The notes under the pieces: model-generated
Seen by the model: the letters and a program-made list of their open reading frames with translations, nothing else
Told to the model about the DNA's origin: nothing
The model's database searches: none
Position numbers and translations under genes: made by a program
Shown here: positions 1 through 47,400 of the stretch, piece by piece
Position numbering within the stretch: the first letter of the stretch is position 1
How the letters are laid out: the number at the start of each line of letters is the position of its first letter
Assembly: GCA_034926675.1 (NCBI GenBank)
Contig: JAYFQW010000037.1
Coordinates: 1 to 47,400, forward strand
Direction: 5' to 3'
From: Clostridia bacterium
GTDB taxonomy: Bacteria; Bacillota; DTU025
Length of the DNA: 47,400 bases

Positions 1-31
1 CGCCCACCGGATGAAACCGTGCCGTCAACGC

Positions 32-349
32 TCAGCAGTTTCGCAGATGTGACGCACATACCGGAAGAGCTGGGACAAGCGATGAGACTAGAGGAGATTC
101 GGGAGTCTGGATCTGAGGAGAATCACAGCGGCAATTTACACAACTTGACAAGACGTGACCCAGGAAGAGCTTATCTGGCGTTGTTCCAAAGGCCATTGCA
201 ATGTCCACTGCCATCTCGTAAGTTAGTCGGATGTTGCCTCTTTCAAGTTCGGACATGTATTGCTTAGAACGACCTATCTTCGTGCCAAGTTGCTCCAATG
301 TCATTCCGCGTTGCTGCCTGATTTGGCGTAATCCGTGAATTGTCGGCAT
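32..349 (-). CDS. XRE-family helix-turn-helix regulator
   Basis: Small transcriptional regulator of 105 residues. Residues about 5-60 form a Cro/C1-type helix-turn-helix: the stretch LEQLGTKIGRSKQYMSELER holds the turn and recognition helix, followed by the usual DKLF scaffold end. The C-terminal 45 residues are not recognisable and contain several cysteines. The ATG at 349 was chosen over an upstream ATG at 370 because AGGAGAG lies five bases before it. It is transcribed away from a second XRE gene at 511. Its promoter contains a perfect palindrome, so negative autoregulation is likely (inference). No metabolic partner gene is adjacent, so its targets are unknown beyond the operator match before pstB noted separately. 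Confidence 0.8.
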   Translation of the reverse strand: MPTIHGLRQIRQQRGMTLEQLGTKIGRSKQYMSELERGNIRLTYEMAVDIAMAFGTTPDKLFLGHVLSSCVNCRCDSPQIQTPESPLVSSLVPALPVCASHLRNC

Positions 350-406
350 GCGGCTCTCCTGCCTGCCCACTCAGTCCAGATTTTGTGTATCGTTCGACCT
401 AACCCG

Positions 407-435
407 AGTATAGTACAGATATTCTGTACTGTCAA
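407..435 (-). promoter_or_regulatory. Sigma-A promoter for the minus-strand XRE gene
   Basis: Read on the minus strand: TTGACA at 435-430, exactly 17 bases of spacer, then TATACT at 412-407. This is a near-consensus housekeeping promoter, 58 bases upstream of the ATG at 349. Confidence 0.85.
412..430. promoter_or_regulatory. Palindromic operator inside the XRE promoter spacer
   Basis: AGTACAGA-TAT-TCTGTACT is a perfect 8-bp inverted repeat around a 3-bp centre. It fills the spacer between the -35 and -10 hexamers, so a bound dimer would block RNA polymerase. The likely ligand is one of the two adjacent XRE proteins (inference). The inner 13 bases recur at 8226-8238. Confidence 0.7.
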
Positions 436-453
436 GCAGGTGTGTAAAGACTT

Positions 454-491
454 AGTTTACATGTAAGAGTCCAGACATAATGGACTAAACT
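454..491. promoter_or_regulatory. Nested inverted repeats upstream of the plus-strand XRE gene
   Basis: Three dyads lie within 38 bases: the palindrome TTACATGTAA at 457-466, the pair AGTCCA (468-473) and TGGACT (481-486), and the outer pair AGTTTA (454-459) and TAAACT (486-491). CATAAT at 476-481 could be a -10 element, but no good -35 stands 17 bases before it. The region is probably the control site of the gene at 511. Confidence 0.45.
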
Positions 492-510
492 ATGATGGGA
501 GGTGGTCTCT

Positions 511-891
511 GTGGACTTCGCCAGCCGCCTGCGCCAGTTGAGGCGGGAGAGAGGCTTGACCCAATCTTCTCTGGCCGGATATCTGGGCATATCGAAGCAA
601 GCCATCTCAAACTACGAGACCCGCGCCAACACCGCTCCTCAGGACGTAATGGAGCACCTGGCTGACATATTCAACGTGTCGATTGACTATCTGATGGGAC
701 GCTCAGATTTCCAGCATGCACCGTGCGTTCATGGGCATGGAGACGCGTACAGCCTGCCTCCCGAACTGCAGGCCGCGTTTCGCGGCCGGAGGTGGGATCA
801 ACTCAGACCCGAGACCAGGCGGATTATCGTGCGCGTTGTCTCGCAGATCGAAGCCGAATTGGAGCATCTGGAACCAGAGGAAGGCGAGTAA
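511..891 (+). CDS. XRE-family helix-turn-helix regulator
   Basis: A 126-residue regulator. Residues about 3-60 are a classic Cro/C1-type domain: LRQLRRERGLTQSSLAGYLG and SKQAISNYE form the helices, and the domain closes with DIFNVSIDYLMGR, as in phage-type repressors. Residues 75-126 are helical and acidic (the end reads LEHLEPEEGE) and may serve dimerisation. The GTG at 511 is preferred to the GTG at 502 because GGGAGGTG at 497-504 would overlap the earlier codon and sits six bases before the later one. It is divergent from the XRE gene at 349, an arrangement typical of phage-like repressor pairs, but no phage genes follow. Confidence 0.85.
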   Translation: MDFASRLRQLRRERGLTQSSLAGYLGISKQAISNYETRANTAPQDVMEHLADIFNVSIDYLMGRSDFQHAPCVHGHGDAYSLPPELQAAFRGRRWDQLRPETRRIIVRVVSQIEAELEHLEPEEGE

Positions 892-1107
892 GGCTATCCA
901 CGCACGGTCGCCAGCTTTCTGCCCACTACAGGAATTGCGCATCATCGCATGGAATTACACATAAAGACTGGGCCTTCTTGCAGCAAGATCCTCCCGGGTT
1001 GCGCTCTGGGTTGTCGACTGGCTTGTCGCGAACCAGATCATGCGGCGCAACGACGACGACTTCTGTGAAGCATCGCACGAAGGATCGACCTGCTCGTGAG
1101 AAGGAGA

Positions 1108-1179
1108 ATGATGGCAGCGCATCGAAAGCGCCAGTTGTATGCAACAACGCCAAAACACATCTGGAGGGTTGAACAATGA
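1108..1179 (+). CDS. Possible 23-residue leader ORF
   Basis: AAGGAG at 1101-1106 precedes two consecutive ATG codons at 1108 and 1111. The frame runs 23 residues and ends in TGA, which overlaps the ATG of the hydrolase at 1176 in an ATGA junction. The peptide (start MMAAHRKRQL) is basic and not recognisable. Translational coupling to the next gene is possible. The rest of the gap 892-1107 shows nothing I can support. Confidence 0.25.
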   Translation: MMAAHRKRQLYATTPKHIWRVEQ

Positions 1180-2096
1180 GAAAACGAAGCGCAGCCTTGA
1201 TCATTGCCGTTCTAGTCATGTTGTCGTTTTCGCTAACTCTGCACGTTCAAGCGGCTCTTCCATCTGCCAAACACATTGCTGCCGAGAGTAGTGTTGAACT
1301 CCAGAACCAGGGCCAGACGATCAGGGGAACCCTGACGATGCCGAAGGCTGAAGGCCCCTTCCCGGTTGTGATCATTTTCCACGGGTTCAGCGGCCAAAGG
1401 CATGAGATGCCGGTTGTCGGCACAGACGAAGCCCTTTTCCAGCGGACTGCTCGCGTCCTGGCCGAACAGGGTTACGCCAGTCTCCGCATTGATTTTCGTG
1501 GCTCAGGTGAGAGCGATGGTCAATGGGCTGACACTACGTTCAGCGGGCAGATCTCCGATGCCTTGGCTGCCGTGGACTACGTTTGCGGGTTGGACGAGCT
1601 CGACCCTAATCGCGTGGCCGTTCTCGGCCTAAGCCAGGGAGGCCTGGTAGCTGCCGCGACGGCCGGGAGAGACCGGCGTGTCGCCTCGGCGGTTCTCTGG
1701 TCAGCCGTGGCCAGTCCATCTGCAACATACGCCGACCTATTGGGGGCGGATGCAGTACTAAGGGGGCTGAACTGCGGCGTTGACGATCTGGTTACCGCTG
1801 CATTGCCGTGGGGCGCTACGACAACCCTGAAGGGTTCGTTCTTCCGCGACCTGTACATAGTTGACCCAGTAGCCGAGATCACTGCTTACAAGGGTCCACT
1901 TCTTGTCATCGTGGGCCTGAACGACACTATCGTGTCGCCGCAACCCCAATCCGGAGAGATCTACCTTGCCTATCACCAGGGCGACGAGGCACTGGTGCAG
2001 CTCGACGCTGACCACATGTTTGATTGTCTGGCCAGGCCTGAGAAGGTTGACGAGGCGATTTGCGCCACCATTGGCTGGTTGGACAAAACGCTCTGA
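1176..2096 (+). CDS. Secreted alpha/beta hydrolase (esterase-like)
   Basis: A 306-residue exported hydrolase. Residues 1-27 are a signal peptide (MRKR, hydrophobic core, VQA cleavage site). The fold follows the dienelactone-hydrolase/cinnamoyl-esterase pattern: IIFHGFSG at 66-73 forms the oxyanion region, the nucleophile elbow GLSQGG places Ser153, VVGLNDTIV-like sequence places Asp250, and DADHMF places His280. DFRGSGESDG at 106-115 is the conserved loop of this group, seen in feruloyl esterases. The substrate cannot be told from sequence. The RBS is GGAGG before ATG 1176. The gene seems monocistronic and is followed by a strong hairpin. The catalytic triad is complete, so an active esterase is likely. 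Confidence 0.85.
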   Translation: MRKRSAALIIAVLVMLSFSLTLHVQAALPSAKHIAAESSVELQNQGQTIRGTLTMPKAEGPFPVVIIFHGFSGQRHEMPVVGTDEALFQRTARVLAEQGYASLRIDFRGSGESDGQWADTTFSGQISDALAAVDYVCGLDELDPNRVAVLGLSQGGLVAAATAGRDRRVASAVLWSAVASPSATYADLLGADAVLRGLNCGVDDLVTAALPWGATTTLKGSFFRDLYIVDPVAEITAYKGPLLVIVGLNDTIVSPQPQSGEIYLAYHQGDEALVQLDADHMFDCLARPEKVDEAICATIGWLDKTL

Positions 2097-2135
2097 GTCT
2101 GAAGCCCGACTCATCGAGACTCATGGAGATATCTG

Positions 2136-2160
2136 GAGCCGAGGCTAAATGCCTCGGCTC
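2136..2160 (+). terminator. Hairpin after the hydrolase gene
   Basis: Perfect 10-bp stem GAGCCGAGGC / GCCTCGGCTC with loop TAAAT. No T-run follows, so it may act as a Rho-assisted terminator or a 3'-end stabiliser. Confidence 0.55.
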
Positions 2161-2505
2161 GCTTCAGGTGCGCTCGGCATGTTCGTCGTCTAGTGGGTGA
2201 GAGTCTCTGACGGCGAAGGCAGCAGTAGCCGTAGCTTAAGCTCACGTTCCGCCGCCATGGCGGCGATCAGACAAGTCGCGCCCGACAGAGACTCGACATA
2301 CTCCGCAATGTGATTCTGAGTCGTTGGGCGCCGTGTGTTATAGCCGTTCCTCCTGAGTAATCCGATGCTCTGTTCTACTCATGGCGGCGGCACTCCTGCA
2401 TGCCGAGTTTCGGAGAGGCCGAGGGATCTGGGACAGATCTCGAGATTGTGGTTCAGCATGACGCGCGTGTTCACCTCGGAAGGATTCGGGGCAACGATGG
2501 AGAAC
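2161..2505. other. Gene-free stretch with short palindromes
   Basis: No supported gene. It contains the palindrome AGCTTAAGCT at 2233-2242 and the 16-base palindrome CGCCGCCATGGCGGCG at 2250-2265. A minus-strand frame between about 2380 and 2190 stays open for some 60 codons with protein-like composition but lacks a start codon. It could be a decayed gene end. Confidence 0.4.
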
Positions 2506-2553
2506 TTAATGCTAAGGGCTTAATAACTCCATATTAATTCGTGGGGCTTAACA
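2506..2553 (+). promoter_or_regulatory. Four TTAA-type direct repeats with exact 14-bp period
   Basis: TTAATG at 2506, TTAATA at 2520, TTAATT at 2534 and TTAACA at 2548 are spaced exactly 14 bases apart; three of the four are preceded by C. The array ends 42 bases before the GTG of the membrane protein gene at 2596. This looks like a multi-site activator or repressor array. The 14-bp spacing differs from the 11-bp spacing of PhoP boxes. Confidence 0.5.
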
Positions 2554-2572
2554 GCGTTCAGGGAGCCAGGTC

Positions 2573-2599
2573 ATGTCGGAATGGGAGGACTGCCGGTGA
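2573..2599 (+). CDS. Possible eight-codon leader peptide
   Basis: ATG at 2573 follows AGGGAG/AGG sequence and encodes MSEWEDCR, then stops at TGA 2597-2599, which overlaps the GTG start at 2596 (GTGA). Its body also contains the GGGAGG that serves the downstream gene. The arrangement would allow translational coupling. Confidence 0.3.
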   Translation: MSEWEDCR

Positions 2600-3285
2600 A
2601 CACTGCGCTGCTGGATTCCTCGCAGGCCGCGGGCGGGCTGGTTCTGGGTGCACTCGTTCTAGGGCTCGAATACTGGGCCAAGGAGCTGGTCTCTGCTAGT
2701 CCGGCTGTTGCTGCGGCCTGCGTTCTCAATAGGCGGGTCTACTGGCGCGCTCGCGCCCTCCTAGCCGGAGTGCTGGCCGTTGCGCTGGCGATGGCATTTC
2801 GCCCGGGCTGGTGGATCATCGTGGTCGCATCTGCACAGGCCGCCCTTGCCGGCGCCGAACTGGCCTGTGACAGCCTGCAGGCCAGGCTGTATCTCAGGAC
2901 GGGCTTCAGCTTTCGTCGGCTCGGGCTAGTTCCAATGCTCCTTCTGGTTGCGCTTGCCGCCAATCACGTCGTCCGATGCATGCTGGGCAAGATCACCCCT
3001 CATGGACTGAGCGATGCTCCGATCTACCCAGGCGAGGAGCCATACGCTGATAATGAGACTATCAAGGCAGGCCGGGTCATTGGCATGCTGGAGAGGTGGA
3101 TAATGGCGACCTTCATAGTGCTAGGACAGTACGGCGCCATTGGTCTGACTTTGACGGCCAAGTCCATCGCCCGATTCTCAAAGATCGAGAAGGATCCCGC
3201 GTTCGCCGAGTACTACTTGCTCGGAACACTGTTCAGCATGGTGATAGCTCTGCTGGTGGGGCTTCTGCTCAAGGTGGTGGTCTGA
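2596..3285 (+). CDS. DUF3307-like integral membrane protein
   Basis: A 229-residue membrane protein with about six hydrophobic segments, including residues near 12-30, 58-80 and 85-105, and two at the C-terminus. The last 70 residues (GRVIGMLERWIM, GQYGAIGLTLTAKSIARF, YLLGTLFSM) match the conserved C-terminal half of DUF3307 proteins as I know them. The first half lacks the usual DUF3307 N-terminal motifs, so it is a divergent member. GTG 2596 was chosen because GGGAGG stands seven bases before it; an ATG at 2581 would overlap that RBS. Its stop overlaps the ATG of satD at 3285, and DUF3307 proteins are commonly next to SatD. Function unknown, but the pair is probably a membrane protein with its cytoplasmic sensor or regulator (inference). 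Confidence 0.6.
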   Translation: MNTALLDSSQAAGGLVLGALVLGLEYWAKELVSASPAVAAACVLNRRVYWRARALLAGVLAVALAMAFRPGWWIIVVASAQAALAGAELACDSLQARLYLRTGFSFRRLGLVPMLLLVALAANHVVRCMLGKITPHGLSDAPIYPGEEPYADNETIKAGRVIGMLERWIMATFIVLGQYGAIGLTLTAKSIARFSKIEKDPAFAEYYLLGTLFSMVIALLVGLLLKVVV

Positions 3286-3917
3286 TGGTTCCCGCGGGCG
3301 AATTCGTTGCAGTCAAAATCGATATCCGGAGGTCAAGGCGGATACGAAACCGCGAACAGGGGCAGGAGCAGTTCTTCGAAACGGTGGCGGTCTTGAATAG
3401 GGAATTCGCTGACTCCATTCAGGCTCGGTTCGTGGTGACGCATGGTGACGAGGCGCAGGGGATGTTGAAGGCGGATGCGGCGCGAGACGCATTCCCAATA
3501 GTCGAGCGGGCGACTAGCGCAATGTCCCTCGCTGAGCTGCGTTTCGGAATAGGGCTTGGCGCTCTCGCCACATCGTTGCGGCCTGAAGCCATCGGAATGG
3601 ATGGAGAGGCTTGGTACAGGGCGGGCTCAGCCTTGGACACCGCCAAGACAAGGAAGAAATATGTGGTGTTCGATGGTTTCGGTGATCAGGTAGATAAGCA
3701 ACTGTGCGCGATGGCCAATCTCCTGCTCTATCTGAGGAACGGGTGGAGTGATCAGCAGCGTCGCGTGGTGGAGCTTGTGGATGCTGGCAACACGCAGTCA
3801 GCCGCTGCAGCTCTACTCGGGGTAACCGAGGCTGCAGTCTCGCAACGGCTCCGAGCGGCCGGCTGGCATTTCTATAGAGACGGGCGGGACATCATGGCGA
3901 GCTTGCTTACTGTATGA
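3285..3917 (+). CDS. SatD family protein with C-terminal helix-turn-helix
   Basis: A 210-residue cytoplasmic protein. The N-terminal part has the SatD pattern: KIDIRRSRRIRNRE near residues 10-23, then THGDEAQGML near 48-57, equivalent to the family's GDEFQGLL. Residues about 155-205 form a helix-turn-helix (QSAAAALLGVTEAAVSQRLR). SatD was named from the streptococcal secretion and acid tolerance operon; its biochemical role is not established. The start at 3285 is ATG overlapping the previous gene's TGA, with AAGGTGG upstream. A long in-frame extension back to 3096 is rejected because it would overlap the membrane gene almost entirely. The pstS promoter region begins right after the stop. Confidence 0.75.
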   Translation: MVPAGEFVAVKIDIRRSRRIRNREQGQEQFFETVAVLNREFADSIQARFVVTHGDEAQGMLKADAARDAFPIVERATSAMSLAELRFGIGLGALATSLRPEAIGMDGEAWYRAGSALDTAKTRKKYVVFDGFGDQVDKQLCAMANLLLYLRNGWSDQQRRVVELVDAGNTQSAAAALLGVTEAAVSQRLRAAGWHFYRDGRDIMASLLTV

Positions 3918-3920
3918 GAG

Positions 3921-3995
3921 TTCACATCTGTGTAACCGCAGGGACGCCACTGTTAACAGTTATGTCATCCTCCCTTAACCACCCCACGTGATAAT
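3921..3995 (+). promoter_or_regulatory. Candidate PhoP-box promoter of pstSCA
   Basis: TTAACA at 3953-3958 and TTAACC at 3975-3980 are 22 bases (two helical turns) apart, with TTCACA further up at 3921-3926. GATAAT at 3990-3995 fits a -10 hexamer 9 bases after the last box, as in Bacillus PhoP-activated promoters that lack a good -35. Confidence 0.55.
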
Positions 3996-4019
3996 GGGTG
4001 TGAAGGGAGGATGATTTCT

Positions 4020-4862
4020 ATGAGGTGCACACCCAGATCCACAGCAGTCATCTGCATGTTGGCCTTCACGCTGGTTCTGAGCACGGGGCTTGCCAGCGCC
4101 CGAAGCCAGGTCACCGTTCAGGGATCCACCACAGTTCTTCCTATTGTACAGAGGATGGCGGAAGAGTTCATGAAGGAGAATCCATCTGTCTCCATGTCGG
4201 TGCGGGGTGGAGGGTCAGGCAACGGCCTGGCCGCGCTGATCGATTCCACGGTGCAGATCGCTATGGCATCACGGTTCATCAAGCCCGAGGAGGTCAAGAG
4301 GGCCATAGCAAACGACGTGTACCCGGTTCCGTTCAGGATTGCCCTTGATGGCATTGCAGTCGTGGTGAACTCGAAGAACCCAGTGGACAAGCTCACCCTG
4401 GCCCAACTGAAGTCGGTGTACACTGGGGAGATCACTAACTGGAAGCAGCTCGGAGGCCCGGACCTGAAGATAGTGGCCGTATCCCGCGATACCAGCTCAG
4501 GCACTTACGAGGTGTATGAGGAACTGGTGATGAAGGGCGCGAGGGTTGCCCCCGACGCTCTGCTTCAGGCGTCCAACGGCGCAGTTGTCGATGTGGTGTC
4601 GAGGACCCCAGGCGCCATAGGATACGTGGGCCTCGGATACCTCGCATCGAACCTCAAGGCGGTGAAGGTCGGAGTGTCCGACAAGGCGTACGTGCAGCCG
4701 TCTCTTGCCTCCGTTCAGTCGGGGCAATATCCGATAGCCAGGAACCTGTACGTTTTCACCAAGGATTGGCCCACCGGCGACTCAGCCAGGTTCATCGACT
4801 TCATGCTGAGCCCTGCAGGTCAGAAGGTTGTTCGCGAAGAGGGCTTCGTGCCTCTCTGGTGA
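4020..4862 (+). CDS. pstS: Phosphate ABC transporter substrate-binding protein PstS
   Basis: A 280-residue exported phosphate-binding protein. Residues 1-28 form a signal peptide ending near ASA. The mature start VTVQGSTTVLPIVQ contains the first phosphate-binding loop, RGGGSGNGL the second, and SRDTSSGTYE the third. YPIARNLYVFTK is also typical of the family. No lipobox Cys is seen, so it is free in the periplasm or attached otherwise. ATG 4020 was chosen because AAGGGAGG ends at 4010, directly against an ATG at 4011, while the in-frame ATG at 4020 has a nine-base spacer. It is the first gene of a pstS-pstC-pstA unit under a PhoP-box-like region. It delivers inorganic phosphate to the PstCA channel. 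Confidence 0.93.
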   Translation: MRCTPRSTAVICMLAFTLVLSTGLASARSQVTVQGSTTVLPIVQRMAEEFMKENPSVSMSVRGGGSGNGLAALIDSTVQIAMASRFIKPEEVKRAIANDVYPVPFRIALDGIAVVVNSKNPVDKLTLAQLKSVYTGEITNWKQLGGPDLKIVAVSRDTSSGTYEVYEELVMKGARVAPDALLQASNGAVVDVVSRTPGAIGYVGLGYLASNLKAVKVGVSDKAYVQPSLASVQSGQYPIARNLYVFTKDWPTGDSARFIDFMLSPAGQKVVREEGFVPLW

Positions 4863-4876
4863 TGGAGGAGCATGTC

Positions 4877-5755
4877 ATGAAGAATCAGGTTCGCGAAGGC
4901 GCCGCTCGCGTGCTTTTGGCCGCGGCGGCCCTATCATCGTTGGCGTTTCTGATCGGGATCATTCTGGTGTTGTTCCGCGAGGCGTTGCCGGCGCTTCGCG
5001 GTGTGGGACTGGCTGAGTTCGCCTTTGGCACAGAATGGTATCCCACCTCTAACCCGCCTTCGTTTGGGGCCCTGCCTCTGATTGCTGCGTCGCTTCAGGT
5101 TACTGTGGGATCCATGGCCATCGCAGTCCCGCTAGGACTGCTATCAGCCATGTTCATGTCGCAGGTTCTCCCCGCGTCCATACGGCAGATTGTGAAGCCC
5201 GCAGTCGAGCTTCTCGCAGGGTTGCCATCAGTAGTGTACGGGCTTTTCGGTATGCAGTTCGCTGCTCCAGCGGTGATGCGCATCTTCCATCTGCCGACCG
5301 GGCTCACAGCCCTAACTGCATCCATTGTGCTTGGGATCATGGCGCTTCCCACAGTGGCGAGCATAGCGGAGGACGCTTTCTCTTCAGTGCCGTCAGCCTA
5401 CAAGGAGGCTTCAGTTGCACTCGGCGCCACCACGTGGGAGACGGTGAGCAGGGTTGTCGTTCCCGTGGCCCTTCCGGGGGTTGTTACTGCAGTTCTGCTG
5501 GGAATCAGTCGGGCCATAGGGGAGACCATGACAGTGCTCATGGTCGCCGGCGGATCTGCGCGAGTCCCCACTTCATTTCTGCAGCCGGTGAGGCCTATGA
5601 CCGCGACGATCGCGGCGGAGATGGGGGAGACTCCGGTAGGAAGCCTCCACTACCAGGCGCTGTTTGTTCTCGCAGCTGGGCTGTTCGTTATTACTCTGCT
5701 GTTCAACCTCGTTGCGCAGAGGCTGACGGCGAAGTTCAGGGCGAAGGTGGGATGA
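4877..5755 (+). CDS. pstC: Phosphate ABC transporter permease PstC
   Basis: A 292-residue inner-membrane permease with six hydrophobic segments. The EAA-type loop that docks the ATPase reads EASVALGATTWETVSRVVVP near residues 178-197, and AIGETMTVLMVAGG follows, typical of PstC. The protein pairs with PstA to form the phosphate channel driven by PstB. ATG 4877 has GGAGGAG seven bases upstream; an ATG at 4862 in the same frame overlaps the pstS stop and is less likely. It lies 14 bases after pstS and 3 bases before pstA, so one transcript is expected. Confidence 0.93.
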   Translation: MKNQVREGAARVLLAAAALSSLAFLIGIILVLFREALPALRGVGLAEFAFGTEWYPTSNPPSFGALPLIAASLQVTVGSMAIAVPLGLLSAMFMSQVLPASIRQIVKPAVELLAGLPSVVYGLFGMQFAAPAVMRIFHLPTGLTALTASIVLGIMALPTVASIAEDAFSSVPSAYKEASVALGATTWETVSRVVVPVALPGVVTAVLLGISRAIGETMTVLMVAGGSARVPTSFLQPVRPMTATIAAEMGETPVGSLHYQALFVLAAGLFVITLLFNLVAQRLTAKFRAKVG

Positions 5756-5758
5756 GCA

Positions 5759-6682
5759 ATGAAGGCCGTGATCTCGAGCGCGCCGGACCCTTCGATCAGC
5801 AGTTGTACTGCCAGGGAACGCAGGCAGCGCAGGCGTCGCGAACGTACGCAGATCGTTATGCTCATTACTATGGGCGCTGGACTTGTGGTGACACTCGGAT
5901 TCCTCCTGCTTATGCTGGGGTTCATTGGGTGGCGGGGTTTGCCCGTAGTCAACTGGGCATTCCTCACCCAGATGCCTCGCAGGGGTATGACTGAAGGCGG
6001 AATCCTTCCTGCGATTCTGGGCACGTTCTGGCTGACGGTCGGCTCAATGGCCGTCGCCGGGCTTCTCGGGGTTGCATCAGCCGTGTACCTTGCGGAATAT
6101 GCGCGGCAGGGATTCGCCCTGAGGCTGATCAGAACGGGCGTGGCCAACCTGGCGGGGGTTCCTTCGGTAGTGTTCGGCCTGTTCGGGCTGGCTGTGTTTG
6201 TAAAGGCCATGAGGCTCGGGGTTTCGATACTCTCCGGTGCACTTACCCTGGCGATAGTAGTGCTGCCCACGATCATCCGGTCGTCAGAAGAGGCGATAAT
6301 GGCTGTGCCAGGGTCGTATCGTGAGGCATCCCTCGCGCTTGGAGCGACCAAGTGGCAGACAGTTCGCTACGCGGTGCTGCCGTCGGCATTCCCGGGAATA
6401 CTCACTGGGTTCATACTATCGATTGCACGCGCGATGGGGGAAACTGCCCCCATAATGCTCACTGCGGCCACATTCTTCACGGCAAGCCTGCCGCACTCTC
6501 CCTTCGATGAGGTGCAGGCCCTTGCGTACCACATATTCGCGCTCGTTACTGAAGGGACTCGCCCGGAAGCACAGACGCCGATGGCTTTCGGAACCGCCGT
6601 TGTCCTCATGGCGATGGTGATTGGAATGAACCTCATAGCCACTTCGTTGAGAGCTCGTTACGAGAAGAAGCGCGCGCGCTGA
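5759..6682 (+). CDS. pstA: Phosphate ABC transporter permease PstA
   Basis: A 307-residue permease subunit with six membrane segments after a basic cytoplasmic N-terminus (ARERRQRRRRER at residues 18-29). The docking loop EASLALGATKWQTVRYAVLP and the segment SIARAMGETAPIMLTAA identify PstA. RBS-like GGGATGAG precedes ATG 5759. It is the last gene of the plus-strand half of the transport system. Its 3' end faces the 3' end of phoU 56 bases away, so the ATPase and PhoU are supplied from the opposite strand, which is unusual because pst genes normally form one operon. Confidence 0.93.
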   Translation: MKAVISSAPDPSISSCTARERRQRRRRERTQIVMLITMGAGLVVTLGFLLLMLGFIGWRGLPVVNWAFLTQMPRRGMTEGGILPAILGTFWLTVGSMAVAGLLGVASAVYLAEYARQGFALRLIRTGVANLAGVPSVVFGLFGLAVFVKAMRLGVSILSGALTLAIVVLPTIIRSSEEAIMAVPGSYREASLALGATKWQTVRYAVLPSAFPGILTGFILSIARAMGETAPIMLTAATFFTASLPHSPFDEVQALAYHIFALVTEGTRPEAQTPMAFGTAVVLMAMVIGMNLIATSLRARYEKKRAR

Positions 6683-6690
6683 TGCGTCAG

Positions 6691-6724
6691 GCCCGGGGAG
6701 ACCTCCCGGCGGCCTGGCGCCAGG
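6691..6724. terminator. Inverted repeats between convergent pstA and phoU
   Basis: An imperfect hairpin around CCGGGGAGACCTCCCGG (6693-6709) is followed by the 12-base palindrome CCTGGCGCCAGG (6713-6724). A two-way terminator is plausible between convergent genes, although no T-run is present. Confidence 0.35.
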
Positions 6725-6738
6725 TGAGCCCTCAAAGC

Positions 6739-7395
6739 TCAGTACGCCTCTCGCTGCCCGGTAACCATGTATATCACACGCTCTCCAATGTTCGTGGCGT
6801 GATCCGCGATCCGCTCCAGGAATCTCGCAACGAAGAGCAGATGCGCCGCCTGCAGGCTGACGTTCGAGTCGTGGCTCGTTACGATGAAGGTCATGAGTTC
6901 ATCAAACAGGATTTGGTAGGTTCCATCTACAATGTCATCGTTCTTGCAGGTAGCGCGCGCGAGATCTGCGTCGTGCGATACGAATGCGTCTAGGCTTCCC
7001 TTGATCATGGCCTGGGATAGCCGCGCCATCTTCGGGATATCGATCAACGGCTTGATTAGGGGCCGATTCCCGATCCTGATCACTGTCTCGCTTATGTTGA
7101 CCGCATGATCCCCGATTCGTTCCAGATCCGTTGCGATGAGAATCGCCGTGGTGACCAGTCTGAGGTCCTTCGCGAGCGGTTGTTGCAGTGCGAGGAGGTT
7201 CACGCACCGCTGTTCGATTCCAAGTTCGAGTTCGTCGATCCCTGCGTCGCCCGCTGCTGCATCGCGGGCCATAGCCGCATCTTGCTTCGCAAGGGCTTCC
7301 ACCGACCGGCGCACCGCATCCTCTACGACGCTGCCCATGCGTAGAATGTCCTGGTTCAAGGCTGCAAGCTCGCTCTCATATGCCTGCCTTCTCAC
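6739..7395 (-). CDS. phoU: Phosphate signalling protein PhoU
   Basis: A 218-residue cytoplasmic protein made of two three-helix PhoU repeats. The repeats' metal-binding signature is visible as ATDLERIGDHAVNISE near residues 88-103 and FLERIADHATNIGE near 193-206. PhoU links the Pst transporter to the PhoR kinase and represses the Pho response when phosphate is plentiful. The start is GTG at 7395, with AAGGAGG eight bases upstream; the nearest ATG overlaps a stop. It follows pstB with a 57-base gap in the same direction, so both are expected on the transcript driven by the Pho boxes at 8269-8306. Confidence 0.93.
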   Translation of the reverse strand: MRRQAYESELAALNQDILRMGSVVEDAVRRSVEALAKQDAAMARDAAAGDAGIDELELGIEQRCVNLLALQQPLAKDLRLVTTAILIATDLERIGDHAVNISETVIRIGNRPLIKPLIDIPKMARLSQAMIKGSLDAFVSHDADLARATCKNDDIVDGTYQILFDELMTFIVTSHDSNVSLQAAHLLFVARFLERIADHATNIGERVIYMVTGQREAY

Positions 7396-7452
7396 ATCCG
7401 ACTCCTCCTTGCGGGTTCTGATTGTGCGCTGCCCTTTCAGCCGTATCTGGCG

Positions 7453-8208
7453 CTATCCGAAACGGCCGGTAATGTAGTCCTCGGTTCGCTTGTCATGTGG
7501 TGTCTCGAAGATGCTTTTGGCATCGCCGTATTCTACAAGTTCGCCCATGAGGAAGAAGCCGGTCTTGTCCGACACTCGCGCGGCCTGCTGCATGTTATGG
7601 GTGACGATCACAATCGTGTACTTGCGCTTTAGCTCCGCCATGAGATCCTCTATGCTTGCGGTCGATATGGGATCGAGGGCAGAGCACGGCTCATCCATCA
7701 GCAGCACTTCGGGTTCAACCGCGAGCACCCTGGCGATGCACAGTCTCTGCTGCTGGCCTCCGGATAGCCGCAAGGCTGACTCTCTGAGCCTGTCCTTCAC
7801 CTCATCCCACAGTGCCGCGGCCCTGAGGCTCCGTTCCACCATGTCTGCCAGCCGCTGCCCTACGGCCATTCCATGGATCCGCGGACCGTAGGCCACATTG
7901 TCAAACACTGACATGGGGAACGGGTTGGGCCTCTGGAATACCATTCCTATGCGCTTGCGGAGCCTCACCAGGTCGGTTCCTGGCCCGTAGATGTCCTGGC
8001 CGTCGATCACTACACTTCCGCGGACTGATGCACCAGGCGCCAGGTCATTCATGCGGTTCAGCGTCCTGAGAAACGTGGACTTCCCACAGCCGGACGGGCC
8101 AATGAGCGCTGTGATCGTGTTCGCGTCAATTGAAATGGACATGTTCTTCAGGGCTTGATAGGCACCGTAGAAGACATCTAACGAAGTGGTGTGGATCTTA
8201 TCTGGCAT
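7453..8208 (-). CDS. pstB: Phosphate ABC transporter ATP-binding protein PstB
   Basis: A 251-residue ATPase. Walker [10 protein letters not shown] is at residues 37-45, the Q-loop at [10 protein letters not shown], the ABC signature at LSGGQQQR, Walker B at VLLMDEP with the D-loop SALD, and the switch His in [14 protein letters not shown] after Walker A and RPNPFPMS are typical of PstB. It energises PstCA phosphate import. The ATG at 8208 gives the usual family length; the frame continues upstream to 8331 but that part overlaps the Pho boxes and has no family similarity. A GGGGGG stretch serves as a loose RBS. Operon: pstB-phoU. Confidence 0.93.
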
Positions 8209-8225
8209 GTCGTCAGACACCCCCC

Positions 8226-8238
8226 ACAGATATTCTGT
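8226..8238. promoter_or_regulatory. Second copy of the XRE operator core, in the pstB leader
   Basis: ACAGATATTCTGT here is identical to the inner 13 bases of the operator at 412-430. It lies 18 bases before the pstB ATG, between the Pho boxes and the gene. The outer bases are not palindromic. Confidence 0.4.
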
Positions 8239-8268
8239 CACAGGCCTTTTGCACGCGCATTCCCGGCC

Positions 8269-8306
8269 TGTAAACAGTTGTTGTGGGGGTGTTAACCACG
8301 TGTTAA
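8269..8306 (-). promoter_or_regulatory. PhoP boxes upstream of pstB-phoU
   Basis: On the minus strand TTAACA (8306-8301), five bases, TTAACA (8295-8290), then ACAACA (8284-8279) and TTTACA (8274-8269). The spacing of 11, 11 and 10 bases matches the Bacillus PhoP box (TTAACA-N5-TTAACA) closely. This is the best Pho box in the window and implies that pstB-phoU has a PhoP-controlled promoter separate from phoPR. Confidence 0.75.
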
Positions 8307-8379
8307 GCAGTGACATAAGGGTTAGCCGCATTCGCGCATCCGCTATTCAGGGTCGGGGGAATTCCGCGTTCCGAATTGA

Positions 8380-10173
8380 CTACATGTGGCCGGAGGAGGC
8401 CCAAACCGGTACGGTGAAAGAGAAGGTGGATCCTCTGCCAGGCACGCTGCTGGCCCATGCCTCTCCGCCATGTCGCTCCACTATGTGTTTCACTATTGAG
8501 AGGCCGAGCCCGGTGCCTCCTAGCTGGCGTGATCGCGCTCGGTCCACGCGGTAGAATCTCTCAAATATCCTGGGAAGGTGTTCCACGGGAATGCCCACGC
8601 CCGTGTCTGCGACGTCCACGCGGACTGTAGCGCCCACGCACGACGCAGAGACTACGATGCTTCCGCCATCAGGGGTGTACTTTACTGCGTTTTCGAGCAG
8701 GTTCACCAGAACCTGCACAATGAGGGGTTCATCGCCCTGCACTGCGGGCAACTCAGCCGGGATCTGAAGGAGGACCTGGATGCTCTTGCCCTCGGCCTTG
8801 CTCTGCACGGCCTCCAATGCGCGTTGTGCGGCGTCTGAGATCATGACGGGCGATAGAGGCATTGAGGCATTAGTACACTCGAGCCTAGAGAGATCGAGAA
8901 GGTCAGAGATGATATGCGCTAGCCTGTCTGCCTCGCGGTCGATGAGTTCGAGGAATCGTCTCAGGGTTTCCCCGTCTTCCATTGCACCGTCCAACAGTGT
9001 ATCTGCAAATCCCTTGATTGATGTGACTGGGGTTCGAAGCTCGTGCGATACATTGGACACGAAGTCCTGTCGCACAAGTTCGAGCCGTCGAAGGTCTGTC
9101 ACGTCTTGGAGAACGGCGACTGCGCCCGCAACCCCAGAGCCGGAGGCGCCGGAAATGGGCGCCGCGTGGATTCTCAGGGCGAGAGCGCGCGGCGACTGAG
9201 CCGTGGTTTCTCGGATGTCATCACTTCCAGCTGAAGCAATCGCCAGCGAGTCTGCCAGATCTCGGTTGCGCACTATCTCCAGGATATGCCTGTTGAGGGC
9301 CTGGTCTGCTCTCACGCCGAACATGTCGCAGGCCGCCTGATTGACCAATAGGATTCTCTGGGATGCGTCGACGGCGACAACCCCATCTGCCATGGCAGAT
9401 AGAATGGTTTCCATCTGGTTCTTCTGCCTTGAGATCTCTCCGACGCTTTGCTCCAACTCCCGAGCCATGTGGTTGAACGCCTCAGCAAGCTGGCCTAGTT
9501 CATCGTTGCTCCTGGCTCTGACCTTGCGGCTGAAGTCGCCGCGGGCGATTGCGCGGGCTGCAGTGGCCATGTTCTTGAGAGGATCGCTTATGCCCTTAGA
9601 AAGCACCAGGCTGAGGGCGACTCCGGCGATGGCGGCAATTCCGACGGCGTTCAGCATGAAGCCCCTCACTGCTGCTGATGACTGCTCCACTTGAGCCAGG
9701 GAGGCCGCCACTCTCACATAGCCAATCACGTCGCCTGCGGACGTGGTTACCGGCACTGCGCAGTACCTAAGGCCGCTGCCCAGGCTCACGCTGTATCTTG
9801 TAATCAGCCCGACGCCTGACCGGTACGCCTGAAGAACCTCTGGCCGGTTACCATGGTTTTCCATTGAGACAGGATTGCCCTGAGAATCTCCTAGGACCGT
9901 TCCGTCTGCTGCGATAACCGTGACGCGAAGCCCTGTCTTGGCTCCTAAGCCATCAGCCATGAGATCGATGGCTGCGGGGCTCTGGGTCTGTACAAGCATA
10001 TTCCGCACTACCTCTGCGACGAGCATGGCGTCCGTGGTTAGTTCATGATCGGTCCTGGAGACGAGATGCCCGTGAATGGCGCTGGTGAGGCAACCAGTGA
10101 TGAGCAGTAACGAGATCATCACCACAAGAACGTACGTGGCGGACAGACGCTGGCGATATCCCAAGCGAACCAT
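8380..10173 (-). CDS. phoR: Sensor histidine kinase PhoR
   Basis: A 597-residue membrane kinase. Segment 12-34 is the first membrane helix, then an extracytoplasmic PAS/Cache-like sensor to about 165, a second helix at 172-192, HAMP at about 193-245, PAS at 250-360, and the HisKA dimerisation domain with phosphorylated His377 in SNVSHELRTP. The ATPase domain carries the N box (NLLENAVKYTP), G1 (ADTGVGIP), F box (FERFYRVD) and G2 (GGTGLGLSIV). Order and length equal PhoR/WalK kinases. It phosphorylates PhoP when phosphate is low. It starts 31 bases after phoP on the same strand; the Pho boxes of pstB lie just past its stop. Confidence 0.9.
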   Translation of the reverse strand: MVRLGYRQRLSATYVLVVMISLLLITGCLTSAIHGHLVSRTDHELTTDAMLVAEVVRNMLVQTQSPAAIDLMADGLGAKTGLRVTVIAADGTVLGDSQGNPVSMENHGNRPEVLQAYRSGVGLITRYSVSLGSGLRYCAVPVTTSAGDVIGYVRVAASLAQVEQSSAAVRGFMLNAVGIAAIAGVALSLVLSKGISDPLKNMATAARAIARGDFSRKVRARSNDELGQLAEAFNHMARELEQSVGEISRQKNQMETILSAMADGVVAVDASQRILLVNQAACDMFGVRADQALNRHILEIVRNRDLADSLAIASAGSDDIRETTAQSPRALALRIHAAPISGASGSGVAGAVAVLQDVTDLRRLELVRQDFVSNVSHELRTPVTSIKGFADTLLDGAMEDGETLRRFLELIDREADRLAHIISDLLDLSRLECTNASMPLSPVMISDAAQRALEAVQSKAEGKSIQVLLQIPAELPAVQGDEPLIVQVLVNLLENAVKYTPDGGSIVVSASCVGATVRVDVADTGVGIPVEHLPRIFERFYRVDRARSRQLGGTGLGLSIVKHIVERHGGEAWASSVPGRGSTFSFTVPVWASSGHM

Positions 10174-10204
10174 AGACTCCCGGCCTCCCTGATAGGCGCC
10201 TTAC

Positions 10205-10909
10205 TTACGCATGTTCCGAGAATCGGTAGCCCACACCATGCACTGTTTGAATGTACACAGGACGCGAGTCGTCCTTCTCGATCTTCTGTCGGAGACGGCG
10301 GACATGCACGTCCACTGTGCGCGTATTGCCTGCATACTCGTACCCCCAGACTCGTTCCAGGAGAAGCTCGCGGGAAAGCACTCGACCGCTGTTGGCAACG
10401 AGAAAACGGAGCAACTCCAGCTCCTTCGGTGTAACCTCGACCCGGCGTCCGCGGACCTCCAACTCGAACCTGTCAGCGTCAATCAGCACATCGCCTACGC
10501 GAATCCGGCTAGGCTCATCACCCCGTCCGCCTGGCGCGGAGTTCATGCTCTGCCGACGAAGCATTGCTTTCACTCTGGCCACAAGCTCGCGAGGGCTGAA
10601 CGGTTTCGTTACGTAGTCGTCTGCTCCCACTGATAGCCCGAGCACCTTGTCGAACTCCTCGGCCTTCGCGGTGAGCATGATGATTGGCACTGTCATCTCC
10701 CTGCGAAGCGTCTGGCAGACCTCAATCCCATCGATGCCAGGAAGCATCAGATCGAGGATGATGAGGTCAGGCCCATGGGTCCTCGCTTTCTGTAGGGCTT
10801 CCTCACCGTCATATGCTGCGTCAACGCAGAAACTCTCCCGCTCCAAGTTGAACTGAATCAGCTCTACGATCGAAGGCTCATCGTCGACTACCAGGACCCT
10901 CTTGGACAT
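10205..10909 (-). CDS. phoP: Response regulator PhoP (OmpR family)
   Basis: A 234-residue regulator. The receiver domain (1-120) has the acidic pair Asp9-Asp10, phosphoacceptor Asp53 in ILDLMLPG, Thr80 and Lys102 in TKPF. The C-terminal winged helix (about 135-232) shows LTPKE-type sequence EVTPKELELLRFL, then RVWGYEYAGNTRTVDVHVRRLRQKIE and QTVHGVGYRF, all typical of PhoB/PhoP. The RBS GAGGAGGTG precedes the ATG. It is the first gene of phoP-phoR. Placement next to pst genes with TTAACA boxes supports the phosphate assignment over other OmpR-type regulators. Confidence 0.92.
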   Translation of the reverse strand: MSKRVLVVDDEPSIVELIQFNLERESFCVDAAYDGEEALQKARTHGPDLIILDLMLPGIDGIEVCQTLRREMTVPIIMLTAKAEEFDKVLGLSVGADDYVTKPFSPRELVARVKAMLRRQSMNSAPGGRGDEPSRIRVGDVLIDADRFELEVRGRRVEVTPKELELLRFLVANSGRVLSRELLLERVWGYEYAGNTRTVDVHVRRLRQKIEKDDSRPVYIQTVHGVGYRFSEHA

Positions 10910-10944
10910 GTGTGCACCTCCTCGGGCCTGATGTGCCCAGACTC

Positions 10945-10959
10945 ATTATACCACCTGCT
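10945..10959 (-). promoter_or_regulatory. Extended -10 promoter of phoPR
   Basis: On the minus strand TGG-TATAAT, a perfect -10 hexamer (10950-10945) with the TGN extension. The -35 position (CCATCA) is poor. The hexamer lies 36 bases before the phoP ATG. Confidence 0.55.
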
Positions 10960-11053
10960 GAGCCTGGTGATGGAACGTGCACTTGAGTGGGTCATTGCAC
11001 CTGCGCGTTGCTCATGCGGAGAATGAGTGAAGATCATTGGAAGGCCGCCCAGG

Positions 11054-11070
11054 CCTCGCATGAAGCGAGG
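11054..11070 (-). terminator. Small hairpin after the cysteine-rich gene
   Basis: CCTCGC-ATGAA-GCGAGG, a 6-bp stem located 28 bases past the end of the minus-strand gene at 11098. There is no T-run. Confidence 0.3.
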
Positions 11071-11097
11071 GCGGGGCGGCGCGGCGCCTGCGTACGC

Positions 11098-11853
11098 TCA
11101 GCGTTTCGCTGCGGGACAGATTCCGTCGTCTTCTTGGCAGAATGAGCACACGGGAGAGAGCATCTCTGCTGCCTTGATCGTGTACTCAATGCTGCTGGTC
11201 ACTGCATTCCCACTGTGAACGCTCACAAACGCCCTGATTGGCGCGTTGGCTGGGATCGGGCACACGACTGCCTCGAAATTGCCTGCATTGGCGCTGAGCG
11301 CCGCATCTTTGACACAGCATCCGCCTGCGATGTTGGCAAGACGCCTAGAGTCAACTGGGTTGCATGCGGGGCAATCGAGGCTGAAGAGCTTCACGTCGGC
11401 GTCGATGGGTGTGTTCCCGGTGTTTTGCACCTTCACGTTGATGGCATTGTTCTGCCCGGTGCGCACGAAGAACGGCCCTGTGGTGAGCGGCCCTGTCGAC
11501 GGCGGTCCACCGTCCGGCGGAGTCGGATTGTGCTCCTGAACCTCAACACTGCACACCCTGTCGAGGTCGATCACCATGAACTGAGCGGTCTCACTCTCTA
11601 CCATGCAGCCTCCGCTTACAGCCCTGATCAGGATTCCTGTGGAGTCGCACGGTGCAAGGCTCAGGAACCCGCAGCCTATCGAATGCAGATGCGCATTGCT
11701 GGCCTTCTTGCAGCAGCCGTCGCACTCGAACTCGACGGCCACACATAGGTCGTCAAGGTCTCCGCACCCACTGAGCGCTTTTGCCAGTGGATGCTGGCAG
11801 AAGACATTCTCATCACTTACCTCTGGGCCGGGAGAGGTATGATCTACGTCCAC
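11098..11853 (-). CDS. Cysteine-rich protein of unknown function
   Basis: A 251-residue protein with no signal peptide and about 20 cysteines, many in pairs or close sets (ECDGCCKK, DCPAC, GGCCVK, CSFCQ). The first 110 residues form one cysteine-rich part (FCQHPLAKALSGCGDLDDLC, IGCGF, APCDS). A proline/glycine/threonine linker (PPDGGPPSTGPLTTGP) follows, then a beta-rich segment with VRTGQNNAINVKVQNTGNTP, which resembles an Ig-like sandwich. Spore coat proteins of the CotY/CotZ kind are also cysteine-rich and lack signal peptides, but I cannot align this one to them with confidence. The start is GTG 11853 with AGGAGGG nine bases before it. It appears monocistronic. Confidence 0.6.
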   Translation of the reverse strand: MDVDHTSPGPEVSDENVFCQHPLAKALSGCGDLDDLCVAVEFECDGCCKKASNAHLHSIGCGFLSLAPCDSTGILIRAVSGGCMVESETAQFMVIDLDRVCSVEVQEHNPTPPDGGPPSTGPLTTGPFFVRTGQNNAINVKVQNTGNTPIDADVKLFSLDCPACNPVDSRRLANIAGGCCVKDAALSANAGNFEAVVCPIPANAPIRAFVSVHSGNAVTSSIEYTIKAAEMLSPVCSFCQEDDGICPAAKR

Positions 11854-12121
11854 TTTCCTTCGCCCTCCTAGATGAGTTGATTCTTGAGGTCACGACGCTC
11901 AATGCACTATACGCGAGGGTGATGAGGGGGTGTTTGGGACAATGAGGCGCTAGGCCTCAGGGCATCCGTGTCCTTTGGTACAACGTTAGGCATATCCAGA
12001 CGTGTTCGATTGGCAAAAGTGACGCAACCTGGAGGATTCCTTACGCACTGCGTCGTAGTAGTGAGCCATCGCTCTAGCACGGGCCGTATACCATGGACAG
12101 TGCAGAGGAGGACATAGCGGT

Positions 12122-12970
12122 ATGAAAAACCATGCAGTATTCGGCCAGCACATGAGCCAATGTGGGAAACCCGTAGCGTTGGTTCTCTGTGCCATCGCGG
12201 TATTCGTGGCGTTCTCGGGTATCGCAGCAGCCTCGCAGGCAGCGCCTGAGCTATTCTCTGAGATGCTGTCCGGACCGATCTGGACCGTCATCTACGAGGC
12301 AGCGTCTGTCCATCCTGACTCGGCCCACCCGGGCGCTTTTGTTGAGGGGACGCCGGTGCGTGCAAACCTTAGGCTGTTCGACTCGGCAGGTTGGCTGATC
12401 CAGGACATTGCATACTCGGTGGATGGATCCGCGTCGGTCAAGTCCATCACTTCCGTGGATGGTCAGGGGATTCCAGTCAGCGTGCTCCACTATTCCGGCA
12501 AGAACGCTCTCATGGCGAGGGAGTCCATCCAGCGATCTGCAGCGGACGATGGCGGTCTCAGCTTCGTGCGAACAGTCTGGGCGGTCGATGGAACCCTGAC
12601 GAGCACGACTGTGGTTCGCTGTGACCGCTCCGGGCGCGAGATCTCAAGGGAGGTTCGCACGGCAGATGGCGTCGTAGCAGTTACGATGCTCAACGAGTAC
12701 GATCCTAACGGCCGGTTGCGCTCGCGGAAGGAGTATGGTCCTGCTGGGGCGCTAACAACGGACACCGAGTGGGACTACGATCAGTCCAATGGCCTGCTGG
12801 TTTCAGAGATGCGTAAGGGGCCTGAGGGCGAGTTCACATCGACGTTCGAACTCGACCTGGATGGGAACTGGATTGTGAAACGCACCTCCAGGATGATCAG
12901 GCTTCAAGATGGCAGCGTCGTGTTGGAGCCGAACGAGATCATCTACAGATCCATCACTACACATGGCTGA
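12122..12970 (+). CDS. Secreted YD-repeat-like protein, paralogue 1
   Basis: A 282-residue exported protein. Residues 18-40 are the hydrophobic core of a signal peptide ending ASQA. The rest is beta-rich with loose YD/RHS-type repeats: LFDSAGWLIQDIAYS, CDRSGREISREVR, YDPNGRLRSRKEY and YDQSNGLLVSEM. The C-terminal half aligns along its length with the product at 46019 (shared GREvSRE, YD-x-GR, WxYD, GPxGxF, EPxExxYR), so the two are paralogues. It is not a toxin-type RHS protein because it is short and has no toxin domain. It could bind cell wall carbohydrate or a surface partner, but function is unknown. The RBS AGGAGG stands ten bases before the ATG. Confidence 0.7.
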   Translation: MKNHAVFGQHMSQCGKPVALVLCAIAVFVAFSGIAAASQAAPELFSEMLSGPIWTVIYEAASVHPDSAHPGAFVEGTPVRANLRLFDSAGWLIQDIAYSVDGSASVKSITSVDGQGIPVSVLHYSGKNALMARESIQRSAADDGGLSFVRTVWAVDGTLTSTTVVRCDRSGREISREVRTADGVVAVTMLNEYDPNGRLRSRKEYGPAGALTTDTEWDYDQSNGLLVSEMRKGPEGEFTSTFELDLDGNWIVKRTSRMIRLQDGSVVLEPNEIIYRSITTHG

Positions 12971-13080
12971 GAGTGCTGACGCAAGCCCCCGGGCGGGGCG
13001 GGGAATCCCTCTGTCGATGCTCGCATCTCTCATCATCAACTCCAGTTTCGGCGACAAATTCTCATAGGAGGTAGTCGAGT

Positions 13081-13767
13081 ATGAAATCAGGTTCAAAGTG
13101 TCTGTCTCTGTCTCTGTCGCTAGTTGCGTTGGTTCTGATGCTGGCCGCTATTGCCCTTGCACCGGCGATGTCGGCCGCAGGCGCCGCCGCTATCCCCAAG
13201 GCTTCACAGCCTGTGCTTATGGTGAGTGCGGGGCAGGGCAATGGAGTCCTCGTCGCGACTGCTCTCGCCGATAGGATAAAGCTCCCCTACGACTACTCTG
13301 ATGTCCCCACCGCGAAGCACGTTGCGGCAGGCGCCGGCCTGGAAGGGTTCGTTGAGGGCGATGGTGCGCACAGAGAGCTGAAGTCGGGAAAGCCGAAGGG
13401 AACTCCCTACCAGACCGTGTTCCTTGTCATGGGCGCAAGCCTCAAGGGAATGGGAGCGTCGGGGCTCTCCCTGAACCAGGAGGTAGCACGGCTTAAGGAT
13501 GTCATCAAGTACTGCCGGGACAAGAAGATTCTCCTTGTCGGCATGCACGTTGAGGGCAAGGCCATGCGCGGCAAGCCTGGGTCGGACAATGAGGCAATCA
13601 TCGATGCCGTCGCTCCATTCTGCGACTACCTTATCGTGATGAACACGAGCAACCAGGACGGCAAGTTCACACAGATCGGCAAGGAGAAGAACATCCCAGT
13701 GAGCGTGGCCGAGAAGACCAGCGAGATCCAGACCATATTCCAGACGATGTTCGGCCTTGCCAAGTAG
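13081..13767 (+). CDS. Exported DUF6305-like protein
   Basis: A 228-residue protein with a long hydrophobic signal peptide (residues 8-35, ending SAAGAAA). The mature part looks like a Rossmann-type alpha/beta fold: PVLMVSAGQGNGVLVATAL at 43-61, then VFLVMGASLKGMGASG, KILLVGMHVEGKAMRGKPG and DYLIVMNTSNQDG. From memory this pattern belongs to DUF6305, a family without assigned function. AGGAGG is nine bases upstream. The next gene, a TRAP-type permease, starts 38 bases after its stop, so an extracytoplasmic binding or accessory subunit for that permease is the most economical idea (inference). It does not resemble DctP-type solute-binding proteins. Confidence 0.6.
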   Translation: MKSGSKCLSLSLSLVALVLMLAAIALAPAMSAAGAAAIPKASQPVLMVSAGQGNGVLVATALADRIKLPYDYSDVPTAKHVAAGAGLEGFVEGDGAHRELKSGKPKGTPYQTVFLVMGASLKGMGASGLSLNQEVARLKDVIKYCRDKKILLVGMHVEGKAMRGKPGSDNEAIIDAVAPFCDYLIVMNTSNQDGKFTQIGKEKNIPVSVAEKTSEIQTIFQTMFGLAK

Positions 13768-13805
13768 TGGATCAGGTTGCTTGGCCCTACGAAAGGAGAA
13801 TGGGC

Positions 13806-15089
13806 ATGTTCCTTAAAGTCTCAGTAGTGCTCGCGGTGATGGTTGGAGCTTACATCATCGCAAAGGGCCCGTTGAAGCTGTCGGTGGAGCTATCTATGCT
13901 CATTGCCGGGCTGGCGGGCGCAGTGGCCAGCGGAAACTACCTGCCACTGCGGCATATCGCAGAAGGGTCGGTCACATATCTCGACTTGGCCCTCATTTTC
14001 TTCACAGCCACTCTCTTCATGAACATAATCAAGGAGTCTGGCGGCCTCAACTACGCTGTCAGAGGGATTCTCACGGAGTTCGGGAACAATAGACCGGTTG
14101 CTCTGATTCTTCTGATGTTCCTCATGCTCATACCTGGGGCTCTCACAGGCTCTGGGAGCGTTTCGGTTTTGGTCTCGGGAGGCGCCGTCGCCATGGCCCT
14201 CTCGCATCTGGGGATCTCCAGGCAGAGAATTGCAGCCATGATATTCATCCTTGCCGGGCTTGCCGCTGTGGCGCCTCCTGTGAGCGTTTGGGCCATGATG
14301 ACATGTGCAGGAACTGCGATTCCCTACGTGGGCTTCGAGCTTCCGCTGGGCGTTCCAGTACTGCTGCTTGGGGTGTTCACGTCGTTCTACTATGGCCTCC
14401 GCCGCACTGAGAGGCTTGGCGACTCAGTGAAGGAGCTTCCCGATGTTCCAACCGGGCAGAGCGGAGTGCGCGTGTTCGTTCCTTTCGCAGTCGTGTTTGC
14501 GCTTATCATTGCATCTCGGCTTTGGCCTTACAAGATGCCAATTCTCGGCCTGCCTCTGATATTCATGATCGGCGCCGTGGTTGCCCTGCTGATTAGCCCT
14601 AAGAAGGTGGACCTTCTGAGGGTGTCAAACGAGACTGTGCGGCAGCTGCTTCCTCTGCTTACCACGGTCACAGTCATTGGAATCCTGATTCAGTTGATGA
14701 CCGTGACTGGAGTCCGAGGCCTGCTCTCTTATTGGGTGATCGCAATGCCGCTGGTGCTCATATTTGCGCTCCTGCCCATTACCATCCCGCTGTCGGAGGG
14801 AGTGCTCGGGTTCGGTGGCGCAGCTGTTATCGGGATCCCACTTATCTGGACGTTCAACTCAGTTGGAGTACATCCGACGATAGCCTTGGCAGGGCTTTCG
14901 CTGTTGTGGTTCCTAGGTGATGCTCTGCCGCCGACAGCCATCATTGGCAGACTCACTGTACAGACTGTGGACTACAAAGGTTCCTATTGGACCTTCCTGA
15001 AGACATGCTGGGCGCCATGGGCCGTCATAACGGTCGTGGGCACATTAATGGTGGTTTTCAGCAAGCAACTGGCGTTCCTCGTCATATAG
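13806..15089 (+). CDS. TRAP-type (DctM-like) large permease
   Basis: A 427-residue integral membrane protein with 11-12 hydrophobic segments. The layout follows the ion-transporter superfamily to which DctM belongs: a first half with LTGSGSVSVLVSGG and LAAVAPPVSVWAMM, the latter equivalent to the IPPS motif of DctM, and a second half with EGVLGFGGAAVIGIPL and LGDALPPTAIIG, again with a PP loop. The substrate is not evident; a small organic anion such as an acyl amino acid would fit the neighbour enzyme at 15299. There is no DctP or normal DctQ nearby. ATG 13806 was chosen because AAAGGAG is seven bases upstream; longer starts at 13767 and 13800 are less likely. Confidence 0.75.
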   Translation: MFLKVSVVLAVMVGAYIIAKGPLKLSVELSMLIAGLAGAVASGNYLPLRHIAEGSVTYLDLALIFFTATLFMNIIKESGGLNYAVRGILTEFGNNRPVALILLMFLMLIPGALTGSGSVSVLVSGGAVAMALSHLGISRQRIAAMIFILAGLAAVAPPVSVWAMMTCAGTAIPYVGFELPLGVPVLLLGVFTSFYYGLRRTERLGDSVKELPDVPTGQSGVRVFVPFAVVFALIIASRLWPYKMPILGLPLIFMIGAVVALLISPKKVDLLRVSNETVRQLLPLLTTVTVIGILIQLMTVTGVRGLLSYWVIAMPLVLIFALLPITIPLSEGVLGFGGAAVIGIPLIWTFNSVGVHPTIALAGLSLLWFLGDALPPTAIIGRLTVQTVDYKGSYWTFLKTCWAPWAVITVVGTLMVVFSKQLAFLVI

Positions 15090-15119
15090 CGGGGGGCGCA
15101 TCTACTGGAGGTGAGGCGG

Positions 15120-15272
15120 ATGTCGATCATAACGATTCTGTACTACGCAATATCGGCCTACCTCGCGGCGCTGTGCGTCTGGAACTTCGTGCGCGAGAAG
15201 AGACTTCAGGAGGCGGCCATGTACGCGGTGGTCCTGGTCCCGCTGCTCTTGAGGGTATTCCGCATTAAGTGA
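15120..15272 (+). CDS. 50-residue membrane protein
   Basis: A short gene with an excellent RBS (GGAGGTGAG, ending six bases before the ATG) between the permease and the metalloenzyme. The peptide starts MSIITILYYAISAYLAALCV, carries the charged stretch REKRLQE near residues 24-30, and ends with a second hydrophobic segment (YAVVLVPLLLRVF), so two membrane helices are likely. It is too short for a DctQ subunit (usually about 160 residues with four helices) but sits where a small subunit would be. Codon use and spacing (30 bases after the permease, 26 before the next gene) favour a true gene. Confidence 0.7.
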   Translation: MSIITILYYAISAYLAALCVWNFVREKRLQEAAMYAVVLVPLLLRVFRIK

Positions 15273-15298
15273 CAGGCGCGAGGATGGAGGGTTAAGGA

Positions 15299-16456
15299 AT
15301 GTCACGAAATGCCCTGGGCAAGCTGATCATAGCGGTGGTCGCCCTCATGGTTCTCGTGGTTGGCGGCCGCGAGCTCTACATTCACCGGCGCTACAAAGAG
15401 CCGGTCGTTCTAGGACCTGGAGTCTCAGATGTGCGAAAGCTCTCCGATTACTTCGCTCCTCTGAAGGGCACTGCCAACGATTCCACCGTGTACGTGCTCG
15501 ACGGTGAGCGTGAGGGCGGCAATGTGCTGATTCTGGGCGGAAGCCATCCGGCAGAGGTGGCAGGAACGCTCGCAGCGATTGTCATGGTGGAGAACGCCCG
15601 CGTGCAGGCGGGAAAGGTGTTCGTCATCCCTCACATGAACCGGAGTGGATCGACGGGCACTCAGCCGTCTGGAGGCTATCCGCTCTACTACGATATCAAG
15701 ACCGATTTCGGAGCTAGGAAGTTCAGGCTTGGAGATAGGGTTACCAACCCTCTCGACCAGTGGCCCGACCCGGATGTATATGTTCACTATCCGAGCGGTC
15801 AGTCTCTGTCGTATGTTGAGATCCGGAATATCAACAGGTGCTGGCCGGGGAGGCCAGATGGCACTGTGACTGAGAAGACGGCCTATGCGGCCATGGAGCT
15901 CATACGCAAGGAGAACGTTAACGTCGTGATAGACCTCCATGAGGCAGAACTGCTCTATCCGGTCACAAACTGCATCGTAGCTCCTTCTAAGAGTACTTCG
16001 ATTGCTACCCTGGCAGCTATCAACCTGTGTGGATCGACTTTCGACATCCACACCGAGCCGTCTCCAGGCGGCTATCATGGTCTCACCCATCGCGAGGTGG
16101 GGGACCACTCAGATGCGTACCCGTTCCTTATCGAGGCGCCTGAGCCCTTCCTCGACCAGCCGACCGGGCCCAAGACCGTAGACCTCCTGGTGAATGGGGT
16201 TGACGAGTTCCTCCTATCCCTCGGGAAGCGTGATCTTCTGTTCGTCGATTATGACGAGACGGGCAAGCCCATGAAGCTCAGAGTTGGTCGGCACCTTACG
16301 ACTATGCAGGCCCTGTTCGAGGAATGGAACAACTTCAAGCCAGATCTCGAGATCGCAATTGAGTCGCCTGACTACGACGACCTGATGCAGAACGATGTAG
16401 GCGCCTACCTGCACGATCCTGCATCGGTTGACCAGTCGAAGGTGGCATACGACTAG
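15299..16456 (+). CDS. Membrane-anchored aspartoacylase/desuccinylase-like zinc enzyme (M14 fold)
   Basis: A 385-residue protein. Residues 9-24 are an N-terminal membrane anchor or uncleaved signal. The catalytic domain shows the zinc motif GGSHPAEVAG (His83, Glu86), the substrate arginine region RNINRCWPG (176-184), and the third zinc ligand in IDLHEAE (His214). These are the hallmarks of the succinylglutamate desuccinylase/aspartoacylase branch of M14. FLIEAPEPF near 258-266 may supply the catalytic Glu. It probably cleaves an amide bond of an acyl amino acid or peptide outside the membrane. It closes the operon that begins at 13081, pairing a hydrolase with a permease. A GC-rich hairpin follows. 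ATG 15299 has GGAGG upstream. Confidence 0.75.
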   Translation: MSRNALGKLIIAVVALMVLVVGGRELYIHRRYKEPVVLGPGVSDVRKLSDYFAPLKGTANDSTVYVLDGEREGGNVLILGGSHPAEVAGTLAAIVMVENARVQAGKVFVIPHMNRSGSTGTQPSGGYPLYYDIKTDFGARKFRLGDRVTNPLDQWPDPDVYVHYPSGQSLSYVEIRNINRCWPGRPDGTVTEKTAYAAMELIRKENVNVVIDLHEAELLYPVTNCIVAPSKSTSIATLAAINLCGSTFDIHTEPSPGGYHGLTHREVGDHSDAYPFLIEAPEPFLDQPTGPKTVDLLVNGVDEFLLSLGKRDLLFVDYDETGKPMKLRVGRHLTTMQALFEEWNNFKPDLEIAIESPDYDDLMQNDVGAYLHDPASVDQSKVAYD

Positions 16457-16476
16457 CCGTTCGCCAGTATGGATGC

Positions 16477-16499
16477 GCCTGCCGGGCCATCCGGCGGGC
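16477..16499 (+). terminator. Hairpin after the aspartoacylase-like gene
   Basis: GCCTGCCGG-GCCAT-CCGGCGGGC, a 9-bp stem with one G-T pair, 20 bases after the stop. No T-run. Confidence 0.5.
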
Positions 16500-16596
16500 G
16501 GCGCCGCCGACAGTGGCGGAGGGGGGTGGAATCTCTTATCAACGCGAAGAGAGGCGCGCCGAGAAACCCGAACCATGTATAAGGAGGAGTGCTTCG

Positions 16597-18249
16597 GTGT
16601 TTAGGAAGAGTCCATTAGTTGCTCTACTTGTGGCCGTTATTCTCGCAGTGTCTTCGGTCGCGGCTTTCGCATGCACGTCCATACTGGTTCCGCCCAGCTC
16701 CTCAGTTGATGGCTCAGCCTCGGTAACCCACACGTGTGATTCCGGCTCGTCCCCGTTCGAAGTAATTAAGGTTCCGGCTGCCGATTGGGCGCCGGGGACC
16801 ATGACTGATGTGCTGGACCTGCCCCAGTTCACCAGCGGCAATCAGATGCACGTTGCGGCCGGTGAGCCCACAGGCAACAAGATTCCGCAGGTTGCACACA
16901 CTTACGGGTACATAAGGGCGCTGTTTGGCGTGATCAATGAGAAACAGGTGTCCATCGGCGAAACCACGATCAGTGGACGCAGAGAGTCTCAGAATCCCGC
17001 CGGTTTCTTCGACATCACCAACCTTTCAATGTACGCCATGGAGCGGGCCGCTACCGCTCGCGAGGCCGTGAAGGTGATGGGAGAGCTGGGTGAGAAGTAC
17101 GGATATAAGGACGGCGGCGAGGAGCTCTCAGTTGCCGACACCAAGGAGTGCTGGGTATTCGAGATGGTCGGACCCGGCCCCCTGTGGCAACAAGGCGACG
17201 AGGGCCCTGGTGCATACTGGGTTGCGCAGCGGGTCCCCGAGGGTCACGTGTCTGCCTCTGCGAACAACGCGGTGATCCGCGAGATCGACTTCAACGATCA
17301 CGAGAACTTCATGTTTGCACCTGGAATCGTTGAATACGCCGTGTCCAAAGGCTGGTACAAGCCGGAATCCGGCGAACCCTTCAATTGGAGGAAGCACTTC
17401 TGCAACGCCACTAGCTTCGAGACCAGTGGTCGCCGCGTCTGGCGTGTGTTCTGCCTGGCGGCGCCGTCCCTCGCCGAAAAGCTCGACGAGAGGGATCTGC
17501 CGTTCTCGGCGCCTGTCGACAAGAAGCTCTCGATCAGCGACATAAACGCGATTCAACGTGACCACTACGAGGGGACCAAGTTCTATGGCGGCAACTCCCT
17601 CGCGGCTGGCCCCTTCAACAACCCCAGGCGCTATCGCGGACTGGGCTTCAAGGTGGATGGCAAGAACTACTCCTGGGAGAGAATGATCGCTCAGGTCCAA
17701 TGCGAGTACAGCATCTGCACCCAATCCCGCGGGTGGCTGCCTGACGAGATTGGCGGCCTCGTGTGGTATGGCGCGACGAATCCGGACCTTACCTGCTACG
17801 TTCCGCTGTATGCGTCGATGACCAGCGTATCGCCTGCTATGAACACTAAGGCAGGGTCGCATCAGGAGTTCACGCGCGATTCCTACTGGTGGGCGATATC
17901 CGCGGTGAGCACCTATGCGGATCTGAAGTGGTCCTACATGAGCAAGGACATCAAGGCGAATATCGACAAGTACGAGGGTCATGCTCTTCGTACCCAGGGC
18001 GCCATCGAGGCGGCAGCCCTTGAGCTCCACAAGCAGGATCCAAAGCTTGCAGTGGAATTCCTTACAAACTACGCGAACAGGAACGTGGAGACCGTGCGTG
18101 ATGCATGGTGGCAACTGCTCGACACTTTGATCTGGAAGTACAACATGGGCTTCGTTACTGAGGACGGCAGGGTCAGGTCGGTTAGTTACCCCGAAGCGTG
18201 GCTGAGGAAGGTCGTCGGCAGCGGCGAGCCCGGCCACTGGGCGAAGTAG
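16597..18249 (+). CDS. Secreted C69-family dipeptidase, copy 1
   Basis: A 550-residue N-terminal-nucleophile hydrolase. Residues 1-25 are a signal peptide (core LVALLVAVILAVSSVAAFA) and Cys26 follows at once in ACTSILV, the expected catalytic nucleophile of MEROPS family C69. DGSASVTHT is the conserved block after it. Other family segments are EKQVSIGETTISGR, FDITNLSMYAMERA, VFEMVGPGPLW and WWAISAVSTYADLKW. It should cleave dipeptides outside the cytoplasm. GTG 16597 was chosen: AAGGAGGAG stands seven bases before it, and it gives a length equal to the two copies downstream. An in-frame ATG at 16513 would add a charged tail in front of the signal peptide. Confidence 0.88.
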   Translation: MFRKSPLVALLVAVILAVSSVAAFACTSILVPPSSSVDGSASVTHTCDSGSSPFEVIKVPAADWAPGTMTDVLDLPQFTSGNQMHVAAGEPTGNKIPQVAHTYGYIRALFGVINEKQVSIGETTISGRRESQNPAGFFDITNLSMYAMERAATAREAVKVMGELGEKYGYKDGGEELSVADTKECWVFEMVGPGPLWQQGDEGPGAYWVAQRVPEGHVSASANNAVIREIDFNDHENFMFAPGIVEYAVSKGWYKPESGEPFNWRKHFCNATSFETSGRRVWRVFCLAAPSLAEKLDERDLPFSAPVDKKLSISDINAIQRDHYEGTKFYGGNSLAAGPFNNPRRYRGLGFKVDGKNYSWERMIAQVQCEYSICTQSRGWLPDEIGGLVWYGATNPDLTCYVPLYASMTSVSPAMNTKAGSHQEFTRDSYWWAISAVSTYADLKWSYMSKDIKANIDKYEGHALRTQGAIEAAALELHKQDPKLAVEFLTNYANRNVETVRDAWWQLLDTLIWKYNMGFVTEDGRVRSVSYPEAWLRKVVGSGEPGHWAK

Positions 18250-18263
18250 ACGCCGAGTCAAAT

Positions 18264-18298
18264 GCGCCCCGACCGCGCCTGCTGGCAAGCCGGGGCGC
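18264..18298 (+). terminator. Terminator between C69 copies 1 and 2
   Basis: GCGCCCCG (18264-18271) pairs with CGGGGCGC (18291-18298), followed by TTTCC. This is the only hairpin of the cluster with a short T-run. It suggests that the copies are transcribed separately. Confidence 0.55.
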
Positions 18299-18386
18299 TT
18301 TCCATACCTGGATACTGAACCCAGCAATGAGCATCCTGCGTGGGCCTTGACCATACCCAAAGCAACAATGAGGAGGAGTGTGAAAG

Positions 18387-20051
18387 ATGAGGCGCAACCC
18401 TGGCTCATGTTTCAAGGGCAGACTCATAACCGTGGCCGTGTGCATTCTGGTTCTGGCGGTTTCGTCGGCGGCATTCGCGTGCACCTCCGTACTGGTTTCC
18501 CCGGGTGCGTCAGTAGATGGCTCCGCCTCTGTTACCCAAACAGCCGACTGCGGCATGTGCGCCTTTGAGATCGAGAAGATCCCAGCGAAGGACTGGCCCG
18601 AGGGCGCCACAGTTGAGGCGCCCTACCTTCCCCAGTTCACAGGCGGCTACCAGATACATGACGTGATGAAGCCCACAGGGAAGTTCATCCCACAGGTTGC
18701 CCATACCAATGGCTACATCAAAGGGATCTTCGGGATGATCAACGACAAGCAAGTGGGAATCGGCGAGACAACCACGAGCAACAGGCCTCAATCGAAGAAC
18801 CCCAACGGCATTGTCGATATTACCAACCTTTCGATGCTCGCAATGGAACGGGGCAACAGCGCCCGAGAGGCAATCCAGACCATGGGCGACGTTGCGGTGA
18901 CGTACGGGTACAAGGATGCCGGGGAAGCGCTGGCAGTATCCGATTCACATGAAGCGTGGCTGTTCGAGATCTCAGGCCCCGGCCCCCTGTGGGAGCAGGG
19001 CGATGTGGAACCCGGGGCTTTCTGGATTGCGCAGCGTGTGCCCGATGGGCATATCGCGGCTTGCTGCAACAACGCGGTGATCGATGTAATCGATTTCGAC
19101 GATCACAGCAATTTCATGTATGGTCCTGGCATCAAGGAGTACGCGATAGAGAAGGGTTGGTACGATCCGGCGAGTGGAGCCGAGTTCAGCTGGAGAAAGC
19201 ACTTCTGTAACGCGACGTCCTTCGTCACATGCGGTCGCCGCGTGTGGCGCATATTCGGCCTGGCTGCCCCATCGCTCGCGGGCACTCTGGATGAGACTAA
19301 CCTTCCGTTCTCGGTGCCGGTCGACAAGAAGCTATCCATAGCCGACATCGCTGCGATCCACCGTGACCACTACGAGGGCACGCCCTACGATAGCACCAAG
19401 GGCGTAATGTCGGGCCCATGGGGTAATCCGCGGTCGAAAGGCACTCCGCCGGCGATCGACGGGAACAGGTACGCGTTCCAGCGAAGGATCGCCATTCCAG
19501 GATGCGAATACAGCATCATTGCCCAGTCGCGCGCTTGGCTTCCTGATGCCATAGGGGGCATTCTGTGGTATGCTCCTTCGAACCCGGATGGCAGCAACTA
19601 CGTGCCGATTTACAACTCCGTGACCAACATCTCGGAGTGCCTGAACACAAAGGCTGGCGACCACCACACCTTCACGCGGACCTCCTACTGGTGGGCGGTG
19701 TCGGCCGTGAACACCTACGCAGACCTGAAGTACTCCTACATCATCAAGGACATTCAGGCGACTAGGGAGCAGTACGAAGGGCTCGCCATCAAAATGCAGG
19801 CAGCCATCGACACTGCGGCGCTCCATCTGTACGAGAACGATCCAAAGCTTGCGACGGAGTTCCTGACCGACTACTGCAACCGTAATGTTGAGTCTGCCCG
19901 AGATGGGTACTGGGATCTGCTCGACAGGCTCATGTGCAAGTACAACGCCTGGACAATCACGGAAGACGGCAAGATAACCACTCCGGCCCTTTCCGAGGAT
20001 TGGGTCAGGATGATGATCCAGTTCGACACTGGTGACTGGTACAAGCGGTAG
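18387..20051 (+). CDS. Secreted C69-family dipeptidase, copy 2
   Basis: A 554-residue paralogue of the genes on either side. The signal peptide ends SSAAFA and the nucleophile is Cys32 in ACTSVLV. Conserved blocks: DGSASVTQTADCG, DKQVGIGETTTSNR, DITNLSMLAMERG, LFEISGPGPLW, RKHFCNATSF and WWAVSAVNTYADLKY. It lines up with copy 1 almost without gaps, including the HFCNATSF segment that copy 3 has lost. GAGGAGG lies nine bases before ATG 18387. It is likely to be a periplasmic or extracellular dipeptidase with a different preference from its neighbours (inference). A hairpin follows. Confidence 0.88.
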   Translation: MRRNPGSCFKGRLITVAVCILVLAVSSAAFACTSVLVSPGASVDGSASVTQTADCGMCAFEIEKIPAKDWPEGATVEAPYLPQFTGGYQIHDVMKPTGKFIPQVAHTNGYIKGIFGMINDKQVGIGETTTSNRPQSKNPNGIVDITNLSMLAMERGNSAREAIQTMGDVAVTYGYKDAGEALAVSDSHEAWLFEISGPGPLWEQGDVEPGAFWIAQRVPDGHIAACCNNAVIDVIDFDDHSNFMYGPGIKEYAIEKGWYDPASGAEFSWRKHFCNATSFVTCGRRVWRIFGLAAPSLAGTLDETNLPFSVPVDKKLSIADIAAIHRDHYEGTPYDSTKGVMSGPWGNPRSKGTPPAIDGNRYAFQRRIAIPGCEYSIIAQSRAWLPDAIGGILWYAPSNPDGSNYVPIYNSVTNISECLNTKAGDHHTFTRTSYWWAVSAVNTYADLKYSYIIKDIQATREQYEGLAIKMQAAIDTAALHLYENDPKLATEFLTDYCNRNVESARDGYWDLLDRLMCKYNAWTITEDGKITTPALSEDWVRMMIQFDTGDWYKR

Positions 20052-20064
20052 TTCCATTCGTTGG

Positions 20065-20092
20065 CCGCGAGGGGATGGTTCTCCCCTCGCGG
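20065..20092 (+). terminator. Hairpin between C69 copies 2 and 3
   Basis: Perfect 11-bp stem CCGCGAGGGGA / TCCCCTCGCGG with loop TGGTTC. No proper T-run follows. Confidence 0.55.
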
Positions 20093-20165
20093 TGCGCTGT
20101 TACGTTATCACATCCCCGTCAGGGCAACTATGCCCGGTTACCACGGGCACTAGGAGGATCAGAAA

Positions 20166-21833
20166 GTGAGAGCAAGGCCATTTTCGCATTACAGATCCTG
20201 CCATGTCGTGATGGCTGTCTGCGTTCTCGTCCTATCGCTTTCCTCGGCGGCATTCGCTTGCACCTCCGTACTGGTCACGCCAGGCGCGTCGGTTGACGGT
20301 TCGGCAACGGTGACTCATACGGCAGACTGTGGATCCTGCGCGTTTGAGATCGAGAAGGCGCCTGCAAAGGACTGGGCGCCCGGTTCCATGGTGGAAGTGC
20401 CCTATCTGCCCCAATGGACCGGTGGGCAGAGGATATCCGATGCTTCCAAACCGACAGGCGCGATGATACCGCAGGTGGGCCACACCTATGGGTACATCAA
20501 GGGCCTCTTCGGCATGATCAACGAGAAACAGGTTGGAATAGGCGAGACCACAATAGGGGGCCGCGCTGACTTCGGCAACAAGAACGGCATGTTCGACATA
20601 ACCAACCTCTCAATGCTTGCGATGGAGAGGGGCGCTACCGCTCGAGAGGCGATTCAGGTCATGGGAGACCTGGCCGTGAAGTATGGCTACAAGGATTCCG
20701 GTGAGGAGCTGTCGGTATCCGATACCAAGGAGTGCTGGGTATTCGAGATCGTCGGCCCGGGGGCTCTGTGGTCCCCTGGCGATGAGGAGCCCGGAGCGTT
20801 CTGGGCGGCTGCTCGGGTTCCTGATGGCCATGTAGCGGTGTCATCCAACTCCTCAGTGATACCGGAGATCGACTTCGACGACCAGGAGAGCTTCATGGTA
20901 GGCCCTGGCATCCGCGAATTCGCAGAGGAAAAGGGCTGGTGGACCCCGGAGTCGGGCAAGAAGCTCAACTGGCGTTTCGACTTCTGCGACAGAGTCAGGC
21001 CCGACTACAGCTACAGGAGGATCGTGCGGATATTCAGCCTCGTGGCGCCACAGGCCAGCGCGTCGATAACTGAGGCAAACCCGCCGTTCTCGATCAAGGC
21101 CGAGCGCAAACTCGCGATGGCGGACATCGCCAAGCTTCACCGAGATCACTACGAGGGAAGCCAGTTCGACCAGACAACGAGCATTACGGCTGGTCCATGG
21201 GCTAACCCACGCCGCTATCCCGGATGGAACTTCAAGGTGGATGGCAAGGCCTATTCGTTCAACAGGACCATTTCGGCGATAGGTTGCGAGTATGTCATCA
21301 TGACGCAGTCCCGAGGGTGGCTGCCCAACGAAATCGGCGGAGTGCTCTGGTACGGTCCAGCGGTCTCCGCCACCACGTGCTTCGTACCCTTCTACAACAG
21401 CGTGTCCAAGATTGCTGACTGCATCGGAGAGAAGTCAGGATCTCACATGGAGTTCACCCGCGAGTCGCTTTGGTGGGCGGTATCCACCGTGAACACCCTG
21501 GCCGATCTCAGGTGGTCCCTGATGATTACGGACATCAACGTCATGCAGGATGCATGGGAAGGCAAGGCCATGCGGGAGCAGGCAGCCGTCGATGCCCAGG
21601 CGTTGGAACTCTACAGTAAAGATCCTGCGCTCGCGTGCGCGTTCCTCACAGACTACTGTGGCGATAACGCATATGCAGTGCGGGACGCCTGGTGGGCCTT
21701 CCTGGATAAGCTGCTATGGAAGTACAATGCGGGATTCATCAACGATGGCACGAAGATCTCGTCACCTGGATATCCGGAGGCCTGGCTGAAGAAGGTCGTC
21801 GGCCTCGACGAAGCAGATCACTACGCGAGGTAG
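20166..21833 (+). CDS. Secreted C69-family dipeptidase, copy 3
   Basis: A 555-residue paralogue. The signal peptide ends SSAAFA and the nucleophile is Cys32 in ACTSVLV; DGSATVTHTADCG follows. Other blocks: EKQVGIGETTIGGR, FDITNLSMLAMERG, VFEIVGPGALW and WWAVSTVNTLADLRW. It differs from copies 1 and 2 in the middle: WRKHFCNATSF becomes WRFDFCDRVRPDYSYRR, so the substrate pocket may differ. The start is GTG 20166 with AGGAGG seven bases before it. It ends the dipeptidase cluster with a 15-bp hairpin. Confidence 0.88.
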   Translation: MRARPFSHYRSCHVVMAVCVLVLSLSSAAFACTSVLVTPGASVDGSATVTHTADCGSCAFEIEKAPAKDWAPGSMVEVPYLPQWTGGQRISDASKPTGAMIPQVGHTYGYIKGLFGMINEKQVGIGETTIGGRADFGNKNGMFDITNLSMLAMERGATAREAIQVMGDLAVKYGYKDSGEELSVSDTKECWVFEIVGPGALWSPGDEEPGAFWAAARVPDGHVAVSSNSSVIPEIDFDDQESFMVGPGIREFAEEKGWWTPESGKKLNWRFDFCDRVRPDYSYRRIVRIFSLVAPQASASITEANPPFSIKAERKLAMADIAKLHRDHYEGSQFDQTTSITAGPWANPRRYPGWNFKVDGKAYSFNRTISAIGCEYVIMTQSRGWLPNEIGGVLWYGPAVSATTCFVPFYNSVSKIADCIGEKSGSHMEFTRESLWWAVSTVNTLADLRWSLMITDINVMQDAWEGKAMREQAAVDAQALELYSKDPALACAFLTDYCGDNAYAVRDAWWAFLDKLLWKYNAGFINDGTKISSPGYPEAWLKKVVGLDEADHYAR

Positions 21834-21904
21834 TTGACATCGACCGCGACTCGGTCCCGCAGGATTCCGACGAGGGGCCGAGCGTAGCGGCGACTGCCGC
21901 AATG

Positions 21905-21937
21905 GGAGAGGCCCCTGCGAAACGCAGGGGCCTCTCC
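21905..21937 (+). terminator. Strong hairpin at the end of the C69 cluster
   Basis: Perfect 15-bp stem GGAGAGGCCCCTGCG / CGCAGGGGCCTCTCC with loop AAA. It is followed by GTGGGTG, not by a T-run. It lies between convergent genes and can serve both strands. Confidence 0.7.
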
Positions 21938-22015
21938 GTGGGTGAGCGCGCTAGTATCGGAGCTTCCACCATGCCCGGGCTTGGCCGTGTGCGGATGCAC
22001 CCGGGAGCCAGGCCT

Positions 22016-22891
22016 CTAGAACCTTGCGGAAATGGATATCCTGTGGCTATCAGGCAGGATGCTGTGGGTCTGGTACGAGTAGTCGATACTCAGCACCTGT
22101 ACAGAGAAGCCTGCGCCGGCGGTGAGCGAGGTTTGCCCTGCTCCCCATGAACCGCCTGCTCGGAGTGCCACCGGCCCGAACTGATACTCAGCGCCTGCCT
22201 TCAGCGTCGCTTGGTTCTGGTACACCGCATCGGCGGCCAGGAGAAGGCCTTTCATCGGGCGGAACGCCACTCCGAGCCCGAAGGACCTCTCGAACGGGTC
22301 GGATTCGCCATCTTTGTATTTCACGCTGCCTAGCAGATTCCGGCCCACCACGCCTACGCTCATCCATGGCATTGGGGTCCATAGTGCGCCCACATCTCCA
22401 GTGATTCCCCAGCCAGAGGAAGCAGGCAGGCTCTGGTAATAGTATTTCAGCGCCCCGCCTAGGCTCAGGTTCGGAATCACCTCGAACCCACCGCCGGCCA
22501 CGGCGGTAAGGTCCGCCACTCCGAAAACCCCTGTCACGTTGGCGAATTCGTCGGTCTCTTCAATTCCCGATGCGTCGAGCCTAAGCAGTCCAACTCCGAT
22601 GTTGCGCTGGGAGTACCCTACGGCCATGTAGTTTGCCGCCCTGAACTGGCTGGTGTATAGAGACGTCAGGCAGCGCCTCTGCATCAGCCCAAGGCCAGCA
22701 GGGTTGTAGTATATGGCCGCACCATCATCGGCGACTGCGATGTTGGCGCCTCCCATTCCAAGGGCGCGGGCGCCCATTCCGATATCCATCATCGCGGCCG
22801 TGCCCACCGGGTTCGTCGAGGCCATGGTCATCGTGCTACAAGCTAGCACAGCTGCCACAGCCAGGACGGCCGCGGTCATTTTGAATCGCAT
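22016..22891 (-). CDS. PorV/UPF0164-like outer-membrane beta-barrel protein
   Basis: A 291-residue exported protein with a signal peptide (residues 1-25, ending TMAS). Just after it comes GMGARALGMGGANIAVADDG and YYNPAGLG, the fingerprint of the PorV/PorQ and UPF0164 barrel family. The rest alternates in short amphipathic beta strands (LSLGGALKYYYQ, SFGLGVAFRP, LKAGAEYQFG, VALRAGGSWG), and the last residue is Phe (ISISARF), as in most outer-membrane barrels. ATG 22891 was chosen because AAGGAGG is eight bases before it. It follows the giant protease on the same strand, 110 bases away, with a hairpin between. PorV acts in type IX secretion in Bacteroidota; whether this one does is open. It implies an outer membrane. 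Confidence 0.75.
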   Translation of the reverse strand: MRFKMTAAVLAVAAVLACSTMTMASTNPVGTAAMMDIGMGARALGMGGANIAVADDGAAIYYNPAGLGLMQRRCLTSLYTSQFRAANYMAVGYSQRNIGVGLLRLDASGIEETDEFANVTGVFGVADLTAVAGGGFEVIPNLSLGGALKYYYQSLPASSGWGITGDVGALWTPMPWMSVGVVGRNLLGSVKYKDGESDPFERSFGLGVAFRPMKGLLLAADAVYQNQATLKAGAEYQFGPVALRAGGSWGAGQTSLTAGAGFSVQVLSIDYSYQTHSILPDSHRISISARF

Positions 22892-22947
22892 TTGCTCAGC
22901 CTCCTTCATACTTCTGCGGCGCCATGTCAGTTCATCCATCGATCCTA

Positions 22948-22979
22948 GGCGCCCGCCAGCGGTACGGCCGTCGGGCGCC
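22948..22979 (-). terminator. Hairpin between the giant protease and the barrel gene
   Basis: GGCGCCCG (22948-22955) pairs with CGGGCGCC (22972-22979) with a 16-base loop. It lies just past the stop of the minus-strand protease. Confidence 0.5.
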
Positions 22980-23001
22980 CGGTAGGATCCCCTATTGCCC
23001 G

Positions 23002-26000
23002 CTACATTGGGCCCGGACCTGACTGTCCGTGGCTTACCACTAGCCTTCCGACCTCCGATTTCTCGCCGCTCTCAGTCACTACGACGTAGAGGTAGAGCCC
23101 GTATGCGAGCGGCCTGCCGTCTGATGATGCAAGGCCCCAGGTATACGAGTTGGCCGTGCTTGGAAGTGCGGCCTTGTGGACGAGGCGTCCTGCAATGTCG
23201 TATACGTACAGCTGACCCGCAGAAGCTATGCTGTAATAGAACGTCACATAGCTCTCTGCAGGGTTGGGCGCGGCAATCACAGGGCGGGAAAGCACCACTA
23301 TGGTGAACTGCTCGCTCGTGGTCTGCGCACTCTCGTTCTCCGTATCGAACGCAGTCACCCTTACTCGATACAACCCGCCCTTGTCGACCTTCGAAGTATC
23401 CCATTCGTACTTCCCGGTGTTCTCCTGCCCGGCCGCAATCATGGCCCAGCCGAAGTTATCTGCGAGATAGTCGTATTCGAAGGTCATGGTGAGCTCATCG
23501 CCGTCTGGGTCTGATGCCTCGTACTCGATGAACCGGACCCCAGTCCAAACCGCGCCGGCCTCGGGCTTTCCGATCTTCACCGTCGGCGCGGTGTTGATCA
23601 CTGTGATCTCGTGCTGGATCGTGCCTGTTAGTCCACCATTGTCGGCGACGGTCAGCTCCACCGTGAACTTGCCCTTCGCTGTGTACTTGTGCTTGGGGCT
23701 CTTCTCAGAACTGCTTACGCCGTCGCCGAACTTCCACAGCCACGTGGCAATCTCGCCATCGTCGGTGGACTCGTCGGCGAACTCCACCTCATCCGTGACT
23801 TTAGCAGGGGAGGGTGCGAATGAGAAGGCGGCGACAGGCGGATCGTTCACGATAGTGAACGGCCCAGCGATGCCTTCATTGGATTCGCCTGCTGGGTCGG
23901 TGGCCACGACTCGTACACGGAAGGAGTCGCCGCCCGCGCCGACGGTCCAGGTATCCCAAGGGTGGGAACCAGTATTGGCGATGTCGGCAGCGAGCTCGCG
24001 CCAGTTCTCGGCGTCGCGAGCCCAGTAGATGTCGATGGCTAGGTCATCTGCTGCATCATCCGGGTCAGCGGCTGTCCACATGATCTCCTTCGTCCCACGC
24101 CACTCTTCACCCGCTGCAGGGGCGGAAATCGTAACGGCAGGGGGGAGATTCAGTTTCAGGGCCACAGGTATTGCCGCGAATGGGCGGTACGGATCGTCAG
24201 CAGAGACGTAGATGTAGAGTGAGTAGGTTCCAGGCGCCGCTGCGGGGGAGCCCAGTGTCACTACAACATCCTGCCTGCCTCCTGCGAGCAGACGGCCAGA
24301 GGTGGGGTTCACCGATATCACTGAGCCAACAGGGGCGAATGCGACTGCCAGGCCATCCTCGATGTAGGACGCGTTGTAGGCGACCTGCAGTCCGTCATCG
24401 CCGATGGCATTTTCGATGCCTAAGGTGGCCGATGACACATCCCCTGGCATGTCTAGATACTGGCAGACGATTGTTCCGTCGGGCCTCAGGATCACCTGGA
24501 ACGTCATGCCCGAGGAACTGCCCCACTGGGGAACACTCTGGAACTCCACGATGAACCGGCGGCCCGGCTCGTCGTAGTAGTAGAACACGTTGGCGCCTGC
24601 TGTTCCCGGATCGAGATCATCCCAGAACGCTGCGATCATATCGTTGGGTTTCGCCCCATCGGGAATCGGGCCGTTGATGTAGAACCCGCGAATCGAGGCC
24701 GAATCGAACGTCAGGTAGCCGTTGGAGGCGATATTCACTGTGGTTTTCGCCTGGCCGTAGAACGGGAACCTGAACGGCAGCGGCACGCTCACTCCTGATT
24801 CATCCGTCAGTGGAACGCGCGTTCCAAGGCTCTCGATCTCGATCCACTCGTATACGGGTCCGTGCTCCTGGTTGCTGTCCATCCACACATAGCCGAACTG
24901 ATCGGGTCCGCCGGCGCCTGCACCTGCGTACCCCCTGGGTTCAAGCGCATACTCGCCCTTGGAGTGCGCTGCCGAGGCGTACTGCTTCCACTCAGGGCTC
25001 TGGGCGAAGCTCGGCGCCACGCCCACCGTGAAGTTCATCGGGGCAGCCCCTGTATTGCTCACGTTCAGATTTGTCTGGATTTCCGAGCCTGCCGCGATGA
25101 CCTCGTTGAAGCTCAGGGGTTCAACCCCTAGTGTGGGGAGCCATTTCACGGAGATCGCCGTCTTGATGGATGCCTCGACTCCGTTCTCATCCACTGCGTG
25201 CACCCTTGCTTCATACTCCCCAATGCTGGAGTAGACGTGCTCCGCGTGGGCGTTATGCACAGGATCAGACCCATCGCCGAACTCCCACCACACATCTACT
25301 ACTGGCACAGCTCCCGGAGTCACCGTGGCATCGAAGCTCACGGAGAGCGGCGGTTGCCCAATTTGGGGAGCAGCGGTCACGCCAGTGATGGACGGGCCTG
25401 CCTGTATGTGAATGAGCAGGTCCACATTGAGCGCTGCATTGAACGGGTCATTCGTCGTGATCTCGATGTGCTTATGGACGTCGTCGCCGGGCATGCCGAT
25501 CTCGCTGCCGACGAACGTGACCGCAAGCTCGCAGACTGCTCCGGCGCCCACAGTTCCACTAGTGGGGTCGACTGTGATTCCGCGGGCTATCGGCATCTCG
25601 GTATTGACCAGGTAGACGTACTTGTTGTCCTGCGACGTGACCCACAGATTGCCGTCTGTATCCAGCTCCATCCCGGCCCCGCTGTAATTGAGCCCGGCGG
25701 GGTGTGGGAACTGTGCAATCACGGCTCGTGAGGCCACATCGATCGCGTAGATCATGTCGGGCGATCCGTTGTTCGATACAAACAGGACGCCATTGGGATG
25801 CCACGCCAGTCCTGCTATGCCCACTGGGAAGGCCCACTGCTCAATGACCGCGCCGGGAATATCCCAGCTTGGTCCCTTGACGTGGTATATGATGTCCTGA
25901 TTCCATCCACCGATGTAGAAGGTGTCGTCACCAGCGTTGTAGGCCAGCCCCCGCTGGGATACCGAGGTCCATGAGCCTCCGGATGTGATGCTCATCATTA

Positions 26001-29000
26001 CTGCGCCGGTGGCCGCGTTGAGGCCGTAGATTCCATTGTCGCCTCCCACATTCACTTGCCACACCAGATTTCGGGCCGCATCGTAGGCCATATCGCCAGG
26101 CCAGGATCCTGCCCACGGAGTGGCGAAGATGGTTCCGGTGTGGGCCCCGGCGGGTGTGACCACGTGATCCTTCTTCGGCGACGGATCGGCTATCCAAACG
26201 TTCGCGCCGTCGAAGCCCACTCCCCAGGGATTATCGATGCTCGCCGGAGCGGGCCACGATGCTATCACATCGCCGATGGCGTTTGGCCTTACTGAGGCTG
26301 CAATCCGCTCTACCACTTCAGTGCTGAGTGGATCGTACAGCCCTTCGGCACTCGTCGCGCTGGTCATGGAGGCGAATCCGACCCTCTTGGGCATGGCTAT
26401 CAGAGGAGCTGGTCCGCCTTTCACCTTAGCGGAGAAGGTGAGAGGCGCATTGCCTGCACTGTTCTTCACAGCCACGGTCCTCGAAGCTGTCGCGTTCGCC
26501 GCCAGGGTGAGTTCTATGGACGTGGGCTCCACTTCAGCGTGGGGAAGGGGCCTCACATCGATCGCGAAGCTCGCCTTCGCCTGTGCGCCAAGGGCATCGG
26601 TGACAGTGAACACGGCCGTGTATGCCCCAGCTGCAGTGTAGGTGTGCACTGCGTCGAGGGCCGTCGATGAGGAACCGTCGCCGAAATCCCAGCCGTAGGA
26701 CGCAACCTGCGTTTCGGGAGCGGAGTAGGCCGCGTGGAATGCCACCTGAAGCGGGGGTTCGCCAATGAGAGGCATTGCGCTTGCCTCGGTGATCACGGGC
26801 GGCCTCGCTACATTCACGTCCACTGGGACCATGATCATGGGGTACTCAGTGTCGTTGGTGTAGAGAACAATCGCGCCGCTGTGCGAGCCGGGGCTCAGGC
26901 GCTCACTGTTCACTGCTACAGTGATCTGTTCAGACCCGCCTGCCGCCACCGTTCCGTTCCTAGGGCTCCAGGTGAGCCATCTGGCAAGCGTTGGGCCGAG
27001 GTCTGTTTCCACTAGGTACATGGTGTTGTTTCCCTGGGATGCGATCCACAGGTTGCCTTCGGAATCGAATTCGCACCCGGCGCCGCTGTATGTTAGCCCT
27101 GCAGGGTGCGGGAACTGCGCTACGACAGAATGGCTCACTGGGTCGACGAAGTACACCATATCCGGTTCTCCGTTGTTCGTGACCGCCAGGATGTTCGCCA
27201 TCGGATGGTAGGCTAGCCCTGCGATGGCAACCGGCATGGACCACTGATCAATGACCCCGCCCGGGTCGGCCCATGTCTCACCCTTGATGTGGTATATGAT
27301 GTCCTCGTTCCATCCGCCGATGTAGAACGTGTCGTCGTTGGAGTTGTAGGCCAGGCCCCGCTGGGAGGTTCCTGCCCACGCCCCGGTGGTTATGGACCCG
27401 AGCACTGCGCCAGTGTCCGGGTTGAGCTTGTAGATCCCGTTATCCCCTCCAACGTTCACTTGCCAGACGCTCTCACCAGTGAACGCCATGTCAGCAGCCC
27501 AGCTGCCTCCGAAGGATGTATCCCAGATCTTCCCGGCGTACGCTCCGTCGGCGGTGACCACGACGTCTTTCAGTGCGTCGGGGTCGCCGATGATCACATC
27601 GCTTGTGTCCCAGTTCGCCCCCACGCCCCAGGTGAGCGTAACAGGCGCGGGAGAGGTCCAGCTCGCAATCACCGTGCCTACTGCACTGGGCAGCCACGGC
27701 GAGCGCTCGCAGTTCTCGTTTGGCTTGTATAGGCCGGATGCCGTTATCCTGCAGTGGTCGGCTGCCCCAGAATATGCCAGCCTTTCAGGCATATGCACCG
27801 AGTTGGCAGGCGCTTCGCTTCCGAATGCCAACCGGCCTGGCCCAGCATTGGACAGGGTCAGTGTTCTTTCGGCAATCTGGCCCTGAGCCATGGTGAGTCG
27901 GAACTGGCTCGGTGTCCAGGAGGCCGCTGGGGGCTGCTCAACCCGGACCTTCACATCAGCAGTGACCACATAGCCGTCGTTGTCAACTGCTGTGAAAGTC
28001 GCAGTGTACAGCCCATCGGATGCGTAGGTGTGCTCTGCGACGAATTCATGGACAGCGGGCGCGCCATCACCGAAGGTCCAGTACTTGTGAGCGATGGCCC
28101 CGTCGGGATCGCCCGCTGCAGCTACGAACTGGAAGTTCATAGTGACTGGGCCTTGAGGCGGGTTGACCCCGCAGGCCGTGATCACCGGCGACTGGTTGGG
28201 GATCACATTGACCTGCACAGGCACGACCGTCACTGGCTTCCGCACGTCGTTGGTCTCGAGGACCACTGCGCCTTCGAGCGAACCGGACTGGACTGGAGTG
28301 AGGTCGACCACGACATCAAGCTCCATACTTGCGCCTGGAGCTATGGTTCCGCCTGCTGGATCGAGAGAGAGCCACGCAAACGGCCATATCTTGATGGCGA
28401 GGCCGTTCTTCATGTATCCTGCAGTGTTGTACAGAATCTGCAGGCCGTCGTCGCCAGCGCCGTTTTCGATGCCCACAGTTCCGTCTTTCGCATACGAAGC
28501 AGAGGAGAATGTCATGTCGAGATACTGGTAGATGATAGTGCCGTTGGGGTAGAGGATAACCTGGAATGTGTATGACCCATTCGTGTAGTATCGCGGCGCC
28601 TGATTGTACTCGACGATGAACCGGTCATTTGCCGCGTCGTAATACTGGAACACACCGCCGCCTGCAGGAGCTCCCGCGGGCCGCAGATCGTCCCAGTAGA
28701 CCGCCATGAGATCGTTCGGCAGGCGCGGGTTGGGGATCGGGTCATTCGAGTATGGCATTGATCCGGTGGCGCCGAATGTGAGATGCCCGTTGGCGTTCAC
28801 CTTCACGGAGGTGCGCGTCTGTCCATAGAAGGGGAATGCCCATGGCAAGGCCACATCGACGTATTCGTCGTCGGTGAGCCCTGAGAGTTGGGTTCCAACT
28901 CCGCTGATCTCAACCCAGTCGAAAACGGGCCCGCCTGCGGCGTCGGAATCCTTCCACATGTAGCCGAAGGCATCTGGTCCGCCTGCCCCAGTGGGGAAGG

Positions 29001-32000
29001 CGCCGGATGGGCGAGGATCCACGTCATCCTTGCCTCCCGCTTCCCACATCTCAGTCGGTTCCACGGGTTTCCTGAATATCTCAGGAACGGACGAGGTGAC
29101 AGCTGTCGCAGTGAACACAAGCGCGGCGTCGCCCGTGTTGGTCACGGTGAGCTTCTCTTGCCGCGACCTATGCGCGCGGACCGCGGAAGCGATCGCCGGA
29201 GGCTCAACCGATGCCTTGGGAAGGTCGCGGACGACGATGTGAACACTCTCAGCATCAGTCAGGCCGTCGTCGTCGGTGATGGTGAGGACGGCATCGTACT
29301 CTCCATCATTCTCATAGACGTGAGTCGCCGTGAGTGTTCCCATCGCGTGGGCGCTTCCATCGCCGTAATCCCATTCGATCTCGGCGATGTGGCCGTCGCT
29401 ATCGCTCGCCTGCGCGGCGAATTCCACGGTGAGCGGGGCCTTTCCAGCCCACGGCTGAGCGGCAAGACTGGAGATGACTGGAGGAATCACCGATTCCACG
29501 TGAAGAAGAGTGTCAACGGTGACCTCGGGTCGCTCGGGGTCATTGCTCTCGATCACCACGTCTGCCGCGTAGTCTCCTTCAGGCAGATGGTCAGCGAAGA
29601 AGAGCACTTCCAGATCCGCAGTATCACCCGGCGCCACTGTTCCTTCGGTGGGGAACAGCATGGCCCAGCCGGGAATGAACACGACTGCCAGGTCGTCGTG
29701 GACATACGGCTGGTTGTATGCCGCCTGAAGTCCATCCGAGCCAGTGGAGTTCTCGATTCCTATGGTGGCCTCGTTAAGACGCGAGCCGGCCATAGTCTTG
29801 TACTGATAGATGATCCCGCCCTGGGGAGCCAGTATGGCCTGGAAGGTGTATGGCCCTCCACTTCCAAGCCTGGGTATGCTGTCCCACTGGACGATGAACC
29901 CTTCGTCGTCGGCCAAGTAGTACACGTGACCGCCTGCGCTCGGGTTCAGATCGTCCCAGAAGACGGCCAGCAGGTCGTTGGGAGCGGCTGACGACGGAAT
30001 CGCTGCGTTCGACCAGGATGACCCGGATGCTCCAAACGTGAGATACCCGTTGGAACATATGCGGACCTGGGTCTTGGGCTGGCCGTAGAACGGGAATGTG
30101 AACGGCAGGTCCACCAGCTGGCTTCCATCATCGGATAGCGTGATCTCAGTGCCAACAGCGGAGATGTCGTTCCACTCTGGTTCGCCAACCCCCGGCTCGT
30201 CGGAGTCCATCCAGAAGTAGCCGTATTGGTCGGGGCCTCCCGAACCGAGCTTCCCGATCTTTGCGCCGGCAGCGGTTTGCTCCACTCTGCCGAGGAGCCT
30301 GACTGCGGCTGTGTAGTTCAGGTCTCCCAGACCGGAGTTGGTTATCGTGACGAACCTCGCGTCTTGCTCACCCCAGCGGAGGCTGCACTGGAGCGAGGTC
30401 GGATCCACCCCTATCACAGGCGGGAAGAACACCTGGATCCTGATGACCGCAATGCTCTCAATGCCGGAGTCGTTGAGAACATGGAACGAGGCATCATACG
30501 AGCCTTGATCTGTGTAGGTGTGATCCACATTGTACTCGTGCACTGGAGACGACCCGTCTCCGAACTCCCACCACACATCAACGATCTGGCCTGTAGGCGC
30601 CATCGCCGATGCGGTGAATGCGACCTGAAGTGGGGGAGGCCCGTACGTGGGGTCAGCTGTCGCGGAAGTTATCACTGGTGCGCCGCCTGCGGTGAGTGCG
30701 GCGGCAGCGTTAAGACGCCCACCCGTGAGGACCTTCCCCTGGAAGGCTGGCTTCACGTCTACTGTGCCCAGGATGGTGTCCTTCACGTTGGGCATGCCAG
30801 GGGACCAGCCCGCGGCGCCGGGGTACAGAGGCATCTCGGGGTACCTCGCATGCACCAGCGCTGCTGCTCCCGACACGTGAGGGGTGGCCATGGATGTGCC
30901 GTAGAAGAATGCGTAGTTCTCTGTGGGGGTAGGAGGAACGGGGTCAGGGGGCACCGTGGATAGTATGTATCCTCCGGGAGCGAACAGGTCCACGCTCACA
31001 GGGCCCCAGCATGTGCTCCACCAATCCGGGTAGCTGCAGGGTTCGTCGTTCTGCATGCTGGCTGCCACTGATATGATGTTGGACGAGTCATAGCTCGATG
31101 GATAGTGGGGGCTGACATCGGTGTTCGCGCCGCTATTGCCTGCGGCGCATACCACCAGCATCCCCGAGGCCTCGATTGCATCCTTGAGCGCCTGCTCGTA
31201 CCCGCCTCCGCCCCAACTGCAGGAGGCGAGGACGGCGCCCTTTCCGGCGGCATACTGAAGCGCAAGGATTGCGTCGGAAGTGTAGCCTCCATCGGGGCCG
31301 ATGAACTTTAGCACAATCACCTTGACGTTCCAGTTGATGCCTGCAACACCCATCGCGTTGTTCGACACTGCTCCGATTGTGCCTGATGTATGTGTTCCGT
31401 GCTCGTCATTGAGGTATCCGTTACTATCTCGCTCATTGGGATCGAACACTGAGTTGTCGCCGTTGAAGTAGTCCCATCCATTGACGTCATCGACATAGCC
31501 GTTGTGGTCATCATCAACTCCGTTGCCTGGTATCTCGCCTGGGTTCACCCAGATGTTCGGCGCGAGGTCAGGGTGGTGAATGTAGGCGCCGGTATCTATG
31601 ATGGCTACTACAACATCTCCGGAGCCTGTGTGCTGCTCCCACGCCTCCGGAGCATCGATGTCAGCATCATTGACTGGGCTTCCGCTCATCTCAGGATCCT
31701 TGTAGGCAGGAGGCAGATTCTCGTTGTGAAGGCCCCACATCTCTGCAAACCTAGTGTCGTTGGGTATGACGGGGACCTGGTCGACGTAAACCTTGTAGTC
31801 TCGCTCAGCATACAGCACGCCGGGCATGCGGGACAGCTCAGCCACTGCCGCATCGGGAGTGACCCCTGAAGGCAGCTCCACCACGCCTATGGTCACACCC
31901 TCAGGCGACTCGAAGCTGGGGCTGAAGCTGGTTACCCTGCGTATAGTGTATCCGAGTCGCTCGATGGTTGCGCCTGCCGCTGTGGCGCTGATAGAGTCTG

Positions 32001-32187
32001 TCCGAACCTCGCTTGAGAAGCGGACGATCACCCGGTTCGGATGGTATTCCCCGGGGCCGGGCTGCCAGCCGCCGTGGAGGCCTGCGGGAGCGCCCTTGGC
32101 CAACGCTGATCCTCCTGTGAAGAAGGCAAGGATCAGCAGTATGGCCATGGCCGTCAGAAGAACCGAGGTACGCTGGTTCTCTGCCAT
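23002..32187 (-). CDS. Giant secreted subtilisin-family protease with PKD, beta-sheet and propeller modules
   Basis: A 3061-residue S8 protease. Signal peptide at 1-30, an inhibitor-type propeptide to about 135, and the catalytic domain at about 150-500 with Asp198 (IIDTGAYIHH), His263 (EHGTHTSG), oxyanion Asn351 (CAAGNSGAN) and Ser432 (YGTSMATPH). Then follow modular repeats. There are six PKD domains (WxFGDG core; near 30,600, 29,400, 28,100, 26,700, 25,300 and 23,700). Three copies of a roughly 200-residue module with WMDSD, FPFYGQ and WDDL lie near 30,200-29,600, 28,950-28,350 and 24,900-24,300. Two NHL/propeller-like modules with LVWQVNVGGDNGIY lie near 27,750-26,950 and 26,350-25,550. 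The end carries a FlgD/type-IX-like sorting domain (APNPAESYVTFYY, YDIAGRLVHK). ATG 32187 has AAGGAGAG upstream; the frame extends to 32382 without family similarity. Extracellular protein degradation is expected. Confidence 0.88.
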   Translation of the reverse strand: MAENQRTSVLLTAMAILLILAFFTGGSALAKGAPAGLHGGWQPGPGEYHPNRVIVRFSSEVRTDSISATAAGATIERLGYTIRRVTSFSPSFESPEGVTIGVVELPSGVTPDAAVAELSRMPGVLYAERDYKVYVDQVPVIPNDTRFAEMWGLHNENLPPAYKDPEMSGSPVNDADIDAPEAWEQHTGSGDVVVAIIDTGAYIHHPDLAPNIWVNPGEIPGNGVDDDHNGYVDDVNGWDYFNGDNSVFDPNERDSNGYLNDEHGTHTSGTIGAVSNNAMGVAGINWNVKVIVLKFIGPDGGYTSDAILALQYAAGKGAVLASCSWGGGGYEQALKDAIEASGMLVVCAAGNSGANTDVSPHYPSSYDSSNIISVAASMQNDEPCSYPDWWSTCWGPVSVDLFAPGGYILSTVPPDPVPPTPTENYAFFYGTSMATPHVSGAAALVHARYPEMPLYPGAAGWSPGMPNVKDTILGTVDVKPAFQGKVLTGGRLNAAAALTAGGAPVITSATADPTYGPPPLQVAFTASAMAPTGQIVDVWWEFGDGSSPVHEYNVDHTYTDQGSYDASFHVLNDSGIESIAVIRIQVFFPPVIGVDPTSLQCSLRWGEQDARFVTITNSGLGDLNYTAAVRLLGRVEQTAAGAKIGKLGSGGPDQYGYFWMDSDEPGVGEPEWNDISAVGTEITLSDDGSQLVDLPFTFPFYGQPKTQVRICSNGYLTFGASGSSWSNAAIPSSAAPNDLLAVFWDDLNPSAGGHVYYLADDEGFIVQWDSIPRLGSGGPYTFQAILAPQGGIIYQYKTMAGSRLNEATIGIENSTGSDGLQAAYNQPYVHDDLAVVFIPGWAMLFPTEGTVAPGDTADLEVLFFADHLPEGDYAADVVIESNDPERPEVTVDTLLHVESVIPPVISSLAAQPWAGKAPLTVEFAAQASDSDGHIAEIEWDYGDGSAHAMGTLTATHVYENDGEYDAVLTITDDDGLTDAESVHIVVRDLPKASVEPPAIASAVRAHRSRQEKLTVTNTGDAALVFTATAVTSSVPEIFRKPVEPTEMWEAGGKDDVDPRPSGAFPTGAGGPDAFGYMWKDSDAAGGPVFDWVEISGVGTQLSGLTDDEYVDVALPWAFPFYGQTRTSVKVNANGHLTFGATGSMPYSNDPIPNPRLPNDLMAVYWDDLRPAGAPAGGGVFQYYDAANDRFIVEYNQAPRYYTNGSYTFQVILYPNGTIIYQYLDMTFSSASYAKDGTVGIENGAGDDGLQILYNTAGYMKNGLAIKIWPFAWLSLDPAGGTIAPGASMELDVVVDLTPVQSGSLEGAVVLETNDVRKPVTVVPVQVNVIPNQSPVITACGVNPPQGPVTMNFQFVAAAGDPDGAIAHKYWTFGDGAPAVHEFVAEHTYASDGLYTATFTAVDNDGYVVTADVKVRVEQPPAASWTPSQFRLTMAQGQIAERTLTLSNAGPGRLAFGSEAPANSVHMPERLAYSGAADHCRITASGLYKPNENCERSPWLPSAVGTVIASWTSPAPVTLTWGVGANWDTSDVIIGDPDALKDVVVTADGAYAGKIWDTSFGGSWAADMAFTGESVWQVNVGGDNGIYKLNPDTGAVLGSITTGAWAGTSQRGLAYNSNDDTFYIGGWNEDIIYHIKGETWADPGGVIDQWSMPVAIAGLAYHPMANILAVTNNGEPDMVYFVDPVSHSVVAQFPHPAGLTYSGAGCEFDSEGNLWIASQGNNTMYLVETDLGPTLARWLTWSPRNGTVAAGGSEQITVAVNSERLSPGSHSGAIVLYTNDTEYPMIMVPVDVNVARPPVITEASAMPLIGEPPLQVAFHAAYSAPETQVASYGWDFGDGSSSTALDAVHTYTAAGAYTAVFTVTDALGAQAKASFAIDVRPLPHAEVEPTSIELTLAANATASRTVAVKNSAGNAPLTFSAKVKGGPAPLIAMPKRVGFASMTSATSAEGLYDPLSTEVVERIAASVRPNAIGDVIASWPAPASIDNPWGVGFDGANVWIADPSPKKDHVVTPAGAHTGTIFATPWAGSWPGDMAYDAARNLVWQVNVGGDNGIYGLNAATGAVMMSITSGGSWTSVSQRGLAYNAGDDTFYIGGWNQDIIYHVKGPSWDIPGAVIEQWAFPVGIAGLAWHPNGVLFVSNNGSPDMIYAIDVASRAVIAQFPHPAGLNYSGAGMELDTDGNLWVTSQDNKYVYLVNTEMPIARGITVDPTSGTVGAGAVCELAVTFVGSEIGMPGDDVHKHIEITTNDPFNAALNVDLLIHIQAGPSITGVTAAPQIGQPPLSVSFDATVTPGAVPVVDVWWEFGDGSDPVHNAHAEHVYSSIGEYEARVHAVDENGVEASIKTAISVKWLPTLGVEPLSFNEVIAAGSEIQTNLNVSNTGAAPMNFTVGVAPSFAQSPEWKQYASAAHSKGEYALEPRGYAGAGAGGPDQFGYVWMDSNQEHGPVYEWIEIESLGTRVPLTDESGVSVPLPFRFPFYGQAKTTVNIASNGYLTFDSASIRGFYINGPIPDGAKPNDMIAAFWDDLDPGTAGANVFYYYDEPGRRFIVEFQSVPQWGSSSGMTFQVILRPDGTIVCQYLDMPGDVSSATLGIENAIGDDGLQVAYNASYIEDGLAVAFAPVGSVISVNPTSGRLLAGGRQDVVVTLGSPAAAPGTYSLYIYVSADDPYRPFAAIPVALKLNLPPAVTISAPAAGEEWRGTKEIMWTAADPDDAADDLAIDIYWARDAENWRELAADIANTGSHPWDTWTVGAGGDSFRVRVVATDPAGESNEGIAGPFTIVNDPPVAAFSFAPSPAKVTDEVEFADESTDDGEIATWLWKFGDGVSSSEKSPKHKYTAKGKFTVELTVADNGGLTGTIQHEITVINTAPTVKIGKPEAGAVWTGVRFIEYEASDPDGDELTMTFEYDYLADNFGWAMIAAGQENTGKYEWDTSKVDKGGLYRVRVTAFDTENESAQTTSEQFTIVVLSRPVIAAPNPAESYVTFYYSIASAGQLYVYDIAGRLVHKAALPSTANSYTWGLASSDGRPLAYGLYLYVVVTESGEKSEVGRLVVSHGQSGPGPM

Positions 32188-32417
32188 GTATGGCTCTCTC
32201 CTTCCTGTGTTCGTCGTGATAATTCGCTGTAAACTGACAGTGGACAGTATACGTTGAAGCGCAAGACCACCCCCGCGCATATTGACCATGGCGCCGCGGC
32301 CTACTGCCAAGCCGGGCGTCACGGCCAAGTGCCAGATTTGATGTGCAATACGGCATATGGACACCGGAATCCTGCCGTTCACGGAATGTTACGAATACTG
32401 TCACGTGAGGCAGACGT

Positions 32418-33839
32418 TCAGGCTTTTTCGATCTCGTGCACCTTTATGAGGTTTGTGGTTCCCGCGACTCCAACGGGAACGCCCGCCGTTATTACGACGG
32501 TGTCACCTGGGTAGACCAGCCCTGCTTGGAGGGATCTTGCTGTGGCTATGTTGATCATCTGGTCGGTTGTTTTGATGTCTTCACCTACCACTGGAAACAC
32601 ACCCCACAACAGGTTCAGGAACCTCGCCGTGCGCTCATCGGGCGTCACTGCTACTATCTTGGTTCGAGGGCGGTGCTTCGACACCATTCTGGCAGTCCAG
32701 CCCGACACTGTGGATGTGATAATGGCGGCAGCGTTCACCTCTGCGGCTATCTGCACTGTCGCGTGGCCGATGGCATCGGTCACAGATGACGCGGCCCCGA
32801 TCGCCCGATAGGTTACGGCCTCAGAGAACTGCAGGGCGGTTTCGGTCCTCTCGGCGATCCTGGCCATGGTGCGTACTGACTGCACAGGGTACTTGCCTTG
32901 CGCGGTCTCGCCACTGAGCATTACTGCATCAGTTCCATCGAAAACGGCATTGGCCACATCGCTGACTTCTGCGCGGGTGGGGTGGGGGTTTCTCGTCATG
33001 GAATCCAGCATCTGCGTGGCGGTGATGACCGGCTTGCCCGCCTTTCTGGACTTGTGTATCATCTGCTTTTGGATGATCGGCACATCTTCAGCGGGAAGCT
33101 CCACTCCCATGTCGCCCCTTGCCACCATGAGGCCGTCGGCTGCCCTGAGGATGGAATCAAGGTTCTCGATTCCATCCCTGCTCTCGATCTTAGCGATCAC
33201 TGGGATTCCGGACCCGTTGGCAGCGAGGAACTGCTTGATCTCTGCCACATCCGACGCGTTCCTGATGAAAGAGGCGGCGATGATATCCACCCCGTACTCT
33301 ATTCCGAAGATGAGATCGCTCCTATCGGCATCGGAAAGGGCGGGGAGGTTCAGCTTCTTCCCGGGAAGCGAGAGCCGCTTGTGGTCGCCTAGCTGTCCGC
33401 CGACCATGACCCGGCACTCCACCGATGATCCTGCCACTGACTTGACCTCTAGCTCGAGGAGCCCATCATCGAGAAGCAGACGGTCGCGGGGTACAACCGT
33501 CGCCGGAAGCCCCGCGTAGTTCACGCTCACGATGCTGGAACTCCCAACTACTGGCTCAGTCGTAAGCGTGAAAGCATCTCCTGCGTTGAGGGTGATCATC
33601 TTATCGGCGAATGTGCCTATGCGAATCTCGGGCCCCTTGGTGTCCAGCAGGATGGCGATGGGCCGGCCGAACTCAGCCTCCACAGTGCGAATGCGCGCTA
33701 CCCGTGCCGCATGCTCCTCATGGGATCCGTGAGAGAAGTTGAGCCTCGCCACGTCCATGCCTGCCGCGGTGAGCTGTCGGAGCCGTTCGATATCCTCACT
33801 TGCTGGTCCTATGGTGCAGACGATCTTCGTTTTTCTCAT
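32418..33839 (-). CDS. pyk: Pyruvate kinase
   Basis: A 473-residue glycolytic enzyme converting phosphoenolpyruvate and ADP to pyruvate and ATP. The N-terminus MRKTKIVCTIGPAS is the family start. NFSHGSHEEH follows. IAKIESRDGIEN holds the catalytic Lys, and MVARGDMGVELP holds the metal-binding Glu/Asp region with PVITATQMLDSM after it. SGETAQGKYP and the C-terminal allosteric domain (about 345-473) complete it. The length equals the short form of E. coli PykF; the extra PEP-utilizer domain found in Bacillus pyk is absent. ATG 33839 was chosen by family alignment with AAAGGTG nine bases upstream. The frame extends to 34007 without similarity. A hairpin separates it from the zinc-ribbon gene. 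Confidence 0.95.
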   Translation of the reverse strand: MRKTKIVCTIGPASEDIERLRQLTAAGMDVARLNFSHGSHEEHAARVARIRTVEAEFGRPIAILLDTKGPEIRIGTFADKMITLNAGDAFTLTTEPVVGSSSIVSVNYAGLPATVVPRDRLLLDDGLLELEVKSVAGSSVECRVMVGGQLGDHKRLSLPGKKLNLPALSDADRSDLIFGIEYGVDIIAASFIRNASDVAEIKQFLAANGSGIPVIAKIESRDGIENLDSILRAADGLMVARGDMGVELPAEDVPIIQKQMIHKSRKAGKPVITATQMLDSMTRNPHPTRAEVSDVANAVFDGTDAVMLSGETAQGKYPVQSVRTMARIAERTETALQFSEAVTYRAIGAASSVTDAIGHATVQIAAEVNAAAIITSTVSGWTARMVSKHRPRTKIVAVTPDERTARFLNLLWGVFPVVGEDIKTTDQMINIATARSLQAGLVYPGDTVVITAGVPVGVAGTTNLIKVHEIEKA

Positions 33840-33868
33840 GCAGAATACACCTTTCGAGTTAATGGAAT

Positions 33869-33890
33869 GGCCGGGGCATCGGCCCCGGCC
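33869..33890 (-). terminator. Hairpin between the zinc-ribbon gene and pyk
   Basis: GGCCGGGGC-ATCG-GCCCCGGCC, a perfect 9-bp stem, followed on the minus strand by ATTCCATT. It could end the zinc-ribbon transcript or act as an attenuator before pyk. Confidence 0.55.
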
Positions 33891-33931
33891 TCCTAACAGC
33901 ATTGGGCGGCGCCTGGCTCTCGCCGTGCGGT

Positions 33932-34492
33932 CTATGATTCGGGCACGTACACCGGCCTTCCGCATGACACACAGTAGCGGGCGCCTTCCACCAGACTCGC
34001 GCCGCACTCGCAGGTGAGAGGCGCCTCCGGGCTTCCCGGGGTGGGGCCTTCAGCGGCCGAAGCGGGCTCTGCTGTAGACGCTGAGTCTGTCGCGGTCACT
34101 AGCGACTCCGGCGCCGCTGGCGCGCAGGGCGGGCTAGCCTCCTCTGGCGCCGGCCTTGATGGCTGAACCTCGGGTGTGCTGCTATCGTGGGACCGCGGCT
34201 CCCGCGCCATCTCTCGAACATGCTCGAGCTCAGCCTCGGCGTCGGCGATCAGAGCCTCCACAGCCGAGATCTCGCCTGACTTTGCTCGCAGCTTGTCCTG
34301 ATCGAACTTCGCTCCATTCATCATCGCATGGGTCAGCTTGCCCAGTTCCTCGCATAGCAGCCTTCTCTTCGCATTGAGATCCGCGATTCTCGATTTCACC
34401 CGCTGGACATCGAGGAACTCCTTGGACTTGGATCCCATCGCGTCTATGCCCGAGGCAATCGTCTTGGCAAACTTATCCAGAAAGTCCGTCAC
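33932..34492 (-). CDS. Coiled-coil protein with C-terminal zinc ribbon
   Basis: A 186-residue cytoplasmic protein. Residues about 1-105 are helical with heptad-like spacing (VQRVKSRIADLNAKRRLL, SAVEALIADAEAELEHVRE). Residues 106-160 are a Pro/Ala/Ser/Glu-rich flexible linker. The end is a zinc ribbon: CECGASLVEG then YCVSCGRPV, with a CxC and a CxxC knuckle. This layout is common in small Bacillota proteins of unknown role. GTG 34492 was chosen because GGAGGTGG is six bases upstream; the frame opens further to 34558. It precedes pyk on the same strand with a hairpin between. Confidence 0.65.
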   Translation of the reverse strand: MTDFLDKFAKTIASGIDAMGSKSKEFLDVQRVKSRIADLNAKRRLLCEELGKLTHAMMNGAKFDQDKLRAKSGEISAVEALIADAEAELEHVREMAREPRSHDSSTPEVQPSRPAPEEASPPCAPAAPESLVTATDSASTAEPASAAEGPTPGSPEAPLTCECGASLVEGARYCVSCGRPVYVPES

Positions 34493-34792
34493 AACGCTCC
34501 ACCTCCAGATTCCTACGTTTGAGTGATCATTTCGACGCATCTGTATCATGTCCTCCATTCATGACATGACTTCATTCGATCGGACGTCGGCATGTGCCTC
34601 TCTGAGCGTCAGCCGGGAAGCTGCTGCACTGAAGAGCATGTTAGAGCATACGCATGCGAAGCGCTCAGTATGATCTAGCATAGGCGTGGGCGCGGCGCCG
34701 CTTTGGAGGGAAACGGGGATGCAAAGGAGAATTATGCATAAGTCAACATAGTAGTGAAGTGTTCGAATGCTGTTGAATAGGCGGGAGCGGCG
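34493..34792. other. Divergent intergenic region with an inverted repeat
   Basis: Control region between the zinc-ribbon gene and the hydroxyproline cluster. TCATGTC (34546-34552) and GACATGA (34563-34569) form a 7-bp dyad around ten bases. AAAGGAG near 34723 precedes a five-codon frame (MHKST, then TAG at about 34749), too short to call. I see no clear -35/-10 pair for the plus-strand genes. Confidence 0.35.
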
Positions 34793-35746
34793 ATGGCGAC
34801 GGCAGCTGCGGGATTGGCAGAGGGAGCGCCAATAGGGCGCGTATTCGACATTCGGCGGTACTCGATTCACGATGGCCCAGGCATCAGGACTGCAGTATTC
34901 TTCAAAGGCTGCCCTGTGCGGTGCGTGTGGTGCCACAACCCGGAGAGCCAGGAATTCGAGGATAGCGTGATGTACTGGCCAGACAGGTGCACTCGGTGCG
35001 GCGCCTGCGTGAGTGCATGTGCGTCTGGAGCGATACGAATCGCGGAGGATGGCAGCGGAAGGCCGATCACAAGGCAGGAGCTGTGTATTTCGTGTGGAGC
35101 GTGCGTGAAGGCATGCGCGGCTGCGGCGAGGACAATCGCGGGTAAGGCAGCCTCCGTACATCAGGTGATGGAAGAGATCGAGCGCGACCGGGTGTTCTAT
35201 GACGAATCCGGTGGCGGCGCCACCTTCACAGGCGGTGAACCCCTTGCGCAGCCCGAGTTCCTCATGGCGCTCCTCCGGGCGTGTGTAGAGCGCGAAATCC
35301 ACACTGCCGTCGACACCAGCGGAGTGGCGCCTGCCTCAGTTGTGGACTCAGCGGCACATCTGGCAGATCTGTGGCTGTTCGATGTTAAGGCGCTGGATCC
35401 AGGGGTTCACCTGGCTTACACCGGTTGCTCGAATGAGGTCATCATCGCAAACCTTAGGAGGCTCGCCGCTGGGGGCAGCAGGATCATCCTGCGCATGCCA
35501 CTGATCCCCGGGGTGAACGATGGAGATGCCAACCTGCGCGCACTTGGGGATCTCCTGGATTCCCTCAAAGGCAGGCGTCCATCTCGAATTGACCTGTTGC
35601 CCTATCATCGGATTGGCGCTGAGAAGTATGTCAGATTGGGCAGACCGTACCTGCTTGACGGAATGGCGGAACCGGACGAGGGACTGATCACGAGTGTTGC
35701 AGAGAAGCTTCAATCCGCTGGGCTTCATGTGAAGATTGGAGGTTGA
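34793..35746 (+). CDS. Glycyl radical enzyme activase (radical SAM), HypD-activating
   Basis: A 317-residue radical SAM enzyme. The SAM cluster motif CPVRCVWC lies near residues 40-47. Two ferredoxin-type 4Fe-4S motifs follow, CTRCGACVSAC and CISCGACVKAC, as in activases of the non-PFL glycyl radical enzymes. TFTGGEPLAQPEF is the SAM-binding GGE region, and LFDVKALDP and RMPLIPGVND are further family blocks. It abstracts a hydrogen from the partner's glycine to install the radical. The partner gene begins four bases after its stop. GGGAG is the RBS before ATG 34793. Specificity is inferred from the neighbour. Confidence 0.9.
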   Translation: MATAAAGLAEGAPIGRVFDIRRYSIHDGPGIRTAVFFKGCPVRCVWCHNPESQEFEDSVMYWPDRCTRCGACVSACASGAIRIAEDGSGRPITRQELCISCGACVKACAAAARTIAGKAASVHQVMEEIERDRVFYDESGGGATFTGGEPLAQPEFLMALLRACVEREIHTAVDTSGVAPASVVDSAAHLADLWLFDVKALDPGVHLAYTGCSNEVIIANLRRLAAGGSRIILRMPLIPGVNDGDANLRALGDLLDSLKGRRPSRIDLLPYHRIGAEKYVRLGRPYLLDGMAEPDEGLITSVAEKLQSAGLHVKIGG

Positions 35747-35750
35747 TGCC

Positions 35751-38108
35751 GTGAATGACCGTGTTCGCGAACTAAGGCACAGAAGCCTTGAGGCAGCGCC
35801 TTGCATCTCCATTGAACGGGCCGAGCTGATCACCGAGTTCTATGCGAACGACCGGACGGCGTCGATGCCGATTCGCCGTGCGAGGGCGTTTGCGTATCTG
35901 TTGGAGCACAAGGCGATCCACATTGGAGATGGCGAGCTTATCGTGGGAGAGCGCGGGCCAGAGCCGAAGGCGACGCCCACGTATCCGGAGCTGTGCTGCC
36001 ATTCCATCGGAGATCTCGAGATCCTCAACACTCGCGAGAAGATACCGTTCACATCGACCCCAGAAGTCCGCAGGATTCAGGAGGAGAGGATAATCCCGTT
36101 CTGGAGAGGCAGAACCATGCGGGAGATGATCTTCGCCAACATGACCGACGAGTGGAAGGCAGCCTACGATGCGGGCATCTTCACTGAGTTCATGGAGCAG
36201 AGGGCGCCTGGACACACCGTGGCAGGCGACAAGATCTATCACAAGGGGTTTGCACAGATCCGCTCTGATATCGCCCGGCGCCTCGAATCCCTCGACTATC
36301 TCGCGGATCCAGAAGCGCTCGCGAAGTCAGAGGAGCTTCGGGCAATGGATATCGCGGCTGAGGCGATAATCGCCTACGCTCGGCGCCATGCCGAGCTGGC
36401 GGCTTCCATGGCGCAGTCGGAGGCGCGCCCGGAGCGCGCAGGCGAGCTCCGGAGAATCGCGGAAGTGTGCTCATGGGTTCCTGAGAACCCTCCGCGCGAC
36501 TTCTGGGAGGCTCTGCAGGCGTACTGGTTCGTCCACCTCGGAGTGATTACTGAGCTCAACACGTGGGATTCCTTCAACCCGGGAAGGCTCGATCAGCATC
36601 TGTACCCTTTCTACAGAAAGGGGCTTGCCGAGGGCTCTCTCACCGAGGAGTCAGCCCGGGAGCTTCTGCAGTGTTTCTGGATCAAGTTCAATAACCAGCC
36701 GGCCCCACCCAAAGTGGGTGTGACTGCGGCTGAGAGCGGAACATACACCGATTTCGCCAACATCAACTCCGGCGGGCTCACGTCCGATGGCAGGGATGGC
36801 GTGAACGACGTCACCTACCTGGTGCTTGATGTCATCGATGAGATGCGGCTGCTTCAACCCAGCTCCAACATACAGCTTTCGGCCAAGAACCCAGATCGGT
36901 TTCTGAAGAGGGCTCTGAGAATAGTCCGGAAGGGCTGGGGGCAGCCATCTATCTTCAACGCCGACACCATAGTGCAGGAGATGCTCAGGGTGGGCAAGAC
37001 CCCGGAGGACGCGAGGTGCGGCGGGACTTCCGGATGCGTGGAGACGGGCGCGTTCGGGAAGGAAAGCTACATACTGAGTGGATACTTCAACTTGCCCAAG
37101 GTGATAGAACTCGCCTTGTTCAATGGGGTGGATACCCGTACAGGGGTGCAGCTCGGCCCGCGCACGGGAGATGCCCGAGGTTTCTCGAGCTTCGAAGAGC
37201 TGTGGCATGCCTTCACAGAACAGCTGAACTACTTCATAGACGTGAAGATCAGAGGAAACAACGTGATAGAGCGGCTGTACGCAGCCTACATGCCTGCGCC
37301 GTTCATGTCGCTGATCATTGACGATTGCGTGGCAAGAGGGCGCGATTACAACGATGGCGGGGCCAGATACAATACCACCTACATCCAAGGGGTGGGAATC
37401 GGCACTGTCACCGACAGCCTATCCGCGATCATGCACCATGTGTTCGATGAGAAGCGGCTGACCATGGCGGAGCTCCTCGACACGCTATCCCGGGATTTCC
37501 ACGGGCGCGACGGCCTGCGCAAGGCGCTCTGGGAGGAAACGCCCAGGTACGGCAATGACGACGACTATGCCGATGGCATCATGTCCCGTGTGTTCCACGC
37601 ATTTCTCGACGCGGTGGATGGAAGGCCCAACACCAAAGGCGGACGATACTGCGTCGACATGCTTCCCACTACCTGCCACGTATACTTCGGCTCGGTTACT
37701 GGCGCTACCCCAGATGGACGTCGAGCGTGGCAGCCATTGTCGGAGGGAATCTCGCCTGTGCAGGGCGCAGACCGCAGGGGGCCGACAGCCGTGTTCAAGT
37801 CCGCCTCCAAGATGGATCATGCGCTCACCGGGGGAACTCTTCTGAATGTGAAGTTCACCCCGCGAGTGCTTGAGGGCGAGGATGGAATCGATAACCTTGC
37901 CCACCTGGTGAGGGGCTACTTCAAGCTCGGCGGGCACCATGTCCAGTTCAACGTGGTCAATGCGGAAACACTCCTAGATGCACAGACCCACCCTGAGAAG
38001 CATCGGGATCTGATCGTCCGAGTGGCAGGCTACTCCGACTACTTCTGCGATCTATCCCGGGCGCTGCAGGATGAGATCATAGCCAGAACCGAGCATGAGG
38101 CGATGTAG
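35751..38108 (+). CDS. hypD: Trans-4-hydroxy-L-proline dehydratase (glycyl radical enzyme)
   Basis: A 785-residue glycyl radical enzyme. Active-site Cys429 and Glu431 are in SGCVE, and the radical Gly760 is in RVAGYSDYF. I recalled the substrate-pocket residues of Clostridioides difficile HypD (His160, Asp278, Ser334, Asp339, Phe340, Cys434, Glu436, Tyr450, Thr645, Gly765). Each has an identical residue here at a constant offset of five (His155, Asp273, Ser329, Asp334, Phe335, Cys429, Glu431, Tyr445, Thr640, Gly760). The N-terminus GELIVGERGPEPKATPTYPE also fits. It would dehydrate hydroxyproline to pyrroline-5-carboxylate under anaerobic conditions. GTG 35751 has GGAGG upstream. The usual partner proC is not in this window. 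PFL, glycerol and choline lyases are less likely. Confidence 0.87.
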   Translation: MNDRVRELRHRSLEAAPCISIERAELITEFYANDRTASMPIRRARAFAYLLEHKAIHIGDGELIVGERGPEPKATPTYPELCCHSIGDLEILNTREKIPFTSTPEVRRIQEERIIPFWRGRTMREMIFANMTDEWKAAYDAGIFTEFMEQRAPGHTVAGDKIYHKGFAQIRSDIARRLESLDYLADPEALAKSEELRAMDIAAEAIIAYARRHAELAASMAQSEARPERAGELRRIAEVCSWVPENPPRDFWEALQAYWFVHLGVITELNTWDSFNPGRLDQHLYPFYRKGLAEGSLTEESARELLQCFWIKFNNQPAPPKVGVTAAESGTYTDFANINSGGLTSDGRDGVNDVTYLVLDVIDEMRLLQPSSNIQLSAKNPDRFLKRALRIVRKGWGQPSIFNADTIVQEMLRVGKTPEDARCGGTSGCVETGAFGKESYILSGYFNLPKVIELALFNGVDTRTGVQLGPRTGDARGFSSFEELWHAFTEQLNYFIDVKIRGNNVIERLYAAYMPAPFMSLIIDDCVARGRDYNDGGARYNTTYIQGVGIGTVTDSLSAIMHHVFDEKRLTMAELLDTLSRDFHGRDGLRKALWEETPRYGNDDDYADGIMSRVFHAFLDAVDGRPNTKGGRYCVDMLPTTCHVYFGSVTGATPDGRRAWQPLSEGISPVQGADRRGPTAVFKSASKMDHALTGGTLLNVKFTPRVLEGEDGIDNLAHLVRGYFKLGGHHVQFNVVNAETLLDAQTHPEKHRDLIVRVAGYSDYFCDLSRALQDEIIARTEHEAM

Positions 38109-38153
38109 CCGAACCTACGACGCCAGGATTTGCGCATGCCCCGAGGGTTGTCG

Positions 38154-38181
38154 CTTAACCGCTGGGCCTTAGCCGTTGGGC
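38154..38181 (+). promoter_or_regulatory. Tandem 14-bp repeat upstream of the kinase-Trk promoter
   Basis: CTTAACCGCTGGGC (38154-38167) is followed directly by CTTAGCCGTTGGGC (38168-38181), two mismatches in 14. The repeat ends three bases before the -35 hexamer, the position expected for an activator. The CTTA start and 14-bp period recall the array at 2506-2553. Confidence 0.5.
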
Positions 38182-38184
38182 ATG

Positions 38185-38213
38185 TTGCTTTATGGCAGGA
38201 GCAGAGGTATAAT
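38185..38213 (+). promoter_or_regulatory. Sigma-A promoter of the kinase-Trk operon
   Basis: TTGCTT (38185-38190), 17-base spacer, TATAAT (38208-38213). The -10 is perfect and the -35 matches consensus in four of six bases. About 90 bases to the first start codon. Confidence 0.75.
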
Positions 38214-38302
38214 CTGTCCGTACCTAGGGCCGGTCACACCTTGGGGCATGTTCTGTAGGGTGCGTCCAGCGACCTTCTGTGCACTTCGCTGCGGGAGATA
38301 GT

Positions 38303-40255
38303 ATGATGCGGCGTTCCGCTGGCCTCAGGCGCCAGATTCTTTCTGGGTATATGGTCCTCGTGGTGATCACCGGAGTGGTTGGCACGTGGGCCATATATAA
38401 TTTCGTCCACCTTGCACGTGTAATCACGGAGATCACAAGAGAGAACTACATAAGTGTGCTGGCTGCGGAGAATATGGTGGCCGCGATCGAAAGGCAGGAC
38501 AGCGCCGAACTTCTAATGCTCCTTGGCGAGGTGAGGGGAGCGGGCGATATCTACCAGATTGGCCATTCCGACTTCCTCAAGTGGAGCGCCACGGAGGAGA
38601 CCAACATCACCCTTCCCGGAGAAGGGAGGGTCTTCAATGAGGTGAAGGCCAGGTACAAGGAGTACGGCAGCCTGTTCGAGGCCATGCACGGCCTCGTTGT
38701 GGGGGGCGATTCCGCTGGCGCCAGGCGCGTGTATCTTGCCCAGGCCGAGCCCATGTTCAAGGCGATCCGCGGGAGTTTGCAGGAGCTCCTTGAGATGAAT
38801 CACCAGGCGCTGATGGAGGGCAACTCCCGATCTCGTGCAGCCGCGAGATGGGCGACTGTGTCCACTGTGGCCGTTGGGGTATCCGCTGTTCTCATCGGTG
38901 TGTTTCTGGGCGCGGGCGTATCTGCCTCGGTCGTCCGTCCGACCCTGGATCTCACAAGGGCCGTGCGGAGAATCAAAGAGGGCAACCTTGATGAGGCGGT
39001 GGAGGTGCAGTCCACCGACGAAATCGGCGAGCTGGCGCAGGAGTTCAACAACATGGTGGCCAGGCTCCGCGAGTACGAGGAGGCCATGAGCGGCAGGGTA
39101 GCGGCTGAGCAGCGGAAAGCGCTCACGGTCATCACTGCCATGGATGAGGCGGTGGTCTTGATCGACGGGGACAGGCGGATACTGATGATGAACCCGTCCG
39201 CAGAAGCCTTCCTGGGCCTGCGGCGCGATGAAGCGGTGGGCAGAGACGCCTTCGAGGCGATCGCCAGGACGGACGTCGCAGGCATGATAGGCAGGGCGCT
39301 GGCTGATGGCGTCGCTCCCCACCCCAGAACCGTATCTGCCATGCAAGGCGATGAGCAGAGATTCTACGAGGCGGAGGTTGTTCCCCTCGCATCGGTCGCG
39401 CTGCACACGAGCGTGGGATCAGAGAGAGCAGGGGAAAGGCCGTCAGGGGCGGTGGTCGTCTTCAAGGACGTCACATACTTCGCAAGGCTCGAGAAGATGA
39501 AGTCGGATTTCCTGTCCGACGTCTCCCACGAGATTAGGACTCCGCTCACGTCCATTGCAATGGGCGTCGGAATGCTGCGTGAGAGTACGGCCATGTCTGG
39601 CCTTACCAGAGAGCGGGCCCTAATAGACATGGCGGAGGAGGAGACAGCCAGGCTCACCGGCCTAGTGGATGATCTCCTTGAGCTTTCCAAGCTGGAATCG
39701 GGCAGGGTTAACCTGAAGCTGCAGGATGTGGAGTTCCAGATGATCCTCGATCGCGCGCTGTCTCCTTTTGGCCCACAGACTGCTGATAGAGGAGTCGCGC
39801 TTGAGGTGGAAGCGGTCGAGGCTCTGCCCGTGGCGAGAGTGGACCCTGACAAGGTGATATCGGTTATCGCTAATCTGCTATCGAACGCGCTGCGCTACAC
39901 TGCCCCCGGCGGCCGGATCGCGCTTCGAGCATCTCGGCGTGGAGACGAGATAGCTGTCTCGGTATCCGACACCGGCCCCGGTATCCCGGTGCATCAGCGC
40001 GAGAAGATATTCGACAGGTTCTACCAGATGAAAGAACGCCCAGGAGGGGCGGCAGGCCTGGGGCTTCCCATTAGCAAGGCCATTGTTAAGGCCCATGGCG
40101 GGGAGATATGGGTCGAGGGTGAGCCTGGGCATGGCGCTACCTTCGTGTTTACGCTTCCCATTGCCGGCCCGCCTACTTCGCCTTCGACGACGGCGGCGAC
40201 GGTTGCGGCTGTCGCCCCGACTGTGTTGGCAGAGAAACAGGCGAGCGCAGATTGA
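38303..40255 (+). CDS. Membrane sensor histidine kinase
   Basis: A 650-residue kinase. A first membrane helix at about 12-36 and a second at about 184-207 flank a helical extracytoplasmic domain of some 145 residues (four-helix-bundle type, rich in Glu/Leu). Then come HAMP (about 212-262), PAS (275-395), HisKA with His409 in SDVSHEIRTP, and the ATPase domain with NLLSNALRYT, SDTGPGIP, FDRFYQMKE and GLGLPISKA. The last 30 residues are a low-complexity Pro/Thr/Ala tail. ATG 38303 has GGGAG five bases upstream; ATG 38306 is equally possible. It heads an operon with Trk K+ uptake genes, so it may sense turgor, K+ or envelope state (inference). Confidence 0.88.
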   Translation: MMRRSAGLRRQILSGYMVLVVITGVVGTWAIYNFVHLARVITEITRENYISVLAAENMVAAIERQDSAELLMLLGEVRGAGDIYQIGHSDFLKWSATEETNITLPGEGRVFNEVKARYKEYGSLFEAMHGLVVGGDSAGARRVYLAQAEPMFKAIRGSLQELLEMNHQALMEGNSRSRAAARWATVSTVAVGVSAVLIGVFLGAGVSASVVRPTLDLTRAVRRIKEGNLDEAVEVQSTDEIGELAQEFNNMVARLREYEEAMSGRVAAEQRKALTVITAMDEAVVLIDGDRRILMMNPSAEAFLGLRRDEAVGRDAFEAIARTDVAGMIGRALADGVAPHPRTVSAMQGDEQRFYEAEVVPLASVALHTSVGSERAGERPSGAVVVFKDVTYFARLEKMKSDFLSDVSHEIRTPLTSIAMGVGMLRESTAMSGLTRERALIDMAEEETARLTGLVDDLLELSKLESGRVNLKLQDVEFQMILDRALSPFGPQTADRGVALEVEAVEALPVARVDPDKVISVIANLLSNALRYTAPGGRIALRASRRGDEIAVSVSDTGPGIPVHQREKIFDRFYQMKERPGGAAGLGLPISKAIVKAHGGEIWVEGEPGHGATFVFTLPIAGPPTSPSTTAATVAAVAPTVLAEKQASAD

Positions 40256-40271
40256 AAGTGAGTGAGTTCAG

Positions 40272-40976
40272 ATGAGCGGCGAGAGAATCCTCGTGGTGGA
40301 TGACGACAGGAGCATCAGGTTGCTTCTCACCCAATGCCTTGAGGAGGCTGGCTACAAGGTGACGTCCGCAGTGGACGGTGAGCACGCTCTTGAGAAAGCC
40401 GAGGAGGGCAGCCACGATCTGGTGATGCTCGACATGAAACTGCCAGGAATGGACGGGGTGAGCGTACTAAAGAGGATCAGGACGTTGGTTCCAGATCAGC
40501 TCGTGGTCATCATAACAGCTCATGGAACCATTGAAACCGCGGTGGAGGCTATGAAGGCTGGCGCAGCGGACTACCTGCAGAAGCCGTTCACTCCTGATGA
40601 GATCCGTGCCATCGTCCAGCACAACCTGGCGAAAAAAACTGATGTGGCCCAGACCCAGGGATCTGGGAACGCCGATGCGCGCTCGTTCACGCCTGATCAG
40701 CGCGTAGCAGAGGCGCGGGCGCTCTTACGTGAGGGCGACGCTGTCAATGCAGTCCCAAGGCTTCTTCTCGCACTGAACCAGGACCCAGCCAGGGCGGATG
40801 TGTTCAACCTCATGGGAGTCGCGGATGAGAAACGTGGTTCAATTCCAGCAGCACAGCGCATGTACAGGGTAGCGGTGGCGCTTGATCCATCATATGCTCC
40901 TGCTGAAAGAAACCTGGACAGGGTGTGCCAGTGGCACTACTCGCCATCAGGCATCGACCTAGGCGATCTGGAGTAG
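40272..40976 (+). CDS. Response regulator with C-terminal TPR-like domain
   Basis: A 234-residue regulator. The receiver domain (1-122) has Asp10-Asp11, phosphoacceptor Asp54 in VMLDMKLPG, Thr82 in ITAHGT and Lys104 in QKPF. Instead of a DNA-binding domain, residues about 140-222 hold tetratricopeptide-like helices (ARALLREGDAVNAVPRLLLA, DVFNLMGVADEKRGSIPAAQ, VALDPSYAPAERNL). Output is therefore likely by protein-protein contact. It lies 16 bases after the kinase, its probable phosphodonor, and 13 bases before trkA. A direct action on the TrkAH channel is possible. Confidence 0.85.
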   Translation: MSGERILVVDDDRSIRLLLTQCLEEAGYKVTSAVDGEHALEKAEEGSHDLVMLDMKLPGMDGVSVLKRIRTLVPDQLVVIITAHGTIETAVEAMKAGAADYLQKPFTPDEIRAIVQHNLAKKTDVAQTQGSGNADARSFTPDQRVAEARALLREGDAVNAVPRLLLALNQDPARADVFNLMGVADEKRGSIPAAQRMYRVAVALDPSYAPAERNLDRVCQWHYSPSGIDLGDLE

Positions 40977-40989
40977 GGGGACACGTTGC

Positions 40990-41637
40990 ATGCGAGTCCT
41001 GATAGTGGGTTGCGGCCGTGTTGGCGCAACCCTTGCCACATCTCTTGCAGATGATGGGCATGACGTGGTGGTGGTGGACCGAGACCCAGAGGCCTTTGCG
41101 AATCTCGGGGCCACCTTCAATGGGATGACCGTAACCGGGGCAGGCATCGATCAGGATGTGCTGAAGGAAGCCGGCATAGATGGGACTGATGCCTTCGCGG
41201 CTGTGACCGCGAGCGATAGCTCGAACCTCATGGCGGCACAGGTGGCTCAGAGGATGTTCGGCGTCAAGCGGGTTGTGGCCAGGATAAACGAGCCTCGCAA
41301 TGAGGCCATGTTTCGCGATCTGGGCGTTCCAGGTGTCTGCCCTACCGATCTCGGCGCTTCGAGCATCAGGAGTATGCTCCTTACTGTGGGAATACAGACC
41401 CAGTATTCGGTTGGGGCAGGTGAAGTCGTGATCGCCGATGCAATCGTGGGCCCGGCGCAGGATGGAAAGACAGTAGGCGACATTGAGATCCCGGGCAAGG
41501 CGCGGGTGTGCGCCGTTATTGCCGACGGCATCGCACGGGTGGCAGATCCAGGGTTTAAGCTGGCTGCAGGCGACGGGCTAGTGGTCGCGGTGCGCGTTGA
41601 TGCTTTCGCAACATTGCGGGATCTCTTGGAGGATTAG
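40990..41637 (+). CDS. trkA: K+ uptake regulatory subunit TrkA (RCK_N plus RCK_C)
   Basis: A 215-residue cytosolic gating subunit. The Rossmann domain (1-120) starts MRVLIVGCGRVGATLA with the GxGxxG nucleotide loop, has VVVVDRDPE for the ribose-binding acid, then GAGIDQDVLKEAGI and VVARINEPRNE. Residues about 135-213 are the TrkA_C domain (ADAIVGPAQDGKTVGDIEIP, KLAAGDGLVVAV). It binds NAD(H) or ATP and controls a TrkH/KtrB channel. It is half the size of E. coli TrkA, which contains two such units; the next gene supplies a second unit, so a mixed ring is possible. Confidence 0.9.
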   Translation: MRVLIVGCGRVGATLATSLADDGHDVVVVDRDPEAFANLGATFNGMTVTGAGIDQDVLKEAGIDGTDAFAAVTASDSSNLMAAQVAQRMFGVKRVVARINEPRNEAMFRDLGVPGVCPTDLGASSIRSMLLTVGIQTQYSVGAGEVVIADAIVGPAQDGKTVGDIEIPGKARVCAVIADGIARVADPGFKLAAGDGLVVAVRVDAFATLRDLLED

Positions 41638-41639
41638 GT

Positions 41640-42047
41640 ATGCGCATTGTTGTTGTTGGCGCCGGAAAGGTTGGCTACTACCTTGTCAAGACGCTAATTG
41701 ATCGTGGGCACCACGTTTCTCTGGTGGACAGGGACCCGGCGAGATGTCAGAGGACGGCGGAGCAGACAGGCATCCTCACGGTGTGCGGCGATGGGACTGA
41801 TCCAGGGGCCCTGGGCGATGCCGGGGCGGACGCCGCGGACGTGGTTGCAGCCGCCACCGGAGAGGATGAAGTCAACCTGGTGATCTGCCAGGTGGCCAAG
41901 AAACGGTTCGGAGTGCGGCACGTGGTCGCAAGGGTGAACAACCCGAAGAACCGGGAAACCCTCGCATTGCTGGGCGTGGACACGGCGATATCCGGCACAG
42001 CTCTCATCGCCGATGCGATAGAGGAGGGAATCACGTGCGAAGGCTGA
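41640..42047 (+). CDS. Second TrkA-type subunit, RCK_N domain only
   Basis: A 135-residue protein consisting of a single Rossmann domain: MRIVVVGAGKVGYYLVKTL, VSLVDRDPARC, CGDGTDPGALGDAGA, VVARVNNPKN, and a short tail that ends where TrkA_C would begin. It follows trkA by two bases. Loss of TrkA_C suggests it works as a partner to the complete subunit at 40990 in a hetero-oligomeric gating ring, not alone (inference). The gene's end overlaps the start of the 39-residue ORF at 42035. Confidence 0.85.
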   Translation: MRIVVVGAGKVGYYLVKTLIDRGHHVSLVDRDPARCQRTAEQTGILTVCGDGTDPGALGDAGADAADVVAAATGEDEVNLVICQVAKKRFGVRHVVARVNNPKNRETLALLGVDTAISGTALIADAIEEGITCEG

Positions 42048-42154
42048 ATCCTCCAGCTGCTGCTGCTGGCGTTCTTGTTGAGATCGCAGGTGCTTTGTTC
42101 CTTATCCTGGTGGGTGCAGTCATCACTTGGCTGATCCCCCGGATTGTCAGGTAG
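42035..42154 (+). CDS. 39-residue single-span membrane protein in the trk operon
   Basis: A tiny gene starting at GTG 42035, seven bases after GGAGGG, overlapping the end of the preceding trkA-like gene by 13 bases. The peptide starts MRRLNPPAAAAG, has one hydrophobic span (VLVEIAGALFLILVGAVITW) and ends IPRIVR, giving positive charge at both ends. Position directly before trkH resembles KdpF in the Kdp system, a small subunit that stabilises the complex, although no sequence similarity is claimed. Tight overlap and good RBS support translation. Confidence 0.6.
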   Translation: MRRLNPPAAAAGVLVEIAGALFLILVGAVITWLIPRIVR

Positions 42155-42165
42155 GGGGCTTCAGT

Positions 42166-43686
42166 GTGAGTACGACTTCTGCATCCAGGCGTGTGAAGTC
42201 ATTCGGGCCAATCGGCTGGTACACAGGCAAGATGATGCTGCTTCTGGCAGGAGTGATGGCGGTTCCACTAGTGACATCTGTCATCGCTGTGGAACTTCCG
42301 ACGGTGCTTGATTTCGTATCCGGCATAGGGGCGTCGGCCTCGCTGGGGTTCTTCCTCATGATTGTGTTCCGCGGCCACGACGGGGATCTTTCCTGGTCGC
42401 AGGGGATGGTGGTCGTTGCGCTAAGCTGGCTCGCCGGCGCCGTCTTGGCTGCGTTTCCCTACTACCTGAGCGGACACTGGAGCTCTTATCTTGACGCCAT
42501 GTTCGATGTGATGAGCGGGCTCACTACAACAGGCATCGTGCTCATTCAGGACCTCGACCATGTGTCAATCGGCCTCAACATGTGGAGGCATCTCCTCACG
42601 TGGATAGGCGGGCAGGGCATCGTAGTCCTCGCCCTGAGCTTCCTTTTCCGCAGCATGCCTGGGGCGTTCAAGCTGTACGTGGGAGAAGGCAAGGATGTAC
42701 GGCTGCAGCCGAACGTAATCAGCACTGCCAGAGCGATTTGGATGATCAGCATCATCTACCTTGTGATCGGCACTGCGGCCCAGGGCATCGTCGGCATCGT
42801 GATAGGGCAGCCTCCAGTCACTGCCTTTCTCCACGGTATGTGGGTGTTCATGGCGGCCTGGTCCACCGGGGGTTTCACCCCGATGAGCCAGAACATCATC
42901 TACTACCACAGCCTGCTATATGAGATTGTCACGATAGTGTTCTTTCTCATTGGCTCGCTCAACTTCAACCTGCACTGGGCGGTGATGACTGGGAACCGCA
43001 AGGAATTGTACAGAAACCTCGAGACAGCAACCTTCGCTGTGACCTCGACTGTGCTCGGGGCGCTCGCAGCCTTCGAACTGGGGAAGCAAGGCGTGTATCC
43101 AGACGCCGTATCGCTATTCAGGCGAGGATACTACATAATCCTATCTGCCCACACCACTACGGGCTTCGCGAGTGTGTACGCGCGCCAGATCGTGCTGGAA
43201 TGGGGGCCGCTTGCGCTGTTCGCGGCCAGTTTGGCTATGCTGTTCGGAGGGTCGGCATCGTCTACCGCCGGCGGTTTCAAGGCTATGCGGATAGGCATAG
43301 CCTTCAAGGCCGTAGCGCAGGACGTGACCAAGCTGATACTCCCGGAGTCGGCTGTTGTGGTGTCGAAGATACACATGGGGCAGGACATAGTCCTTGAAGA
43401 CAAACATGTGAGACCGGCGCTGGAGATCATCTTCCTCTATGTCCTGTCGTGGTTTATCCTTGTAGCAGCGACTGTGCTTGCTGGGTATGGCCTCCCAGGG
43501 GCTGTTTTCGAGTCCGCTTCCGTGATCGGAAATGTGGGGTTGTCATGCGGGATCAGCACTCCGGCCATGCCCGCGTTTCTGAAGGTGCTCTACATTCTCG
43601 GCATGTGGGTTGGAAGACTCGAGTTCATGGCAGTGTTCGTGTTTGTCGGAAGGATCGCTAGGATAGTGGGGGGAGCGAGGGCATGA
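42166..43686 (+). CDS. trkH: K+ uptake channel subunit TrkH/KtrB
   Basis: A 506-residue membrane protein with the four-repeat MPM fold of Trk/Ktr/HKT transporters. The four selectivity-filter loops are visible: TTTGIVL near residue 123, WSTGGFTP near 232, HTTTGFASV near 328 and GNVGLSCG near 453. GGSASSTAGGFK near 361 is the intramembrane loop that gates the pore. It imports K+ (or Na+-coupled K+) across the inner membrane under TrkA control. The start is GTG 42166 with AGGGGG upstream. Its stop overlaps the next ATG. Confidence 0.92.
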   Translation: MSTTSASRRVKSFGPIGWYTGKMMLLLAGVMAVPLVTSVIAVELPTVLDFVSGIGASASLGFFLMIVFRGHDGDLSWSQGMVVVALSWLAGAVLAAFPYYLSGHWSSYLDAMFDVMSGLTTTGIVLIQDLDHVSIGLNMWRHLLTWIGGQGIVVLALSFLFRSMPGAFKLYVGEGKDVRLQPNVISTARAIWMISIIYLVIGTAAQGIVGIVIGQPPVTAFLHGMWVFMAAWSTGGFTPMSQNIIYYHSLLYEIVTIVFFLIGSLNFNLHWAVMTGNRKELYRNLETATFAVTSTVLGALAAFELGKQGVYPDAVSLFRRGYYIILSAHTTTGFASVYARQIVLEWGPLALFAASLAMLFGGSASSTAGGFKAMRIGIAFKAVAQDVTKLILPESAVVVSKIHMGQDIVLEDKHVRPALEIIFLYVLSWFILVAATVLAGYGLPGAVFESASVIGNVGLSCGISTPAMPAFLKVLYILGMWVGRLEFMAVFVFVGRIARIVGGARA

Positions 43687-44252
43687 GCCGGATGCACACG
43701 GGGTCGTATGATCCCCTGAGTCGAGCGGCATTCATATGCATCTTGATTATTGCATCCCTCGCGTTGATGGCGTTGGCGGGCGGGGGAGAGTGCGGGGCCG
43801 AGGCCGGATCTGCGAAGCGGGTCAGGGTGCTAGACCTCATCGAGCACGCGAAGGAACTGGACGGCGCCATTGTGGAAATCCAGGGCGAACTGGTCGGAGA
43901 CATGATGCTCAGGGGAGAGACAGCTTGGATCAACGTGAGCGACGATGGAGTCGTATGCGGGGTATGGGGGCCCGCTCTGCTTTTCGGCGAGGTGAACCGC
44001 TCCGGCGGCTGCTACAAGCGTACAGGCGACGTGGTGCGCGTTATGGGAGTGTTCCGGCGCGCAGACCCTGAGCAGGGCGGGGAGCTGGCGGTAAAGGCTC
44101 AGGATATCCAGGTGGCATCCCCGGCGGCGCCGGCGGCCAAACCTGTCGATGCAGTACGGATACGGGGCGCAGCCATGTGGGCTGGGGCTGCGATAGCCCT
44201 GGGCCTAGTCTTCGTATCCACTCGAAGAAAACCCGTTCAGAACGGAGAATAG
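43683..44252 (+). CDS. Membrane protein with an OB-fold domain
   Basis: A 189-residue protein. A first hydrophobic segment at about 14-32 is a signal anchor, and a second at about 161-180 ends in STRRKP, a typical stop-transfer signal. Between them, residues 45-140 read as an OB-fold of the tRNA_anti/NfeD-like type (VLDLIEHAKELDGAIVEIQG, GETAWINVSDDG, KRTGDVVRVMGVFRR, LAVKAQDIQV). The domain would sit outside the inner membrane. ATGA overlap with trkH implies coupled translation. Function is unknown; a role in the Trk complex is suggested only by position. Confidence 0.6.
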   Translation: MSRMHTGSYDPLSRAAFICILIIASLALMALAGGGECGAEAGSAKRVRVLDLIEHAKELDGAIVEIQGELVGDMMLRGETAWINVSDDGVVCGVWGPALLFGEVNRSGGCYKRTGDVVRVMGVFRRADPEQGGELAVKAQDIQVASPAAPAAKPVDAVRIRGAAMWAGAAIALGLVFVSTRRKPVQNGE

Positions 44253-44267
44253 GCGGTCGAGCAACGA

Positions 44268-45092
44268 ATGGAGTACCCGATTGATTACCACATGCACCTA
44301 GAACGTGCCGGGATCACCCGCGGCAACGCGATGCGTTTCATTGAGAGAGCCATGGAGGTTGGTATTTCCGAGGTGGCCTTCACGGAGCACTCCCACAACT
44401 TCGTTGAGACTGCGGGGCTTCTCAGGCAGCCAGGCTTCGTCTCTCGGCATGGCCACAGATTCTCAGCCGACGACTATGTCGATCTGGCATTGGGCCTGAA
44501 GCGCGAAGGGCTTCCGGTTAGGCTGGGCATTGAGTTCGATTACATCGAGGAGAGCTCAGATGCAATAGCGGAGTTCCTCAAGAGGCATCCCTGGGACGTG
44601 GTTCTCGGGTCAGTGCACTGGCTCGGTGATTGGGGTTTCGACATATCCCCGGAGAGCTGGAACGGAAGACAGGTGGAAGATGCCTACAGGCGCTACTTCA
44701 CGATAGCGACGCGCGCGGTGGGAAGCGGGATCTTCGATGTATTGGGCCACCCAGACGTTATCAAGGTGTTTGGAGCAAGGCCTGGGCCGGATTTCGAGCC
44801 TGAGCTGCTTCACCTGTACGATGACCTGATCTCCGCCGCTGCTCGGACAGGCACGTGCCTTGAGCTGTCCAGCGCGGGGCTGCGAAGGCCGGTCGGCGAG
44901 GCATACCCAGATGCGAGGCTTCTGGCTCGGGCGAAGGCAGGCGGGGTCGGCATCACCCTGGCCTCCGATGCTCACGAGCCGGATGATGTGGGGTCGCGTT
45001 TTGCCGAGATCGTGGCGATAGCGCGCGATTCCGGATATTCGGAAGTCACAGGTTTCCAAGGGCGGCGCCGCAGGGCGGTGGCGCTTTCGTAG
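44268..45092 (+). CDS. PHP-family phosphatase, histidinol-phosphatase type
   Basis: A 274-residue metal-dependent phosphoesterase. The PHP motifs are all present: DYHMHLE near 6-12, FTEHSHN near 38-44, GIEFDY near 86-91, LGSVHWLGDW near 111-120, LGHPDVIK near 162-169 and ASDAHEPDD near 241-249. Length and WNG/YF segments match HisK-type histidinol-phosphatases, which make histidinol from its phosphate. No other histidine genes are nearby, so another sugar- or nucleotide-phosphate substrate is possible. It is the last gene of the operon starting at 38303 and is followed by a clear hairpin. Confidence 0.82.
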   Translation: MEYPIDYHMHLERAGITRGNAMRFIERAMEVGISEVAFTEHSHNFVETAGLLRQPGFVSRHGHRFSADDYVDLALGLKREGLPVRLGIEFDYIEESSDAIAEFLKRHPWDVVLGSVHWLGDWGFDISPESWNGRQVEDAYRRYFTIATRAVGSGIFDVLGHPDVIKVFGARPGPDFEPELLHLYDDLISAAARTGTCLELSSAGLRRPVGEAYPDARLLARAKAGGVGITLASDAHEPDDVGSRFAEIVAIARDSGYSEVTGFQGRRRRAVALS

Positions 45093-45097
45093 AGAGT

Positions 45098-45119
45098 GGG
45101 GCGGACGTGTGTCCGCCCC
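45098..45119. terminator. Two-way terminator after the PHP gene
   Basis: GGGGCGGAC-GTGT-GTCCGCCCC, a perfect 9-bp stem followed by TTCTC. It stands between the convergent PHP gene and the LysM gene and can serve both. Confidence 0.65.
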
Positions 45120-45172
45120 TTCTCAGCCGCCTGCCGAGTTTCTGCAGGTCTTTGTGGGATCGATTGCGGTCG

Positions 45173-45892
45173 CTAGCGGCAGTCCCTCATGAATGCTCCA
45201 AGGACTGGGCCTGGGAAGACATCCACCGCTCCGGCTGTGAAGAGGGTTGCAGGGAATGCCTGTGTTGCGGCGCCTACCCATACTCCGGGCAGTCCGGCTA
45301 CTGGCGCGAGAGGCACGCTCACGGCGCCGCCGGGCCAACTGAACACGGCGCGGTATGGCTCTGATGTTGAAAGCTGCGGCAGGTTCACGCTCGATACGAG
45401 CACCTGGGTGTTGCCAAACTGGTCGGTTCTGAGCCACAGTGCTCCACCGGCATTCGGCGCATACGTTGGCACACGCGGGCTCAGCGCCAACACGCAGACC
45501 CGGGTGATCGGCGGAGGCGGAATCACTACAGTAGGCACGCATATCCGCTGCCCCACGTAGAGCCTGTTGGGGTCGACCCCTGGGTTCGCCCTGATGAGGG
45601 CGTCGACTGTAGTGCCGTATCTCCTGGCGATCAGGTAGTAGGTGTCGCCGGGCTGCACCACGTAAATGAACCCAGGGCATGGCGCTGGGCCAGGGATAGG
45701 GATGCAGATCGTCTGCCCGATCATCAAGTTGAGCGGGTCTATCCCTGGATTCGCAGCCATGAGCGCATTGACCGTGGTTCCGAAGCGCTGGGCGATGGTG
45801 TATAGGGTATCGCCCGCCCTAACCACGTATAGAGTCCCCCCGGGGCAGGTGGGGAACTGCGCTGCGTAGAACTCGTCATAGACCATTGACAT
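45173..45892 (-). CDS. Double-LysM protein, spore-surface type
   Basis: A 239-residue protein without a signal peptide. Two LysM domains stand near residues 19-64 (YVVRAGDTLYTIAQRFGTT to IGQTICIP) and 77-122 (YVVQPGDTYYLIARRYGTT to VGQRICVP). Each has the ANPGID/ANPGVD turn and terminal Cys typical of SafA/spore-coat LysM proteins of Bacillota. The remaining 110 residues form a beta-rich domain with a few cysteines that I do not recognise. LysM binds peptidoglycan or cortex. ATG 45892 has GGGAGTG eight bases before it; the frame extends to 46225 without similarity. The gene is divergent from the YD-like gene at 46019. Confidence 0.8.
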   Translation of the reverse strand: MSMVYDEFYAAQFPTCPGGTLYVVRAGDTLYTIAQRFGTTVNALMAANPGIDPLNLMIGQTICIPIPGPAPCPGFIYVVQPGDTYYLIARRYGTTVDALIRANPGVDPNRLYVGQRICVPTVVIPPPPITRVCVLALSPRVPTYAPNAGGALWLRTDQFGNTQVLVSSVNLPQLSTSEPYRAVFSWPGGAVSVPLAPVAGLPGVWVGAATQAFPATLFTAGAVDVFPGPVLGAFMRDCR

Positions 45893-46018
45893 GCTTCCAT
45901 CACTCCCGTGTTGGTCTGGTACAGGGTATGCGGCAGTGCGACCGTCGTCATTGTGCTCAAAGTCCTGATGGACGGAAGTCCCGGTGTTGCGGAAACGCGG
46001 TCGTGGAGGTGAGGATAG

Positions 46019-46885
46019 ATGAGAATGACAGTATCGGTCGCAGTCTGCGCCTTTCTGGTGCTGGTGATGGCGGCAGCGGCCTTTGGAGCTGGCGAGCCGG
46101 CGGTGACCGGTTGCCATCCTGATGCGGCGGCGCGTTCCAGCCCGCGTGCGCTTCCGGTTGCAGAGGCGCGGGCGGAGATGCTTCCATTCAATGTTTGGGT
46201 TGTTGCCTACGAATCGTGCGTCCACGATTCAGAGCGAGCCGCGGATTTCGGAGTTGAGCCCTTCTCCAGGTTCGTCATGGCAACCTACACGTACGACAGG
46301 CTCGGGTATCTCATTGACGAGACCATCCATGGCATTCGCGGCGTGCCGGCATCGCAGTGCGTCTACCGCCGCGGGGCAGACGGCGAGATTCTAGAGGTGC
46401 GGCATCTGGCCGACGATGGCAGCCTGACCGGCACGGAGACAGCCGAGTACTCTTGCACGGACGGCGGGGCAATTGTGCTCAAGCGCACTCTGAAGGACCC
46501 TGCGGGCAAGGCCATGGAATGGACCATCATAAGCCACGACGGTGATGGACGCGAGGTCTCGCGCGAGCTTTACGCGGGAGACGGCGCTCTCCTTCGTACA
46601 TACTTGACTGCCTACGACGGACGCGGGAAGCGCGAGTCGGTCAGTGAGTATGATGCGGATGGGGTCCTGTGCTCTGAGACGGTTTGGCAGTATGATCTAC
46701 TCAGAGGCACGCTGCTGATGGAGGTGACCGTTGGTCCGGCAGGCACATTCATGGCATCGTACGAGCCTGATTACAGTGGAGGCTGGAGTGTGCGGAAGGT
46801 GTTTCGGGCGAAGCCAGATGGCAGCTCGGGGCTAACCTGGGAACCGTATGAAACGGTGTACAGAACAGTTGATGGCTACGGCTGA
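46019..46885 (+). CDS. Secreted YD-repeat-like protein, paralogue 2
   Basis: A 288-residue exported protein. The signal peptide is residues 1-23 (MRMTVSVAVCAFLVLVMAAA, ending AFGA). The mature part has YD/RHS-like repeats: YTYDRLGYLIDETIH, HDGDGREVSRELY, YDGRGKRESVSEY and WQYDLLRGTLLMEV. The C-terminal 120 residues align with the product at 12122 without gaps of note, including GPAGTF and the closing EPYETVYRTVDGYG against EPNEIIYRSITTHG. GGAGGTGAG precedes ATG 46019. It is divergent from the LysM gene. Function unknown; a surface or spore-associated role is only a guess from the neighbour. Confidence 0.7.
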   Translation: MRMTVSVAVCAFLVLVMAAAAFGAGEPAVTGCHPDAAARSSPRALPVAEARAEMLPFNVWVVAYESCVHDSERAADFGVEPFSRFVMATYTYDRLGYLIDETIHGIRGVPASQCVYRRGADGEILEVRHLADDGSLTGTETAEYSCTDGGAIVLKRTLKDPAGKAMEWTIISHDGDGREVSRELYAGDGALLRTYLTAYDGRGKRESVSEYDADGVLCSETVWQYDLLRGTLLMEVTVGPAGTFMASYEPDYSGGWSVRKVFRAKPDGSSGLTWEPYETVYRTVDGYG

Positions 46886-47274
46886 GGCGACTAGCGATGG
46901 CCCCTAGTTTGGGGGAGAGGACGACGGCTATTCGGCTATTCAGCGATTCAGCGATTCAGCGATTCAGCGGGTCAGCAATTCGGCGATTCAGCGGGTCACG
47001 CAAAGGGCTGCGGCGACCTGTTGCCCATCTTGAGCACCGCAGCTCCGAGTACCTTACTGCAGTTGGCGTGCAGCACTGCACACGCATCTGGCCTGGCGGC
47101 CTGGCAGCAACGCCCGCGGGGATAACGACGAAGCGAGCCCCACGACGGTCGCAAACCTGAGCGCTCCCCGGAAGTCCGAGGCGGCCCGAGCGCGTTTCCG
47201 TAAGGTTCCCGGTGAAGGTGGGCGGATCTGACCCGGGCTATCCGTCGAAGTGGTCGAAACCCCTTTAGCCCCGT
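46886..47274. other. Gene-free tract before the transposase
   Basis: No supported gene. It holds the period-8 repeat listed separately and then about 270 bases of GC-rich sequence. A 75-codon minus-strand frame here lacks an RBS and known similarity. Confidence 0.4.
46930..47001. repeat. Tandem repeat, unit ATTCAGCG, period 8
   Basis: About nine units. Five are exact ATTCAGCG (46938, 46946, 46954, 46962 and 46986), with variants ATTCGGCT, GGTCAGCA, ATTCGGCG and GGTCACGC. It is noncoding, 45 bases after a stop codon. Replication slippage is the likely origin. Confidence 0.8.
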
Positions 47275-47316
47275 AACTCAATTGGAGAAATCCTGATCAT
47301 TTGATACGATTGAGTT
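47275..47316 (+). promoter_or_regulatory. Inverted repeat and promoter before the transposase
   Basis: AACTCAAT (47275-47282) and ATTGAGTT (47309-47316) form an 8-bp dyad. Inside it TTGGAG (47282-47287), 17 bases and TACGAT (47305-47310) could be a promoter for the gene at 47331. The dyad could also be an operator or lie near the end of an insertion sequence. Confidence 0.4.
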
Positions 47317-47330
47317 GGGGGTGCTTGATA

Positions 47331-47400
47331 GTGCAGGACAGACACGACGCGGTCTTCAGAAAACAGATTGTGGACGAGTGCGAAGAGGTAGGCAACATCT
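47331..47400 (+). CDS. Transposase N-terminus (IS3/OrfA-like), cut by the window end
   Basis: Only 23 codons are visible, starting at GTG 47331 with GGGGGTG eight bases upstream. The reading FRKQIVDECEEVGNI fits the opening of IS3-type OrfA helix-turn-helix transposases, which read like F+xxIVxExxExGNxxxVAR. The gene runs off the window, so family and integrity cannot be judged. If right, an insertion sequence starts near 47,250-47,330. Confidence 0.45.
   Translation, partial: MQDRHDAVFRKQIVDECEEVGNI

Follow-up and report, generated by a model that had tools for sequence, protein, structure and literature searches.

Across about ten bacterial phyla, we observe a conserved gene module in which a DUF6305 protein, a putative elevator-type permease, a 50-residue membrane protein, and a zinc hydrolase are encoded together with secreted peptidases or transferases. 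The module is real, widespread, and apparently undescribed, and it is a variant of known secondary-transport systems. We consider the chance slightly better than even that it carries out hydrolysis-coupled uptake, in which peptides or gamma-glutamyl compounds would be cut outside and the resulting pieces imported.

In the window (the whole analyzed stretch of 47,400 nucleotides), the four genes that the initial annotation had placed between positions 13,081 and 16,456 of the plus strand are found exactly there, separated by intergenic gaps of 32, 30, and 26 nt (Table 1). The operon does not stop at the zinc enzyme, as had been proposed, but runs on through three C69 dipeptidase genes; a pattern scan of the gaps between its genes found no terminator, and the hairpin downstream is the probable operon end. 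All three C69 genes match PF03577, yet each stays below the NCBIfam equivalog cut-off. The first carries the mature cysteine nucleophile motif ACTS after its signal peptide, so that both marks of C69 membership, the family match and the exposed N-terminal cysteine, are present. Homologues of the exported protein P5 occur near the cassette in L035, L037, L038, and L047, and a weak one in L046; we regard P5 as an optional accessory whose operon membership is uncertain. An Omp85 gene suggests that the host cell has an outer membrane, in which case "exported" probably means periplasmic. As to a viral origin, one scan of viral contigs gave no match.

Table 1. Features of the module locus in the window
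Feature	Position	Strand	Basis or remark
P5, exported protein of unknown function	12122..12970	+	only a sub-threshold RHS_repeat match
DUF6305 protein P0001 (PF19823)	13081..13767	+	Pfam E 1.4e-37
Permease, 429 aa	13800..15089	+	remote TRAP DctM / INDY (DASS) / AbgT elevator relative
50-aa membrane protein	15120..15272	+	conservation, alignments, hydropathy
Zinc hydrolase P0004, AstE/AspA/DoeB-like, membrane-anchored	15299..16456	+	AstE_AspA_cat E 2.4e-7
Exported C69 family dipeptidase 1	16597..18249	+	PF03577 E 1.3e-53; GTG start at 16513 also possible
Exported C69 family dipeptidase 2	18387..20051	+	PF03577 E 4.2e-55
Exported C69 family dipeptidase 3	20166..21833	+	PF03577 E 9.9e-54
15-bp hairpin, no T run	21905..21937	+	fold -38.5 kcal/mol, z -7.05; ~70 nt past the last dipeptidase gene

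Relatives of the window permease number at least 545 in a scan with one genome per species. According to the record titles, the best 80 of these at least 545 loci span Bacillota, Aminicenantes/Acidobacteriota, Gemmatimonadota, KSB1, and Latescibacterota, as well as Thermotogae (Kosmotogales), Spirochaetes, Atribacteria, Bacteroidetes, and one Deferribacteres bin. Together with loci from the phylum of the window, the best 80 gave 116 distinct permeases, a sample picked by similarity to the window permease (some neighborhoods were reached via DUF6305) that leans toward the window's clade and under-samples distant relatives. The small-protein gene follows the permease in all 98 loci with enough downstream sequence (at least 1.9 kb; 98 of the 116 permeases), and the zinc enzyme comes next in 94 of them (93 by script rule plus L080, whose open reading frame start is odd). 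In the remaining four the genes run zinc enzyme, DUF6305, zinc enzyme, gamma-glutamyltransferase (Ggt), permease, small protein, with both zinc-enzyme copies upstream. Among the loci with full flanks (6 kb on both sides, n = 54), DUF6305 lies within 9 kb of the permease in every case and C69 or Ggt is nearby in 50; these neighbor counts, as well as the genome co-occurrence given below, ignore shared ancestry.

A chance neighborhood is ruled out by this constancy (98/98, 94/98, and 54/54), and the co-occurrence across many genomes that the initial annotation had named as its test is thereby borne out. The four genes that it listed do form a conserved set, but the set is larger, since C69 or Ggt belongs to it, with Pgs genes in about a third of the full-flank loci and a histidine kinase in some. 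Literature searches, which covered few subscription papers, found no publication naming DUF6305. Within the same incomplete coverage they found no description of the set, including in combination with PgsB/PgsC/TRAP transporter or Aminicenantes poly-gamma-glutamate, in agreement with the initial annotation, which knew of no described system of this composition; the set is apparently new to the literature.

The zinc enzyme scores 30.9 bits against a cut-off of 25 for AstE_AspA_cat, and two alignments reveal an invariant zinc motif (H83, E86, and H214) together with invariant R176, N177, R180, and E279. Its motifs align with those of DoeB, which is among the nearest solved relatives. While the catalytic-domain match and the invariant zinc-motif residues are shared with the AstE/AspA/DoeB amidohydrolases, the module enzyme differs from the cytoplasmic DoeB-like enzymes in being membrane-anchored and probably located beyond the inner membrane. 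The aspartoacylase-like class first assigned to it stands. Two observations make its outward orientation probable: the N-terminal charge bias, with a mean charge of +1.4 as compared with 0.0 and +0.7 past the helix in two alignments (the window protein by itself is ambiguous), and the existence of paralogues with signal peptides. The poly-gamma-glutamate hydrolases PghP/PghL are zinc carboxypeptidase-like (PMC6506827), and the module's zinc enzyme belongs to another family.

Secreted C69 dipeptidases follow the zinc enzyme, or Ggt replaces them, and this partner switching is structured on the permease tree (maximum likelihood, 69 permeases). One clade has Ggt nearby in 12/12 cases (three also with C69), and the other has mostly C69; the hydrolase labels change nine times on the tree versus 22 in shuffles, none of 200 shuffles being as low, in a comparison where the shuffles keep the shared-ancestry effect. 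Such a split would be expected if the permease takes the product of its partner enzyme, and this is its simplest reading.

Under hydrolysis-coupled uptake, secreted Ntn-hydrolases (C69 here, Ggt in the sister clade) would act beyond the inner membrane on peptides or gamma-glutamyl compounds. The AstE/AspA/DoeB-class zinc hydrolase, anchored in the membrane and probably facing outward, would take part in this extracytoplasmic cutting. Import of the amino acid or small peptide set free would then fall to the DctM/INDY-type elevator permease, for which the 50-residue protein would be the small subunit and an ion gradient presumably the driving force. DUF6305 may serve as an extracytoplasmic accessory to the zinc enzyme that binds and presents a ligand or senses it, and would elsewhere serve a histidine kinase. 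Gene content and order, their conservation, the partner switching, the fusion described below, the active-site residues, and the predicted folds of two proteins are observed, and from there we infer the import direction, the ion coupling, the substrate, and the contacts between the parts. The proposal that a compound is cut at the surface and a product imported fits the neighboring genes; as to the substrate, a gamma-glutamyl compound or peptide is a better candidate than an N-acyl amino acid of a generic kind.

In many lineages the module would belong with a poly-gamma-glutamate synthesis cluster. PgsB, PgsC, and TIGR04332 are found within 9 kb in 19 of the 54 full-flank loci (NCBIfam equivalogs bear out PgsB and PgsC at the loci sampled), about two thirds being without them. 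In L121, L122, L124, L133, and L134 these genes immediately precede DUF6305 and share its strand, and in L112 and L175 they lie inside the operon. Across 299 genomes of the window's phylum, DUF6305 is present in 20/28 genomes with PgsC versus 17/271 without it (Fisher p 4e-15, ancestry ignored), and the two are at most 10 kb apart in 14 of the 20 genomes carrying both. Near the window's cassette we find no Pgs genes, so its operon contains neither PgsB nor PgsC; its genome has a PgsB-PgsC-TIGR04332 operon once, on another contig (C46). The association of the module with the synthesis cluster in many lineages suggests a role in poly-gamma-glutamate turnover. C69 enzymes are known for ordinary dipeptides, so plain peptide use fits as well.

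This association could also mean that the module is a machine for making or maturing poly-gamma-glutamate, which trims, releases, or anchors the surface polymer while the permease exports or recycles a by-product. In favor of this are the Pgs genes directly upstream or within the operon and the fact that Ggt-family enzymes anchor or trim poly-gamma-glutamate in known systems. As in those systems (PgsBCAE/CapBCADE with Ggt/CapD, PgdS, or PghP/PghL), PgsB, PgsC, Ggt, and a zinc hydrolase accompany the cassette in many relatives, but the zinc enzyme is AstE/DoeB-like rather than PF05908, and the module adds the permease, DUF6305, and the small protein. We judge a polymer-maturing role unlikely, since Pgs genes are missing within 9 kb of the permease in most full-flank loci, several genomes have many cassettes but one PgsC (G008 has nine DUF6305 matches), so that most copies would serve something else, and carriers with this elevator fold handle small solutes rather than polymers.

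With respect to the permease, the evidence points to a carrier of the DctM/INDY/AbgT elevator superfamily that is remote from canonical DctM. The window protein has no Pfam match above cut-off, relatives of it pass the DctM cut-off, and its predicted structure (pLDDT 80) finds its best matches in TRAP QM, INDY, and AbgT, all about equally. Its hhalign match to the true DctM proteins of the same genome is colinear but weak (probability 31%); the label "DctM-like" holds only in the sense of a remote likeness. Carriers of the TRAP/INDY/AbgT type move dicarboxylates or, for AbgT, aminobenzoyl-glutamate, and the abg genes pair the transporter with an amide hydrolase, AbgAB, for p-aminobenzoyl-glutamate use. 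The module shares a carrier of the same broad superfamily with AbgT/AbgAB and INDY/DASS, but its hydrolases are exported or outward-facing and its extra subunits are conserved.

Similar to TRAP transporters (DctPQM, TAXI-TRAP; TC 2.A.56), the module encodes a carrier of remotely DctM-like fold, a small membrane protein, and an exported protein within a single operon, whereas it has neither DctP/TAXI nor a 4-helix DctQ, and instead has the 50-residue protein, a single-domain DUF6305, and hydrolases in the set. The absence of DctP and DctQ noted earlier holds: neither is matched near the window locus, and the permease is not fused as QM. A partner borrowed from elsewhere in the genome, which would have undone the initial proposal, is ruled out, as the two complete DctP/DctQ pairs (C2 and C3), like a partial DctP at the end of a contig (C76), all have a DctM of their own next to them.

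The 50-residue open reading frame is a true gene and not noise, since its homologues follow the permease in 98/98 loci and residues Y8, Y9, P41, L44, and R45 are invariant in 32/32 aligned rows from many phyla. Hydropathy and alignments indicate a single membrane helix, a second hydrophobic helix that is short, and a conserved terminal LLRxxRxK motif; "two-helix" is accordingly a fair description, but with so short a second helix the protein may not span the membrane fully twice. The protein alone reaches no Pfam cut-off, its match to DUF6768 being below threshold, and weak matches of its profile to GPR155 in a PDB search were taken as chance.

P0001 matches DUF6305 with 129 bits against a curated cut-off of 25 and consists of a signal peptide followed by one alpha/beta domain in the AlphaFold model (pLDDT 91.8). 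In the alignment, S49, G51, Q52, the G118-LKGMG run, R163, E171, and D193 are invariant. A comparison of the model with the PDB gave no fold match at E <= 1e-3, and weaker matches to SGNH esterases and to FtsZ were not believed. In three genomes of one family, DUF6305 is fused to an AstE-type catalytic domain behind a signal peptide (PF19823 at about 1e-51 to 1e-54, PF24827 at about 1e-13 to 1e-17). The fusion puts DUF6305 and the enzyme in the same compartment and points to a common job. One such fusion is encoded at L175, in the order PgsB, PgsC, TIGR04332, fusion, histidine kinase, response regulator, DUF6305, permease, small protein, zinc enzyme, C69, C69.

We also weighed whether the module is a divergent TRAP transporter, with DUF6305 as a new solute-binding protein, the small protein as a reduced DctQ, and the enzymes as incidental neighbors. 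The permease fold, with its remote DctM similarity, and an exported DUF6305 near the permease in all full-flank loci would fit, but we hold this to be quite improbable, because the enzymes recur too regularly for incidental neighbors (50/54 and 94/98) and DUF6305 has one domain and lacks the two-lobed fold of binding proteins. Its fusion to the zinc enzyme and its occurrence at permease-free loci beside a histidine kinase further disfavor the role of DctP substitute in which the initial annotation had cast the exported protein; a role as ligand-binding or sensing partner for the enzyme and the kinase is the more likely one.

A bolder form of the hydrolysis-coupled reading, offered tentatively and with the balance against it, is that DUF6305 and the zinc hydrolase constitute a surface unit replacing the binding protein, which would cut a gamma-glutamyl polymer or peptide at the membrane and hand the product to the elevator permease with its 50-residue subunit. 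Depolymerization and import would then be coupled in a new class of multi-part transporter, and the system would be ancient, extending over about ten phyla. Hydrolysis-coupled uptake as such, if confirmed, would imply widespread use of gamma-glutamyl compounds or peptides as nutrients in anaerobic and uncultured bacteria (Aminicenantes, Acidobacteriota, Gemmatimonadota, Kosmotogales, Bacillota, and others). It would connect a dedicated salvage system with the synthesis of poly-gamma-glutamate outside Bacillus, and would give an example of a secondary carrier with extracytoplasmic hydrolase partners in place of a binding protein.

Permease-free DUF6305 loci have a histidine kinase and a response regulator in 11 of the 14 inspected, and the membrane sensor domain of these kinases is homologous to that of the Ggt-type cassettes (hhalign E 3.6e-24). 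That the module is mainly a sensing unit, in which DUF6305 reports peptide or polymer breakdown to the kinase and the permease acts as co-sensor, would agree with this distinctive domain and its recurrence in Ggt-type cassettes, but is very improbable given that no such kinase was found at most C69-type cassettes, the window's included. DUF6305, the 50-residue protein, and the kinase sensor domain, all families without a function, hereby gain a shared and testable context. At the 11 permease-free loci with a kinase, genes that we take for parts of an oligopeptide ABC transporter stand beside it.

Besides the cassette in the window, its own genome (G000) holds two more, one of the Ggt type and one of the C69 type. 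We also observe DUF6305 genes that stand without the permease upstream of a histidine kinase and a response regulator (sampled loci L173, L179, L180, L182, L184 and L188-L193), with the kinase carrying an unnamed multi-helix sensor domain and the adjoining genes looking like those of oligopeptide ABC transporters.

Upstream of the window's cassette, the phosphate genes of the plus strand encode a PstS-like protein together with a permease, and those of the minus strand encode PhoU, an ABC ATPase, a sensor kinase and a regulator; the cysteine-rich protein has no Pfam match. Downstream, the subtilase, with numerous PKD and Ig-like domains, is probably a giant surface protease. PorV/PorQ is an outer-membrane family linked to type IX secretion, and the genome that encodes its member here (NCBIfam, 101 bits; cut-off, 90) belongs to a Bacillota-like lineage.

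Additional cassettes of the genome and genes flanking the window's cassette
Feature	Location	Strand
Additional cassette	G000:C36 (L050:7013-12146)	
Additional cassette	G000:C59 (L049:4380-12991)	
Phosphate uptake and control genes	window 4011-10909	both
Cysteine-rich protein, 251 aa	window 11098-11853	-
PorV/PorQ-family protein	window 22016-22939	-
Subtilase, 3126 aa	window 23002-32382	-
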